Assembly (NCBI GenBank): GCA_944472135.2
Contig: CALYDD020000353.1
Coordinates: forward strand, 186,001 to 250,000
Direction of reading: 5' to 3'
Source of the DNA: Trichobilharzia regenti
Lineage: Eukaryota; Platyhelminthes; Trematoda; Strigeidida; Schistosomatidae
Length of the DNA: 64,000 nt
The notes beneath the pieces were generated by a model. It did not search any database. It worked only from the letters and a program-made list of their open reading frames with translations, and had not been told where the DNA came from. Each line of letters starts with the position of its first letter. Positions within the stretch are counted from its first letter, which is position 1. The position numbers and the translations under genes were made by a program. This document shows, one piece after another, positions 1 to 64,000 of this stretch.

Positions 1-68
1 TCTAAAGATAGTCAACAAAGAATGGATGTACGAAACGAAATCTATCAAAATGTTTCTACACATTCTGA
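1..68. other. no gene recognised
   Basis: Short AT-rich lead-in before the first SINE. Nothing recognisable. Confidence 0.5.
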
Positions 69-400
69 TGATGTTAGATGGCTGGAGGCGATCGGCAGAA
101 AGCCTAACACATAGATTTCGTGCTAGTTTGCACTCACCAGTAAGCAAGGCAGCCATGTCTGCAACCTCGAAGGAACTCATATCCTTTCTGAGATTCGAAC
201 CCGCGTCACGCGGTGCCGACAGCAGTCAGAAACGTTACCACTGAGCTACTTGGACTGGCGGCTGACCTCCTGTAGGACTGTTTTGGGTACTTTGATTTGA
301 CACTAATCCTTTATTTGGCTCAGACTGAACTCTAACAGTCAGGTTTACAATGTGGCCACCATTACAGGTAGCTCCCCATCACGGTGCATATTGAATTGTT
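69..400 (-). mobile_element. tRNA-derived SINE (about 335-bp family, here 'SINE-B')
   Basis: Read on the minus strand, a tRNA-like head contains an A-box-like GTAGCTCAGTGGTAACG and a B-box-like GGTTCGAATCTC, followed by a body ending in CCATCTAACATC. The same unit recurs near 26.0, 32.2, 36.7-37.3, 52.7 and 53.2 kb, which shows it is dispersed. A further truncated unit starts at about 404 and runs to 480. The pol III boxes are degenerate and the cloverleaf is broken, so this is a retroposon and not a tRNA gene. Confidence 0.75.
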
Positions 401-639
401 GATGTTAGATGGCTGGTAAGGACTCTGACTACGGCACCGGGTGACTCAAGTCAAAACATCAGAAGGGATATGTGATATGATTTACAAAATACTTGCAGTG
501 ACTGTGAGATCACCGACATAGGTTAAACTAGTAGATCAGGAGTAGTCACCCTGTCAGAACCCACGAATTTATCCATGACTAGAATGATTAATTCCAAGAA
601 GATAAGTGATTTAGAGAAAACCTCAGCACTGTATTGCAC

Positions 640-850
640 TGGATGTTAATACATCTTTATTATAAAGCGTTTTTTCAACATCAGGAGATGATGATATATA
701 TGCGGGAAAATCGAAAGTGTACAGCATTAAAAATTAAAACGCAAATTTATCACCTCAGTCAGCTTACACTTTTCAAATTTCTTTCCTTTTTAATCTGAAA
801 AGTTTATCAAAGGCGACCACTATTTAATATATGTGTAAAACTTGAGCACT
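640..850 (-). other. distal end of the left arm of an inverted duplication
   Basis: Read on the minus strand this matches 51880-52010 on the plus strand, including the polypyrimidine tract, a 27-nt micro-exon copy and its GTAAGC donor. Homology fades left of about 700, where the right-hand copy runs into a Penelope-like fragment. Confidence 0.7.
768..794 (-). pseudogene. 27-nt micro-exon copy with in-frame stop
   Basis: Minus-strand counterpart of the exon at 51937-51963. It has the same length, a TTTTCAG acceptor (795-801 on the plus strand) and a GTAAGC donor. The last 17 bases are identical to the right-hand exon. In the phase used by the right-hand gene (one base from the previous exon, then AT) the second codon is TAA where the right copy has GAA. 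A transcript of this copy would therefore stop here. Either the left locus is a pseudogene or this exon is skipped. Confidence 0.7.
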
Positions 851-1551
851 GTAGTAGTAAGTAATTCCATATTAGTTTGTTTATTAGATGTATCACACAG
901 TGAGTGAAACAGTATTGTATACTGGATGACGTTTCGAACAAAATTTATTGTTCAAAATCATACCAATTGTGGTCACACGACTTTGAGATTTGAGTTTTGT
1001 AGTTTTCTTTGTCTTCTCCTATTTTTCGTAGGGGTAGTAGAATTTTCCATATATCTGGGACAGGTGTTGAATCATTTCTATTACATGTATTTGCAGTTGA
1101 TTCGATAAACAAAGCTTCTGTTATCAATCTCTCCCTATACCCTGTGATATTAGATTTTAAAACTGTCATCCTATATCATCCTATTGTATGGTTGTGTGTA
1201 ACTGTATGTAGTGCTGTAGCTGAACTATTCTCTAGATTTCTAATCTTATTGGGGCCAACCAATCTAGATTTTGCTAGGTTTTTTTTGTTCGGCTAGTCTG
1301 ACTGTCCCTGTTCTACTAGTTTGACCTATGTATTTGACCTGACAATAATTGCAGGGTATTAGATACACTAAATTGTTTTGTTTTAAAGGCACCACAGGAT
1401 CCTTTAACCAACAAAACTTGCTTCTAGTTGAGTTTGTGGATTGAATGCCACTTTTATTCTTGCCTTGTTAAGAATTCTGCGTAAGGCTTCCGAGGTTCTT
1501 TTCTTTGCATGGAATTACTGTTGATGATTTACATTCCTTATTCTTGGTGTC

Positions 1552-1632
1552 GTTATTAGTATTATTATTATCACTATTATTATTATTGTTATCATTATTA
1601 TTATAACTATCACTATTATCATTATTTATTTT
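1552..1632. repeat. (ATT)n-rich microsatellite
   Basis: Imperfect ATT/ATC triplets over about 80 bases inside the Penelope-like fragment, next to its RT remnant. Confidence 0.85.
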
Positions 1633-1930
1633 TTTTACATTTACTTACATATTTCTTGACTAATTTATCCGGGTAATTATTAAGTTTCAAGGCTTCTTTT
1701 ATGTGTATCACTTCCTGTCTTAGATTTTCCTTGCTACTACTTAGTTTTTGTGCTCTGTCATTTAAACATTTCACTAATTTTATTTGTACTGACACAGGAT
1801 GGGATGATTGGAAATCCAGATATCTGTTTGAATGTGTGGGTTTTCTGTAAACACTGGTGTTTAACTTCCCACCTACTTTCTTTTTTAAGTTGCAATCTAA
1901 CATTGGAAGCTCCCCTTCCTGACTTTCCAA
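1622..1930 (-). pseudogene. Penelope-like reverse transcriptase C-terminal fragment
   Basis: A 102-residue open stretch. The VYRKPTHSNRYLDFQSSHP segment aligns with VYRKSTHTDQILNYNSNNP in the longer copy at 16151-17761. A lysine-rich end corresponds to the linker before the GIY-YIG domain. No catalytic RT motifs remain. The reading frame is broken downstream, so this is a dead fragment. Confidence 0.8.
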
Positions 1931-1989
1931 TTCATAAGTGAATTGAATTGTTTGTACCTTTGAGTTGATGTGTATTTAATATTGGAAAC

Positions 1990-2960
1990 GTTTTGTTTTT
2001 ATCAATCAACTGACTCATTTTAACATCAATTTAGTAAAGAAACAAAGAAATATTCGACTGGAAATTAAGATAATCGGGAAATATTTATTCCCTGTATGGA
2101 TACTGCAAAACACCCACACTTCAGGATGGAAACCTTATTCTATGCTCTAGAATCTATCGTCTATTATCTTAAACAACGAAGATCTCACATTTGAATAAGG
2201 TAGAGTTTGATTCGTCGTCAATAAGGATACTTGGTTCCTCAATAGCTTCTTTCAGAAAATATCAGAAACTTCTATCTGTTTTCATTCGCATAAAATTTGA
2301 CTTCATGTAGCGAACACGACTAGATCCCCTTCTGTTGCCAGTTTCGTTCATCTGATAAACGTCATGTTATCTGATTTTCGTAGTATTTTCTTTACGACGG
2401 ATTGCTTCTATCCAGTTTCAAGCTTCTATAAATCTGCATTTTTATAGATATATACATATATGTACATTAAAACAAAGATTCAAGCGAAGAAAATCCCTTT
2501 TTCGATGTCACTTTGAAATGTATAGTTTTGTGCTTACGAGTTGATCACGTATTGATATCAGTTACAGAACCATTGTAAACCACGGAGTACTGAACAGCCG
2601 GGTAACCGGAAGGTCCCCTGTGTTCAAACAGATGATTCTCAAACTAGGGTGAAACAGCCGTCCAACACTCCCTAGTCTTCAATGTCTCTTCAACCCTATG
2701 TTGATTTATATTGTCTCGTCTTGTATTAAGTCAATATTTCGTTGACTAACACTGTGTGATTTATCAGAATAAAATTTTATCCACAGTAGTGTTTCCTTCA
2801 TAAGTTTAGAATTTATGGATGTGCCATTTTGAAACACGACACATAAATCTCAAGCTTGCCACCAACTTACTAAAAGTTATCACCGAGAAGCTATGGCGGG
2901 GGTGAACCGTGCTAGTGACTTCACAGACTATCAAAATCCAAGCTCAAATATACTAATAAT
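1990..2960 (-). other. left arm of inverted duplication (intron-equivalent)
   Basis: Matches 49120-49400 and 51340-51900 read in reverse complement, with many point differences and small indels. A partial SINE-C lies at about 2555-2690. The right arm has extra SINE and LTR insertions (49.4-51.35 kb) that the left arm lacks, so those arrived after the duplication. No coding exon is seen in this stretch. Confidence 0.75.
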
Positions 2961-2964
2961 TAAC

Positions 2965-3432
2965 ACTGTGAAGTCAGTGCATTTATACGGATCAGAGACT
3001 TGACGCATTATGAAGAGCATCTCAAACAAAATACAGACCTTCATCAACAGCTGTCTTCGCTCAATACTACTCAAGATCAGATGGCCAGCCAGAAAAGATC
3101 AGGAACAGGGATCTCTGGCACTAAGTGAACCAACCAATAACCGATTGTGAAACAAATAGGGAGGGAGAAATAGAGATGGATTGGCCATACGCTGAGGAAA
3201 CCACCAAGTTACACCACTAGACAGGCCATTGCTCGAGTGGAACCCAAAAGGGAAGCGGCGAGTTGGTCGTCAGTGCAAGGGCGACTTGGAGGAGGTCATG
3301 TGAAGAGGAGATGAAAGAATTTAGGCAGACCTGGAGCCAGGTGAAAGCTTTAACAGAGAACCGAAGGCAATGAAGACGTGCAGCTGAATTACTATGTTCC
3401 TCTAGGAATTAAAGGAAATAATAATAACAAAT
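2965..3432 (+). mobile_element. RTE-type retrotransposon, 3' fragment
   Basis: Plus-strand remnant of the RTE 3' coding end. In broken frames it matches the C-terminal region seen on the minus strand at 4693-4935 (a WIGH-type segment followed by a basic stretch), and it ends in an (AAT)n-like tail at about 3417-3430, as RTE elements do. The right arm of the duplication (49105-49135) is uninterrupted at this point, so this is an insertion specific to the left arm. It lies directly after the donor of the exon copy at 3436-3453. Confidence 0.75.
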
Positions 3433-3435
3433 AAC

Positions 3436-3453
3436 CTAAGCATCCAAGTGTGC
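3436..3453 (-). pseudogene. 18-nt CX3C micro-exon copy
   Basis: Minus-strand counterpart of the exon at 49087-49104, 17 of 18 bases identical. In phase 1 it reads C-TLG-C-L (right copy C-ALG-C-L), so both cysteines are kept. The acceptor TTTTAG is kept. The donor has changed to GTTAT (right copy GTAAA) because an RTE fragment begins just beyond it. Splicing of this copy is doubtful. Confidence 0.75.
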
Positions 3454-3883
3454 CTAAAATTAAAAACAAATGAAAATACTGGAGTTAAATTTTTGTATGA
3501 AACTCCTAACTGTAAAATGCATGTATAATTTACACACACAAACATTCTGAATTGCTAATTCTTATGAATAATGTTGGTCATTTCTGAGCGATAGTCATCA
3601 CTAAAAAGGTCTTCAGATTACGCAAGATTACTCAACTAGGTCTCATAATTTATTCATTTTTCTTCCACATCTGTATTTGCATATGTTTTGTCACAAAATG
3701 ACCATCCTTGTCATTCTTGTTAACTTTAAGAACCACTTTACAACTTTACAGCTTAGAATTTAAGTTATCAGAAGTGTATTGTTTACTTCATTACATCTTT
3801 TTAAGTAATAATGATGACATAACCTTTCGCTTAAGTTTCCTTCACTTTCATGGTTATCCGTGCAACAAATTTAGTAAACTCAC

Positions 3884-3907
3884 AAAATCGATTCTGAACT
3901 GGTCCAT
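3884..3907 (-). pseudogene. 24-nt linker micro-exon copy
   Basis: All 24 bases are identical to the exon at 48626-48649, with an ATTTTAG acceptor and a GTGAGT donor. In phase 1 it encodes Y-GPVQNRF. Identity is higher than in the flanking intron, as expected if the duplicate stayed under constraint for a time. Functional status is unknown because the next exon copies are damaged. Confidence 0.75.
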
Positions 3908-4219
3908 CTAAAATGAAAAAATTGTGAGATTCTCCAGTGAAATTATGCACTTAAAATAAGGAAAATTAACGCAATCAAATCGAATAACAGGCATTCTTGA
4001 TACCTTGATGTACTGTTTTGGCCGTACTCACAAATCCTGAACATGTATTGCATAAATCCAGCAATTACGTTCACTTATGTAGAGGACAGGGGGGGGCCTA
4101 TGTTCCAATCGGAACGCAAGGGAATAATAGTAATAATAATAATAACGATAAAATTCTGTTGACAGTTAGAAACATTTTAAATTATTCATGAAAACATCAG
4201 GGTGTTCTCATTAACTTAC

Positions 4220-4240
4220 ACACACGGCACAGCATTCTGC
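4220..4240 (-). pseudogene. 21-nt CX3C micro-exon copy
   Basis: Minus-strand counterpart of 45342-45362, with acceptor CATATTAG and donor GTAAGT kept. In phase 1 it reads C-RML-C-RV (right copy C-GSM-C-RV). The residues between the cysteines have changed but the Cys spacing has not, which supports a real coding exon in both copies. Confidence 0.75.
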
Positions 4241-4533
4241 CTAATATGTTAATGAAAAATAAAATATCACACAGTTGAATCATTTTCTTACAATTGCATT
4301 ACTTACTTATTTATTGACAGTAACTTAAAAGATAAGAAGTCTTAACTGATCACTGACTCAGTTCCAAAGAAAATTTTATTCATGAACTTGTAATTCGAAA
4401 GTGATCAAGCTTCAGATCAGCAGTCAGTAGGTCGTTCTTCGCAGGAAAATTACAAATGACGTTCATCAGATGCAAGTTGTTCTCCATTTCTATAACAGAC
4501 AAACTCTTTATCTGTCTGCCTCCTTGTGCATCC

Positions 4534-4545
4534 ACCAGTTTACTT
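4534..4545. repeat. 12-bp target-site duplication of RTE (left)
   Basis: ACCAGTTTACTT here and again at 7732-7743. The uninterrupted target is visible in the other duplication arm at about 45024-45035 in reverse complement (AAGTAAACTGGT-like, with changes). Confidence 0.8.
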
Positions 4546-4692
4546 ATTATTATTATTGCTCCTTTGGGTTCCTAGTGGAACATAGGGCTTCAACTGCACG
4601 TCTCCTTTTGCTTCTGTCTGCTGCTGTATTTTTCACCTGCATCCATGTTACTCCATACTCTTTCAACTCCTTTTCACATCATCTCCTCCATG

Positions 4693-6223
4693 TCACCCTT
4701 GGACGTCCCACACGCTGCTTCCTTTCATGTTCCACTCGAGGGCTTGACGCCCGATGTCATCCAATGATCTCCTCAGCGAGTGACCGATCCATTTCCAATT
4801 TCTCCTGCATATTTGTTGGGTGATTGGTTCTTGCTTTGTTTGTTCCCATAGTTCCTTGTTGGTGATTCTTTCCAGCACCGCCCTCTGGTCTTCAGTACAG
4901 AGCCAGCGCAGACAGTTGTTGATAAAGGCCTGCAACAGGCTTTTGGAAATATTCCTTGCGACCCGCTCGCCAAGTTTCTTATCCGTATAGAAGAACTGTC
5001 TGGACGTTTGTATTCAAGATTCGACCGAATTTTGTTGTGGATGCTGAGTGACGAAGATTTCCAGATTGGTTGTTTCAGGTTGATGAATGTGTTTCTCGCC
5101 TTCCCGATTCTCGCTCGATTTGACATCCTCGTCCGTTCCGACTGCCTCTAGTTGAGACAATGCTCCCTAGATAATTGAATGAAGTAACCTCTTTCAAATC
5201 CCTCCCATTGATGGTGATTGACGCTGGATGTTGCTTCTGTTGTTGTTGTTGGTTGGTTATTTTCATAACCTTCGCGTCTTGTCTATGTTAACTTGGAGTC
5301 CTGTCTCCTCCAGCTGCTTCTTCGACCAGTTTGTCGGTTTTCGCTTTTAAGTCTTCGATTTTGTGCGACATCAAACAGAAATCATCCACGCGCGAAATCC
5401 AGGTCTATTAGGTTCTTCGCGTCGGTCAAAAATTTCCCTGTTTTCTCGTTTCCGACTGTCTGACGCATAATTCAGTCCACCACAATTAGGAATATCATTG
5501 GTGATAGTAAGCACCCTTGTCTGACTCCTGTGTTTACTCCAAACGCCTCTATGAGTTTTCCATTGTGCATCACTTGTCATGTGCCGTTGTCGTACAGGTG
5601 TTAAATAAGGTTGATGAATATTTGGGCGCTGCACGCCGTAGTACTCGAGTAATTTCCAAATTACTTCGTGGTCAACGCTGGTTGTCGAAGGCCTTCTCAA
5701 AGTCTATACAGTTGAGGTAGAGGTTTGATTGCCATTCCATGCTTTGTTCTGTGATGACGATGCGTAGAGTTGCAATTTGGTCAGTACATGATTTGTCTGA
5801 CTTTCCTGAATCCAGCCTGTTCTGATCGGAGTACTGTATCCAGTGCGTCCCTTAATCTCTCCAGGATGATGTGACTCAGGATTTCACTTCGCGTCGACAG
5901 GAGCATGATTCCTCGCCAGTTCTTGCAGAGTGAGGCATAAGTCCCCTTCTTTGGTAGTTTCATGAGGTAACCTTACCTCCAGTCAGTAGGCACCTTTCCC
6001 TCCTTCCAGACCTTCTGCAATAATGGAGTCAGCATGTCTGCTGTCGTCTCTGGGTCCGCTCTCAGTTCTTCAGGGGGTATTCCATCTCTTCCAGCTGCTT
6101 ATCCAGCTTTCAAAAACTTGATTGCATTCAAGACTTCAGCTCTCGTTGGAGGATTGGTGTCATTTTGTAGTTGTGTACGCGCTGTTGTTGGAATTTCTGA
6201 ACGGGTTGCAGGTGATGGTCGGT
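4693..6223 (-). pseudogene. RTE reverse transcriptase and C-terminal region, frame-broken
   Basis: Pieces in several frames on the minus strand. An RT N-terminal/fingers segment lies at 5781-5963 (NWRGIMLLST, EQAGFRK). A mid-palm stretch lies at 5371-5700. A segment with FNYLGSIVS typical of the end of RTE/jockey-type RTs is at 5075-5266. The C-terminal domain at 4693-4935 has INNCLRWL and WKWIGHSLRR. At least four frame changes separate them. The copy cannot encode an active RT. Confidence 0.8.
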
Positions 6224-7414
6224 TCAAGAGTCCTTCTTCCTGGTAATTGGGTTCTCTTGGCTGTCTTTTATAGGTTTCGCTTGTGTTGATCTCTTCTCGG
6301 ATAGAGATTTGGTTATCTGATATAGTGTCCTCAGGTCCCTTTTGCCTGCTGCCTTCTCAGCTTCAGTGACCAGGTTGTCGTAGAATCGTCTTTTGTCCTT
6401 CCTAGCAATCTTCTTCACTTCTTTGTCCAGTGCTTTGTAAGTTGAGCTCATCGTCTCTTTCTCCTGTCCGTCCTTGCATTGAATCATTTTCTCTTTCACC
6501 ATTCTCCTCTCTTCTATTAATTTCCAAGTGTCCGTTGAGAGCCATTCCTTGTCTTGTCTCTTCTTTCTTCCTAGAACCGTTGAACACGTTTCGTTGAAAA
6601 TCATCTTCAGAGAGTTCCAGCTGTCTTCCACGCATGATTCTTCAGTGATGTCGCGTAGTGTCTCCTGCTTTGCTCTGACAGTTGCAGTGAAAGTGTCTTT
6701 TGTGGTTGTGTCCTTCAGTAATTGAGTGTTGAACTTGCATTGTGGCCTATCCCCAGCTATCCTTGAGGCTTTTAGCTTCGCCTTGAAAGTCCCTTGTACT
6801 AGATAGTGGCCTGAACCCACATCTGCTCCTCTCCTTGACCTTGTGTCCAGTAGGCTCCGTCTCCACTTTCTTGAAATTGAGATGAAGTCTATTTGGTTTT
6901 TGGTGTGTCCATCTGGTGAAATCCATGTCGTCTTGTGCATATCCTTGTGTTTGAAAATGCTGCCACCAATCATCAAATCACTGAAGGCGCAGAAGTCTGA
7001 GAAGAGTTCACCATTGTCGTTCATTTCACCGAGGGCCTCTCGACCCATGGTGAGTTCTCTTCCTGTATTGTCGCCTCCCAGCTTCGCATTCATGTCGCCC
7101 ATCAGGAGTTTGATGTCACCATTTGGGACGTTGTCCATTATTGTTTGTAGTTGTCTGTAGAACGCCTCCTTCTTCTCTTGTTCTGAGACGTTTGTAGGCG
7201 CATAGCATTGAATGACTGTAACTTTCCTTCCTTTTGAGTTGAACCTGGCTGTCATTATCCTGGAGGAGATTGGTTCCCACTGCATGAGAGCTTTGGCTGC
7301 TGTTGTTGACATCATGATGGCCACTCCTCGGGTGTGCTCGTGGTTGTCCTCTGGGTGGTCGGAATAGATTATTGTCTCTCCAGTAGTAGTTGGCACCTTC
7401 CAGCTCCGTTCCAT
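6224..7414 (-). CDS. RTE endonuclease domain with start of RT region (defective element)
   Basis: A 396-residue open frame. Apurinic-type endonuclease motifs are visible: CYAPTN (about residue 70), GDMNAKLG (about residue 106), WISPDGHTKNQIDFI (about 165-179), and a GSGHYLV segment in the place of the usual S-D-H motif, where the Asp is changed. The last 150 residues are the linker to RT, rich in Lys and Glu. The natural N-terminus lies further upstream: in-frame matches (GICESRWNG) occur in another frame near 7400-7440, so a frameshift near 7415 has cut the protein. This domain makes the target nick for insertion. The element as a whole is defective. Confidence 0.8.
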   Translation of the reverse strand: MERSWKVPTTTGETIIYSDHPEDNHEHTRGVAIMMSTTAAKALMQWEPISSRIMTARFNSKGRKVTVIQCYAPTNVSEQEKKEAFYRQLQTIMDNVPNGDIKLLMGDMNAKLGGDNTGRELTMGREALGEMNDNGELFSDFCAFSDLMIGGSIFKHKDMHKTTWISPDGHTKNQIDFISISRKWRRSLLDTRSRRGADVGSGHYLVQGTFKAKLKASRIAGDRPQCKFNTQLLKDTTTKDTFTATVRAKQETLRDITEESCVEDSWNSLKMIFNETCSTVLGRKKRQDKEWLSTDTWKLIEERRMVKEKMIQCKDGQEKETMSSTYKALDKEVKKIARKDKRRFYDNLVTEAEKAAGKRDLRTLYQITKSLSEKRSTQAKPIKDSQENPITRKKDS

Positions 7415-7731
7415 CTGCTTTCGCAGATTCCCAAAACTTCTATTCTGTACCTTCTCATTTCAGCGGCTATCTGGGCAGCTGACTGGCTTCCCGAAGGCTT
7501 TCACCAGCCTTCGTCATTTTGTTGTTCTGATTGCAGCAAAAAATAAGGTTATCGTTTATGCTTTTGGAATTTTTAATATATTTATTCGCTGAACTTTCTG
7601 TAGCGATTTGGTTGTTTTACGGAGGTGGAGTTGCTAGCACCACGCTCCAGCCCTCCCTCTTTACCCGGGCTCGGTACCGGCTAGAAAACTAGAAAGCTGG
7701 TAGCCTAGCAAGCAAGTAATCTGGCGAGGTT
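7415..7731 (-). other. RTE 5' end and frameshifted N-terminus
   Basis: On the minus strand, 7415-7540 encodes the start of the endonuclease in shifted frames. From 7560 to 7731 lies the untranslated 5' end, GC-richer than the surroundings. The target duplication follows directly. Confidence 0.6.
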
Positions 7732-7743
7732 ACCAGTTTACTT

Positions 7744-8230
7744 GCTTTATAGGATCAAGGTACACTGGCCACAGCTAGAAGACGCTTTCCACACGGATAC
7801 CGGAATATATTCAAGCATGGCTTTATAAAGGTGAAAGAAAGTGTGTGCGAAGCTCAATATTAAAGAATACCTGTTCTTTTTTGTCACTCTAACAATCCTG
7901 TTCATGATTTGAAGATCATCTACCGAATCCAGGCTTACTTGCCGTGTTTTCTTAGTTTTAAATTTCTAAAGACGGCCGAGGCCTTGACTATTCATGAATT
8001 TAAGTCAGAACTTTGTGCAAAACAAGGTGTGTACAAATTCTAACTCTGGCTTGTTCGTAGAGGGATAGACAATAATTTATTTATTTATTTTGTTTATTTT
8101 GTTATTCTATGTGCATTTCTCTCATTACTATTATTATTTTTCTCACTCCTAAGTGTTTCCGCCTGTCTCACTTGTCATTCAGATCCAAAATTTTTAGTTT
8201 TTATTTAAACAGTATTTAATTCTAGAGTAT
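7744..8230 (-). other. left arm of inverted duplication
   Basis: Reverse complement matches 44570-45000, for example the segments around 7795 (CACACGGATACCGG) and 7940-8000. No exon is seen in either copy of this part. Confidence 0.7.
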
Positions 8231-8234
8231 TGCT

Positions 8235-8540
8235 TTTGCAGGGAATTAGTTAGATTGGATGGAGTAGTTCATCATGAGCTGACATCAGTTAGAAAACCAC
8301 TAAAAAACCAGCTGTGAGTGCTGGATAGCTGTTCCGTTCTGGTTTGAGACTCCCCCATCAGTGCTCACCATCAACAAATTTCGATCCCAGGACCCCCTGA
8401 GTACAAAGTCAGCGACCTAGTTTGTAGACCACTGAGCCACTGGGACCCGATCTTATTCAAGCAGTGACCTAGGGTTCTAGTGATGGGCCGTGAACAGTAG
8501 GGTACAGAAGGTTGAAAAGGAGACAGGCAGGTAGCAGGAT
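8235..8540 (-). mobile_element. tRNA-derived SINE ('SINE-C' family), shared by both duplication arms
   Basis: Degenerate SINE with a tRNA-like head near 8370-8460 on the minus strand and the family body (ATCATGAGCTGACATCAGTT at about 8270). A related copy occurs at the same place in the other arm (44380-44550), so this insertion probably predates the duplication. Confidence 0.65.
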
Positions 8541-8769
8541 TGCTACCCATATTAGAAAATATAAGGAACGATAAAATTGGCCGAGGATCTGTATTCTGTA
8601 GACGAGAACGATAAGTGAATGATAAGCGAGATATGACTAAATGCAATAATATAGGAAATATCGATGTTAAAATAATAGTGACGTGATTTACGTATGAAAA
8701 TATTAGTCAGTTAAATGAGTAATCAAATGACAACTATGAATAAAGATAATAAAAATGCAAATTCGTAGT

Positions 8770-8890
8770 AAGTTATATTTCGATGACTTGCACGTAACGT
8801 TTAGGCCAATGGACTCGTCTACCAGATCGCGTTGTTTTCACGGGTTTCTCTGTCGACGTTGAAGCTTGTGTGGATGTAGGTGTTGGCACG
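8770..8890 (-). pseudogene. gypsy Pol C-terminal tail
   Basis: The minus-strand reading ends in RSGRRVHWPKRYVQVI and a stop. The same kind of basic tail ([11 protein letters not shown]) ends the Pol remnant of the plus-strand gypsy element at about 30250. It connects in frame, across the BEL insertion, to the integrase remnant at 12862-13059. Confidence 0.7.
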
Positions 8891-8895
8891 TCGTT
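8891..8895. repeat. 5-bp target-site duplication of BEL element
   Basis: TCGTT directly before the 5' LTR. The same five bases follow the 3' LTR at 12857-12861. Confidence 0.85.
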
Positions 8896-9253
8896 TGTCA
8901 ATGCAGTTGAAGATTGAACGATCAGTTCACGGTTGTTTGCTCAAAACCAACTTCCCCAATTTTCGCGGAGGCATCAATACGACAGTCATCGTCTCATCGG
9001 TCGCTGTTCAGAAAGAAGTCAGCAGTAAACCGTCAGAAGTAATATTGTGATTTATTATTGTAATATTTGTTCACAGACCTTAGTGGAAGATTTTTTATAT
9101 GTTGGTGTTACAATAAAGAATTCTCAAGTGGCCAATCGGTGTTTTGGTTTTTGCGTCCGTTATTACTAAGCGTTTCTGAGAAACTTCAAGGAACAGCGTG
9201 AGCCCGAGCGTAGCAAGAGCTGGGCATTAACGGTTTACGAGACGTGGCTGACA
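8896..9253 (+). repeat. BEL/Pao 5' LTR (358 bp)
   Basis: Begins TGTCAATG and ends CTGACA. Almost identical to 12499-12856; I noticed only a few differences (for example GTAGCAAG versus GTAGGAAG). Contains a TATA-poor promoter region and AATAAAG near 9114. Confidence 0.9.
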
Positions 9254-9398
9254 GTTTCTGACGGTAGAAACAGATTCTGGCGGATTCAGACAGTTGGTGA
9301 AAGTTTGGATAGTCACCGTTCATCTTTCCTGGTGCCGGTCAAGTCCTCTTTGAACAAGCAATATCTGGAACTTTTTTGGAATTGGGTCAAGTTCAACA

Positions 9399-10718
9399 AT
9401 GCCTGGGTCAAAGAAGGGACAGAGTGTCTTGGATGCAAACAGGAAAGTAAGTCATGGTGACTTGTCTGTTAATTGTAACGATGTGTCTGATGTTAAGCAT
9501 GACATGGTTGATGTTACTGTTTCGCCGTTCAGGGATAATAGGAACATCAAACTCCCTAAATTTGAACCACGGTGTTTCGATGGAAACCCGGCTGATTATT
9601 TACAATTTGTAAAGGAGTTTGAGATCATGTTGAGTAGTTTTTTATTAAGTGATGAATTGAAATTGATGTATTTGATGAGGTATTGCACTGGAGATGCTTC
9701 AAGAGCTATACAGTGCTGTAAGCTCATGCCCCCTAATGAGGGATACGCTGAGGCTATGAGCATATTACGTCAAAGGTTTGGAAGACCTTCAATGATTGTA
9801 AGGAACGTATACGAAGCTGTCAAAGGTAACGGCAGTCAACTTCAAGATGACTCCAAGGCACTTACTGAGTTTTTAGATAATCTTATGACTTATAAGAATA
9901 CCTTGATTTCGATGAATTGCATGAGTGACCTCAACTCGAGCTCAGTCCTAGAGGTAATTGCGAGACGCCTACCTACTCGACTGCAAAGGAAGTGGGTGAA
10001 GATAAGCTCCCGTATGGAGGATGAGGGTATCGAGCCAAAATTTGATGATATCCTGAAACTAGTAAAAGATAGTGTCAATCAATCTATGAGCAAGTTTGCC
10101 AGTATATTGAATCTCACCCCTAGAATAGAGCAGTCTGAGAGTAAAACGCAATCATTGATGACGAAAAGGCCTCAGAGAGGTGGATATCGAGAAGGCTCCA
10201 TGATGTCTAGTAATGCATATAGACCTAGTGAGTGTAACAGGTTTCGTAGTACATCCTCAACAGATAAGTTACAAGATGCAAGACAAACACGGTTGTGTTT
10301 TACACGTTTGCAAGAGGTGCATACAAAGGTGAACTGTGAACCAGTGAGCAAGTTCAGTGATAAGCTAAATGTAAACTCCAGGCCTGACTCCGAATTGTGT
10401 GACGATAACGGTGTGGTGAAGAAGTCTGTAGTTGCAACTGGTAAGCCATTGTTGAATAGAGTGTCACAGAATAGAGTTGCTGCTTCAGAGTGCAGTTCTG
10501 ACCCTACAAGTTTACAAGGTATTACTAGTCAGAGTGAAGTTATAAAACCTTTTAGGATTTGTGAGGAGGAACCAAAATTGTCTACTTCTGTTATTAAAGA
10601 GTTTGAAAATGATGAAGTTGACGGTAAATTGAATATTCGTGATAATGATCATGATACTTCAGAGTTGTCTTTGGTTGATCATGATGAGATGAGGGAATGC
10701 CTACTACTGCTAAGTTAA
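9399..10718 (+). CDS. Gag-like protein of BEL/Pao element
   Basis: 439 codons from the first ATG, 145 bases after the 5' LTR. The region LPKFEPRCFDGNP (about residue 50) through RYCTGDASRAI (about 107) and AMSILRQRFGRP matches the Gag-type domain of BEL/Pao elements (DUF1759-like fold), which builds the intracellular particle and packages element RNA. No clear zinc knuckle is seen. The last 180 residues are polar and of low similarity. The frame is intact. It is followed by an overlapping frame at 10697, not by Pol, which is unusual for this family. Confidence 0.75.
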   Translation: MPGSKKGQSVLDANRKVSHGDLSVNCNDVSDVKHDMVDVTVSPFRDNRNIKLPKFEPRCFDGNPADYLQFVKEFEIMLSSFLLSDELKLMYLMRYCTGDASRAIQCCKLMPPNEGYAEAMSILRQRFGRPSMIVRNVYEAVKGNGSQLQDDSKALTEFLDNLMTYKNTLISMNCMSDLNSSSVLEVIARRLPTRLQRKWVKISSRMEDEGIEPKFDDILKLVKDSVNQSMSKFASILNLTPRIEQSESKTQSLMTKRPQRGGYREGSMMSSNAYRPSECNRFRSTSSTDKLQDARQTRLCFTRLQEVHTKVNCEPVSKFSDKLNVNSRPDSELCDDNGVVKKSVVATGKPLLNRVSQNRVAASECSSDPTSLQGITSQSEVIKPFRICEEEPKLSTSVIKEFENDEVDGKLNIRDNDHDTSELSLVDHDEMRECLLLLS

Positions 10719-11353
10719 ATAAAGGTTCTGTACAACTTGAACGTGAAGTAGAAATAAATGCAGATGCAGTTGCAGAAGGCATGCATACTTGTGAGACCGT
10801 CAGTGTGATTGATCAGCATGTAGCCCACCTATCATCAGATGCTAGTGCTAAACCTGAGCTGATAGTAAAAGACAGCAGTGGTGGTGGTCTTGCATGTAGA
10901 CAAATTTCTGAAAGCCGAGCAACAACAGCTTTTGATCCACCGCTAACTTCATCAACTGATATCAATCAGTCGTCGTTGGTGCTGTCATCCACAATGAAAA
11001 AGACGCCCATCAACTCAAGTATCTTGTGCAATGACTATGCTAGTATCAGTTCGTTTGAAAGGACGAATATCAATGGTCAGTTTAGTGAGGATAAGCCAAG
11101 TGTAAACGAGAGAGTAATTGTTAAATTGACTTGCACGAATAAAGGCATTTCTAGTTTCAAGTTACTATTTGAATGTTATTATCTTTGGTGTAAATTACTC
11201 TGTTTCTACACTTGGTTGACCAGATACGTCGTGTGTTTGTTCGTCATCTATGTTCTACGATACAATGACATGAGCGTGTTACCGTTCAGATTTGAGGATA
11301 TAGCTGATAGAAGGAAATCAGCAAATGAACTCTGCGATGATTTTCCAACCTAG
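10697..11353 (+). CDS. unrecognised second ORF of BEL element, hydrophobic C-terminal half
   Basis: 218 codons, starting 22 bases before the Gag stop in another frame. The first 140 residues are Ser/Thr-rich and polar. A strongly hydrophobic, Cys- and Tyr-rich stretch of about 30 residues follows (CYYLWCKLLCFYTWLTRYVV), then a short polar tail. It could be a membrane-anchored accessory protein, or simply the remnant of a deleted Pol in which a frame happens to be open. I recognise no domain. Overlap with Gag suggests reinitiation or frameshifting if it is expressed. Confidence 0.4.
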   Translation: MPTTAKLNKGSVQLEREVEINADAVAEGMHTCETVSVIDQHVAHLSSDASAKPELIVKDSSGGGLACRQISESRATTAFDPPLTSSTDINQSSLVLSSTMKKTPINSSILCNDYASISSFERTNINGQFSEDKPSVNERVIVKLTCTNKGISSFKLLFECYYLWCKLLCFYTWLTRYVVCLFVIYVLRYNDMSVLPFRFEDIADRRKSANELCDDFPT

Positions 11354-11355
11354 GG

Positions 11356-11930
11356 CGTCAACCTGAGAAGGGTTGTAGGCGTACTGCTGTAAGTCCTACA
11401 ATTCTTCAAAGGGTAGCGCATCAATGAGCAGTCCAATGTGCTTGGTGTGTGATTTTGTACATATGTTCATATTGTATATACTGAATTGATATCATCTGTC
11501 ATCTAGCTGTTAGTAATTCTGTTTGTGTCCGGACGACTTCCACTTGGATCATCAACCTGAGAAGGAATGTAGGCGTACTGCTGTAAGTCCTACAGTTCTT
11601 CAAGGGTAGTTCGTCAAGGCAGAATCCACCACTTTGATGTGTTGATTGTACATATGTTTGTGTTAAATAATTGTGTGAGTTCCAATTATTGTAATTGTTG
11701 GTTAATCTTGTTTGTGTCCGGACATTCCACAACTTACAATCGTCAACCTGTGAAGGGTTGTAGGCGTACTGGTGTAAGTCCTGCGATTCTTCAAAGGAAT
11801 TCCATCGGGACACGATCTGCGAGTTTGTGTGTACTGTTTGTATATACGTGTGGTGTGTCATATCAATTGGTGGTGTTTTGGATTCATTGTGTTTACTCGT
11901 TGTTTTCGTACCTTGTTGTTATTGCATAAT
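11356..11930 (+). repeat. three tandem ~190-bp repeats with hairpin cores
   Basis: Units start at 11356, 11550 and 11741. Each starts CRTCAACCTG-GAAGG and holds GTAGGCGTACTG-TGTAAGTCCTAC, in which GTAGG and CCTAC can pair as a hairpin. Each is followed by TTCTTCAA and a T-rich segment, and the first two also by GTTTGTGTCCGGAC. They sit between the second ORF and the 3' LTR of the BEL element. Unit 3 lacks the CCGGAC part. Confidence 0.8.
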
Positions 11931-12498
11931 TTTGTTAAAATTTTCGTCGTGATTACTTCTGAAGTTGTTTCTAGTCTTCTACATCCGTGAATGAATTGAT
12001 TGATGTTAGAGACAGCAGATGGGTCGTATACGCCGGGGAGGCTATTGCTGAGAATGAAATGCATACGGAGATAATTGTTAGCTGCGGTCCGACACGCCGG
12101 GGAGAAAGAGTGTAAACGACTGAGGCTCGCATACGTCACCGTTACTAGAACTGAGGCAGAATGAGTGACAAGCGATTGCAGTGGTAATTGGTAGTGAGTA
12201 GATAAGAGGATGTGCGTAGAGTATCGTGAGGTGGTGCTATGGTCACGTTGCGTTCTGCAAGAGTCATTCTAGCAAGTGGCGATTGTGTTGCAAGATGTCA
12301 AGAGGAGGTCTCTGTCTGGAGGCGCAGGTCGTCATTGATGTGTGAGATTGTGCTGTGAGTATGCTTGTGGTGTGTTGGCTTTTCTGTTTGTTTTCCATTT
12401 CAGCTCTGTCCGTGTGACCCAGGTTCTCGCAATGGCATCCAAGTCAACGTGTATTGGTCGTGATGGAAAAAAGGGATGGATCCTTTTTTGCCGGGGAG
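11931..12498 (+). other. BEL untranslated region before 3' LTR
   Basis: No long frame. Two CGCCGGGGAG segments (about 12030 and 12092) resemble the purine-rich CCGGGGAG that directly precedes the 3' LTR at 12491-12498 and is the likely polypurine tract. Confidence 0.55.
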
Positions 12499-12856
12499 TG
12501 TCAATGCAGTTGAAGATTGAACGATCAGTTCACGGTTGTTTGCTCAAAACCAACTTCCCCAATTTTCGCGGAGGCATCAATACGACAGTCATCGTCTCAT
12601 CGGTCGCTGTTCAGAAAGAAGTCAGCAGTAAACCGTCAGAAGTAATATTGTGATTTATTATTGTAATATTTGTTCACAGACCTTAGTGGAAGATTTTTTA
12701 TATGTTGGTGTTACAATAAAGAATTCTCAAGTGGCCAATCGGTGTTTTGGTTTTTGCGTCCGTTATTACTAAGCGTTTCTGAGAAACTTCAAGGAACAGC
12801 GTGAGCCCGAGCGTAGGAAGAGCTGGGCATTAACGGTTTACGAGACGTGACTGACA
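12499..12856 (+). repeat. BEL/Pao 3' LTR (358 bp)
   Basis: Same length and ends as the 5' LTR at 8896-9253. Followed by the TCGTT target duplication at 12857-12861. Confidence 0.9.
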
Positions 12857-12861
12857 TCGTT

Positions 12862-13059
12862 CAGCTGGTCCTTATTGTTGACTTCGAAATCGTCGAGGAA
12901 CGCTGGTTTGACTCTTTGACAGGACAAGCGATTTCGTGTCCATTTCCTAACGTCGCTGTTAATGTTCGGTCGGATAAATCTTTTTCTTAGTAGCTTGGTA
13001 GTAGCGCTCACACCAGGATGCGACAAGTTATGTAACTTCTCGAATACTGAATGTCTCAT
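12862..13059 (-). pseudogene. gypsy integrase zinc-binding domain remnant
   Basis: Minus-strand frame with HNLSHPG...TTKLLRKRF and a C-R pair near its end (LSCQR), the H2C2 integrase N-terminal type, with the first Cys of the usual CxxC changed to Arg/Leu-Ser context. The catalytic core that should follow is absent, and the frame goes on towards the Pol tail across the BEL insertion. Confidence 0.7.
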
Positions 13060-13061
13060 AG

Positions 13062-13889
13062 CTATAGGAACAAAGGTCGGTATTTATCTGTAGAGGTGTC
13101 GCAGATAACTTTTGCCGTGCCAAAAGGAACTGCCTCGAGAATTAGAGATGTTGTTTTAGAAGGCATGATCTTTTTGAGTTCGACGTCCTCTCGTTGTAAG
13201 TTTGAGAGATGTTCGTGGTCGATGTCTGGGCATACAATGTTATCAATGTGCAAACGTGATAAAGCGTCTGCCACTTCATTGTTTTTACCCTTGACTTGTC
13301 GCAGATCGGAGTTGACTTGGGATATATACTCGAGATGTCGTATTTCGCGTGGAGAGTAATTAACCTGCTTTGCTGATAAAGCTTTCGTTGGAGCTTTATG
13401 GTCTGTTGATCGGAAAGATGGTTGTAGAATGTCAGGGAACTGATTTACTAGGTCAGTATATGGAGATGTTGGTGTGCGTGTGACCATCAAGTTCAACGAT
13501 GATGCACGGCTAATCGTACCAGCGATGTACTTTTTATTGAGCGAGTCTATAAGCTTAGGGCTTACCGGATCAACCAGCAGTTTGTGTTGCTGTAGAAAAT
13601 CTATACCAAGGATTGGGGATGGAACGTCTGCGATGATGAAAGACCAAGTGTAGGTATTCTGCAGACCAAAATCTAAAGTCATTCGTTTACTTCCATATGT
13701 AACAATATTAGACTTATTAACAGCTTGGAGCGTAACTGCAGGGTCAGGATGTTGACGTTCCTGCGTAGACGGAGGGAGAACACTCACCTCTGCTCCTGTG
13801 TCGACTAAGAACGTAGTAACGGTATTTCTATCTGTTACATAGAACAAAGGACTGCTAGATCGTAGATTGCCGACAGTAGAAGTTTTCAT
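13062..13889 (-). pseudogene. gypsy protease fused to end of RNase H (RT deleted)
   Basis: 275-codon frame. An aspartic protease with the catalytic [10 protein letters not shown] (about residues 32-41) and ILGIDFL occupies the first half. About residue 165 the frame jumps from the start of the RT linker (NQFPDIL) directly into the end of RNase H (YSPREIRHLEYISQ, KGKNNEVADALSR). The whole RT and most of RNase H are therefore missing without breaking the frame. Upstream, the protease frame should overlap the end of gag. The element cannot copy itself. Confidence 0.75.
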
Positions 13890-13994
13890 ACATGATGATA
13901 TATCTTTTGGTTTAGCCTGAAAGTTGCAAGGTGAACGACACCGTCGTGCATTGCTTCTGTTACTACGGTGGTGCCAGCAAATATTATCGTGATG

Positions 13995-14693
13995 TCATGA
14001 CGTGCTAGGTGACCTAGAAAAACGTTGACGAGACGAGCCTCTAGAACGGCTTGGCTGTGTGTGTGTGGTCAGTGCTGCTAACTGACTCAGTAAGGTGTCG
14101 ACGTTCTGTTCTAGAGTCTGTATCCTATCGTGAGTGTCTGGTATTCTGCTAGTGGAAGCAACAGATTGAGGTGCTGACCTCTCGTACATGCTATCCGCGA
14201 TTTTGGCGAGCTTTTGTATGTCAATGTCGTAGTCTCCGAAAGCGAGAACTTGCTGAATGTTTGCAGGAAGTCGTCGCAGCCAGATTTGGTAAAATAGACG
14301 TTTATCGATTTCTCTTCCTGCCACTAGGCTTTGCATATGCCTCATGAGTTGCGATGGGGTTTTATCACCTAGCTCTACATTGCTTAACAAACGATCGAGT
14401 GTTTGCCTATCAGAAAGCGAAGTGCATCGAAGTACCTCATCCTTCAACATGTCGTAAGGAGCGTCTGTGCTGGGTTGAACTATGTGTTGTCGAACCTGTT
14501 CGGCGATTTCGTCTGGTAGTACTGTACTCAAAATGCCGAATTTAGCCGTCTGTGATGTGAGCTTATTGGCAGTGAAATAATGTTCCAGTCGTGCAAACCA
14601 AAGATGGGGGTCTCTGGGCTTAAAAACTGGTACAGTAAGAGAAAGAGTACTAACAGATCTCAGCTCTAAGTTATTAGAGGTATTGGAAGACAT
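13995..14693 (-). CDS. gypsy Gag-like protein
   Basis: I place the start at the ATG at 14693 (MSSNTSNN...), as the plus-strand relative begins with a similar short leader before PVFKPRDPHLWFARLE. The frame is open upstream to 14831 but that part is hydrophobic and not conserved. The capsid-like domain has WFARLEHYF, RCTSLSDRQTLDRLL and LPANIQQVLAF, matching WFLLAEADF, RNVLTDRQRLDELF and LPQSVQTVL in the element at 28237. The Arg/Ser-rich C-terminus likely binds RNA. About 232 codons, apparently intact. Confidence 0.7.
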   Translation of the reverse strand: MSSNTSNNLELRSVSTLSLTVPVFKPRDPHLWFARLEHYFTANKLTSQTAKFGILSTVLPDEIAEQVRQHIVQPSTDAPYDMLKDEVLRCTSLSDRQTLDRLLSNVELGDKTPSQLMRHMQSLVAGREIDKRLFYQIWLRRLPANIQQVLAFGDYDIDIQKLAKIADSMYERSAPQSVASTSRIPDTHDRIQTLEQNVDTLLSQLAALTTHTQPSRSRGSSRQRFSRSPSTS

Positions 14694-15028
14694 GATACAA
14701 TTCGTAGAAAAATGGTTTAACAGTGACGAAATAGCAAAAATTATGCACACCAAGAATATGGCAAAACAGAAAAACATGCAATGCAGATGCTTACCACAGA
14801 TTACTGCAAGTTGTGTGATGAGAAAGCACAAGAATGAGTTCGAAATGTCAATTATATGGATACATATAGATCCGATAAAGTTAGGTTATAAATAATCCAG
14901 CAAGTGTAATGATGCGTCGGGGTGAACAAGTTGTCGTCGGAGTCAACGAGTTATCAACGCGGTGAACAAGTTATCGTCGGCATGAACAAGTCGTCGGGGT
15001 CGAAATTTGTCGTCGGGCTCACCAATTT

Positions 15029-15461
15029 TGTTGCGTGTGTTATTTGACTAAACTGCCGTACACGTATATTCTAGTATTTCTTCGCTCTTATTAATGTGCG
15101 CAGACGTTGTGGCTACTCGACGCCCACAACGTAAATCAAAAGGCACTTGCGAAGAGTACGAATGTGTATTGTAGCAGTAGTCAAATTCAAAATTGTGTCA
15201 AGGTAATATTCAACAGTAAATTGACAAATGTTAGCGAAGTACATATAAAATCGGTCTGTATACGCATATAATACAAGTATACAAATTAGATTAAAAAGCA
15301 TGTTTACAGTTGGTATAGGGGTACTACAAGCTTGAAGTGATTCCCCAATATAACTTAGGTGTGTATAGCATCGAATCTTATTCTTGATTTTTATCCAAAT
15401 TTGGTAATAATCAAAATAAGTGATACACTTGTATAGTTTTTTCAGCATTTTCATCGTAACA
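15029..15461 (-). repeat. probable gypsy 5' LTR (about 433 bp)
   Basis: On the minus strand it begins TGTTACGATG and ends GCAACA, just before a GGTGAGCCC primer-binding-like segment. No second copy is present in the window, so the ends are inferred. Confidence 0.5.
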
Positions 15462-15910
15462 TCACGAGTGAATTGTACTCAATGTAGTATAATGATAGTA
15501 TATATTTTCTTATACATGGGTGTTTCCAAGAAACGAAAGCTATTTTTACAGATAGGATCAGCTTTGTTATAAGTTACAATCGTGACTCTGTATTACAAAT
15601 TAATACGTTTCCATCGGTATAAGAGTATATTCCACAAATGTAATCCAGGTTGCGTCGTGGGGGAAGGTAATACGTAATTCATGAAGGAATTGTAAGATAT
15701 GGGAGCAATAATGTTTGCAGATCATTTGTCATTGTAAATGGTCAAATATCCACATACTTCATTCTCATTCAAAAAGTCAAATGGAAGCTAAAATGGTGAG
15801 ACAAAAAAGAAGACAAACAACAACAACGCAAAAGAAAGCAAGAGGAGTCCTTATGGAGTGATTAATAAATATATACATATGATAGAGAAGATTTGTAGCT
15901 CAGGTGGATG
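15462..15910. other. no gene recognised
   Basis: AT-rich DNA without a long frame, known repeat or convincing splice-site pair. Confidence 0.5.
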
Positions 15911-16116
15911 ATTTTGATGTGGTTTTGTTCTCTGAGCTGGATGGTTAGTTTGCGAAGCTTCATCACCTTACTGGGTGACATCTTCAGCGCATACTTCAAT
16001 TTGAAGTGAGCTTTTAGATTTCTCCACGAGTTTATTAATCATCTCTCCTGGTGACCTTGGACGTGATTGGTTGTTTGTGTGTGTTTTCACACCTTCTAGG
16101 TTACTTGTATTGGAAC
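15911..16116 (-). repeat. inverted copy of the Penelope-like element 3' end
   Basis: Reverse complement of 17613-17819, about 206 bp with very few differences. It places the element's own 3' coding end, inverted, upstream of its truncated 5' end. Confidence 0.9.
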
Positions 16117-16150
16117 TCACCAAAACTGGACAGATCACAAAACAAGACCA

Positions 16151-17761
16151 ATGGCGAATGAAATCCAATGGACCAGTCCTACCCGATTCTACGGCAGACC
16201 AAAAATACACAAGGCAAATATCCCATTACGACCAATTGTATCACTCCCAGGAACTCCAACATATAATTTATCCAAAGAATTATACAGAAAACTAAAACAC
16301 CTAACGGAATCTTGCGATCACTCCATCAACTCTGCTATCCAATTCCTAGAGAAAATCAGAGGCATCCAAATAGATGAACAAGAAATAATGGTATCATTCG
16401 ACGTGACAGCATTATATACATCCATCGGACAAAACCTAGCAAAAGAAACCATGGAGCAATTACTTAGCAACGACGAACAACTGCCACAACAATCAAAAAT
16501 GCAACACACAAGCTGGATGGAATGCATAAATCTATGCCTAACAACATACTTCCAATTCAACGGCCAAATATATGAACAAGTCAAAGGAACACCCATGGGA
16601 TCGCCAATATCAGGTTTGATTGCAGAAGCAGTGATGCAAAGACTCGAAAATATAATTCTACCAAAGATCAAACCCAAGATTTGGATACGCTACGTCGACG
16701 ACACATTTGTAATCATCAAAAGAAACGAATTAGATAAAACTCACAACTTAATAAACAACGTCTTCAACGACATCAAATTCACAAGAGAAGAGGAATCCGA
16801 GAACAAAATACCATTTTTGGACGTCTTAGTCAGGCGAACAACTACAGGAGAATTAGAAACTCAAGTTTATAGGAAATCAACTCACACAGACCAAATACTG
16901 AATTACAACAGCAACAACCCAATAACACACAAAAGGAATTGCATACAAACACTATTCAAGAGGGCAAGGACTCACTGCAGCACTCCCACCTTAAGAAAAA
17001 TTGAAGAAAAGTATCTCATGGACGTCTTCCAAAAGAATGGATATCCACGGAATTTCATCAAGAGACATATACCCCCAAGCCAACCTACCAAAGCAAAAGC
17101 CACCAAGGAAAGCACAAAGAAAATTGCCTTACCATATATAAAAGATATCTCAGAAATCACTACAAGACTCTTCAAACCTTTAGGAATTGACGTCGTACAC
17201 AAACCAACAAAGTCGCTGCACTCAATTCTATGTCAACCAAAAGACTCAACAGCGAAAGAAGACAAAACCAACATCATCTACAAAATAAACTGTAACAACT
17301 GCGAAAAACACTACATCGGCCAAAGTGGACGTCCCCTTCGTCTTCGTATCCACGAACATAAGCTAGCCGTCAAAAGACATGATATCCACTCCCTCATTTC
17401 ACTACACACAGACAACTACGGACATCAATTCGACTGGGACAACGTTCAAATATTAGACAAAGGAAATAACAAGAATGCTAGAGAATTTTTAGAAGCTTGG
17501 CATTCCAGTGAATCATCAATCAATAGACACATCGAGATAGACAAAATTTATCAACCAATAAGAAAGAAACTTCACACACAAAGGGTCAAAGTTCAAGTCA
17601 AAGAAACAACCGGTTCCAATACAAGTAACCTAGAAGGTGTGAAAACACACACAAACAACCAATCACGTCCAAGGTCACCAGGAGAGATGATTAATAAACT
17701 CGTGGAGAAATCTAAAAGCTCACTTCAAATTGAAGTATGCGCTGAAGATGTCACCCAGTAA
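16151..17761 (+). CDS. Penelope-like reverse transcriptase with GIY-YIG endonuclease
   Basis: 536 codons without a stop. RT motif A FDVTALYTS contains the catalytic Asp (about residue 84), KGTPMGSPISG lies near 145-155, and motif C RYVDD is at about 180-184. After a basic linker comes IIYKINCNNCEKHYIGQSG (about 375-393), a GIY-YIG-type nuclease start with the Cys pair seen in this family, then HTDNYGHQFDW and REFLEAWHS. The N-terminal part of the RT domain is missing, because the start falls at the edge of the inverted repeat (15911-16116). Whether it is expressed is unknown. The codon use is very A-rich. Confidence 0.85.
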   Translation: MANEIQWTSPTRFYGRPKIHKANIPLRPIVSLPGTPTYNLSKELYRKLKHLTESCDHSINSAIQFLEKIRGIQIDEQEIMVSFDVTALYTSIGQNLAKETMEQLLSNDEQLPQQSKMQHTSWMECINLCLTTYFQFNGQIYEQVKGTPMGSPISGLIAEAVMQRLENIILPKIKPKIWIRYVDDTFVIIKRNELDKTHNLINNVFNDIKFTREEESENKIPFLDVLVRRTTTGELETQVYRKSTHTDQILNYNSNNPITHKRNCIQTLFKRARTHCSTPTLRKIEEKYLMDVFQKNGYPRNFIKRHIPPSQPTKAKATKESTKKIALPYIKDISEITTRLFKPLGIDVVHKPTKSLHSILCQPKDSTAKEDKTNIIYKINCNNCEKHYIGQSGRPLRLRIHEHKLAVKRHDIHSLISLHTDNYGHQFDWDNVQILDKGNNKNAREFLEAWHSSESSINRHIEIDKIYQPIRKKLHTQRVKVQVKETTGSNTSNLEGVKTHTNNQSRPRSPGEMINKLVEKSKSSLQIEVCAEDVTQ

Positions 17762-17819
17762 GGTGATGAAAGCTTCGCAAACTAACCATCCAGCTCAGAG
17801 AACAAAACCACATCAAAAT
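17613..17819 (+). repeat. 3' terminal repeat of Penelope-like element
   Basis: Partner of 15911-16116. It includes the last 50 codons of the frame and the short 3' tail, and ends in CATCAAAAT before an AT-rich stretch. Confidence 0.9.
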
Positions 17820-18009
17820 ATATACATATATATTCTGTTTAGTAACTATGGTTATTTTTGTGCACTAACTAACTAGTCCCGTTATGCTAACTTTTATATT
17901 ATGTGTGAACTAATATTACTGTCCTGTGTAGAAATGTTTATCATCTAGTTCCAGTAATATTAAAATTTATAATTGTAGTTTGTTGTAACTACACGTTTAA
18001 AGAACTTAA

Positions 18010-18600
18010 AATATCTATGCACTGGATTCAGAACTCTGCCTAGAACAAGCTGCATTTAGAAAACTTGAATCATGTGCTTATCAAATCGCAACTCAGAGCC
18101 TCATCATCACACAACATTGAATAGAATGGCAGTCAAAGGCGTAACCTAACTTCATCAACTTCGAAAAAGCCTTCGACAGATAGTGTTGACCAAGAAATAA
18201 TTTCGAAACTGCTTGAACACTTCGAAGTACGGTGCTTCAAATCCTTACCGATATCAGTCAGCAGCTTTACGTCACGTTATTCGCAACGGAAAACTTAGCA
18301 ATGCCTACGAAGTGAATATAGGGGTAGGACAAGGCCGCTCACTACTATCACCAATGATATTCTTAACGACGGTGGCTTGGATTATGCGTCAGACTGTGGG
18401 AAGAGAGAAGACAGGAATACAGTGGACCGATAAGATAACCGTAAGACATTTATATTTGGCGGATGATTTATGTCTAGTATCACACAAACTCTCGGCCGGC
18501 GCACTCCTTTACCTCGCTGAGCCAGAAATAATGCTGCTTAAGAGGAAAGGTTGGCATGAGGCTAGCAATTCCATCCTGCAAAAGTAATCATACTGCTACA
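18010..18600 (+). pseudogene. RTE-type reverse transcriptase fragment
   Basis: Broken plus-strand RT. In order: EQAAFRK (about 18045), FEKAFDR (about 18160), VGQGRSLLSPMIF (about 18325) and LADDLCLVS with the catalytic double Asp (about 18460). Several stops and at least two frame changes. It is continued at 18946 after a SINE. Confidence 0.8.
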
Positions 18601-18748
18601 GAATCTTCAAGCCACCAGCTTGAAGCCTTGTGCTCCACTGGGAAACGTGAAGGAAAAAAATCATACAAACTCGGAGACTGAAGAATGAGCGAGGATGGAA
18701 TTGATTCCAGGTGAACATAGAGACGATAGAGTTGATACAAATACCCTC

Positions 18749-18945
18749 TGCGTCGGTGGCACAGCGGTTAGGACTCTCGCGGACCATGCACATGGTCCGG
18801 GGTTCGAACCCCCGCAGACGCACACCTTATATTAATGGTCGACCTGCAAAATTTGGGCTACCGATATCACATGCTGAAAATTTCATATGGTGTGGAATCA
18901 AGCTGTAATCAAAATAAAAATAAATAAATAAAATAAACTACAAGC
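18749..18945 (+). mobile_element. tRNA-derived SINE ('SINE-A' family)
   Basis: Head TGCGTCGGTGGCACAGCGG with a good B box (GGTTCGAACCC at 18801), and 3' body GGGCTACCGATATCACATGC followed by an A/T-rich tail. It splits the RTE fragment. The same body follows the head at 47735, 52983 and 54494, which marks it as a SINE. The head alone could fold partly like a tRNA, but the anticodon arm is irregular. Confidence 0.85.
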
Positions 18946-19265
18946 ACCAGTCACTATCGGTAGGAGAAATTTGAAGGAAGTCACTTATTTCAATTATCTA
19001 GGAGACATCATCTCAACTACAGGTGATACTAATGAAAATATCAAAGCCAGGATTGAAAACCGCCTGAGAGACCTTCACTAGTCTTAATTCAGTTGAGAGG
19101 CCTACACTCAGCCTGAAGAATAATGTTCGGATTTTGGACAAGTGGTCAAATAAATCCATGCTTCATTATTGTTCACAGACTTGGCACGTCCCGAAAATCA
19201 TTTCCAATGGACTTCAGACTTTCGTCAACAGTCGCCGTCTCTCCATTCTGTGAATCTACATTCAT
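18946..19265 (+). pseudogene. RTE 3' coding fragment (continuation)
   Basis: NLKEVTYFNYLGDIIS at about 18972-19018 matches the equivalent segment on the minus strand at 5075-5266. Degenerates after about 19080. Confidence 0.75.
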
Positions 19266-19289
19266 TCCTTCTGTAGTTGAAACAAAACC

Positions 19290-19925
19290 TCCAAGTTAAG
19301 TGAAAGAAGTGGCTTTCTTCAAATTTCTCTCAGTGATAGTGACTGGTGCTTGCTGTTTGTTGGCCGGCAATTATCTGTATCAGCTCTGCCTTCTCTATGC
19401 TCACTTGAGTTCTTATCTTCGCTGCCTTCCTTCTCTATCAGTATGTTTGTCTCTGCCTGTAGAATTTCGAGTTTGTCTGGCATAATGCCTAAGTAATCCA
19501 GGAAGTCCAGTTCTTTTGAAGTTTTCTCATTCATCCAGAGTGTTCTAGTCTTCTTGCTCTCCACGGTCTCTTGCATGATTCAACCAACCAACTACAACCA
19601 AGAATCTCATCGGTTATAATAGGCAGTCTTGTCTTACCCCTGTCTTCACTTCAAAGGCTTCAATAAGCTTTCCGTTTTGGACGACTTGGTATGTAGCATT
19701 ATCGTTTAACTATTGAATTAGGTTGATAACATTTCGGGTCACTGCACTCAGTGGCATTGAAGGAATTTCCGAATCATTTCATAATAGAGGTCAGTGTAAT
19801 TGAGATAAGAATTTAATGCTTTCTACTCTCTGTTCGGCTATGCTTAGCGTCTTTGCGATTTGATCATCACTTGATTCGCCCCCCCTGAATCCAGGTTTCT
19901 TTGAACAAAATAAGTTTTATTTATC
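19290..19925 (-). pseudogene. RTE fragment in opposite orientation
   Basis: Minus-strand remnant that resembles the 5270-5960 part of the RTE (region between RT palm and C-terminus), with many stops. It is head-to-head with the plus-strand fragment before it. Confidence 0.6.
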
Positions 19926-19929
19926 TTTG

Positions 19930-21620
19930 TTTTTGGTTGATCTTTATTTTTAGTGCTCCACTACAGTATTCTATGCTGGTGGACCATTGGCAATAACGTA
20001 CTGTTTGATTAATACGGTTTTGCTTGAACAAATTTGCGGTTGAGGCGCGAAGTGACTGCTCGACCTAGGGCTACCTCTAGTTGACGTGTTTTTTTTTGCT
20101 GCTTGATGCTAATAAACAGAGTTTTGATCCCATTTCCTCTCAATCCTCTAGTATTGTATGATTATATTCGATTGATTAATTTTTTGTACAGTACGTAGGT
20201 TGTACCCGCGGATCCTTTGGACTATATAGCTACCAAACGACACTACTTATGTAGTTTTGTATTTTTGGAAAATGTAATCAGTTACCAATAATATTACTAA
20301 GTCTATCATGCTAAGTCGTGTTAAACATTGTTGACGTATAAATTTTGAACTTGAGTGGCTTGAGAGAGTTAAGCAAGTTATATGAAGCGACGCATTGATA
20401 GATCTCATGTGATCAGACCAAAATGCTGCAGTTATGATCATTACAAGCACTTGTAAGCTTAATCATAGGTTATTGTAGTTTTCTATAAGAACGTCTCCCA
20501 ACTAAGTTGTTTTTATCATTTTCATATTGTTTATATGCATGTCAGCTGCAAAAGTTGATGTAAATAAGCATGTGTGTAAAGGATTCAGCTGATGATATAT
20601 TTAACAATATTTAAGAATTCGCTAAGGACATAACTCGGCTTATTAACTGACCATTCAACTCAAAATCTAAGAACAGCGTTTCCCTTTTGATAAAACTCTA
20701 TGGTTTATTCTGTTATTGTATTATTACTTTTGCTCACAGGGGTAGTAAACCTAGTAGTAAAATAAATCACTTTTTTCCGGTGAACCAGGGAGCTTTGAGT
20801 GTGATTCGGTTGTTTCACAATCCTTCAGTAGCCTAATTCTTACATATTCGGATCTCTCTTTTGTCACATTAGACACTTGTTCTCTGTGTTATTCATATGA
20901 GAAATATTATTCTCAAGTTTCGGAAGACGTGATTGTATGGCGTCGATCAAATGGCGTTTACGAGTTCAATCAATCATTAGGATAAATATGTTCATGGCCT
21001 AATATTTCCTAACAAAAGTTTGAATATTCCCCATTCCTTTTTTAACACAACACTGGGGTATTCTTGTTATGTTAAATTACATTGTGATTAGTAATTAAAG
21101 TAGTCTACTTATTGAATCAGATTCGTCTTGCTTGTAGTTAGCTGATAAATAAACCTAATTTTCTACATGTTATTTTGACATGTCTATTTGTATTTCTCTC
21201 ACCCCAATTATGACCTCTGAAATCTTCTTGGTCGTTCAATGTTTTAATTTATCAATGATATTAGTATCTCTCAATGTTGTTGTTGTTTTGAGATAGTAAA
21301 AGCTCTTTTGTCAACGTTCAGTTTCCCCGTTTGTTTTTGCCTGCCAGCGGTGTTATTGTTATGGCTGTTGTTGACGTTCGATTAGGAGAGAGTAGCTAGC
21401 GCATTGACTTGGTATTCACTCATAGTCTAACAGGTCGTAGTCCCGGTCATAATATTTGCGTCGGCGATTACATTATACTTATTTGTAAACTGGCAATATT
21501 TCCAGAAAAAATGAAATATCATGACCAGCTGGTTACGCTTATCTATCTAAATTTGTGAATTATTATTGCTGACTATTCCTCAATAAAAGCAACTTGTGAG
21601 ATTCGTTGTTTAGTGAAAAG
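19930..21620. other. no gene recognised
   Basis: About 1.7 kb of AT-rich DNA. No long frame, no family repeat that I can place, and no exon candidates meeting the acceptor/donor/phase test. Confidence 0.5.
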
Positions 21621-21625
21621 GATGT

Positions 21626-21970
21626 GGTGAGAGCAGGCTGCTAGCCAATTGGTAGACATTAATCTACGTCAATGTCTAGGTCACTAATATTGGCCGTGAG
21701 AAAATATGAACAAGGCTGATTCAACAACCAATCACAACAAACTTAACGTGGGCAAATATGATTCGCATATAGATGGCTCTACTTTTCGATGTTGCCCGAA
21801 ACAACCAATCAGAAGCCTGCGTTTGTCTGCTTAACTTCCGAGAAACAACCAATCAAGAGACTGTGTTTGTCTACTTGAATCGGCTATAATAATGTACAGG
21901 AAATATATATAAATACGTGTTGATTTCCATAATAAAACGATCTGTTGTCGGCCCTTGTCTTCTGTTATTA
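21626..21970 (+). repeat. solo LTR
   Basis: About 345 bp starting near TGGTGAGAGCAGG. It includes a TATA-like AAATATATATAAATA (about 21900) and AATAAAACG (about 21932), and ends near CTTCTGTTATTA. The same unit lies inverted at 26059-26409 and degraded at 50582-51135. No internal coding region is attached. Confidence 0.75.
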
Positions 21971-21974
21971 GAAG

Positions 21975-23510
21975 GAAGCTGTCATCCACCTTCCATCATT
22001 ACTTGTATTTATAACGTTATTAAAAATAGTAAGAATATGTAATCCTAGTGTTTTTAAAATATCGGGAAAGAAAGTTTACTAACATTTCTTCACCTATTAT
22101 GACTTCATTGAAATTCGTTCCATTGTGTATTCATGTGTATCTACTCTTTCATATGCTCCTGTAGAGCTGAATTCACTTACCATTGTCAGCGTGTTCTCCA
22201 GAAACGCGTAACTGAATACTAATCCATTTGGTTAATGAAAATCGAGCATATAATGACAAAATCTTCCATCTATGAACACCTTCTTGAGTTGGTTTATTCA
22301 TTCCCCAGTGATTTTTCCTTTAAAGTTATCTACAGGACCAAATTCAATCACTCCATAAGCTTACTTTTTCTCCACTTATGCATAACCGAAGCTCTAGGTA
22401 TACATATGAACAAATACCTAAATTATGCATTCAAAAACGTTTTGTCAAACTCCTTCCTTTACCTTGGTCACATTCATGTTCTTTTGATTTAATTTTTATT
22501 TTGCCACTTAAATTCATTCCACTTCACTTCGTTCTGGCTTTGTTTATTGCCCTAATCGAACTTTTAATATTTTAGGCAACACTTAACCTACCATTTTGAA
22601 ATCGTACCACCAGTTCATTTATTCAATGATTTTTAAAAGTTTTGTAATTCATTCACTTCAACTCTAACCCCCTTAGTAGCACATCATTTTAATTATCTTT
22701 ATTCTTATCATCATATGTGCAATATTGACTAAGCAATTTCTAGTGCAGTCACTTAATGCCATCTCTTTCCGTAATATAAATACAAATTTACAGTTGGAGA
22801 ATGAAGTCGTTTAAAAGAAGCATTTCTTCGTTTCATTTCTTCACACTCATCATTTTTTTCATACCACTTATCCGAAGGATGAAGCGACAGCTGACAAAGA
22901 AATAAATTTCTCAAACCCTCAGAAATATCGATTGTTAGATTTCTTCTTGAACCAGAATCATTTAGAGATATCTTTGAGAACAAGGAAGCATTAAAGGCCT
23001 GTTTCCTCCTATTTTTGGACTCTTCATTAGTGCGTGCCCACGACCCAACCAAGAATCGTGGATGCTCATCAAGGGCACTGGTGAATGTAACCCTACATCA
23101 TGAGTTGGCAAAACTAGAATTCCTCTGGTTTCTGAATTCTGGTCAAAGTGGCTGAATAGTTAACGAATTGGTTTTCATAATTCAATAGGAAGTGAGTAGT
23201 ATAACCTATACATCTATCATGAGTCTAGTCCTGTTCGGCTTCTTAGTTATCGTTTTTATTTTCGTTCCCTTCATGATTTTCATCTTCAGTTATAAAAATT
23301 GTCAGTTGTAGTGTTGGTGTGCAGCGCTTCGATTGATTTGAAGTTTAATAATGATCTGACTTCATTAAACAAATTGGTGAACACTGGGAAGTAGGGTAGA
23401 GCTGTTCGTCCTTGTTCGGAACTCTTTGACAGCTCGCACTCAGGGCAACAACGCCGGGGGATCAACGAAAGTCATTTCGTGCTTAAAACCGTTGATAATG
23501 GTTGATTTTT
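21975..23510. other. no recognised gene (one unexplained open frame)
   Basis: AT-rich, with a 99-codon minus-strand frame at 22753-23052 (listed separately). Otherwise nothing recognised. Confidence 0.45.
22753..23052 (-). CDS. unrecognised 99-codon open frame
   Basis: Amino-acid mix is protein-like, with LTIDISEGLRNLFLCQLSLH in the middle and a basic, charged second half (ECEEMKRR). No domain recognised and no clear flanking splice sites. It overlaps no known repeat. In DNA this AT-rich a frame of this length can arise by chance, so confidence is low. Confidence 0.2.
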   Translation of the reverse strand: MVGSWARTNEESKNRRKQAFNASLFSKISLNDSGSRRNLTIDISEGLRNLFLCQLSLHPSDKWYEKNDECEEMKRRNASFKRLHSPTVNLYLYYGKRWH

Positions 23511-23514
23511 CATG

Positions 23515-23990
23515 TATTGGTTTTTGTAAGGATTTTGTTTGACTGGTTGGAGGACTTCATAATAAGTTGACATCAGTTAGATAATCGTTGGAAAAGCTGG
23601 GAGTACTGGACAGCTTTTTCATCCCAGTTTGGGATTCTTCATCAGTACGCACCCACCACCAGGGTTCGAATCCAGGACCTTCCGCTTACAAGGCGAGTTA
23701 GCTCGTAGACTATTCAGCCACTGGAACCCGACTCATTGGCCAGAATATGAATTCCAACCTCTGCCAATTCACGACGTAGCGAGACTTGCACTGGCCAATG
23801 TCTTCGGTGAGTATTTGTCCTCACACCCGACCTGCTTCACCCTATTGGTCATGACTTCCCACTAGAACCCCAGGTAACTATCTCCTGAATAGGACCAGTC
23901 GCTAGTGAGCATCTCTGGAAACCAACACTTGAAAAGTAATCCACTGTTCACTGGTAACTGATTACAGGATGAAGTTGCCGGAAGCTCTAG
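23515..23990 (-). mobile_element. SINE-C, long copy
   Basis: Clear copy. The minus-strand head has GTGGCTGAATAGTCTACGAG (A box) and GGTTCGAACCCTGG (B box, plus strand about 23660). The body extends to the GGACCAGTCGCTAGTGAGCATC segment near 23900. Confidence 0.8.
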
Positions 23991-24084
23991 TGGGAAGTCA
24001 TCATCAGCGGAGTCAACCAAATTGGCTGTCAGTCAGACTATATATCGCGAATTGGAAAGAATAGGGATTGATGGGTCATTAGTT

Positions 24085-24245
24085 TCCTGATCGAGTGGCT
24101 GAAAGGTGTAAAAGCCTGCCGTGTGCCTTTTAGATCTTGGGTTTGATCCGTCTTTGTGTCATTAGTGCTTACCGATGAAGAGTCACGAACAGAGAAGAAA
24201 TTATTCTCCATTACTCCTTGCTGTTCACTGGTTGTCTAAATGAAG
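24085..24245 (+). mobile_element. SINE-C head, opposite orientation
   Basis: GAGTGGCTGAAAGG and GGGTTTGATCCG are A- and B-box-like. Degenerate copy facing the previous one. Confidence 0.55.
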
Positions 24246-24349
24246 CTGAATGGTGATCAAACCGTCAATTCAAATTTTGCTATGTACATACCATTCACAT
24301 CTGTCTTCGTTAAGAAGTAATTTACACATTAGGCAACTATTTGACTAAT

Positions 24350-24620
24350 CCAGTGTTATTTTATCATTCCACACTGAGTGCTGACCTCTACTGTTTAAAT
24401 CGACTAACTAAGTGGAAGGTAGTCGGTCAAGCATGCACGCCATTTAGCCTGTTGTTGAGTTACTCTGGGTTTTCTATGCCTATACTCTAGCTAAGTAAGG
24501 AGTCCTCAGTGCTTTACATTTCTGGTCCCGTAACATATTTTGTATTTCGGTTTGTTACCTTGTGGTTTTGATTTCGCTTACAGACTGCTCTCCAGTCTTA
24601 GTAGAATAAGTAATTCGGAA
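24350..24620 (+). repeat. degraded solo LTR related to the gypsy element at 27823
   Basis: GTGCTGACCTCTACTGTTTAA and GGTCAAGCATGCACGCCATTT match the LTR bases around 27870-27940 with about one change in five. No gag or pol is attached. Confidence 0.65.
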
Positions 24621-25015
24621 GTAAGAAGATATACAATTGAAGTTTCACACAGCATATCTTGGGCACCTGTCTTTATGCTTCATCTTCTAAAGTATATCTG
24701 CTAAGCTTCTTGTTTTCACTCCTTATTGTCCTGATTAAGCTCACCTGGTTTAACAGTCTGCTAGTTTTTTAGTCGGTCCAAAGCCTGGAAAATTAGGCAA
24801 GACTGGCTATTGCGCTAGGAACTGTACACTAATCGCTAAAAAAACTTCAAAGCACAACGAAAACATAGAAAAACATTAATTTTTTCTCTAGAATCTGAGA
24901 GACAGAATGATGCAGTTTGATGAAAACCTTTGTGAAGCCAGTCAATCAATGTGTCTTCTTTCGATGAAAGCTAAAATAAGCATGGAGACTTGAGGTGTTT
25001 TCACAATGTGAGAGC
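24621..25015. other. no gene recognised
   Basis: AT-rich spacer between the solo LTR and an RTE fragment. Confidence 0.5.
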
Positions 25016-25019
25016 AAAT

Positions 25020-25640
25020 GGAATGGATATGGACTCTCCAAATCGCTAACTGGACAGTCAGTAATCCACTCCGGCTATCCAGACAACAAACATCAGCACA
25101 CTGGAGCAGTGACTATTATGATATCACCAGCAGAAGTGGGAACCAGTCCCCTCTAGCACAATGACAGTAAGATTTAACTCAAAGGAAGAATTATTACAAT
25201 CATTCAATGTTACACGTTTACAAACAAAGCAGAACAAGACGAGAGGGAACATTCCTGTAGACAACTACCAACAGTAATGGGGATAATATCCCATATGAGA
25301 CATCAAAATCCTAATGAGGGATATGAAAGGTAAACTGGGAGCAGATAATACAGGAAAAGAATTTATTATAGATCGTGAGGGTTTTGGCTGAATGATTAAG
25401 AATGAAGAAGTCTTGCCAAACTTCTGCGCTTTCAATGATTTGGTGGTTGGAGGTAGCATATACCATCACAAGTACATACACAAGTCCGGTAACATGGATT
25501 TCACCTAAGGGACACACCAAAAACCAGATAGATTTCATATCAATGTTTCTCAAGAATGTGGAGACGCAGTCTACCGGACAGAAAGTTGAGAAGAGGAGCA
25601 GATGTTAGCTGACGCCACTATCTAGTGCGATCAATTAGCT
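25020..25640 (+). pseudogene. RTE endonuclease-domain fragment
   Basis: The plus-strand order matches the minus-strand endonuclease at 6224-7414: IIQCY (about 25200), then TKNQIDFISMF (about 25517-25550). Many frameshifts and stops. 5'- and 3'-truncated. Confidence 0.75.
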
Positions 25641-26025
25641 AATTAATTATTTTTATCCCTTGTTGTGATAATGAAACAGTAGGCGAACGGAATTCTCTCA
25701 ATTATTCTCTTGTTTTCTATTCTCAACTCTTATAATTATGCTAAACTTTAGTCATGTGTAAAAATATCAAGTATTTAACTTACGTTCATTCAAACGTGAC
25801 ACATTATAGATTGAAGATAAGTGCAGAAATTATAGTAATTTAATTATACCACTATCCATAAGAGATAACAAGCTTAATTTGAAGTTGAAATTAATACGAT
25901 ACGATTCATTCTATTCTGTTTATGAATTAAAATACTAAAACACTATCGCTAAAAAATATTCCTACTTCTAGAATACTTCTAGAATAGAAATTTATGCAGC
26001 TGTATCTGATGCAGTCCTACAGGAG
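25641..26025. other. no gene recognised
   Basis: AT-rich sequence without features. Confidence 0.5.
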
Positions 26026-26560
26026 GTCAGTCGTGAGCCTGAGTAGATAGCTAAGTGGTAATGTAACAACAGAAGACAAGGGCCGACAACAGATCGTTTT
26101 ATTATGGAAATCAACACGTATTTATATATATTTCCTGTACATTATTATAGCCGATTCAAGTAGACAAACACAGTCTCTTGATTGGTTGTTTCTCGGAAGT
26201 TAAGCAGACAAACGCAGGCTTCTGATTGGTTGTTTCGGGCAACATCGAAAAGTAGAGCCATCTATATGCGAATCATATTTGCCCACGTTAAGTTTGTTGT
26301 GATTGGTTGTTGAATCAGCCTTGTTCATATTTTCTCACGGCCAATATTAGTGACCTAGACATTGACGTAGATTAATGTCTACCAATTGGCTAGCAGCCTG
26401 CTCTCATCACAGTAAGGTCTCTGACTGTAGAGCTCACTGGGTAAAGCGGGTTTCAATCTCAGAAAGGACATGCGTTCCTTCACAGTGGGTTTAGATACGT
26501 CTTGCAAGAGACTTAAGTCCAGGAGAGGCTTCCTGCCGATCGCCTCCAAACATCTAATAT
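26026..26560 (+). mobile_element. SINE-B split by a solo LTR
   Basis: The head (CCTACAGGAGGTCAGTCGTGAG to AGTGGTAA) is at 26026-26058 and continues at 26410 (GTCTCTGACTGTAG), with the B box GGTTTCAATCTC at about 26450 and the end at CATCTAAT. The interrupting 350 bp is the solo LTR. Confidence 0.8.
26059..26409 (-). repeat. solo LTR inside SINE-B
   Basis: Inverted copy of 21626-21970, with the TG...CA-like ends TGTAACAACAG and CTCTCATCA on the plus strand. Its position inside a SINE fixes both ends and their relative age. Confidence 0.8.
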
Positions 26561-27160
26561 GCTGAAATCTATCTGTTAACTTTATATGGTGTTAAAAATG
26601 TATAATTAATATTGGTATTCCATGATAGAATGCTGATCAACACTACATGTGGGCAAGTTCGATTCTCTGACGATTAACTTCTGAACCTGACCTAGTTTAT
26701 TAGTCAAAAGTCGAGCTGAAAATGAAGAAAGGTCGGTGGTAAGGCTAACAATCTTATCCTATAAAAACAATCAATAAAACCGCCACTGAAATTTCAAAAA
26801 TTTGAAGCCTTATGTGTTCCTATGGTCACATTCGTGGATGACAGAAGGATATTGGTTCTAAAGGTATAAATCATTTTTGTTTAAGAGAGTTAATGCATAA
26901 ATAATAATAATGATCCACTTTATTACAAAAACAGTACTTATAGTACAGAATGGAATTCTAAGCATTCTTCACAACATCTTGCATTCAATTAACTCAAAAT
27001 AAGTATAAAACTAACCACAGGAACTTTCCCACATTTACAGTAGGAATAACGTCAAAAATGTGCAAAGTATTAAGTGAGAATAATAACTATAATAATAGTA
27101 TTAATAATAACAATAACAGTAGGTTTGTCTCAAACAGTTTTGTCGATATGACCCATTGAA
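26561..27160. other. no gene recognised; short AAT-rich microsatellites
   Basis: AATAATAAT-type runs near 26900 and 27080-27118. No frames. Confidence 0.55.
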
Positions 27161-27166
27161 CAAGAG

Positions 27167-27370
27167 ATGGCTTTCGTGGCTCAAGTGGTCTAGTGGATAA
27201 CACCTTAGCGTTTGAAACTATGGGCACTGGGTTTAAGCCTCGGCAGTGGTAACATAATCACCCACTGGGGAATGCAGGTACATCCAGCTGACCACTAGTC
27301 CCAAATAGGACGAAATGCGCTCTGTCCTGGATTCCACTACTGGTCACCATCCACCAATTAACTTTAAAAT
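27167..27370 (+). mobile_element. Sm-alpha-type SINE with hammerhead ribozyme sequence
   Basis: tRNA-like head (GTGGTCTAGTGGATAAC, A box; GGGTTTAAGCCTCG, B box) followed by a hammerhead-like segment. This matches the layout of schistosome Sm-alpha SINEs. Confidence 0.8.
27275..27345 (+). ncRNA. hammerhead ribozyme remnant (core mutated)
   Basis: GGTACATCCAG, then CTGACCA in the place of the invariant CUGANGA, then GTCCCAAATAGGAC (stem II), GAAA, and TCCTGGATTCC with the cleavage triplet. G8 of the core is C here while C3 is unchanged, so the G8-C3 pair is lost and self-cleavage is predicted to fail. Extra bases (CTA) precede stem II. Confidence 0.7.
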
Positions 27371-27502
27371 CCAACTGTTTCTATCTGAAAACAGGAAATC
27401 AATCAATACTTTCTTTCGTTATAGGTTGCTAAGCGTCCACAAATGATCCACACTCTGCAGTTGCAAACTAATAAGAGTCTTATTTTAGACAATGCTGACT
27501 AA

Positions 27503-27691
27503 AAATGGAGTCCAGTGCATGATTATCGTGTTCTTTTCGACAATGGACAGTTAGTGGATATGCCTGAACGAATGGTATTCCCAATGAGATTCCATCCCTA
27601 CTCACATCCTTTATCTGCACAGTCAATATTGTTGCAAACTCTTCATTTTCATATTAATTCAAGCATTTTACAGTTTTATAATTATCAGTAA
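27503..27691 (+). CDS. unrecognised 62-codon open frame, protein-like
   Basis: Frame with WSPVHDYRVLFDNGQLVDMP, followed by an aromatic and proline-containing stretch. It reads like a real protein segment and is not obviously any of the repeats here. An in-frame stop lies directly before it, so it would have to be a fragment of a retrocopied or disrupted gene. No function assigned. Confidence 0.25.
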   Translation, partial: KWSPVHDYRVLFDNGQLVDMPERMVFPMRFHPYSHPLSAQSILLQTLHFHINSSILQFYNYQ

Positions 27692-27822
27692 AATTGTTCA
27701 AAATGTAAATAAGTATGTATGAACAGCTAGAAAATTGTGTGAATAAACATACTTTTTCACTAATTTTTATTTTCGGCTGTTCATTGTTCAACAGAATTTC
27801 TTAGTATGAATAACAATTATAC

Positions 27823-28123
27823 TGTAGCGGTAAATAATTCCCCAAAATTATTGACCACAGCAATCACTCATTGGATGCTGACCACCACTGTTTAAGTCGA
27901 CTTGTTTAGCTGAAGGCTTCCGGTCAAGCATCCCCGCCATTTGGTACCTCGTCGTGTCACGTGCACGATCACTAGCTAGCTAAGCGTTCGTCTAACGGCT
28001 TGTTTTGGTTCCTAAATATATCGCTTGGTTTGGACGATCAATTATTGGCTTTTGCTTTGTCTTTGGTACGCGAGAATAAATTAATTAGAAGTTGTTGAAC
28101 GAGATATCACGTCAACCTTTAAA
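27823..28123 (+). repeat. gypsy 5' LTR (301 bp)
   Basis: Starts TGTAGCGG and ends CCTTTAAA. One difference seen from the 3' LTR (GGTTCC versus GGCTCC). Preceded by ATAC, which also follows the 3' LTR (31100-31103). Confidence 0.9.
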
Positions 28124-28236
28124 CTGGTGAGCCCAACCGCGAACTTCATCCACGATAAATCCGCAGATAACCCCGGTGAGTTCGTTCCATTTTGTATTTG
28201 TTCTTGTACCATATATTATTCGACATAATTTTCGTC

Positions 28237-29064
28237 ATGAGTGATCTTAGTCCCAAGGTCATCCGTATCCGCTCAACTCCTAAAACCATTCAGCTCGTAC
28301 CATACTGGCCAGATAATGCTGAAACGTGGTTTCTGCTAGCTGAAGCAGATTTTTGTGAGCATGGGATAACCGATCAACGTTCACAGTTACTTGCAGTTAT
28401 TCACGCCCTACCGCGGGAATTCAGCAAGTACGTAACATCACAGATGTTGAGTCCCGAGGTAAGTAACTCGTACGAGTTGCTCAAAGCATCCCTCCTCAGG
28501 AGAAACGTTCTCACGGACCGACAACGTCTAGATGAATTATTTCGTAACATCGAGTTAGGAGATCAGTCAGCCGTGAGCATGCTGACAAGAATGAAAGAAA
28601 TCGTCGGCCAAAGTCAGTTCGACGAAGGACTATTTAGAGAACTCTTCTTAACCAAGTTGCCACAGTCTGTACAGACCGTACTTGTGACACTTCAGGGTAC
28701 TGTAATAGAGGACTTAGCTATTACTGCAGATAGGATTCTAGAGATTACCAAACGGTCTGTCCCCGAAATATGCTCGATGACTAAGCAGACTTCGAGTAAG
28801 GATCCTGCAATGATAGAGTTATGCAACTCCATCCAGCAGATGTTTAGGTCAAACATGCCTTCTAAATCCTCCGACCGTCGTCCTAAATCTCCTCAACGCA
28901 GGAACTCACGTGGTCGATCTAAGTCCAAACCACGTTCACTGAAAAACCCTGACTGGTGCTGGTACCACAACACCTATGGCCAAGAAGCGAAGTGTTGCCG
29001 TAAGCCTTGTAACTTCGGAAATGTCTCAAAGTCTGCGGGAAACTATCCCGCCGGCACGCGTTAG
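28237..29064 (+). CDS. gypsy Gag-like protein
   Basis: I chose the ATG at 28237 (MSDLSPK) over the in-frame ATG at 28192, whose extension is hydrophobic and not shared with the relative at 13995-14693. 275 codons. The capsid-like part has WFLLAEADF, RRNVLTDRQRLDELF and LPQSVQTVL. The C-terminus is Arg/Ser/Pro-rich and carries CWYHNTYGQEAKCC, a CX2H...CC zinc-binding-like motif. It packages element RNA. The protease frame starts within its last codons in another frame. Confidence 0.8.
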   Translation: MSDLSPKVIRIRSTPKTIQLVPYWPDNAETWFLLAEADFCEHGITDQRSQLLAVIHALPREFSKYVTSQMLSPEVSNSYELLKASLLRRNVLTDRQRLDELFRNIELGDQSAVSMLTRMKEIVGQSQFDEGLFRELFLTKLPQSVQTVLVTLQGTVIEDLAITADRILEITKRSVPEICSMTKQTSSKDPAMIELCNSIQQMFRSNMPSKSSDRRPKSPQRRNSRGRSKSKPRSLKNPDWCWYHNTYGQEAKCCRKPCNFGNVSKSAGNYPAGTR

Positions 29065-29543
29065 CGGCAACCGTCGCCGGTGGCACTAGCCGCCTACTTT
29101 ACATCCATGATGTGATAAGCCAGACTCGATACTTAGTCGACACAGGCGCCGAAGTCAGCGTCCTTCCTGCTACAGCAGCAGATCGACAGAAGGAACCTAC
29201 CTTCAACTTACAGGCTGCAAATGGAAAACCAATCGCAACCTTTGGTAGGAAATACGTCTATCTGAACGTAGGTTTACGCAAACCTATTCGGTGGATTTTC
29301 CTTCTCGCTGACGTTACAATGCCCATCATTGGCACGGACCTACTTAATCATCATGATTTACTCGTAGACGTCCGCCGAAAACGACTGATTGACAATACTA
29401 CTAGTCTGTCTATCAAAGGCATCAGCTACATAGGCCCTAGCTTGTCACCCGTTAAGATAAAGGCAATTCTTGATCCAACTTTTCAACCTATGTTGACAAG
29501 TATCCGGAACTTAATTGCCCGTCGAACGACCTACCGTGCATAA
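29034..29543 (+). CDS. gypsy aspartic protease region of Pol
   Basis: The frame overlaps the end of Gag by about 30 bases (frame change), so it is expected to be made by frameshifting. The retropepsin active site [13 protein letters not shown] is at about 29132-29170. The flap-like FGRKYVYL and the C-terminal [16 protein letters not shown] follow. The frame ends at 29543, just before the RT, which is in another frame. One frameshift mutation near 29500-29545 therefore separates protease from RT in this copy. Confidence 0.8.
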
Positions 29544-29554
29544 CCAGCAATGTT

Positions 29555-30298
29555 ATGCACCACATCATTACCACAGGACAACCTGTGACATCTAAAGCAC
29601 GACGATTAGCTCCTGACAAACTGAGAATCGCCAGGAATGAATTTGACCATATGCTTAGCCTTGGCATCATTCGACCTTCGAATAGCCCATGGGCATCCCC
29701 ACTTCATATGGTTCCGAAAAAGGATAGCAATGATTGGCGACCCACCGGTGATTACCGGCGAGTGAATGCCAAAACAACCCCTGATTGCTACCCGTTGCCT
29801 CATATACACGACTTGACGGCAACCTTATCCGGCGCGACTATATTCTCCAAAATCGACTTGGTTAAAGCGTATAACCAAATCCCGATGGCAACAGAAGACA
29901 TCCCGAAAACGGCTATCATTACGCCTTTCGGACTTTTTGAATTTCTACGTATGCCATTCGGTCTTCGGAATGCAGCCCAAACATTCCAACGCTTCATTGA
30001 CGAAGTATTTCGCGGTCTCGACTTTGTATACGCATACTTAGACGACTGCCTCATTGCCAGTCCAGACAAGGAAACTCACCTTAGGCACTTGGACTTGGCA
30101 TTTGACAGGTTACGCCAACATGGTGTTACCATCAATATTCAAAAGTGTCAAATCGGTGTTGACTCACTCGACTTCCTGGGTCACACTATTGACTGCAAGG
30201 GCATTCGCCCACTGGCTACTAAGGTTGAGCCTCCTAAGAAAAACCGTTCTGGACGCACCGTAAGGTTCCCAGAACATTTGCACACTTATTTGACTTAA
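29555..30298 (+). CDS. gypsy reverse transcriptase fused to Pol tail
   Basis: 247 codons. HHIITTGQP and [11 protein letters not shown] open the domain. Motif A is [12 protein letters not shown] (about 29850), [15 protein letters not shown] is motif B, and YLDDCLIAS is motif C with the catalytic Asp pair (about 30040). After [15 protein letters not shown] (the RT end) the frame runs into [13 protein letters not shown], the Pol C-terminus. RNase H and integrase are therefore deleted with the frame preserved. Confidence 0.8.
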
Positions 30299-30798
30299 CG
30301 AAGTCGTGTGATTCACGCAACTCACTCGTTTGTGGTACTAACTATTTTTTTTGACGTATAATTTTTTTATATACAGTACCACCGAACACAAAAAATTTTT
30401 TTCCAACAGTTCATGTAACATACACAAAAAAATTAATTAGATGTATTTTTTTTTCGATGTTCTGAACTTAGCATTATTTTACTGTATAGTAAATGCACAC
30501 AATTTTTTTTAACCAAAAAGCTCATTTCGTACATTTTCCTCGACATGGTTCTTAGCGTTCTTGTTTTCTTTTCCAGGTGCGACGGGCACTGGACAGGAAA
30601 CAAACGAAGCACGGAATCCAACGAACAACAACCAGGAAGCTATGTACAAACACCCTATTAGCATAGGCAGACAAACCAGTAGGCATACGACCAAGCCGCT
30701 CGGAAGATTTTTTTCACCCGAAAGGGAACCATCGAGTTTTTTTACTTCCGGCTGGTTCTGTCTTAGGGTCCTCACGACCCCACTAGGGGGGAGTGAGC
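30299..30798 (+). other. gypsy 3' untranslated region
   Basis: T-rich blocks (30340-30500), then a purine-rich end (30782-30797) serving as polypurine tract. An 80-codon frame at 30561-30803 has no known similarity and is probably chance. Confidence 0.6.
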
Positions 30799-31099
30799 TG
30801 TAGCGGTAAATAATTCCCCAAAATTATTGACCACAGCAATCACTCATTGGATGCTGACCACCACTGTTTAAGTCGACTTGTTTAGCTGAAGGCTTCCGGT
30901 CAAGCATCCCCGCCATTTGGTACCTCGTCGTGTCACGTGCACGATCACTAGCTAGCTAAGCGTTCGTCTAACGGCTTGTTTTGGCTCCTAAATATATCGC
31001 TTGGTTTGGACGATCAATTATTGGCTTTTGCTTTGTCTTTGGTACGCGAGAATAAATTAATTAGAAGTTGTTGAACGAGATATCACGTCAACCTTTAAA
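30799..31099 (+). repeat. gypsy 3' LTR (301 bp)
   Basis: Partner of 27823-28123. Followed by ATAC at 31100-31103. Confidence 0.9.
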
Positions 31100-31103
31100 A
31101 TAC

Positions 31104-31459
31104 AAATAATATAAAGTTCCCACTGGTTTGATTTCACATCATGCGGTGATTTGATTAATGATACTTATTTCACATAATTGGTGGTTAACAGTAATTAAAG
31201 AATACCACGGTTACAATAAGAGGAATATTAGTAAACCTGTGAAATGACAGTGGTATATCTATTACAACGGAGCTGTCAGTTTAACTTTGTTTTGGTTCGT
31301 TCCTCCTCTCATGAAAGTAAAAATGCATGACTGTTTCATTTCTGTCATGTGTTGTTAATTAGATAAGTATATATATAGACGGTAGAGTTTTCAAACTCAG
31401 AGTTCAAATTGGCTTCACTAATTTGCTTGCAAGCATTTAAACAACAAAAAAAAATAACA
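31104..31459 (+). promoter_or_regulatory. MEG upstream region with TATA box and 5' UTR
   Basis: TATATATATA at 31368-31377 lies about 83-92 bases before the ATG, so a start near 31400 and a 5' UTR of about 60 bases are likely. The sequence just before the ATG is A-rich (AAAAAAAAATAACA), a good animal start context. The gypsy LTR ends only 360 bp upstream. Position of the start site is inferred. Confidence 0.55.
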
Positions 31460-31505
31460 ATGTTTCTCGGTTTCCTGATTGTTATCCTGTTTTTACAGGC
31501 TTACA
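31460..31505 (+). CDS. MEG exon 1, signal peptide
   Basis: ATG plus 14 codons and one base: MFLGFLIVILFLQAY, a short hydrophobic core with little N-terminal charge, then donor GTAAGT. The last base A joins GT of exon 2 to make Ser. Cleavage is likely near AY-S. The strong donor right after the signal sequence is typical of MEGs. Confidence 0.85.
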
Positions 31506-34500
31506 GTAAGTTAAGTTATGTTTAAGATTTTGTTTGATAGACCCTTTTGCAATATAAATCATTATTTTCTGTTGATATTAAGTATAAAACACGAGATTGT
31601 TCTCAAGGTACAGCTATATAGGCCACAGCTTCTTCAGCACATTTATTCGGCATAAATTAACTATCATATCAATTGTGATCAAGATTTGACCGAATAGTTC
31701 CATGATAATCGGATGCAGAGTAAGAAGCAGACATATGTAAAAATTATATTTGAAAAATCTCAGTGAAGCGCAAATGAGTAATGGCAATTCAGCTAACTGC
31801 CTGAACTTCTTCAGGCAAATTAATCGAAATTAATGTAACAAAGATATATACATATAGTCGAGAACAGTACATGTTTCGAGGGTAAGTGTGATCAGTGGTG
31901 TGTAATGCAATATGTCACAGAAATTCTAATAAACAAGAGCTTTTGAATGCTGTACATAGTGTTCACCCAGCTGTTTAATTTGTATGTCAAGAATAAGAAA
32001 ATAACAGTATACCCTTCCTTTGGTTCAGACTGAATTCTATCAGTTGGGTTTTGCAATGTGGCCACTATTCTAGGTAGCTCACCATCATGGTGCACATTTA
32101 TTTGTTGATATGCGATAGTTGGAGGCAGTAGGCAGGAAGCCTTGAACCTGCACCAAAGAAGGGACTAGACACGTCACACTAGTTACTAGTTTCCAATCAA
32201 AATACCTACTACAGTCTTACAGGAGGTCAATCACGAGCACGAATAGCTCAGAGGTAACGCCTTTGACTGCAGTACTGCGTGACGCGGGTTTAATCTCAGC
32301 AAAGGGGACATGAGTTCCTTCAGAGTTGCAGATACGCCTTGCTGATAAATGCCAACTAGCACGAAACCTAGGTCCAAGGCTTCCTGCCAATTGCCTAAAA
32401 ATATCTAATACCAACAATTTACCCTTCCTAGACTTTTTCCTCTCCAAGAAGAAAGACGGATATCTACAGAGAAACCTATTTAGAAAGAAGACTTCAGTAG
32501 GTCAGTACACCCATTTCTATGGCTTCACACTGAATCAGTACGAAACAAACTTAGTTAATTGCCTGAGGCATAGAATAAAACGCATATGCTCTGAGGAATG
32601 CACCAAGGAAGAAATGTGTAAAATGAAACCTACGCTACAAGAAAATGGATATTGAGAGAACTTCCTAAATAGTTATATGTCGATACATAGAGATAGGTTA
32701 ACGATGAATGCCATGGAAAGAAACAATTGTATCTTAAGTTATAAAGGAGCGATTGCAGCCGAAATTCTAAAAATGTAACTTAATAGAGCAGTTAAGAGAA
32801 TATTTCCTGGAGCTAAACTGGTACTCAGCTTCTCCACTAAACCAGTAATCACAAAGCGAGTCAAGGATAAATTACTAAAGATGGCCTCGTCAATCTGTAC
32901 CTATGAATTCAACTGCTCATGTGGTGATATTCATTTTGCTGCTGGGACAATTCACTATATTATTATTATAAGTATAAGAGTTGGACACTGTGGTAGAGTT
33001 TCACTGCACTGTAGATAAGATTTTATTTTCATAAATCACACAGTGTTATACGATAAGTAATATTTACTGATGACCAGGTTTCGAGCACAATTTATCACCA
33101 GTCATAATGAGATCAAGTCACTCATACAGCTTTTTGTTTCATTTATATACATTAGTAAAGCTTTACTATATGTATATGGAATTGCACACATTTGAACATG
33201 GGGAATAATAATAATAAAGGCAGTTGCAAGGAACGAAATTTTCTTTTCGACGAAGTCATCGTCAAGTAGATAGCTGTACATTCGTGTATTTACAATAAAT
33301 GGATGGGAAAATTCCAGAATAATTTCCTGTCAAAAGTCAAAATAATGCAGTTACAATTAGGAATAAAATGCCATAATAAGCAGACGGGACAGATGAAACT
33401 CAAACAAAGTAGTATCGTAATTACTGTGAGAAGATTAACATCTTGTGTAATTGGGAGTGAGAAATGTAGAAATCACGAAAATAGACAGGATGTTTGGGTA
33501 AAAAAATCTAGTGAGATCATTACTAATGTGACGAATAATTCTACGTGCAGTTAGAATTAAATATGCAGAAATAACAAAATGACAAAACAGACAGGAAGTT
33601 TGGATATGAAAATATGGTAGTGTAAAAAGGAATTAAGAAAAACTTGAAAATAACATGAATAAACAGGAAGTCTGAGTAAGAATGGCAATGGGATGGTCGT
33701 TACTAAAAGAATTAGCTGTTTATGATAGTCACAGCAGGGACAAGGATTGAATGTATTTCTTTTAGATACATAGGGTCGGTCCGAGCTTATGGATGGCTAG
33801 TGCCTCGGTTACGCCCAGATATCTTAATTTTATTCCCTTTGACATGTTTGATCGAATCTTGTATATTATTTTTCGAGGATTTCTCGAAGGATTTTTCGAG
33901 TGGCACTGAATGTCCTGAATTGAACATGTGTTCTGTCACTTAACTGTTTATACGTGTTTCATTTAGTAAGGTTGAAAAAGACGATTTCAGGGAAGAAAAT
34001 TTTTGTTTTCGACGAAGTATTGTAAATACACGAATGTAGAGCTGTCTAGTTGATGATTTCGTCGAAAAGAAAAAGTTCTTCGCTGCAATTGTCTTTTTTA
34101 TTCTCTATGATCAAATGTGTAAATTCGATGTTTGTTATCAAGAAAAAAATATTCCTTCACAGATTTATTCTCGTTACAACTGATTTATTTCTCCAATAAA
34201 GTTTTCAAAGGCTCAAATAAGTGTACATTTTCGTACGTGTGGTCTTCAAACGGTTAGCTGCTCGAATTGCAGCGAAGAAAATTTTCTTTTCGACGAAGTA
34301 TTGTAAATACACGAATGTAGAGCTGTCTAGTTGATGATTTCGTCGAAAAGAAAAAGTTCTTCGCTGTAATTGTCGTTTTTAATAACGCAGATATCCCAAT
34401 ATTTATATTCCGTAAGGTTGAAAACTGACTATATGCTTTTTGCGCAGTAATATTCGCTTGTTTTTTCGTGTAATTGTCGCATCTGAAGTCGGTCTGCAAA

Positions 34501-37500
34501 AGTATATAAATGGATATTTAACTTGCATTTTCTAAACATGTTTCTGCGTGTTCTCACTTTTGCGTTTTACTTGTCAGTTTGGCATTTTCAGACCGATTCT
34601 AAGTACTGTTCTTATTTCATTAATGTACACTGCGAATACTTATTATGTGGATTTTCATTTCTGTTCGATCGAGACATGTTTTGAGTGAAGTCTTTGATTC
34701 ATCCATGAAAGATCATTGATATTTACGCTCTCTGATATACATATAAATCAACTGATACCAGCGGTGCAATCTCTAATTTTCGGAATTCGAGAATAGACTG
34801 ACTCATATATTCTCGCTGAATAAGATGAAGAAAAAGGCGTAAACAGTGAAGAAAATTTTTTTTATTGGCGAAACATTTTCATGACCTGTTCAATAATCGT
34901 AATTATATTTAACAAGGAAAACTTTAGACCAATCCGATACTGGGAAACTTTGTCCTCGAATGACTACATATTACGTAATGTAAAGTTCAAGAGAGGGTGA
35001 CTAACTGTTAGTTAGAAAAAGGCAGAAGTTGGAATGAAGTAATTAGTGTGAGACAATGACTTATCACTTAGCTCGTGTAGAATGGACAGAACTACTAGGA
35101 AGGCGATAAAGTGTTTTCATATAAAATCTGTATGAAAAAGCAATGTTATTAATAAACAGTAATAGAGTGGTAATAAAATATGGATTATGGGAATAATACT
35201 GATAATAAAATAATAGTAGTAATAACGATAATAATAATAGTGAACTGTTTCAGATCACGAATAGCCGATGCTTCAGCTATGTACAAATGATGTATGTGAA
35301 ACTAATTTTTGCGATATTGAGGGACTCTTACATTACATTTTAGAACTGTCATCCTATCCTATCCTATTGTGCGGTTGTGTGTAACTGCATGTAGCGCTAT
35401 AGCTGAACTATTCTCTAGATTTCCTATCTTATTCAAGTCAATCAATCCAGATTTTGCCCGGTTTTTATGTTCGGTTAGTCTGACTGCCCCTGTCATACTA
35501 GTCTGACCTATGTATTTGACCCGACTATCATTCCGGCAAGGCGTTAGATAAAATAAATTGTTTTGTTTCAAAGGCTCTACAGGATTGATTCTTCACCCGA
35601 CAAAGCCTGATTCTAATTGACTCTGTGGCTTTCAATGTCAGCCACTTTTATTCCTGCCTTGATAAGAATTCTGCGTAAGGTTTCCGAGGTCCCTTCCATG
35701 TATGGAATTTCTACTGGTGATTAAGATTCTTTATTGCTGGTGTTGTCATTATCTTGAGCATGTTTGACAAGCATGTCGTCATTATTATTTATGTTATTAT
35801 TATTCTTGCGTCGGTGGCACAGTGGTTAGGACGCTCGTCGACCATGCAAATGGTCCGGGGTTCGATTCCCGGCTGACTTACTCCTTTACCTCTTTGTCTG
35901 CTAATCATTTATAAAATTAGAGAAAAATATTGAACAAAGAATACCTATTTTTCGATAATTGACTCCTCCTCTAGCTCTACAGTTAAACATATATGTTTTT
36001 GTACGTAGAATATTCTAGAATAATCATTAAGAATTTTGGCGTGTTATTTAAATAATAGTGAATTGTTAATTAAGATCACAATGGAATTACAGTTCATTAA
36101 AGATGCTCAAATTAAGATAAGCATAAAATTGTAATAGCTTCTTTTGGACACATTAATTAGGCTTATTAATGTGAATCCCAACGGCCTGCGAAATACTTAG
36201 TAAACGAAGTGTTAAGCCGAAGTAGAGATTTGTTGGTATATGAAAGGATTTTAGTTTTCGCTTACTTAACGACGCAGGGTGATGTTCGGATATCCGAGGA
36301 GAAACACACCTAATTGTACGGCCTATGTAGCTAGCTCCACAGGAGCAGAATGAATATCTACTTGATAACCGATGTCCATCAGGTGTTCGGTAATTAAAGA
36401 TCCCAAACTATTTGACCCCTTAAACCAAAAGCTTCTTGATACATATTCCAAGAATCTGATGTAGGTCCTACTTTCTGTTCTTCTAATGTAATTGCTCTCA
36501 CACAGATATTTGAATTACTATCTACTTTTTGGATTTTAATTTAGTCATTTCTGTTTACAATCACCTCTATAAATTAGCTCTATGAATGATCATTTTGAAG
36601 TATGCAGAGTCACACATAACTGAACCGAAACTACATGCCAGCATCCTAAATTGTAGTCTTACAGACTCAGTAATGAATTACGTAGTTGGATCTCAAATGA
36701 ATTATGCCGCATCATAAATAAATATATACATTCCATTCGAAGTGTTGATGTTAGGTGGTTGTAGACATTTGGCAGAAAGCCTTAGACTTAGGTTTCGTGC
36801 TAGCTGGCACTCACCAGTCGGTAAGGCGTATTTGCAACCTTGAAGGAACTCACATCCCTTCTAAGATTCGAACCTGTGTCACCCAGTGCTGAAGTCAGAG
36901 ACGTTACCAGTGAGATATTCGGTCTCGCGATTGACCTCCAGCAGGACTGGATCCAATACTGTCGCTAGGCACTAGTCACTAGTGTGATGTGTTTAGTCCT
37001 TTGTTTAGTGCAGATTCAATTCTATCAATCAGGTTTGTAATGCGGCCACCATTCTAGGTGACTCGTCATCACGATGCACTGCAGCACCGGTTGATGCGGG
37101 TTCAATTTGCATAAGGGACATGAGTTCCCTCAAGGTTGACAGATAGCATGACAGCCAGAAGAGGCAAGGCTTCCTACAAATAACCTTCAACCATTCGACA
37201 TGAGCAATTTAAAGGTGCATCGTGATGATGAGCTACCTACATTGATGGCCACATTGCAAACTTGACTGATAGAATTCAGTCTGCACAAAATACAAACAAT
37301 CAGACACATCACACTATTTACCAGTGTCCAATGAAAACACAATCCTAATTATTCACACTATATTCTGTCTTCAGTTCTCATCCGACGAACTCCTAAACCT
37401 CGCTCAACTAACTTCTCAACTTGATGTGATTTTGAGCAACAATTTGTGCTCGAAATGTGGTCATCAGTTAGTATTACTGTATAACACTCCACTGTGTGAT

Positions 37501-40500
37501 TTATCAAAATAAAATCGTATGTCTAAAGGAGTTATAGTCTACCACGATGCCTAAGTTTTTACTTATATCAACAAACCACACCTAGACAATAATGAACTTG
37601 GATGTATAGGGGGAAACTTGAGTATGTAGCTGGTAACCTCATCTTGAAAAAACGAAAATACCATCGCCACTGAAATTTCAAAATTGGGGCTTGAAACCCA
37701 ATGTTCCAATTAGAGCACTAGGCAATCAATTAATACACTTCATATTGCCGAAAGTTTTAATTTTGTTTCTCATAATTTCATTTTGTATCCGGTGTTTTTC
37801 CAATGATAACTGATGCGTTTTATCGAGTGAAATGAGTTTTTATGGAGAAATTATTCAAGCATTCTTTCTGAGAACATCTGCTATGTTATGTCAAAGATCA
37901 CTGAAATAAAATCGTCTACATTTCAGGTGTCGAGGGTAAACGAGGTAAGTAAGATTAAACTTGTCTTTTCTGTCATGTGCATCATCTATTGGATATAGAA
38001 TGTTGATTCAAAAGGCTGAATAGTCGTATGAGTAATTACTTCATCATTTCAAAGGGTTAAATGCCAACTGACTGCACAGCTTGGAACAATAACATTTTAA
38101 TAATCATTTTGTACAATACAATAATAAAACTTCGTATGAGCTGTGATCAAGATTTGACTGAATACATCCTAAAATAATTTGGTGCCGAATGAGAAGTAGT
38201 TCTTATGTCTTTAGATCTCTGAAGACTTGAAGAAGCTGGATAACAAATCAGAGATTGCACTAGACGTGATAGAAAATCTAAACAAGATCGACTTTGATAG
38301 GACTAAGGTTCTACAGAATGGTTCCAGGAATGGCTGACTGAAGATGCCCTACATATGTATATGTGTGAACCAGATGCATGACAAATCCTGAATAATAAAT
38401 GGAAATGCATATGTTTCCCTAATAGATCACACTTCGTAGAAATTTCCGTTTGTCTCTATCTTCTTATGGAGAGAGATATATATAGACCTTTGTTATTTTA
38501 ATTTTAAATAATTTGCTTGAATGGTTCCAGACCGGTTAGTCTGCCGAAAGCAAGAAACATCGTATTACTCATTTCAATTTTGATGAGATTTTCAAAATAA
38601 TAATTTAAACCAAGTAGTTCCTTTATGACATCAGACAAAACAATAAGAAGACGTAATTTGTCTGGACTGTCTGATGTATTTGCGTAATACATTTCGAACA
38701 ATCTGATCACACACAGACGTGTCATAGGGATAGATATGCAACTAATAAAGAGTTAAGAGGTGAGAAAATAGACATGTTAGGTAAGGTTAAAATGAGATAT
38801 TGAAGGTCACAATAACAATGAAGATCACTGAACCAAATAAGGGAGGTAATGGTACATCTCCTCTGGCTGGTATCAAAACACAGCTTACCAAGTGGGGTTT
38901 AGCGTGAAGACGAATCGCTGCTTTGATCTCATAAAGTTGGCTAAAACTTCCTCATTGCTTTAGCTTGTGCAAACTTTAGAATACATCATACCCCAAACAG
39001 GATGTATATAGACGTTTAAAAGATGTGTGCGAACGCCAATTTTATGTCCTGTCTATATAGTATGTTTCGCAATAGATTAGCTAGGTATCATGTTCTCAAC
39101 ATTAATGGGTTCAGTGGATTCTTAATGATTCTGAAACCATTAATAATATGTTCGAAAGCCAGCCTTTACTTGCAGAGATCGATGAGTCCCCCCTATGTAT
39201 GTGTGTCTAAACGTACATTCGAATTGGTAAATACTGTGTCATGTGACATCATGGCTTAGATGGATACAACGGCTACATATTCCTAATTATTATGGTATGA
39301 GCCAAGTAGAAGTTTTTCATAACAGCACCGTTCAACCTGTATCTAGTTGCTGAGCAGTTATGATCATTTATATTGCGTAGCTTGATGTACACGTCTTTTT
39401 TATAGACAAGTTGGACAGTGGATCCTGGTGTTCTGACTACCTTATATATCTCCTGGTGGAATTACCAGGATAATTATTATCAACCAGGCAGAGTTCGCCT
39501 CAACTATCTTTCTTCCTCATTATGTGTGTCTTCAGTGCATATTCGTTTGGTTCTACTGAAATGGCACCTCACTCTCTAAGTCTCTATTTTAATTAATTAA
39601 TAATTAAGATACTGTCCTGTCCTGTCCTGTCCAGAGCAGCTTTCTATAATAATTGTTTTAACTATTTTTTGTAGCAAGTACAGGTAAATTTTATTTCATT
39701 TTTATGTAACGATTATCACCTTCATATAACGGAAATGAATTTGTGCAAATTTCAACACACAAATAGGATCATATTTTATGGGTGAAGCCACTGTTAATGT
39801 AGCCAGGAGACTAATGACTTCTAGAAAGGTGATCGTTTGTAAGTCATACTTAAATCTGAACATTAAATCATTGGGCTGATATATGTTTAAGATTCAAGAT
39901 TACTCTCATGGATAATTTATGTCTGTCAGTGTAGGTATAAGACGTTGCTTCCAACAGGTATTTAGACTGTTGTTAATATTCCCTTGATTTCTGAGCGGAA
40001 CATAAGCTTTCAATGGCATGTGCCTGTTTTGTATTCTTCGTCGTAGTCCTCTTTAGCCGAACTTTTGATACCTTGTCAGCTCTTATCTTCTCTACAAATG
40101 GTCACCTCCACGCCTATCAACTCATGTGAATTCTCTTCCTGCAATGTCTGCTCTCACTTCAGTATTCATGCATTGACATATGGCTTTTTATGTTACAGTT
40201 TGGCATGTTGTCCATTGGTATTTGCAGATGTTTGTAGAGAAGACACAGTAGCCTATTAGGTTCACGAATGCATTCACTAGCCCGTGATATTTTGTCAATA
40301 CGATTCCAGCTAAGATTAAATTTGTTTTTTCTATGTTATTCGTTTGCTTTAAAGTTCTGTAGCGACTGGACTGATTTTCAGGTTAGAAGCTCTCGCACTA
40401 TGCCCACCCTTCACTGTTTTCTGTTGCTCGACCCAACTGTGGTTAGTAAACTAGCATGCTAGTAGATTAAGTCAGGTGTAAAAACGCAAGACTATTAGCC

Positions 40501-43500
40501 AATTGTTTTGTCAATTACTAAGCCCTATTTCATCATGTATGAGTAAAGTAGACGATTCCAATGTAGCCACATTTTGTCACTTAGCTGGTTTCTGCTTGAC
40601 TGCATCACCTTACAGGCCACACATGGTGCATACAGTTGATGTGATTTGTTTACTCTGGCAGTGGATTGCGCAATTTTATGACTATCATCTTCAGAATGGT
40701 TATTCATAGACACTTGCTAGTATGATCAACATTTGTTTTGAGTGAGATCAGTTTATGAGGACCAGCCGAAAAGTTTAGGGTAGTCAGCCAATGTAGAAAC
40801 ACTCTTCACATATTGTCCAATCATACTGCAGTTGAAGTTGACTAGACGTTGGTTAGCAGTACCAAGAGTATTTCAGACAGATTCAGGTAGTCTGCGCCTC
40901 ACCACCACATGTTCTAAGTCCTATTTTGAATATAAAAATCATGAATGTTATCAATAAATCAGCAGTACTGGGTAGAGAATTTCCTCATGAGCAGACATCG
41001 TTTAGATAACCACCGAAAAACCATGTGACAAGTCGAGCTGGTAGATCATGAAGCCACTGGGACCCGACCAGATGGCCTGTCCACGAAATATAACTTCTGC
41101 CAATTCATGACATAGAGCGACTAATTCGCAGTGTTGTCTTCGACATGTTACTGTATCACTTTCAACATGCTGTATCCTAATGGTCACGGCTTCCACAGGA
41201 ACTCAAATCAAACTTCAATTAAACAAAATCCCTGCAAAATTATTGTGATGCTCACTAGCGACTGGCCCTATTCAGGTAGGTTGTTACTTGGCGGGAAGCC
41301 GTTACCTGTAGGATACAGCTGGTTGAATTGGAAGCAGGCAGTAACTCATCTAAGAAGAAATCCTGAAGTGGTCACGCTATATTGTGCATTTCCAGAAGTT
41401 AGAATCCATAGGCTAGTCATTCGATTGGGTCTCAGTGGCTTAATGGTCTATGCGCTAACTCACTTTGTAACCTTAAGATCCTGTGTTTAAAGACTGGTTG
41501 TGGGTGCGTACTGTGAAGAGTCTCAAACTAGGCTGATGAAATAGATGGCTGTCTAGAACTCACTGCAGGTTTTCCAATGATTCTCTAACCGATGTCAACT
41601 AGTGATGATGAAATACTCCATCCACTCAGTCAAAATCCCTACAAAATCAATACTTAATAATCAGCGATATGGTATAAACTCTTTGTGTTTATATATCTCA
41701 ACTTATACAAAATGTAATCATTGATTAAATGAAATTTAACAGATGAGGATTGTAAGTTAATTAATAGTACAACATACTGTTGACATAGAATTCTCATGCT
41801 TTTTAATATTTGATTCAGTGGATCACATTTATTCATTATGGTTACTGAAAGTAGATATATCACAAACTGTTTCTCTGATTGAAGGTGCGAACATTTGTAA
41901 ACACTTACGTAAGAAGTTTAACATTTTGATATTTATCATGTAGATTTGTGCAATTATTACTCTGTAAAGCTTGTTAAATGCGTCAGAGACAACTTCAGAA
42001 ATACATGGTAGTATGAATAATTGGTGAAGGAGTAAAGACATATCATCAACACCAAGCTTTAGTCAGGAAAACTTTAGTTATCAATGGTTGGTTTCCGTCA
42101 GTTTGTTTTGTTTCAAGTTTGATCACAGACTGGTGTCAGTTAGAGAACCACTGGAAACCGGAGAATACTGGACAGTTGTTTCTCTCTTGTCTGCGACGCT
42201 GTGATGTTACACACCCGCCAGTCCACTACTAAATATCCAGAGATCTTGGACCTATCGTTGGTTTTAGAAGGCTAAGCTTAATACATTATACATTGTAACA
42301 AAGGCAGAATAACAGAAAGCTTAAACGTCATATGCGAAAAAAGGGGCAGTCGATTTCGGGGATAAGTCAATTTGATTGTAACAGATGTCGTTCGGCAGTT
42401 CATCACGACCTACACTAGTTTCCTTTATTCACATATCGGTTCATGAAAAATGGAAAAACACCTATCTGAAAATCAGCAAAACCAACGTAATTTCAACATG
42501 GAATTTCGCAAAGAAAAGTACCAAAACATTCAAAGAGAAAGGATACTCTTCGGATGACATATAAATAAAGAGATCTGTCGTAACTATTTTAGGAATTCTT
42601 CAAAATTAATTTCATCCAAAAAAGTGTTTTTTGCATTAAATTTGATTCGGTTTAGTAAAACAGTGTTTGAAAAACGATTCTTTCTATGTATTTTCATTCT
42701 CTTTATTCTGTAGATCCTAATATTAAAATATACTGTGAGTTGAACTTTTGAGTAAGTCACCATGAGCATTACGTCGAGAAGAGTAGAATAGATAGAGTTC
42801 GATTCTCCTTCATTCATCAATTAGGAGGGAGCATAGAGAGGTGGTAGTTTAACCAAGTGGAACTCATTCAGTATTGTCTAACGTTATCCATCCTGGTGGT
42901 AAACCGGATGATGAATCCAACGAGTAGAAGCCTATTTGTAGATGGAGTAGAGTCCCTTGTCGAGTAAATGGACTGCGTGATTGTGAATACTTGTCATTTA
43001 GTTAACATTTCATTTTAGATAAGCTTGAACACTGGCTTAATAGAATCATGCTATTGTGTATTCAATTCTAACCATGTACTGATATAATTTAATGTGACAC
43101 TGAAAAACACGGTGTTTAACTGGACGGCTGTTTCGTCCTAGTTTCGGATTCATTGGCAGTACGCGTCTACCAGGATTCAAGTGCACTACCCTCCGCTTAC
43201 AAGGTACGCTAACTGATCATTCAGTCACTGGTATTTCAACTTAGTGGTTCATGAACTCTAACTTCAACAAATTCATGATTTTAGAGTGCCCATTAATGAA
43301 GGTCATCGGCATGTATTTGTCCTAACTCATGACTCACCTGGTGGACCCCATTGGTGACAAATTCCTATTAGAACTCCAGGAAACTTCATCCTATAGCCAG
43401 TGACTAGAGAGCATCAGAATAATTTTCAAGAGTTTTATTGTAAAGATTTTTGATTTGTTCATGGGGAACTGAGACGGGCCACATTCACTGGAAGGCCTAG

Positions 43501-46500
43501 GAGCTCGCCATGCAACATGAGGGCCCACTGTTTAAACCTGATGGGTAGGTGGTGGGTAGCGTTGGTGAGCCTCCAAAATAGGACGAAACACCTGGTTTTC
43601 CAATGGTCCCCTAACTGATGTCAATCCGTGTTTAACTGCGGGATCCAGGTACATCCAAGGAAATACGAGCCCTGAATAGGATAAAATGTGCATACCAGAT
43701 TCCACTGCTAGTTATCATTCAGAAGTTTAACTTATTCTTTTAGAAGTACTCTGATGCTGATTCTAACGAGATAGAGACGTTGTTTAAAGTACATTTTTTG
43801 AGTAGATGACTATTGATTTCAAAACTTCTCAAATGCTTTTCGTCTAACTTTCATCATGAAAAGACAATTCACCTTAAAACTAGTCATATGAGGCGTCTCT
43901 CACAGAGTAAATTATATTATATATATGGATATATTACTATTGTTCCTCTGAGTTCCGAATGCTTCACCAGCACATCTCCACTTTGTGCGACTTTCTGCAG
44001 TACTCTTTAGCTTACCTGGTGGTTGTCCATAGCATATGATCTCCTACGTTTCACACATGGTATCACACCCAGAACCAGTGGAAAACCTGGGAGTACTGCA
44101 CAGCCTTTTCGTCCTGGTTTAAGACTCTTCAGCGGTACGCACCAAACGGGGTTTAAACCCAACCTTCTGGTTACAAGGCGAGCTAGCTCGTAGACCTCTG
44201 AGCCACTGTGACCTGATCCAATGGCCATGAATTGTAACTTTTGCCAATTCACGACATAGCGCGACCATTCCTCAGTGTCTTCTTCGACGGGTTACTGCCT
44301 AATCTTCAACTTTCTGTACCCCACTGGTCCCGGGTATCCCTTAGTACCCCAGGTCACTGCCTAAATTGGATCAGGTCTGAGTGCCTCAGAAGGTACAGCG
44401 TTCGAACCCAGACGGGAACGCGCTGATGAAGAGTCGCAGACCAGGACGTAACAGTTGTCCAGTACTCCCAGGTTTTCCAGTGGTTCTCTTACTGATGTTA
44501 GCTCCTGATGAAATCCTCCGTCCTATCAAACTAAATCACTACAAATTCAATGCTTGAGAATTCAAGATTGTTAAAATATAAAGAGAACTTGGATTTAGAA
44601 TGACAAGTGGGACAAGCGGAAACAATAATAATTATAGTAATGAGGGAAAGGTATATAGATCAACTAAATGAACAAAATAAATAAATAAATAAATGTCTAC
44701 CCCCGACGACCATGGAAGAAGTAGCAATTGTACACACATTTTTGTACTTAAAGGTTTGACTTAAATTCATACGTGGTCAAGGCTTCCACTGTCTTTCGAA
44801 ATTTAGAACTAAGAAAACACGGCACATTAGCATGGAATCGGTAGATGATCTTAAAATCATGAACAGGGTTTGTGTGGAGTGACAAGAGTTGATCACGTTT
44901 TTAGGAATATTAAGCTTTTCACACCCTTCTTTTCTCCCTTATGAAACCATGCTGGAATATGTTCTGGTATCCGTGTGGAAAGTTTTCTCTGGTCAATGAA
45001 CCTTGGTCTGCAAGAGCAGGTAAACTGATGGATGCACAATGAGGCCACCGGATAGGGAGCTTATCTTTTACAGAAATGGAGAACAACTTGCAGCTGGTGA
45101 ACGTCATTTGTAATTCTGCTGCAAACAACCTCCTACTGACTGCTGTCGAAATACAGTTTTTGAGCATATCTGATGCTTGATCACTTTTGAATTTCAAGTT
45201 CATGAATGAGATTTTCATTTGAACTGAGTCGGTGACCAACTAAGACTGCTTATCCTTAAAGTTACTATCAATAAATAAGTTAGTAATGTAATTGTAAGAA
45301 AATGATTCAACTGTGTGATATTTTTACCTTTAACATATTAGGCGGATCAATGTGCCGTGTGTGTAAGTTAATGGGAACACTTTGATGTTTTGATGAATAA
45401 TTTAAAATGTTGCTTACTGTCAACAGAATATTATTGTAAATATTATTACTATTAATCCTTTTGCGTTCCGAGTGGAACATAGGGCTTCAACAACACATCT
45501 CTACATTGTTGTGTTTCACACTGTCCTCTTCAACTAGGTCCACGACTGACCAAACTCTCTAATCGCTTCGTCACACGATCTCCTCCATGTCAATCCAGGA
45601 CGACCTACTTGTCGCTCTCCGTTTGAATTCCACTCGATGATCTGGCCTGAAATGTCATTCGACGGCCTCCTCAATGTATGGCAGATCCATGTCCACCATC
45701 TCCCCCACATATTTGGTGAGCAGTTGGCACTTGGTTGGTTTGTTCCTTCAGTTTCTTGTCAACAGAATATACAGGGATTGAAACCGACATCTCGTGGTAT
45801 GAACGCAGGAAAACAATCGTTGTGTTCTACTGTAAATTTGACTAAAACTTCATAAGTTGCACAGTCCCAAATGTCAAGAAGACATTGTGGATGAGATTTA
45901 TTTTCATAAATGTTCACAGTGTTATACAGTAGTATTTACTGATGACCACGTTTTCGTGCACATTTTATTGCCAATCATATTCATATCACGGCATTACTCA
46001 CACAACATTCTAAACTTCCATCATATAATTCCATTATTTTCCATCGTTTGATTTGATTGGTAGTAGTATTTTCAATATTTCCGGTGTGAGTGACGAATAT
46101 TTCTTAATGCACGTGTTGGGTGTAGATACGATGAACAAGGATTCAGTAATCAATCTCCCTCTCCGACTACCTATATTACTTTATAGAATTTTGTACTCTG
46201 TGCCGCCCGTCATTTGTGTGATTGTGTGTTCATGCATCCAATGAAACGTAGTGCTATGTTTTTCTCTAAATTACTTGTCTTCGTAGGATCAGTCATTCTA
46301 ACCTTAGCTAAACTCTTATGTTCTGACAAACAGTTTCACTACTCCCTATCTACTAGTTTGACTTATATAGTTGACCTCACCAAAAGGCATTGCAATGTTT
46401 GCTGAAAATTTCATTATTTTGTCTAATTGGGTCAACCTACAGGGTCTTTTAGCCTACATATCTTGTCCTCCCTGAGTGAGTTTGTAGGTTTGAATGCTAC

Positions 46501-49500
46501 GCTAAGTCCTGCTTTATTGAGGATCCTACGTGGGGCCTTCATGTCCCATCCTTATATGCTATAACAGTAGATGTCTTATATTCCCTCTAATTTATGTTAT
46601 AATTACTAGTTTCACCATTATTTTCATTTTTATTTTCACTCCTCTCATCTTCCTAATGCATTTTGTAGGATAGTTAGTTATTTACACAAACGCTTCTTTT
46701 TCTGTGCGTTTCATTTCATCGATTAGGTTTTTTGTTGTACTACTTAGTGCTACTACTCGGTTCGTTAGACAAATAGCTAAAGCTGCCTTTATAATTAATG
46801 GATGAGATGAATTAAAGTCTAAATATCTACTAGCAGAATGCTTGTGGTAATGTGCAGTTCATCTTCGTCTGTTAGGAAAACAGCAAAAATACAGTGAATT
46901 GTAAAGAATACGATATTACTATTTAATAACTACTAACTAAAAATCAAGTAAGATATTAAAAAAAGCGTGGGATCATAACCACGTCAGCAGGAACAACTCA
47001 CTAAACACTTCCTGTGGACACTATTAAGTTCAAAATCCTCACAGCGAACCTTGAATTTATTCCTACGAAATCCTAAGTGTAAAATAAACAGTACATCGTC
47101 AACACTATCCCAAAACAATAAAGAGAAGCATTACAATCAGAAATTATACAAGAACAAAGTAAGCAGGTGATGGATAAACCCTAAAACCATGATATGATAT
47201 TTTGTCTAGCAGAAGAGGGTATGATAATTAGAAAACTAGCGGAAATCGTAATGAACAAATATATTCGATTGTATTCTGAATGCAAAGAGCCAACCTCTCT
47301 CTATGTTCTAGTGTATAGCCAACAAAACTTTGCTGAGACACGCGCTTTCACAAAACGTTCCATAAGCGGAGAAAACTCAATTATTCTTCAATATTTTAGC
47401 GGCTCTATTAGAAAATAATAAAATCAAAAACAAATTTACGTCAACAGTGAGAGCTGTGACGCAGCTAGCTGCTATACCGGCAATGTAGGTTTCCAATATA
47501 CAAAACAAGTACGGTAAGACAAAATCAGTTAACTGAAGTCCGACTGTCAAAAGGTACTGTAGAATCGTCGAGAATATTTCCAATGAGGTGCAGTCAAAAT
47601 AACCACACACCAGCAATCACTGCAATATATTCTTCAGTGAGAATCACTGTCATTCACACAAAAAAACTCATGTTGCTTATAAGCAACGTACCGTCAATCT
47701 ACACACAACCATAAACAGAAGTGTTACAATTGTGTGCGTCGGTAGCACAGCGGTTGGCACTCCCGGTGAGCATACACATTGTCAGGGTTTCGATCCCTGA
47801 CCGACGCAGGCCTGATATCAGTGGTCGACCTGCTAAATTTAGGCTACCGATATCACATGCTGAAAATTCCATAGTTGTACCAAAATAATATGAAGAATCA
47901 AGCTAAAATCAAAAATAAAAAAAAATTAAAATATTCATTTTAATAATGCGTTTTTTTTGGCGATTTCGTGATTGATTTCACTGTGGTTTTCATCATCAAC
48001 CAAAGGTATTTCGGGAATCACTGAAAGCCAGAGAGTAATGAACAGTTCTGCCATCAAAATTTCGAACTGTTCAACTCTCAACATCTACAACTTCATCAGG
48101 AATCAACCTAAAAACTTTCAGGTTACAAAAATCATGTACACGGAGTTTTCAGGCACTCAAGGCGGAATTTCGTATCTTTGTTAATTCCTTATCATGGCGC
48201 TATCCGAATAAGCATCATCAGTTAGCATCAAATTTCATTTTGAATTGGTGTAACCCACTGGCCACTAACTACCATTCCGAAATGGGGAAGACTATCTAGT
48301 CTCAAAGCGCCGTGAATATGTAAACACCTACGCTTAATTTACAAAACGTTCTTTTATTATTATTTGGAACTATGGAAATACTTGCAAAGAACAAATACAA
48401 ATATGTCTTGTCAATCCATTTATATAATCCTACTGTTATCCTCTACACAAGTGGAGATAATTGCTGGATTTATGCAATACATGTCCAGGATTTGTGAGTA
48501 TTGCTAAAAACAGTAGATCAGGGTATCAGGAATCCCTGTTATTCTGATTTGATTGCCTTAATTTTCCTTCCGTATTTTAAGTGCATAATTTCACAAGAGA
48601 ATCTTACAACTTTTTTTCATTTCAGATGGACCAGTTCAGAATCGATTTTGTGAGTTTACTAAATTTGTTTGACAAACAACCCATGAAAGTGAAGGGAACA
48701 CCTAAACGGATGTGTGACAGCCAAGAATACACTTCTGATAACTTGAATTCTAAGCTGTAAAGTTGTAATGTGGTTCTTAAAGTTAATGAGAATGACTAGA
48801 ACGGTCATTTTGTGACAAAACATCTGCAAATACAGATGTGGAAAAATAATGAATAAATTATGAGACCTAGTTGAGTAATCTTGCATAATCTAAGACATTT
48901 TGATGACGACTATTGTTCAGAAATGATAAACAATCAAAAATGTGAAAACACTTGACAACAAGATTATTGTTCATAAGAGTAAGCAATTCAGAATGCGTGT
49001 GTGTGTGTAAGTTATATATGCATTTTACAGTTAGGAGTTCTGTCCAAGAATTTATTTTCTGTATTACTAATGTTTTATAATTTTAGGCGCACTTGGATGC
49101 TTAGGTAAAATTTATTATTAGTATATTTAAGTTCAACTTTTGATAGTTTGTGAAGTCACCAGCACGGTTCACCCCACTTACCTGTCGGTGATAACTGTTG
49201 GGAAGTTGGCATGTAGCCTGGGATTTATGTCCCGTATTCCATAATGACAGATCCATTAATTCAAAACTTATGAAGGAAAGACTATTATGGATAAAATTTT
49301 ATTCTGATAAAATTACACAGCATGCTACACTGAAATAATAACCTAATATAAGACAAGACTATATAAATCACAATAGGATTGATGCCCTAATGACAATGAA
49401 ATGTTTGCGAAACATTGAAAACCAAGAAGCACTGAATGACCGTTTCATCCTATTGTTGGGATCAACGGCAGTATGCATCCACCATCAGGGTTCCAACCTA

Positions 49501-52500
49501 CGACCTTCTGGTTACAAGACAAGCTCGTATACCATTCAGCCACTGGGACACGATTCATTGACCACCACAGGAATTCTAACTTCTACCAATTCGTGATCAG
49601 GCGCGACTGCAACCAATGTCATTAATGGCACATCCATCATCACGCGTGACAGGATGGACCCCACTGGTCACGACTTCTCACTAGAACTCCAGGAAACTTC
49701 ATCCTGTAGGAAATCATTAGCGAGCATCAGATTAATTCTCTGAAGTTGCTTTGTAAGGGTTAGTTTCGCTTTTACGAGTTGATCACGGATTAATATCAGT
49801 GAGAGAAACATTGAAAACAAGCCAGGGTGTCCCGGACAGCCTTGAAACCGGAACGTCTTGGGTTTGAACCCTGGCAGTGGGTGCGTACTGCCAATGGTTC
49901 CCAAACTAAGATGAAACAGTCATTCAACACTCTTTAGTTGTTATTGGTTCTCTAACTGATATCAATCCGTGAAACGCTAGTCAAATCCAGTAGGTTATGA
50001 GAGGTTTAACATTAATGCGTGTTAATCACGAAAGCAGTAGCAATTGTTATGAAATCACCACTTAGTGAACAAACAGAAATTATTCGCTGAATGGTTTCTA
50101 AGCAGAGCAGGTAACATAATCTCAAAAATAAAGAACTCAGAGAAGAAAATCCTCTTTCCAACTATTTCAATTCCATAGCTGTACAATAGCATATATATAC
50201 CTGAATTACAACAGAAAATAACCTTTAGTTTTTTTTGTGTGTGTGAGTGTGTTAAAGTGTGACAATATTGGTTCATAGTATTATGAGTCACAATTGATTA
50301 GATCGGCATACTGCTGATGATTGCCAGACTAGGACGAAACAGTTGTCGTGTACTTTCAGGACGTTTTCAGTGGTTCTATAGCTGATATCAATCGTCAAAC
50401 TTGAAAAGCAAATGTAGTCCATACAATAAAACTATTTAAAATTAATCTGATGCTCACTATTGACTGGCTATTGGAGAGAGTTCCCTGGATTTCTGATGAG
50501 AAGTTGTGACCGGTGGGGTTCACCAGGTCAGGAGTGAGGAAAAATACTCACCGATAATACTGGATGGTGGTCACGCTGTAACGACAGAAAACAAGGGCCA
50601 GGCAACAGATAAATAATTGAGAAAATCAACAGATAATTATGTTCAACTATTGGTCTGTAGGGATTTGGTTGATTGGTTACAGGATTTCACCATGAGTTGA
50701 CATTAAATAGAGAACCATTGGTAAACCTGTTGCTTCGACCTAGTTTGGGACTCTTCAGCAGCACGCAACCACCGGGGTTCGAACCAAGGACCTTCTGGTT
50801 ACAAGGTGAGCTCGTATACCATTATGTATTTATGTATTTTAGGTACATTATTATTAGTTATTTCAGCAGAAAAACAGCGTCTACTGATTGGTCGTTCTTA
50901 CTCACTGGAAATAATTTTGTCGTCCCTTTGTGACCGTTTCTTTTTAAAGTCGGTCAGAACATATATCTCCGAATCGAATCCACCCACGCAAAGTCTGCTA
51001 TTATTGTCTGTTGAGTTAGTTGTGTTTTTTCGTGTTCTTTTTTTCTGATGACTAAGATTTGGAACGTAAACTTTGACGTCAATTGCCGTCTACCAATTCT
51101 GCTTAGCAGACAGCTCTCACCACAACGCTAAAATCAAGAATTTGTCGAGGTTAAAATTTATGCGGTGACCATTGAATCGTGTCCCAGTGGCTGAATGGTC
51201 TGTGAGCTTGTCTTGTAACCGGAAGTTCCTCAGTTCGAACCCTAGTCGTGAGTACTGCCAATGATTCCCATAATATGATGAAGTGGCTCACCAGTACTCT
51301 CAGGGGATTTTCAATGGTTCTCTAACTGACATCCATCCGTGATCAACTCGTAAGAACAAAACTAATCCTTTTCAAAGTAACTATTGAAAATGTAGTTGTC
51401 GAAAAGGGGATTTTCGTCGATGAATTCTTTGTTTCTATAATTTCAAAATGCAGATTTATATAAGCTTGAAACTCGACAGAAGCAATCCGTCATGATGAAA
51501 ATACTATGAAAGTCAGATACTATGACGTTTATCTGATAAACGATACTCACAACAGAAGGAAATTGCGTCGTGTTGACTGCATAAAGTCGTATTTGTGCGT
51601 CGAAAAAAGGTGGAAGTTTCTGAAAGTTTCCGAAAGAAGCTATTGAGGAATCAAGTACCCTTATTGACGACGAATCAAACTCCGCCTAAATCCAAAATGA
51701 GGTCTTCATTGTTTACGATAATAGATGGTAGGTTCTAGAACATAGAAGAAGGTTTTCATCCTGAAATGTACATGTTTTGCTGTATCCATACAGGGAATGA
51801 ATATTTCCCGAATATCTTTATTTTCAGTCAAAGATTTTGTGTTTTTGTTTGCTAAATGGATGTTAAAATGAGTCAGTTGTTTGATAACATAAACTTTTCT
51901 AATTTAAATACTGGTCGCCTTTTATAAACTTTTCAGATGAAGATGGAAAGAAATTTGAAAAGTGTAAGCTGACTGAGGTGATAAATTTCAATTTTTAATG
52001 TGGTGCAATTCCGATTTTCCCAAATAACATCTTGCAACCGACAGGAACACAAATCAGCTGTATTAAGACGATATAAATTATTTCATATCCATGCATGTAG
52101 ATAATTATGGAGATCACTTTGATTGGGAAAAGGTCGAAATTTTAAACTGAGGAAACACTAAAAATGCAATCAGAGAATTCCCAGAAGCCTGGTGGTCAAA
52201 TGAATATGCGATTAACAAGCATATTAATATAGACCAATTTTACTAACTAATAAAAAGTAAGACATGTGACGCGATAGTTTGAAATCCAAGTCAATAAAAT
52301 GCGTTCAACACAGATAAAAATCTACTACCAGTCATGAAGATGGTTACCAGGAGACGCAGTTCTATCACTCACGGAAAATTGTGCTGAAGATGTTGTCCAG
52401 AAGGTGGACGACGTAAGCTCCCCAACTAAACCAAATAGCTCAGAGAACACTACTAATAGCACACCATGTTCACAAGTAATCTGCATTTCATGAAATGATT

Positions 52501-55500
52501 TCAACTCTGTTTTGGACTTTCTTAACCAGTCTTTCGTACAATTAAAACTATGATAAGCTTATCAAAAGTCACGGAAACACTTCAATGTCACCTGTGATAC
52601 CAACAGGGGAATAATACCTGAACAAATTCACTGAGCATGTACACTTCTAATATATATATTTGCTTGCACAAACGATACCGACCTCTTTTGAGTGGACACT
52701 AGTAACTAGTACAATGTGTCCAGGCCTCTGTTTGGTGCAGGCTGAATTCTATCAGTCACATTTGTAATGTGACCATCATTCTAGGTAGCTTGTCATCACG
52801 GTGCACATTGATTTGATGGTATTGGATGGTTTGAGGCAATCGACCACAGAAAGCCTTTCCTTGACCTAAGTTTCGTGTTAGTTGGCACTCACCAGTCAGC
52901 ACGGCGTGTCGGAAGTATCCGTAGAGGCTATTTTGAGGTTTTTTCAAAAATTAAAAAAAATATCCACAACATTCCTATAGAAGGTCGGTAGCACAGTGGT
53001 TAGGACTCTCGCCGACCATGCACATGGTCCGAGGTTCGAGCCCTGGCCGACGCACACCTGATATCTATGGTCGGCCTGCGAAATTTGGGCTACCGATATC
53101 CATGCTGAGAATTCCATACCTGTAGCAAAAATACGGTGTGGAATCAAGCTGCAATCAAAAATAAAAAAAATGAATAAATAAAAATAAGGTCAATCGCCAG
53201 CTCGAATAGCTCAGTGGTAGCGTCTCTGACTGCAGGCGACACTAGGTGACACCGGTTTGAATCTCAGAAGGGATATGAGTTCCGTTAAGGGGATTCCAGA
53301 TACGCCTTGCTGACTGATGAGTGTGTCAAATAGCATGAAACCCAGATTAGGCAAGGCTTCCTGTGGCCGATTGCCTCCAACCATCTAATAATACCACCTT
53401 CAAAGTATGTAACATTCTTGTTATCTTCCTTATGGGTAAAATGTGTTTTGATAAAGTCAAACAGTGTTATACAGTAGTAATATTTACTGATGAGCATGTT
53501 TTCGAGGACAATTTATTGCCACTCATAATCATATCAAGATACTCACACAATTGTCTAACTTTGTTTAAACAATTCCATTATTTTCCATCGCATGATTTGA
53601 TTGGTAGTTATATTTTCCATATTTCTGGTATGAATGATGGGTCATTACATCCTATTGCACGTGTTGTGTTTGCAGACTAGATGAACAAGGTTTCAGTAGT
53701 CAATCCCTATCTTCACCTACATAGATTACGTTTTAGGATTTTGACTCTGTCCCTCCAACCCAAATGTGTGGTTGTGTGTTGATGCAAGCAGTGCTATTGC
53801 TTAGCTTTTTTCTGAATTAGATGTCGTGGCGTGGTCAACCAAAACATAAATAGGATATAATCTAAGGCAACTACACTTTCAAAATATGAGGAAAGGACAT
53901 CCGAAACCCTACGTAGGATTCCTAATAAATCAAAAATCAGGGTGATGTTTAAGTCAAAGACCTCACTCAGGGAGGACCCGACACATGGAATAAAAATGAT
54001 TCATCACTCATACGAGATATACGGAAAATACTACCACCATTAAAATCAAACGGTGGAAAATAATAGAATTATATGAATGAAGTTAGAAAGTTGTGTGAGT
54101 GCCTTGATATGATTATGACTGGCAATAAATTGTGCTCGAAACGTCACCAGTGAATATTACTGTATAACACTGTGAGACTTTATCGAAACAAAATTTACCC
54201 AAAATGTATTTATACTTTACTACAGTGCACAAGTTTTATTCTTATATCAATGCTTTTTATCTGTAAGGAGCAATATGATTCACAGTAGAATGTAAATCTA
54301 TGTTGTGCTAGGTGCTGAAAGTTGTTATAGTAAGTCTATCAAATTTATGAAGTAATTAGAAGAATAATCATTCATTTTTGGTTGTCTTTATATTGATCAG
54401 AGTTTATTCATCAGTGACTAGGTAGAAGAAGAGAGGAAGAAGCTGATAAACACAGCTTGGCATCTTTCTGGCTTACCGCCTCATATCATAACAGCGTCGG
54501 TGACACTGAGGTTAGGACTCTCGCCGAACATGCACATGCACCAAGGTTCGATCCCCTGCCGACGCACACTGATATCAATGGTTGACCTGTAAACTTTAGG
54601 CTACCGATATCGCATGCTGAAAATTCCATACTTGTACCAAAATTATGGTGTGGAATCAAGCTGTAATCAAGAAATAAAAATAGTGACCAAAATGTTTGAT
54701 CCGATTATGGTTCAAGTAAGAAGTAGGCGAATGTGCACTGTGAAAACGGGTGTATGAAGGCAAAAATGGAGTTCATTTTGAAGACTGACGTTCACGAATT
54801 ATCTGAAAACCGAGTATCAAGCGGAAATGCTGTGAAACCGATGCAAGTTTAACAGTTTGCAGAATGCTGCCTGCTAGATAAACTTTCCTAACTGATATCA
54901 TATTTCAGAACACTAGGATTCTTTTTATCCCAATGTTGTGGAGGAGGTAAACTTCTTGCTTGAAAGGATTGATGATAAGCATTACGTAAATAGGAGTACA
55001 CACAGGGAGATTGCAGCAATTATTCACTGCCTGAGCCAAAATATGTTGAAAGTTTAGTAAAGATGTCTAGTCACCTAACTCTCCGATTCACTGTAGCAAA
55101 TATTGAAATTTAAATAAACTTTAATAACGACGTATGTCATTTGATTGATTCCCCTGATTTCGGGAAACAGTTTATGATTTTATTTGACCTAATGTCTAGA
55201 CCAGCAGTGAAACATTGGACTCGTCACTGTTTCAGAGCCCATGATTGCAGCTAGTATATTGTCCCTGTTGACGTCATTCAACTATAGGTGATCCTAAATC
55301 AGCTGACTACTGTAAGTTTTCTCTGTGAAGGTTATTAAAGTGACTAACATTCACTTATATCTATGGATTCAAGTATTGGTTTGTAGGGATTTGATGGATT
55401 CTTACGTCTTATTTGGCTGAAATATTTTATGATTTCAAAAGAATGATTACTGAACAAAGAATATTTTTCTCAATAAACTGGTGACTTTTTGGCCGGCTTG

Positions 55501-58500
55501 GACTAGGTGTTCTAATATCGAGCTGTTGATATTCCTCACTATACTTTTATTTAACCAGTCCGCTGAGGGATTCTGAGCACGAAAATTCAAGTTTCTGGAG
55601 CAGTGACCACTATAACTAGCCGGTGTATACATACTACTTAAGAATACCAAACTAGGATGAAACTGTTGTCCAGTACTCCTAGGTGCTTTTCCAATGGCTC
55701 TCTAACGTATGTTATGAAACCTGCTATTTGTAAATGAAACGGTTCGAGGTGAATTTTTACCGTTGTTTGGAGGACCACATTTGAGATCTTTCAGACACCA
55801 TCATAAATGGCCATCTAGTATGCAAGTGTCGATGTATGATGACGTACACAGCTGGCTGATTTATATTTGCATAATTCGTTGGATATCAGTCAAAACAATC
55901 AATTCAACTTATCTGAATTCTGACAACTAGCTACTGCAACTGTCTGAGATGCGTCGTACTTAGAAAACATCGCTGATAACCTCTGCTCTGAACTAGAGAA
56001 ACAGCTATCTGATGTTTTAGGTCACTTCAATCTGGCTGTTAAGCTGAATCATTAGTGATGAGCATGGGATCCAACTATTCATGTCAATGAGTCAGTGTTA
56101 TATATGACTTTGCGCATTCACATGTTTTATGTTCACTTAATTTGTCTTAGAGGTAGTCTTTCATTTTGATGACTTGTATAATAATATTCGAAAATGAAAT
56201 TTCATCTACGTTTTCAGGCAAGATATACTGTAACCAATATCGTAAGCGATTTCCAATGAGATGTATCCTGTTTGTTTGAAATAATTATTTCCAGATTTAT
56301 GCGTGGATGTCCATCATTCATAAAATTAGGAGTCATTTATTTCCCATATTATTCGACTATTAATTTTTCCACTTGAAACGAGACGCTCACCTCTGGATCC
56401 ACTGCTGTCTAGCACTTAAGTGCAACTAATTACGTGAGATGAAAAGAACTGACAAAGCAACCGTTTTAGAAAAAGCGCTTCCTTAGAAATTACTCGAACC
56501 CACTACAAATAAAATTTGGACAATTCATAATTCCCTATGAGTTGAATATATATATATATATTCTGCTGGTCTATGAGCCAACAATTTTGTGAGATTTGTG
56601 GAAAAATAATGATGGGAATTATACTGACAGCAAATCAGGCTCTATAATGTAAATGATAGACTGTTTTCTAGCACTTAGAGTTACTCGCATTGGTGATAAG
56701 TCGCCATAAACTAAGGTAGTGACAGTGAAGACTTCTCCTTGTTTAGCCGTTGCTCTCTACCAGCTAACTTATACTCCATTGTGACAAAGTGAACTGTCAG
56801 GAATGTCGATATACAGATATGCCATCGTCTAAACTATGAGTGAAACAATTAGAATTCAACCGGTGCATAGTGACTACCAGTGGGAATCCAAGACAACCAG
56901 AATTTCGTCCTTTTTCGGCACACGTGGTCAGCTGGATATATCCGCATTCTCCGGTTATTGAATGATGATGTTCCCGCCGCCGAGGATTGAACCTAGTGTC
57001 CATAGTTTCAAACTCCAGAGCGTTCTAATTACACGCCTAGGCACATCGTCGAAGGGTCTGCATAAGAAGTCAAAATGTCAACCTGAAAGACCGAGCATTT
57101 CGCTCCAATCAATCGACGGGAAAATCTAAAATTCAGTTAAATACAAATGAGATAGTGAATAGACTCAAAAAGAGAGACTTCAAACTATTTTCAACTACAT
57201 AAAACAGATATTCAGGACGACATGAATGTTCAGTAGACTGATATTAACTGAAACTAATGTCCATTTGACGCACGGAATGTGAATTGTTGATTTTTTTCTT
57301 TTACATCTCTTAGTTTTACCTACTACTAGAAGAGATATATGTAAGAAATATTCATTTAATAACGTTTTACCATGTAACATTTGGTCTTCTAGTGATCACC
57401 TCATATTCGTCAAAGTAAAATACGCATAACTGTTGAATGTTGAATGACCAGTGTAAAAATTACCGTAGTTTTCATTGCTTATCAGAATCAGTCAGAATAA
57501 AGTCCTTGCAGTTTCGAAAGATTTCATCGCAACACAGTTTTTCGAACCTGAATCACTTAGCTCTATCCTCAATAATGTCATCATTGAGATACTTTTCCAG
57601 TGACAACATATTTTCTGTAGTTTATAATGTATGCATATTTGTAGACCTTTAAGTTGTAATGACTGTCATATTTCTGCTATTCCTTGTTTTTGGAAATCAA
57701 TGAACAGACATACAAAGCGATGACTGGTCAACCAACTTGGTGATCATACTGACAACTAGACTGTAATATTTCAGTCAGCATTCGCACAAGTGACTGGGAA
57801 CAAAATGCTGTTCGCTCTTTAGATATTTACCAAAATGCAAAATTGTTTTTGATTAGTATTTAATGGATGCATCATTCATCTTGTTCATTTCGAGTTTTCA
57901 TATGTTGATGATTCTCTGGACTTCTGAAATTCGTCATATCACGTGTTGTTTTGGGTGGATGTATTACTGTGTTGTTCTATAATACATTTTGTTTTACTAA
58001 TAAATTCAAAGGCTCCGAAATTTGCGAAACAGGTATGTATTCTTGATGCTCTGCTTTTCAGCCATAATTTAAATAGTCTCGTGCGACTGTAATGTTTCTA
58101 TAATGATGAATTTGATACAATATTAATTTCGTGACCACTTTTTTCAGGTATTCATAATGTGTACTACTTAATATTAGTCCAAATAAGAAACAACATTTGA
58201 AAATGCCAAGTATTGGCTTGTAGGGATTTTATCTGATTGGTTGGAGGATAACATGATGAGCTTACATACGTGAGAGAACCGTTGAAAAAACCACTTGGGA
58301 GTCCTGGATAGCCGGCTATCTTGCCCAAATTCGCCACTCATTACCAATACGCATCCATCGTCATGGTTTGAAACCAGGACCATTAGGTCACTGGGACACC
58401 ATCCGATGCCTACTGCATGGATCCAAACTCCTGTCAATTCATGACACAGCATGATCACTTCGCAATATCTTCTTCGACGAGTAACTGTTGTCACCTTCGA

Positions 58501-61500
58501 ACTGTTGTACCCCATAATTCATGGCTCTATACAAGAACCCTAGGTAACTGCGTGGAAACGGTGACTCGCTAGTGAGCATCCGATCATTTCTCAAGTACTG
58601 GTTTTGTAGGAAATTTGTCTGAGTGGTTTTTTATTTGTCAGTTGGTTGGTCGGTTAGTTAATACCAACCTGCTGAATAAAGATTGGACTTCGTCAGATTG
58701 GAGGCCACATGTGAAGTTCAAGGAATGTTTACCCTCTTCGGTTATCCACGATGAAACACAGAAGTTTATAAACTCTGTGATAATACTTGATACAAGACAG
58801 GTGATGATATTTGAATGTAAAAATTCGATTTTATGCACAGAATGCGGGTTTCTTCACATACTGACATTAACTGAAGTATGCCTGAAAACTAGGATCAGTT
58901 GAGCAGCTTTTTTGTCTTTGAATGAAATGCCGACTAGTTGGTTTCACCCTGATCATTTGTAAAGATGAATAATGGATTAGTTCTTGTGGTAGTCGGTGGA
59001 GACTTGGAAGTGGTAAGTGTTGGAAATACCAGATGAACTATCCCTAGATTTCCAAACATTAGATGAATGAATAAACTACTTGACTGGTAGCCTGCAGATG
59101 CTATCTCGAATATTTTTTCTGAACTCATGTAGATATATGCTGTTTATAAGTCAAAAACAAGGACAAAACATCTACCTGTTACAACATCCCGTGGCTCTTA
59201 AGATAACTCATATTAAAACTGGCCAGATCCCCACAGACGCCATACGTGTAAATTCACTCTAGCTTACAATCCTGCTGTCTACATAATTCTTACATATGTG
59301 TCTGCGTGTGAGGGGATCATAACTTCACTCAAATTTCTAAAGGTACTGTAATATATATATAAACATTTTACTGAACAAATGTTGGGCATATTGGATGTAA
59401 TTTCCTCCTTGTAGATTCAGATGACCATTTGGAACTTCAAAGTTGTAAGGCCTTTGATTTCAAATTGGTGTATATATTGTTGTATTATATTTGTGTAATT
59501 CATCCACTACATCACAAAATAACTAATTAGAAGACGGTTTCGGCTGAATAAAAATCTTCTCCACAGATGAAAACACGTACTAGGTCATACATTTTTGTGG
59601 ACGTCTAACGTAGGAGGGAGGAACCTGTAGAGCGTCGTTTCTGGTTAGGCGTCAAAATATGGCCAGGAACAAAGTGAATCCGATGAAAAAAAAAAGAGGA
59701 TACCGAAAACATAATTATTCAGATGATCACACTTCTGTTCAGAACAACAAATAATTATGCTGGTCATTGTAAATACATGGATAAAGCATATTTCTTTTAT
59801 CTATGATCAGTTTAAATTTTTTGTGTCATTCCTGCTTCAGCTATGTCCAGATGTTTGATTTCACTTCTTTATACAAGGTTGAGTGGACTTCAATGGGTCA
59901 GGTGTCTCAATATGAGCTGAATATCTTGAGTTCACGAGGTGCTCCGTTGTTGAACTACAGACATATACCTGTGTAATAGCCTCACATTCTCATACTCAGA
60001 AAGGAAAATAAATTCGGAGAAAGTTGTTTCGCAGGTCTAGGTTACTCACGATGTAATCAGCTCCATAGAAGTATGTGAAATGTAAATAAACTTGCAATTG
60101 CATGGAGGATTTCATCATGAGCTGATATCAGTTAGAGAACAACTAGAAAACCAGGGAGTACTGTACAGCTGTTTCATCCTAGTTTGCGACTCTCCACAGT
60201 ACTCACTCACCGAGGTTCGAACCTAGGACCTCCTGGTTACAAGACAATCTCATATACCATCGAGCAACTGGTGATTACCACACTTTAGTTTCAGGTTTCC
60301 ATCAACACGTTCTGCATTAATTTGCTTTATTAGATGGTTACTTGGTTTCATTGGCGATCGTAAATTTAGGTGATATCGAATGAAAAACGTCTTTGCTACT
60401 CCTAAGTATCACTCACCTATTGAAATTAGTAAGCAGTAAGCCTCTCGTCAGATGAACTGCTGGAACACATTATGCAACCAATTGAGTTCGAACTTCTTAC
60501 AGATATATGACCGAAGCTAAGTTGTTCGAAAGCTTTTAATAATAAGCAGGTGTCCTCCACATATATACCTTATCGCATAGTAATACCTGAATACTACTTC
60601 TCACAGCTAAGATCCACTCATAAAGAACATGATGTGGGGTAGATCTCGATGTAGACCCAAATTTAACTGACCACATATTATTTTTCGTAAATCAAAAAAT
60701 TGAATTCAAATAGCATAATAAGCGTTAAACGGGTTTGACATTTTTGAGCAGAATGTTTATTCTTTTCAACACACTTGTGCATCACAATAATTTCAAGCTC
60801 TTCGAATTACACGAAGTTTTCCTCGAGAGACATGAAAAAAAATGCAAACTGCTAACCTGCCTACTCATTGCTGAATTATTAAGAATTTGCATAAATATTT
60901 TTTTTCAACTTCAGGTTTATTTCTGTGTGCCATAAAAGGTAAGCCCCTGTTTATTGTGGAGTATTGGTGATTCAATGGAAATCTGGCAGTTTCGCTTAAC
61001 TTTCAGTGAATTAATTTATCCAGTTTCATCGACTACCACCTAAATTAGAAGATCCTGGCCTTCGAAGAAATGTAAGAACTGGATATAAGTAGATCTGACA
61101 GTACTAAGTTCACAAATATTCACAAATGCGACTCTACTAGTATTATGAGACTGAGAGATGTGAATATCATCGACGGATGAAATATTTTGTTGGCTGAACA
61201 CGCTTCTGAACTGCAGATAATAACGTCCATTAAGTTTCCAGTGGAATATAGGCTTCAAGTTGAAGGCTTAAATGTTCCATAACAGTGGTGCTTTTTTCAA
61301 GCGATGGGGTTGCTTACCTGATACTAAATCCTCTTCATCAGCAGTCTTATTACTGGCCTAGTGAGTCGAGGATCCAACCCTGAATCACGTGTGTGGTAGT
61401 CCAATTATCTAACACTAAAACACCGACATATTAAATTATTTATTATTATATTTATTGTTACTTTGGGTTCCTAGTGTAACATAGGGATTAAACTGCACGT

Positions 61501-63882
61501 CTCCACTTGCTTGTGTATTCTGCTGTACTATTCACCTGTATCCATGTGAGTCCATACCATTTCACCTCGTCTTCGCACGATCTCCTCCCTGTCACCATTG
61601 CACTGACGTCCTACCCGCCGTTTCCCTTTCGGGTTCCACTCGAGCAATGGCCTAATGCGCGCGCTATTTCACCAACCTGTATCCTCAGTGAGTGTCCAAT
61701 CCATATCCACTTTCTCCTGCATATTTGTTGGGCGATCGGTTCTGGTTTTGTTTTGTTTGTTCCCTAAGTTTCGTTCCAGCCATCTAATCTTCAGTTGATA
61801 ATGGTCTGCAACAGGCTGTTGGAAATATTCTTTGTGACCAGCCCGTCAAGTTTCTGATCCGTATAGAAGAACTGACTTACTTGAAGTTTGTATTGAAAAT
61901 CTGACCGAATTTTGTTGTTGATGCTGAGTGACAAAGATTTCCAGATTGGTTTCAGTCGGTTTATAAATGAGTATCTCGCCTTCTCGATTCTCGCTCGATT
62001 TGACATGCTCGTACCTTCCGAATGCCTGTAGTTGAGACAATGCTCCCTAGATAAGTGAATGAAGTAACCTCTTTCAAATCCCTCCCGTTGATGGTGATTG
62101 TCTCTGGATATTGCTGTTGTTGTTGTTAGTTGGTTGGTTATTTTAATAACCTCCGTCTTGTCTATGTTCACCTGGAGTGCTGTCTTTGCAGGCTGCTTCT
62201 TCGAACAGTTTGTCGGTTTACGCTCGTAAGTCTTCGATATTGTGTGACATCAAACATAATGCATCCGGGAACAAAATCCAAGTTCTTCACGTTGGTTCAG
62301 GATATTCCTGTCTTAATGAAAAATCAGGTGACAAAACGATTTGAGTAGTCCGTCCGCCTACATTTAGTGTAGAAAGTCATGACCAAATAAGATGAAATGA
62401 CAATAAATATTTCGTAATGAGTCTAAATTAAAATAATCATAATAATAATAACGATTTGCTTTATTCCAAAAGAGCCCTGATGATACGATGTGGAATCCTC
62501 ATCATCATCATCTCATTGATTGACTAAAGTTGTATTACATTGAAAACTGACTATTTGCTTATTTTAACCTAATGAATAACTGTAATTATTGTGCTCGATA
62601 TTAAAAAGAGAGATATTCTATTTCTGTTGTTTTAGACTCTGACGTTAAGAATAAAAAGCGTGTAAGTACTTCCAACTCACACTAATCAGCATTTCGTAAG
62701 GCTTTCTTCGGGCGTGCTTAAATCTGGGGTTATGATTAACTTACATCATCTAACGTTTTCTTGTGTTTTCATGAGTTCAGTTACGAAATAGGACAGGGAA
62801 TGATTTGGAGAGTGAGGATTCAGTTTTTGACCCTTCACACAGTCACTCATATTTGTGACTCTTCGTCTTGTTGATAGTGTCAATTCAGAGTTTTAGACTT
62901 ATCCTTCTTTAAAATTTTGTTTCTTTGCGTCTTGAGTGAAACGCAGGGCTTCCACCATGAGCTTTGAAGTTACATGAACGATGATATTGTTTCTACTGGG
63001 TGGGATTTCCATCTCGACTCTCAATCTTTACTTCTCGTCAGGCATACAAACGCATAGAGGACGTCCAGAAATAAGCATGCCGGAGATCTAACGCCAGACT
63101 ACCTGCAGAGTTAGTGAGGAATTTACTGCTGAACCAACGTCACTTATTGGCTTTCTAAGCTAAGATCATGGGAAGCCTTCAAGATATCTATATACGAATA
63201 AATGTCAGTTTAGTGACCATCACAGCTGTCTTAATCTCATGATATGTAAAATGACTGAGAGATATTAAACTGAACAAACTAATTTTATTCTCTACATATT
63301 AGCTATCGAAATGGTTTGATAATAAAATTATTGAATGTAAATATCCCACACACGTTACATAAATTGTCAAGTAGTAAGAAAACACTTGTATAAAAAAAAC
63401 TATATATATGATTATGCGTGATCAATTATGCTCTGAAACTCATCCAGTCATCATAGATATTCCTCACACTGTGTGTCTTACATGAAACAAATTCCACCGC
63501 ACTGTCCTTGTTCTTTCATTAGACTGAATTGTCCTATTGTTAATTTTGAATACATATGAACGAACGTATGGTGGTATTTCTCACTCACAACGTTTCTGTT
63601 TTGTGTAATGTAGAGACAGGCTTCAAATTACTAAGGCAAATGGCTGTTGTGATCCGTATGGATGGCGAAAACTATAACAAACTGATTAATACGTGGTAAT
63701 AAATAAGACTGAAAATAATAATATACAGTAATTGGTGCTTGACATCTGAATTCTTTCTGAATATCAAAATTCAAATATTGTTTACGAAAATAATGGAGAC
63801 ACCGCACTACCGGTTGTGAGATTTGAATGTCATATTTATCTATATATTGTTTCAGATCTTAATGATAAGATGTATGACGGAT
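31460..63882 (+). CDS. micro-exon gene (MEG-like) encoding a secreted CX3C-repeat protein; 3' end beyond window
   Basis: One signal-peptide exon and at least 16 tiny exons (9-30 nt), nearly all a multiple of 3 in length and flanked by phase-1 introns, so any of them can be skipped without breaking the frame. This is the defining plan of schistosome MEGs, whose products are secreted from gland or tegument cells. From exon 5 on, Cys-x3-Cys exons alternate with short linker exons. The chain was built from acceptor plus donor plus phase plus absence of stop. Four exons are also confirmed by the diverged inverted copy at the left edge. Introns of 0.4-6.4 kb are filled with transposons. Transcript structure is a prediction and some micro-exons may be missed. 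Family membership is not assigned. Confidence 0.8.
31570..31770. repeat. dispersed repeat fragment
   Basis: TGTGATCAAGATTTGACCGAA (split at the last base) and the following GATGCAGAGTAAGAAG resemble 38140-38205, and weakly 54690-54725. Short family of unknown kind within MEG introns. Confidence 0.5.
31985..32410 (+). mobile_element. SINE-B, tandem partial copies
   Basis: The body segment (GACTGAATTCTATCAG to GGTGCACATT, 32027-32097) precedes a full head (GAATAGCTCAGAGGTAACG at 32240; GGGTTTAATCTCAG at 32285) and end (ATATCTAAT at about 32402). The + head and the - body segment show two units side by side. Confidence 0.7.
32405..32980 (+). pseudogene. Penelope-like RT/linker fragment
   Basis: NNLPFLDFFLSKKKDGYL and LFRKKTSVGQYTHF correspond to IPFLDVLVRR and VYRKSTHTDQ in the copy at 16151. 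Later SFSTKPVITKRVKDKL and YEFNCSCGD (about 32830-32935) lead up to the GIY-YIG domain. Stops separate the parts. Confidence 0.75.
32985..33130 (-). mobile_element. Penelope-like 3' tail, inverted
   Basis: CACAGTGTTATAC and TTTCGAGCACAATTTATCACC are the common tail also at 37440, 45930, 53470 and 54130. Inverted relative to the preceding coding fragment, as in the other inverted-end copies here. Confidence 0.65.
33227..34378. repeat. three foldback (hairpin) repeats of about 100 bp
   Basis: Units at about 33227-33300 (partial, inverted), 33990-34095 and 34268-34372. The two complete units are almost identical. Each has imperfect inverted ends, GAAAATTTTCTTTTCGACGAA and TTCGTCGAAAAGAAAAAGTTC (each split by one base in copies), around a 45-base core GTAAATACACGAATGTAGAG. 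MITE-like, but no target duplication or transposase is seen. Confidence 0.7.
34380..35285. other. MEG intron 1, no gene recognised
   Basis: AT-rich with (AAT)n runs at 35155-35240. No exon candidates passed. Confidence 0.5.
35290..35800 (-). pseudogene. Penelope-like GIY-YIG fragment
   Basis: On the minus strand, NNLFYLTPCRND...VKYIGQTS (about 35500-35571) is the nuclease start. LTEHKNRAKSG and SAIALHAVTHNRTI follow. Close relative of the fragment at 1100-1420. (ATT)n run at 35780-35815. Confidence 0.8.
35817..35885 (+). mobile_element. SINE-A head only
   Basis: TGCGTCGGTGGCACAGTGG and GGTTCGATTCCC. The 3' body is missing. The ends do not pair into an acceptor stem, so I do not call a tRNA gene. 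Confidence 0.65.
35890..36735. other. MEG intron 1, no gene recognised
   Basis: AT-rich intron sequence without repeats that I can place. Confidence 0.5.
36745..37340. mobile_element. two SINE-B copies, inverted to each other
   Basis: Minus-strand copy at 36745-37080 (B-box region GATTCGAACCTGTG on the plus strand at about 36860), then a plus-strand partial copy 37080-37340 (GCGGGTTCAATTTGC at about 37098). Confidence 0.7.
37370..37545 (+). mobile_element. Penelope-like 3' tail
   Basis: CAACAATTTGTGCTCGAAATGT and the ATAACACTCCACTGTGTGAT segment are the plus-strand form of the common tail. Confidence 0.65.
37927..37944 (+). CDS. MEG exon 2, 18 nt
   Basis: Acceptor ACATTTCAG, donor GTAAGT. 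With A from exon 1 it reads S-VEGKR. Phase 1 in and out. Confidence 0.8.
38130..38225. repeat. dispersed repeat fragment, second copy
   Basis: GTGATCAAGATTTGACTGAAT and GAATGAGAAGTAG correspond to 31675-31735. Confidence 0.5.
38226..39674. other. MEG intron 2, no gene recognised
   Basis: Contains a 73-codon minus-strand frame (38504-38725) with FEMYYANTSDSPDKLRLLIV, not recognised and probably chance, and a CTGTC run at 39612-39632. Confidence 0.45.
39675..39683 (+). CDS. MEG exon 3, 9 nt
   Basis: Strong T-rich acceptor (ACTATTTTTTGTAG) and donor GTAAAT around CAAGTACAG, giving A-S-T with G from exon 2. Such very short exons are seen in MEGs, but at 9 nt chance is harder to exclude. Confidence 0.65.
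39985..40260 (-). mobile_element. degraded RTE 3' end
   Basis: TGAGCGGAACATAAGCTTTCAA resembles the RTE 3' segment CTAGTGGAACATAGGGCTTCAA (4570-4590). Very decayed. Confidence 0.5.
40261..40970. other. MEG intron 3, no gene recognised
   Basis: Short frames only. None has coding character. Confidence 0.5.
40975..41645. mobile_element. two SINE-C copies, inverted to each other
   Basis: Minus-strand copy 40975-41280, plus-strand copy about 41410-41645 with CAGTGGCTTAATGGTCTATG and a decayed B box (TGTGTTTAAAGACTGG). Confidence 0.7.
41646..42105. other. MEG intron 3, no gene recognised
   Basis: AT-rich, no repeat recognised. Confidence 0.5.
42110..42250 (-). mobile_element. SINE-C fragment
   Basis: GTTTGATCACAGACTGGTGTC and the GAATACTGGACAGTTGTTTC segment of the family. 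Head decayed. Confidence 0.55.
42714..42734 (+). CDS. MEG exon 4, 21 nt linker
   Basis: Excellent acceptor (CATTCTCTTTATTCTGTAG) and donor GTGAGT. With G from exon 3 it reads D-PNIKIY and ends in T, which supplies the first base of the Cys codon of exon 5. Confidence 0.75.
43095..43420 (-). mobile_element. SINE-C copy
   Basis: GGCTGTTTCGTCCTAGTTTCG, ACCCTCCGCTTACAAGG and the CTAGAGAGCATCAG end are all present on the plus strand in family order. Confidence 0.7.
43590..43735 (+). mobile_element. Sm-alpha-type SINE fragment with decayed hammerhead
   Basis: CCAGGTACATCC, then GAGCCCTGAATAGGATAAAAT in the place of stem II and the GAAA, then AGATTCCACTGC. The ribozyme core is lost. A fused SINE-C piece precedes it. 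Confidence 0.6.
44045..44545. mobile_element. two SINE-C copies facing each other
   Basis: Minus-strand copy 44045-44385, then a plus-strand copy from 44386 with GCGTTCGAACCCAG as B box, ending near 44545. The second has a counterpart in the left arm (8235-8540). Confidence 0.7.
44560..45440 (+). other. right arm of inverted duplication, part 1
   Basis: Reverse-complement match to 7744-8230 and 4140-4533, with the RTE of the left arm missing here. Contains MEG exon 5. Confidence 0.75.
45342..45362 (+). CDS. MEG exon 5, 21 nt CX3C unit 1
   Basis: Acceptor CTTTAACATATTAG, donor GTAAGT. With T from exon 4 it reads C-GSM-C-RV. The left-arm copy (4220-4240) differs only between and after the first Cys and keeps the Cys spacing. 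Confidence 0.8.
45440..45790 (-). mobile_element. RTE 3' fragment
   Basis: GAGTGGAACATAGGGCTTCAA at 45470 and the segment to TTGGTGAGCAGTTGGC match 4565-4830. An ATT run precedes it. Truncated at the 5' side. Confidence 0.75.
45880..46870 (-). mobile_element. Penelope-like fragment
   Basis: 3' tail at 45910-46080, then minus-strand GIY-YIG-region remnants (46180-46440) and part of the RT linker (46640-46850), all with stops. Same layout as 870-1940. Confidence 0.7.
46875..47730. other. MEG intron 5, no gene recognised
   Basis: Contains a 74-codon plus-strand frame at 47194-47418 with no known similarity and no splice support. Confidence 0.45.
47735..47935 (+). mobile_element. SINE-A full copy
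   Basis: Head TGCGTCGGTAGCACAGCGG, B box GTTTCGATCCC, body GGCTACCGATATCACATGC, A-rich tail at 47915-47935. Confidence 0.85.
47940..48300. other. MEG intron 5, no gene recognised
   Basis: No repeat recognised. Splice-like pairs near 48000 and 48110 fail on length or phase. Confidence 0.45.
48626..48649 (+). CDS. MEG exon 6, 24 nt linker
   Basis: Acceptor TTTTTTTCATTTCAG, donor GTGAGT. With T from exon 5 it reads Y-GPVQNRF and ends in T. The left-arm copy (3884-3907) is identical over all 24 bases. Confidence 0.85.
49087..49104 (+). CDS. MEG exon 7, 18 nt CX3C unit 2
   Basis: Acceptor ATAATTTTAG, donor GTAAAA. With T from exon 6 it reads C-ALG-C-L. Left-arm copy at 3436-3453 reads C-TLG-C-L. 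Confidence 0.8.
   Translation, partial: AHLDA
49410..49985. mobile_element. two SINE-C copies, inverted to each other
   Basis: Minus-strand copy 49410-49760 (GGGTTCCAACCTACGACCTTC at 49487) and plus-strand copy about 49785-49985 (GGGTTTGAACCCTGG at 49859). Both absent from the left arm. Confidence 0.75.
50300..50560 (+). mobile_element. SINE-C fragment
   Basis: Body only: GACTAGGACGAAACAGTTGTC, then the GATGCTCACTATTGACTGGC end segment. Confidence 0.6.
50582..51135 (-). repeat. solo LTR of the 21626 family, interrupted by a SINE-C
   Basis: TGTAACGACAGAAAACAAGGGC opens it on the plus strand (as at 26059) and GTCTACCAATTCTGCTTAGCAG with CTCTCACCACA closes it (51085-51120). A SINE-C at 50655-50825 lies inside. 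Confidence 0.65.
50655..50825 (-). mobile_element. SINE-C inside the LTR
   Basis: GGTTCGAACCAAGGACCTTC at 50777 on the plus strand and the TTCACCATGAGTTGACATTA start segment. Confidence 0.75.
51170..51350 (+). mobile_element. SINE-C copy
   Basis: CCCAGTGGCTGAATGGTC (A box) and AGTTCGAACCCTAG (B box). A counterpart body is at 2555-2690 in the left arm. Confidence 0.75.
51350..52010 (+). other. right arm of inverted duplication, part 3
   Basis: Reverse complement of 1990-2560 and 700-850, with the Penelope-like insertion of the left arm missing here. Contains MEG exon 8. Confidence 0.75.
51937..51963 (+). CDS. MEG exon 8, 27 nt linker
   Basis: Acceptor ATAAACTTTTCAG, donor GTAAGC. With G from exon 7 it reads D-EDGKKFEK and ends in T. 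The left-arm copy has a stop at the second codon. Confidence 0.8.
52085..52470 (+). pseudogene. Penelope-like 3' coding end
   Basis: HVDNYGDHFDWEKVEI (52093-52142) matches HTDNYGHQFDWDNVQI of the 16151 copy. REFPEAWWSNE and the CAGAGAACAC end follow. Decayed. Confidence 0.75.
52680..52940 (-). mobile_element. SINE-B copy
   Basis: GCTGAATTCTATCAGTCACA, ATCACGGTGCACATTGA and GTTAGTTGGCACTCACCAGTC in family order on the plus strand. Confidence 0.7.
52983..53172 (+). mobile_element. SINE-A full copy
   Basis: GGTCGGTAGCACAGTGG, GAGGTTCGAGCCC, GGGCTACCGATATC and an A-rich tail. Confidence 0.85.
53175..53400 (+). mobile_element. SINE-B head copy
   Basis: CGAATAGCTCAGTGGTAGCG (A box), CCGGTTTGAATCTC (B box) and the end CCAACCATCTAATA. 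Confidence 0.8.
53440..54200. mobile_element. Penelope-like element remnant with inverted ends
   Basis: 53450-53640 (minus) and 53995-54190 (plus) are inverted copies of the same 3' tail, e.g. CAGTGTTATACAGTAGTA and its complement. GIY-YIG-region remnants at 53690-53830 lie between. Mirrors the layout of 15911-17819. Confidence 0.7.
54312..54329 (+). CDS. MEG exon 9, 18 nt CX3C unit 3
   Basis: Acceptor TGTTGTGCTAG is modest, donor GTAAGT is perfect. With T from exon 8 it reads C-AES-C-Y. It falls exactly where the alternation demands a Cys exon, which raises confidence. Confidence 0.65.
54494..54686 (+). mobile_element. SINE-A full copy
   Basis: GCGTCGGTGACACTGAGG, AGGTTCGATCCCC, GGCTACCGATATCGCATGC and an A-rich tail. 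Confidence 0.85.
54690..55287. other. MEG intron 9
   Basis: No repeat except a short segment related to 31675. Exon-like pairs at 54909-54946 and 55236-55253 were considered and not accepted. Confidence 0.5.
55288..55311 (+). CDS. MEG exon 10, 24 nt linker
   Basis: Acceptor TTCAACTATAG, donor GTAAGT. With A from exon 9 it reads S-DPKSADY and ends in T. Begins D-P like exon 4. Confidence 0.7.
55312..56217. other. MEG intron 10
   Basis: A SINE-C fragment at about 55645-55705 (AAACTGTTGTCCAGTACTCC). The rest is unrecognised. Confidence 0.5.
56218..56241 (+). CDS. MEG exon 11, 24 nt CX3C unit 4
   Basis: Acceptor CTACGTTTTCAG, donor GTAAGC. With T from exon 10 it reads C-KIY-C-NQY. Confidence 0.8.
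56850..57045 (-). mobile_element. Sm-alpha-type SINE with hammerhead ribozyme sequence
   Basis: Minus-strand head (GAACGCTCTGGAGTTTGAAAC; B box GGTTCAATCCTCGG) and the hammerhead region. Same layout as 27167-27370. Confidence 0.75.
56880..56955 (-). ncRNA. hammerhead ribozyme remnant (core mutated)
   Basis: Minus strand: ATATCCAG, CTGACCA, CGTGTGCCGAAAAAGGAC, GAAA, TCTTGGATTCC. As at 27275 the CUGANGA core is CTGACCA (G8 to C), with C3 unchanged. Stem II is also weakened. Self-cleavage is predicted to be lost. Confidence 0.65.
57314..57340 (+). CDS. MEG exon 12, 27 nt linker
   Basis: Very good acceptor (TTTTTTTCTTTTACATCTCTTAG), donor GTAAGA. With C from exon 11 it reads L-LPTTRRDI and ends in T. 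Confidence 0.75.
58012..58032 (+). CDS. MEG exon 13, 21 nt CX3C unit 5
   Basis: Acceptor TAAATTCAAAG is weak, donor GTATGT good. With T from exon 12 it reads C-SEI-C-ET. Position and content fit the alternation. Confidence 0.7.
58205..58605 (-). mobile_element. SINE-C long copy
   Basis: GATTGGTTGGAGGATAACATG start segment, decayed head near 58370 (GGTTTGAAACCAGGACC) and the CTAGTGAGCATCCG end. Confidence 0.7.
58606..59414. other. MEG intron 13, no gene recognised
   Basis: A 95-codon plus-strand frame at 58615-58902 has no known similarity and no splice support. Confidence 0.45.
59415..59444 (+). CDS. MEG exon 14, 30 nt acidic linker
   Basis: Acceptor TTTCCTCCTTGTAG, donor GTAAGG. With G from exon 13 it reads D-SDDHLELQS and ends in T. 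Confidence 0.8.
60095..60270 (-). mobile_element. SINE-C copy
   Basis: GAGGTTCGAACCTAGGACC at 60212 on the plus strand and GGATTTCATCATGAGCTGATA at 60106. Confidence 0.8.
60271..60914. other. MEG intron 14, no gene recognised
   Basis: AT-rich intron sequence. One 66-codon frame (60735-60935) runs into exon 15 in another phase and is not coding by this model. Confidence 0.5.
60915..60938 (+). CDS. MEG exon 15, 24 nt CX3C unit 6
   Basis: Acceptor TTTTTTTCAACTTCAG, donor GTAAGC. With T from exon 14 it reads C-LFL-C-AIK. Confidence 0.8.
61455..62345 (-). pseudogene. RTE 3' half, frame-broken
   Basis: Same segments as 4560-5360 in the same order. On the minus strand NIDKTEVIKITNQ, MSNRARIEKARYSFINRLKP and SLSINNKIRSDFQYKL appear across frames, ending in an ATT-type tail at 61440. 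Close relative of the 4546-7731 element, 5'-truncated. Confidence 0.8.
62346..62635. other. MEG intron 15, no gene recognised
   Basis: AAT/ATC triplet runs at 62425-62450 and 62495-62515. Confidence 0.5.
62636..62659 (+). CDS. MEG exon 16, 24 nt linker (donor uncertain)
   Basis: Acceptor TATTTCTGTTGTTTTAG is very good. With G from exon 15 it reads D-SDVKNKK, and C is left over. The in-phase donor is GTGTAAGT at 62660. The better-looking GTAAGT at 62662 would make 26 nt and shift the phase. I prefer 24 nt because all other exons keep phase 1. Confidence 0.65.
62662..63855. other. MEG intron 16
   Basis: A possible RTE-like 3' segment at 62925-63090 (GTGAAACGCAGGGCTTCCAC). No further exon found, although a Cys exon would be expected somewhere after exon 16. 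Confidence 0.45.
63856..63882 (+). CDS. MEG exon 17, 27 nt
   Basis: Acceptor TATATTGTTTCAG, donor GTAAGT. With C from exon 16 it reads H-LNDKMYDG and ends in T, the base needed for another Cys exon to the right of the window. Confidence 0.7.
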
Positions 63883-64000
63883 GTAAGTTCCTTAACTTCA
63901 TTTCATAGACTTCGTAAAGCTTGAGTAAATATCAATCCTACGGTTTAGGCGAATTGACACGTATAACATGCATATACCTTCTTTGTGCATAATTATTGAA
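63883..64000. other. MEG intron 17, runs off window
   Basis: No further exon or stop codon of the gene is inside the window. Confidence 0.6.

Follow-up and report, generated by a model that had tools for sequence, protein, structure and literature searches.

The stretch of DNA analysed (the window; 64,000 nt) carries on its plus strand a predicted gene whose array of very short exons is cut off at the window end (Table 1). The gene model spans 31460-63882 and comprises 15 predicted coding exons, including 14 consecutive micro-exons of 18-30 nt, each divisible by 3; it is wider than the 45342-60938 of a preliminary description, with extra exons on both sides. An LTR retrotransposon lies directly upstream and forms the context of the gene, outside its coding part. 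Its 302-bp terminal repeats (27822-28123 and 30798-31099) are 99.7% identical, and its open reading frames contain a DUF7041 domain (in 28180-29061) and an RVT_1 domain (in 29474-30295). Exon 1 was the sole match of a hydrophobic-start scan of the plus strand from 25000 to 48000; it is by this hydrophobicity scan that its product, MFLGFLIVILFLQAY, is called signal-peptide-like.

Table 1. Features of the window. Slashes set off the bases of split codons from the residues encoded whole; scores are summed splice-site scores from a generic matrix that was composed after the exons had already been seen.
Feature	Position	Strand	Content	Score	Remarks
Inverted, diverged partial array copy	704..8516	-			Alignable in blocks; cognates of C1 4240-4220, L1 3907-3884, C2 3453-3436, L2 794-768
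LTR retrotransposon	27822..31099	+	Repeat pair and ORFs		Context
Exon 1, first coding	31460..31505	+	Start codon, signal-peptide-like MFLGFLIVILFLQAY, A of next codon		Donor GTAAGT
Micro-exon 2	37927..37944	+	GT/VEGKR/G	8.2	18 nt, phase 1-1
Linker L0	42714..42734	+	AT/PNIKIY/T	9.0	21 nt; last T completes first Cys of C1
Cys exon C1	45342..45362	+	GC/GSMCRV/T	6.4	21 nt; C-GSM-C
Linker L1	48626..48649	+	AT/GPVQNRF/T	12.3	24 nt
Cys exon C2	49087..49104	+	GC/ALGCL/G	5.4	18 nt; C-ALG-C; poor donor GTAAAA
Linker L2	51937..51963	+	AT/EDGKKFEK/T	9.5	27 nt
Cys exon C3	54312..54329	+	GT/AESCY/A	6.4	18 nt; C-AES-C
Linker L3	55288..55311	+	GT/DPKSADY/T	5.2	24 nt
Cys exon C4	56218..56241	+	GC/KIYCNQY/C	8.7	24 nt; C-KIY-C
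Linker L4	57314..57340	+	TT/LPTTRRDI/T	7.9	27 nt
Cys exon C5	58012..58032	+	GC/SEICET/G	0.2 (total)	21 nt; C-SEI-C; poor acceptor AAAG
Linker L5	59415..59444	+	AT/SDDHLELQS/T	6.3 and 6.5	30 nt; two acceptors
Cys exon C6	60915..60938	+	GT/LFLCAIK/G	11.1	24 nt; C-LFL-C
Linker L6	63856..63882	+	AT/LNDKMYDG/T	10.0	27 nt

The preliminary description had named six cysteine exons, with GSM, ALG, AES, KIY, SEI and LFL between the paired cysteines, and five linker exons alternating with them. Splice sites and phase bear out both sets: all 11 exons have AG immediately before the first base and a GT donor at the end, and all are in a single phase, 1-1, with lengths of 18, 18, 21, 21, 24, 24, 24, 24, 27, 27 and 30 nt. 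That exactly one linker lies between each pair of cysteine exons holds at a score of at least 5; weaker in-phase candidates, all scoring below 5, are also present between cysteine exons (at 46443, 48452, 48635 and 52401). The proposal of one cysteine pair per micro-exon needs correction: the codon of the first cysteine is split in every pair, the T coming from the preceding linker and GC or GT from the cysteine exon. All seven linkers end in the T required for cysteine. T precedes 176 of the 496 donor-like sites of the window (35.5%), which gives 7e-4 for seven linkers out of seven, a result somewhat less surprising than that figure because L0 and L3 were partly picked for fit. Since L6 also ends in T, another cysteine exon is predicted past the window end. 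In L5, an alternative in-phase acceptor lies 6 nt downstream, at 59421, and its use would drop two residues. Being asymmetric, one strong candidate exon of 26 nt, at 62636-62661 (score 10.1), does not suit the model and was omitted, though it may be genuine.

The spliced chain is stop-free from the start codon and 123 residues long, and each of its 12 cysteines belongs to a C-X3-C pair. Successive pairs are separated by 10, 10, 9, 12 and 12 residues. The published cysteine motif of alpha-hairpinins is CX3C-X(4-20)-CX3C (PMC11591084), and all five consecutive couples of pairs conform to it, in agreement with the earlier suggestion that CX3C units joined by a short loop have the layout of helical hairpins. 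Our best guess for the predicted product is a series of helical hairpins, each stapled by disulfides. Each repeat unit would consist of one cysteine exon and one linker exon, with 9-12 residues between pairs. Each C-X3-C segment would lie on a short helix, adjacent helices would pair antiparallel through two disulfides (cysteines C1-C4 and C2-C3, as in alpha-hairpinins), and the linker exon would form the turn of the hairpin. We give an even chance to the reading as a whole, namely a micro-exon gene (MEG), probably of a schistosomatid blood fluke, for a small secreted protein in which a signal peptide and a short N-terminal segment precede the units encoded by repeated cysteine and linker exons, with a hairpin fold. 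The affinity seen is at the level of the schistosomatids and not of the genus Schistosoma. A narrower version is tentative, and we think it less likely than not: here helix and turn would each have a symmetric micro-exon of their own, a T-ending linker spliced directly upstream would complete the first cysteine of each pair, and splicing would set both the number of hairpins and the completeness of the pairs.

The gene may instead be a MEG without hairpins, the mature protein being disordered and the cysteine pairs binding metal or forming mixed intermolecular disulfides; we regard this as possible but not likely. C-X3-C spacing is compatible also with metal binding. Turn-forming residues (G, P, N, D, S) are not significantly enriched in the centres of the linkers (9/19 in the middle versus 10/34 in outer positions, permutation p=0.15), as would suit a protein without hairpins, and 5 of the 18 residues of the X3 segments between paired cysteines are still of this type. 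Peptides of MEG-2.1 isoforms are disordered, with no disulfides among three cysteines of one of them (PMC10399815), and a cysteine motif of MEG-2 has been likened to a zinc finger or an iron-sulfur cluster (PMC10526429). However, six regularly spaced pairs and an even total of cysteines suit disulfide pairing in a secreted protein, and no recurrent histidine or other ligand was seen beside the pairs on inspection by eye.

All micro-exons share a single phase and are symmetric, so that under the hairpin reading the skipping of cysteine exons, or of linker-cysteine couples, would leave the frame intact and yield isoforms with a smaller number of units. The idea that the split codons make splicing lose cysteines only in pairs was abandoned, as it failed in simulated skipping. 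Loss of a single cysteine exon left 10 cysteines in five of six cases; loss of C3 left 11, because the junction of L2 and L3 makes a new TGT. Loss of a single linker left 12 cysteines in the case of L1 and 11 in that of L0 or any of L2-L5. Among all 2048 combinations of C1-C6 with L1-L5, 1132 had an even number of cysteines, as did 32 of the 64 subsets in which cysteine exons only were dropped.

Another possibility, to which we likewise give less than an even chance, is that only part of the series is used: C2 and C5, with their weak sites (the donor at 49087, the acceptor and total score at 58012), would be decaying or rarely included, and strict alternation would overstate what the mRNA contains. 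The inverted copy lends this some weight, since its C2 cognate has the donor GTTATT and its L2 cognate an in-frame stop. Against it, C2 and C5 are open and in phase, have GC...TGC correctly placed and lie between T-ending linkers. In favour of the main reading, cysteine half-sites and the linker T are retained in all four cognates read in the inverted copy; against it, identity between the two copies shows no significant excess in exons (81/90, versus 557/640 in flanks; p=0.50). All nine exon differences, as read from the letters, alter a residue or create a stop, in what is too small a sample, and five of them fall between the two cysteines of C1.

Counts of comparable sites bear on the chance origin of the series. 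A Cys-type site was defined as AG/GY-N9-TGY, in-frame open, with a donor present and a summed score of at least 0. The plus strand of 31401-64000 contains eight: the six model exons and sites at 41885 and 60041. Among 300 Markov-1 sequences, 236 had none, 57 had one and 7 had two, the maximum. None was found in either of two real-sequence controls, the minus strand of 31401-64000 and the plus strand of 1-31400; these control counts leave out the minus strand of 1-31400, which carries the inverted copy. In a cysteine-blind test of the plus strand of 31401-64000, all 12 in-frame symmetric candidates scoring at least 6.3 were model exons (12 records, 11 exons), while C2, L3 and C5 score below this threshold, and 11 more candidates at or above it lack symmetry. 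At the same threshold, there were two candidates on the minus strand of this region, two on the plus strand of 1-31400 and four on the minus strand of 1-31400, two of the latter being exons of the inverted copy; 200 null sequences gave a mean of 1.76 and a maximum of 6. At a score of at least 4, there were 24 in-frame symmetric candidates, of which 13 records were model exons. That the series is a chance pattern in intron sequence is in our judgement very improbable: some splice scores are modest, further in-phase candidates occur at 4-6 and the matrix was written post hoc, but these counts, and an upstream signal-peptide-like exon in the correct phase, strongly disfavour it.

No homologue was found in a protein collection that included flatworm proteins, either with the initial or with the corrected sequence; this search needs three shared 5-residue words, and a fast-evolving MEG lacking them may escape it. 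The translation matched no Pfam family. Four matches to PDB sequences, all designed pentatricopeptide repeat proteins (E 0.013-0.044), were taken as chance and disappeared with the corrected sequence, which, without the signal peptide, had no PDB match at E<=10. A peptide text search of the literature returned two papers, both unrelated by title. Hairpinins have little in common beyond their cysteines (PMC7191063), so homology is a weak test against plant hairpinin precursors.

By published structural criteria, the predicted model is a MEG. These call for at least seven exons, with micro-exons (<70 nt, divisible by 3) making up at least half of them and at least four being consecutive (PMC7653826); the model has 15 exons, 14 of them consecutive micro-exons. 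MEG signal peptides are mostly or wholly within the 5' coding exon (PMC4671649), which is where the hydrophobicity scan places the signal-peptide-like stretch. Long flanking exons at the 5' and 3' ends and alternatively spliced micro-exons are further marks of MEGs; the 3' end of the present gene lies past the window. Like schistosome MEGs, the model opens with its predicted signal peptide, continues with symmetric micro-exons set apart by long introns, and has transposable elements close by (PMC4671649, PMC7653826, PMC10526429). Among the literature matches listed, no described MEG was seen with alternating cysteine-pair and linker exons or with an intron splitting the first cysteine codon of each pair, consistent with the earlier remark that no described MEG of such design was known. 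Cysteine-containing secreted proteins are also encoded by MEG-2/ESP15 and by the red MEG clade (MEG-1, -3, -9, -28, -29 and -31). The motifs printed for these include Cys2X(6/8/10)Cys2, CGGLppG and CX5/7/9HX3/5/7C, among others (PMC10526429); comparison by eye with the printed motifs alone found none of them in the translation, FEKC alone recalling part of one.

Outside flukes, a similar layout is that of plant alpha-hairpinin precursors (for example Sm-AMP-X, Tk-AMP-X and EcAMP), in which a signal peptide is followed by a cassette of C-X3-C-Xn-C-X3-C units whose number differs from gene to gene (PMC7191063). In chickweed, wheat and barnyard grass the hairpin genes lack introns, and in barnyard grass linkers of 16-27 residues separate two-helix modules (PMC7191063). 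In the fluke gene, by contrast, one micro-exon would encode each presumed helix and another each turn. The C-X3-C-Xn-C-X3-C motif, with C1-C4 and C2-C3 disulfides, also occurs in animals, in scorpion kappa-hefutoxins and OmTx and in cone-snail peptides; these are single peptides of 22-27 residues, and their likeness to the fluke product is in the cysteine motif, with no kinship claimed (PMC7191063).

MEGs form a large, fast-evolving group of genes whose exact role has yet to be established (PMC10526429). Most likely the predicted product would serve as a set of variable peptides secreted where worm and host meet, a role already suggested for MEGs elsewhere (PMC4350168, PMC10526429). If the hairpin reading is true, the borders of exons would match those of the units in a disulfide fold, giving a reason for the micro-exon architecture, namely variation of a modular fold and not of random peptide, and the masses of isoforms should differ by entire cysteine-pair units. 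The gene would then be an animal, splicing-based counterpart to the plant cassettes, in which the number of hairpins varies from gene to gene. Such a modular layout could let the worm vary the number of small disulfide-bonded units in a predicted secreted protein.

Gene prediction on the + strand yielded a chain of 15 coding exons running from an ATG at 31460 to position 63882, in which exons encoding C-X3-C motifs (Cys exons, C1-C6) alternate with linker exons (L0-L6). Micro-exons of 18-30 nt (mean 23.1) make up 14 of the 15 coding exons, introns span 437-6421 nt, and the translation is stop-free over 123 residues. The preliminary description named six Cys exons and five linkers, and their positions proved correct against the sequence of 31200-63899 and on splice-site scoring. 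All 11 share one phase: two bases finish the previous codon, whole codons follow, and one base opens the next. In a scan for hydrophobic starts on the + strand between 25000 and 48000, the ATG exon at 31460 was the sole match; on the minus strand there was one, apparently unrelated. We regard this gene structure as very likely real, and its product as a predicted secreted, Cys-paired protein of micro-exonic origin. Dibasic residues, KR in exon 2 (37927-37944, +) and RR in L4 (57314-57340, +), are possible processing sites.

To count Cys-type sites, the pattern AG/GY-nine bases-TGY (slash, exon boundary) was used, with an open frame, a following donor and a score of at least 0. The + strand of 31401-64000 contained eight: the six Cys exons and sites at 41885 (C-ANI-C) and 60041. 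Among 300 equal-length Markov-1 sequences, 236 contained none, 57 one and seven two; none was found on the minus strand of the same region or on the + strand of 1-31400. This count is a stronger test than one blind to cysteine. The splice-site matrix for donors and acceptors was simple and generic, and was composed after the exons had been seen. In the cysteine-blind test, 12 of 12 in-frame symmetric candidates scoring at least 6.3 in 31401-64000 were model exons, two of them being alternative starts of L5. At this threshold the minus strand of that region yielded two candidates, region 1-31400 two on the + strand and four on the minus strand (two of which are exons of the inverted copy, a diverged partial duplicate of the array), and 200 null sequences a mean of 1.76 (maximum 6). 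Against this, model exons C2, L3 and C5 scored below 6.3, 11 asymmetric candidates outside the model reached it, and at a score of at least 4 model exons accounted for 13 of 24 in-frame symmetric candidates.

Since all linkers (7/7) end in T and every Cys exon opens with GC or GT, the first cysteine of each pair is encoded as T/GC or T/GT. The claim of one cysteine pair per micro-exon thus holds at the mRNA level and fails for the exon taken by itself, the first codon being split across an intron. Across the window, T is the base in front of 176 of 496 donor-like sites (35.5%), which gives a chance of ca. 7e-4 for seven of seven; the real surprise is somewhat less than this, because L0 and L3 were chosen partly for fit. 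The last bases of C1-C6 are T, G, A, C, G and G.

Some splice sites are weak (the C5 acceptor, AAAG, and the C2 donor, GTAAAA). In L5, a second in-phase acceptor lies 6 nt downstream of the first (59415/59421, +), and its use would drop two residues. Inclusion of the asymmetric candidate located between C6 and L6 would shift the frame of the array. The C-ANI-C candidate may be a further Cys exon; this requires a preceding linker ending in T, and candidates at that place are weak.

Exons, candidate exons and repeats in the window
Feature	Position	Strand	Remarks
Cys exons C1-C6	start at 45342, 49087, 54312, 56218, 58012, 60915	+	
Linker exons L0-L6	start at 42714, 48626, 51937, 55288, 57314, 59415, 63856	+	
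In-phase candidate, 9 nt	41743-41751	+	ends in T; just before 41885-41908
Candidate Cys exon, C-ANI-C	41885-41908	+	score 4.6; upstream of L0
Asymmetric candidate exon, 26 nt	62636-62661	+	score 10.1; strong acceptor, GTAAGT donor
LTR retrotransposon	27822-31099		terminal repeats 302 bp, 99.7% identical
Repeat pair, at least 99% identity	8896-9253/12499-12856		direct
Repeat pair, at least 99% identity	21623-21970/26411-26064		inverted
Repeat pair, at least 99% identity	15911-16116/17819-17613		inverted

On the minus strand, parts of the window's first 8.5 kb can be aligned in blocks with parts of 44.3-52.0 kb. This inverted copy (704-8516) contains cognates of C1 (C-RML-C), L1 (identical), C2 (C-TLG-C) and L2, with Cys half-sites and the linker T retained. 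An in-frame TAA stands at the start of the L2 cognate, and the donor of the C2 cognate is poor; the copy therefore looks at least partly dead. Identity between copies was 81/90 in exons versus 557/640 in flanks, the exon excess not being significant (p=0.50).

Near-identical terminal repeats indicate that the LTR retrotransposon is young; it ends 360 bp upstream of the start codon, and the promoter region is therefore squeezed against it. The three repeat pairs point to recent transposable-element insertions. Among the best 120 of 931 matches to a reverse-transcriptase ORF (16100-17758), the closest was from Trichobilharzia szidati, at 72% identity with 72% of the query covered, and others came from Schistosoma bovis (68% identity, 59% covered) and Clonorchis sinensis (58% identity, 84% covered). 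On these matches the source is likely to be a schistosomatid.

The predicted gene conforms to the operational rule for micro-exon genes (MEGs) in PMC7653826 and to the description in PMC4671649, as excerpted, and is likely a MEG-type gene. A review covering 35 S. mansoni MEG genes (PMC10526429, in part) gives Cys motifs for MEG-2 and one clade; compared by eye, these matched none in the array. No described MEG with this layout was found among the papers listed in literature searches or in excerpts of PMC10526429, PMC10399815, PMC4350168, PMC5825161, PMC4671649, PMC13219023 and PMC7653826. Since 109 MEGs are counted in S. mansoni (PMC7653826, excerpt) and coverage of the literature is partial, an annotated yet undescribed orthologue may well exist.

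All five couples of neighboring Cys pairs satisfy CX3C-X(4-20)-CX3C, the published α-hairpinin motif (PMC11591084, excerpt). According to PMC7191063, α-hairpinins have two helices linked by two disulfides (Cys11-Cys32 and Cys15-Cys28 in peptide BWI-2c), and scorpion and cone-snail peptides share the motif, so that such a hairpin would have a precedent among animals. A test of turn residues at linker centers of the predicted protein was not significant. A fold in which the Cys pairs would form helical hairpins is plausible, at roughly even chances; the simplest reading of six pairs would be three hairpins, or one continuous zipper. More tentatively, hairpin number might be tuned through exon choice, a possibility we consider less likely than not.
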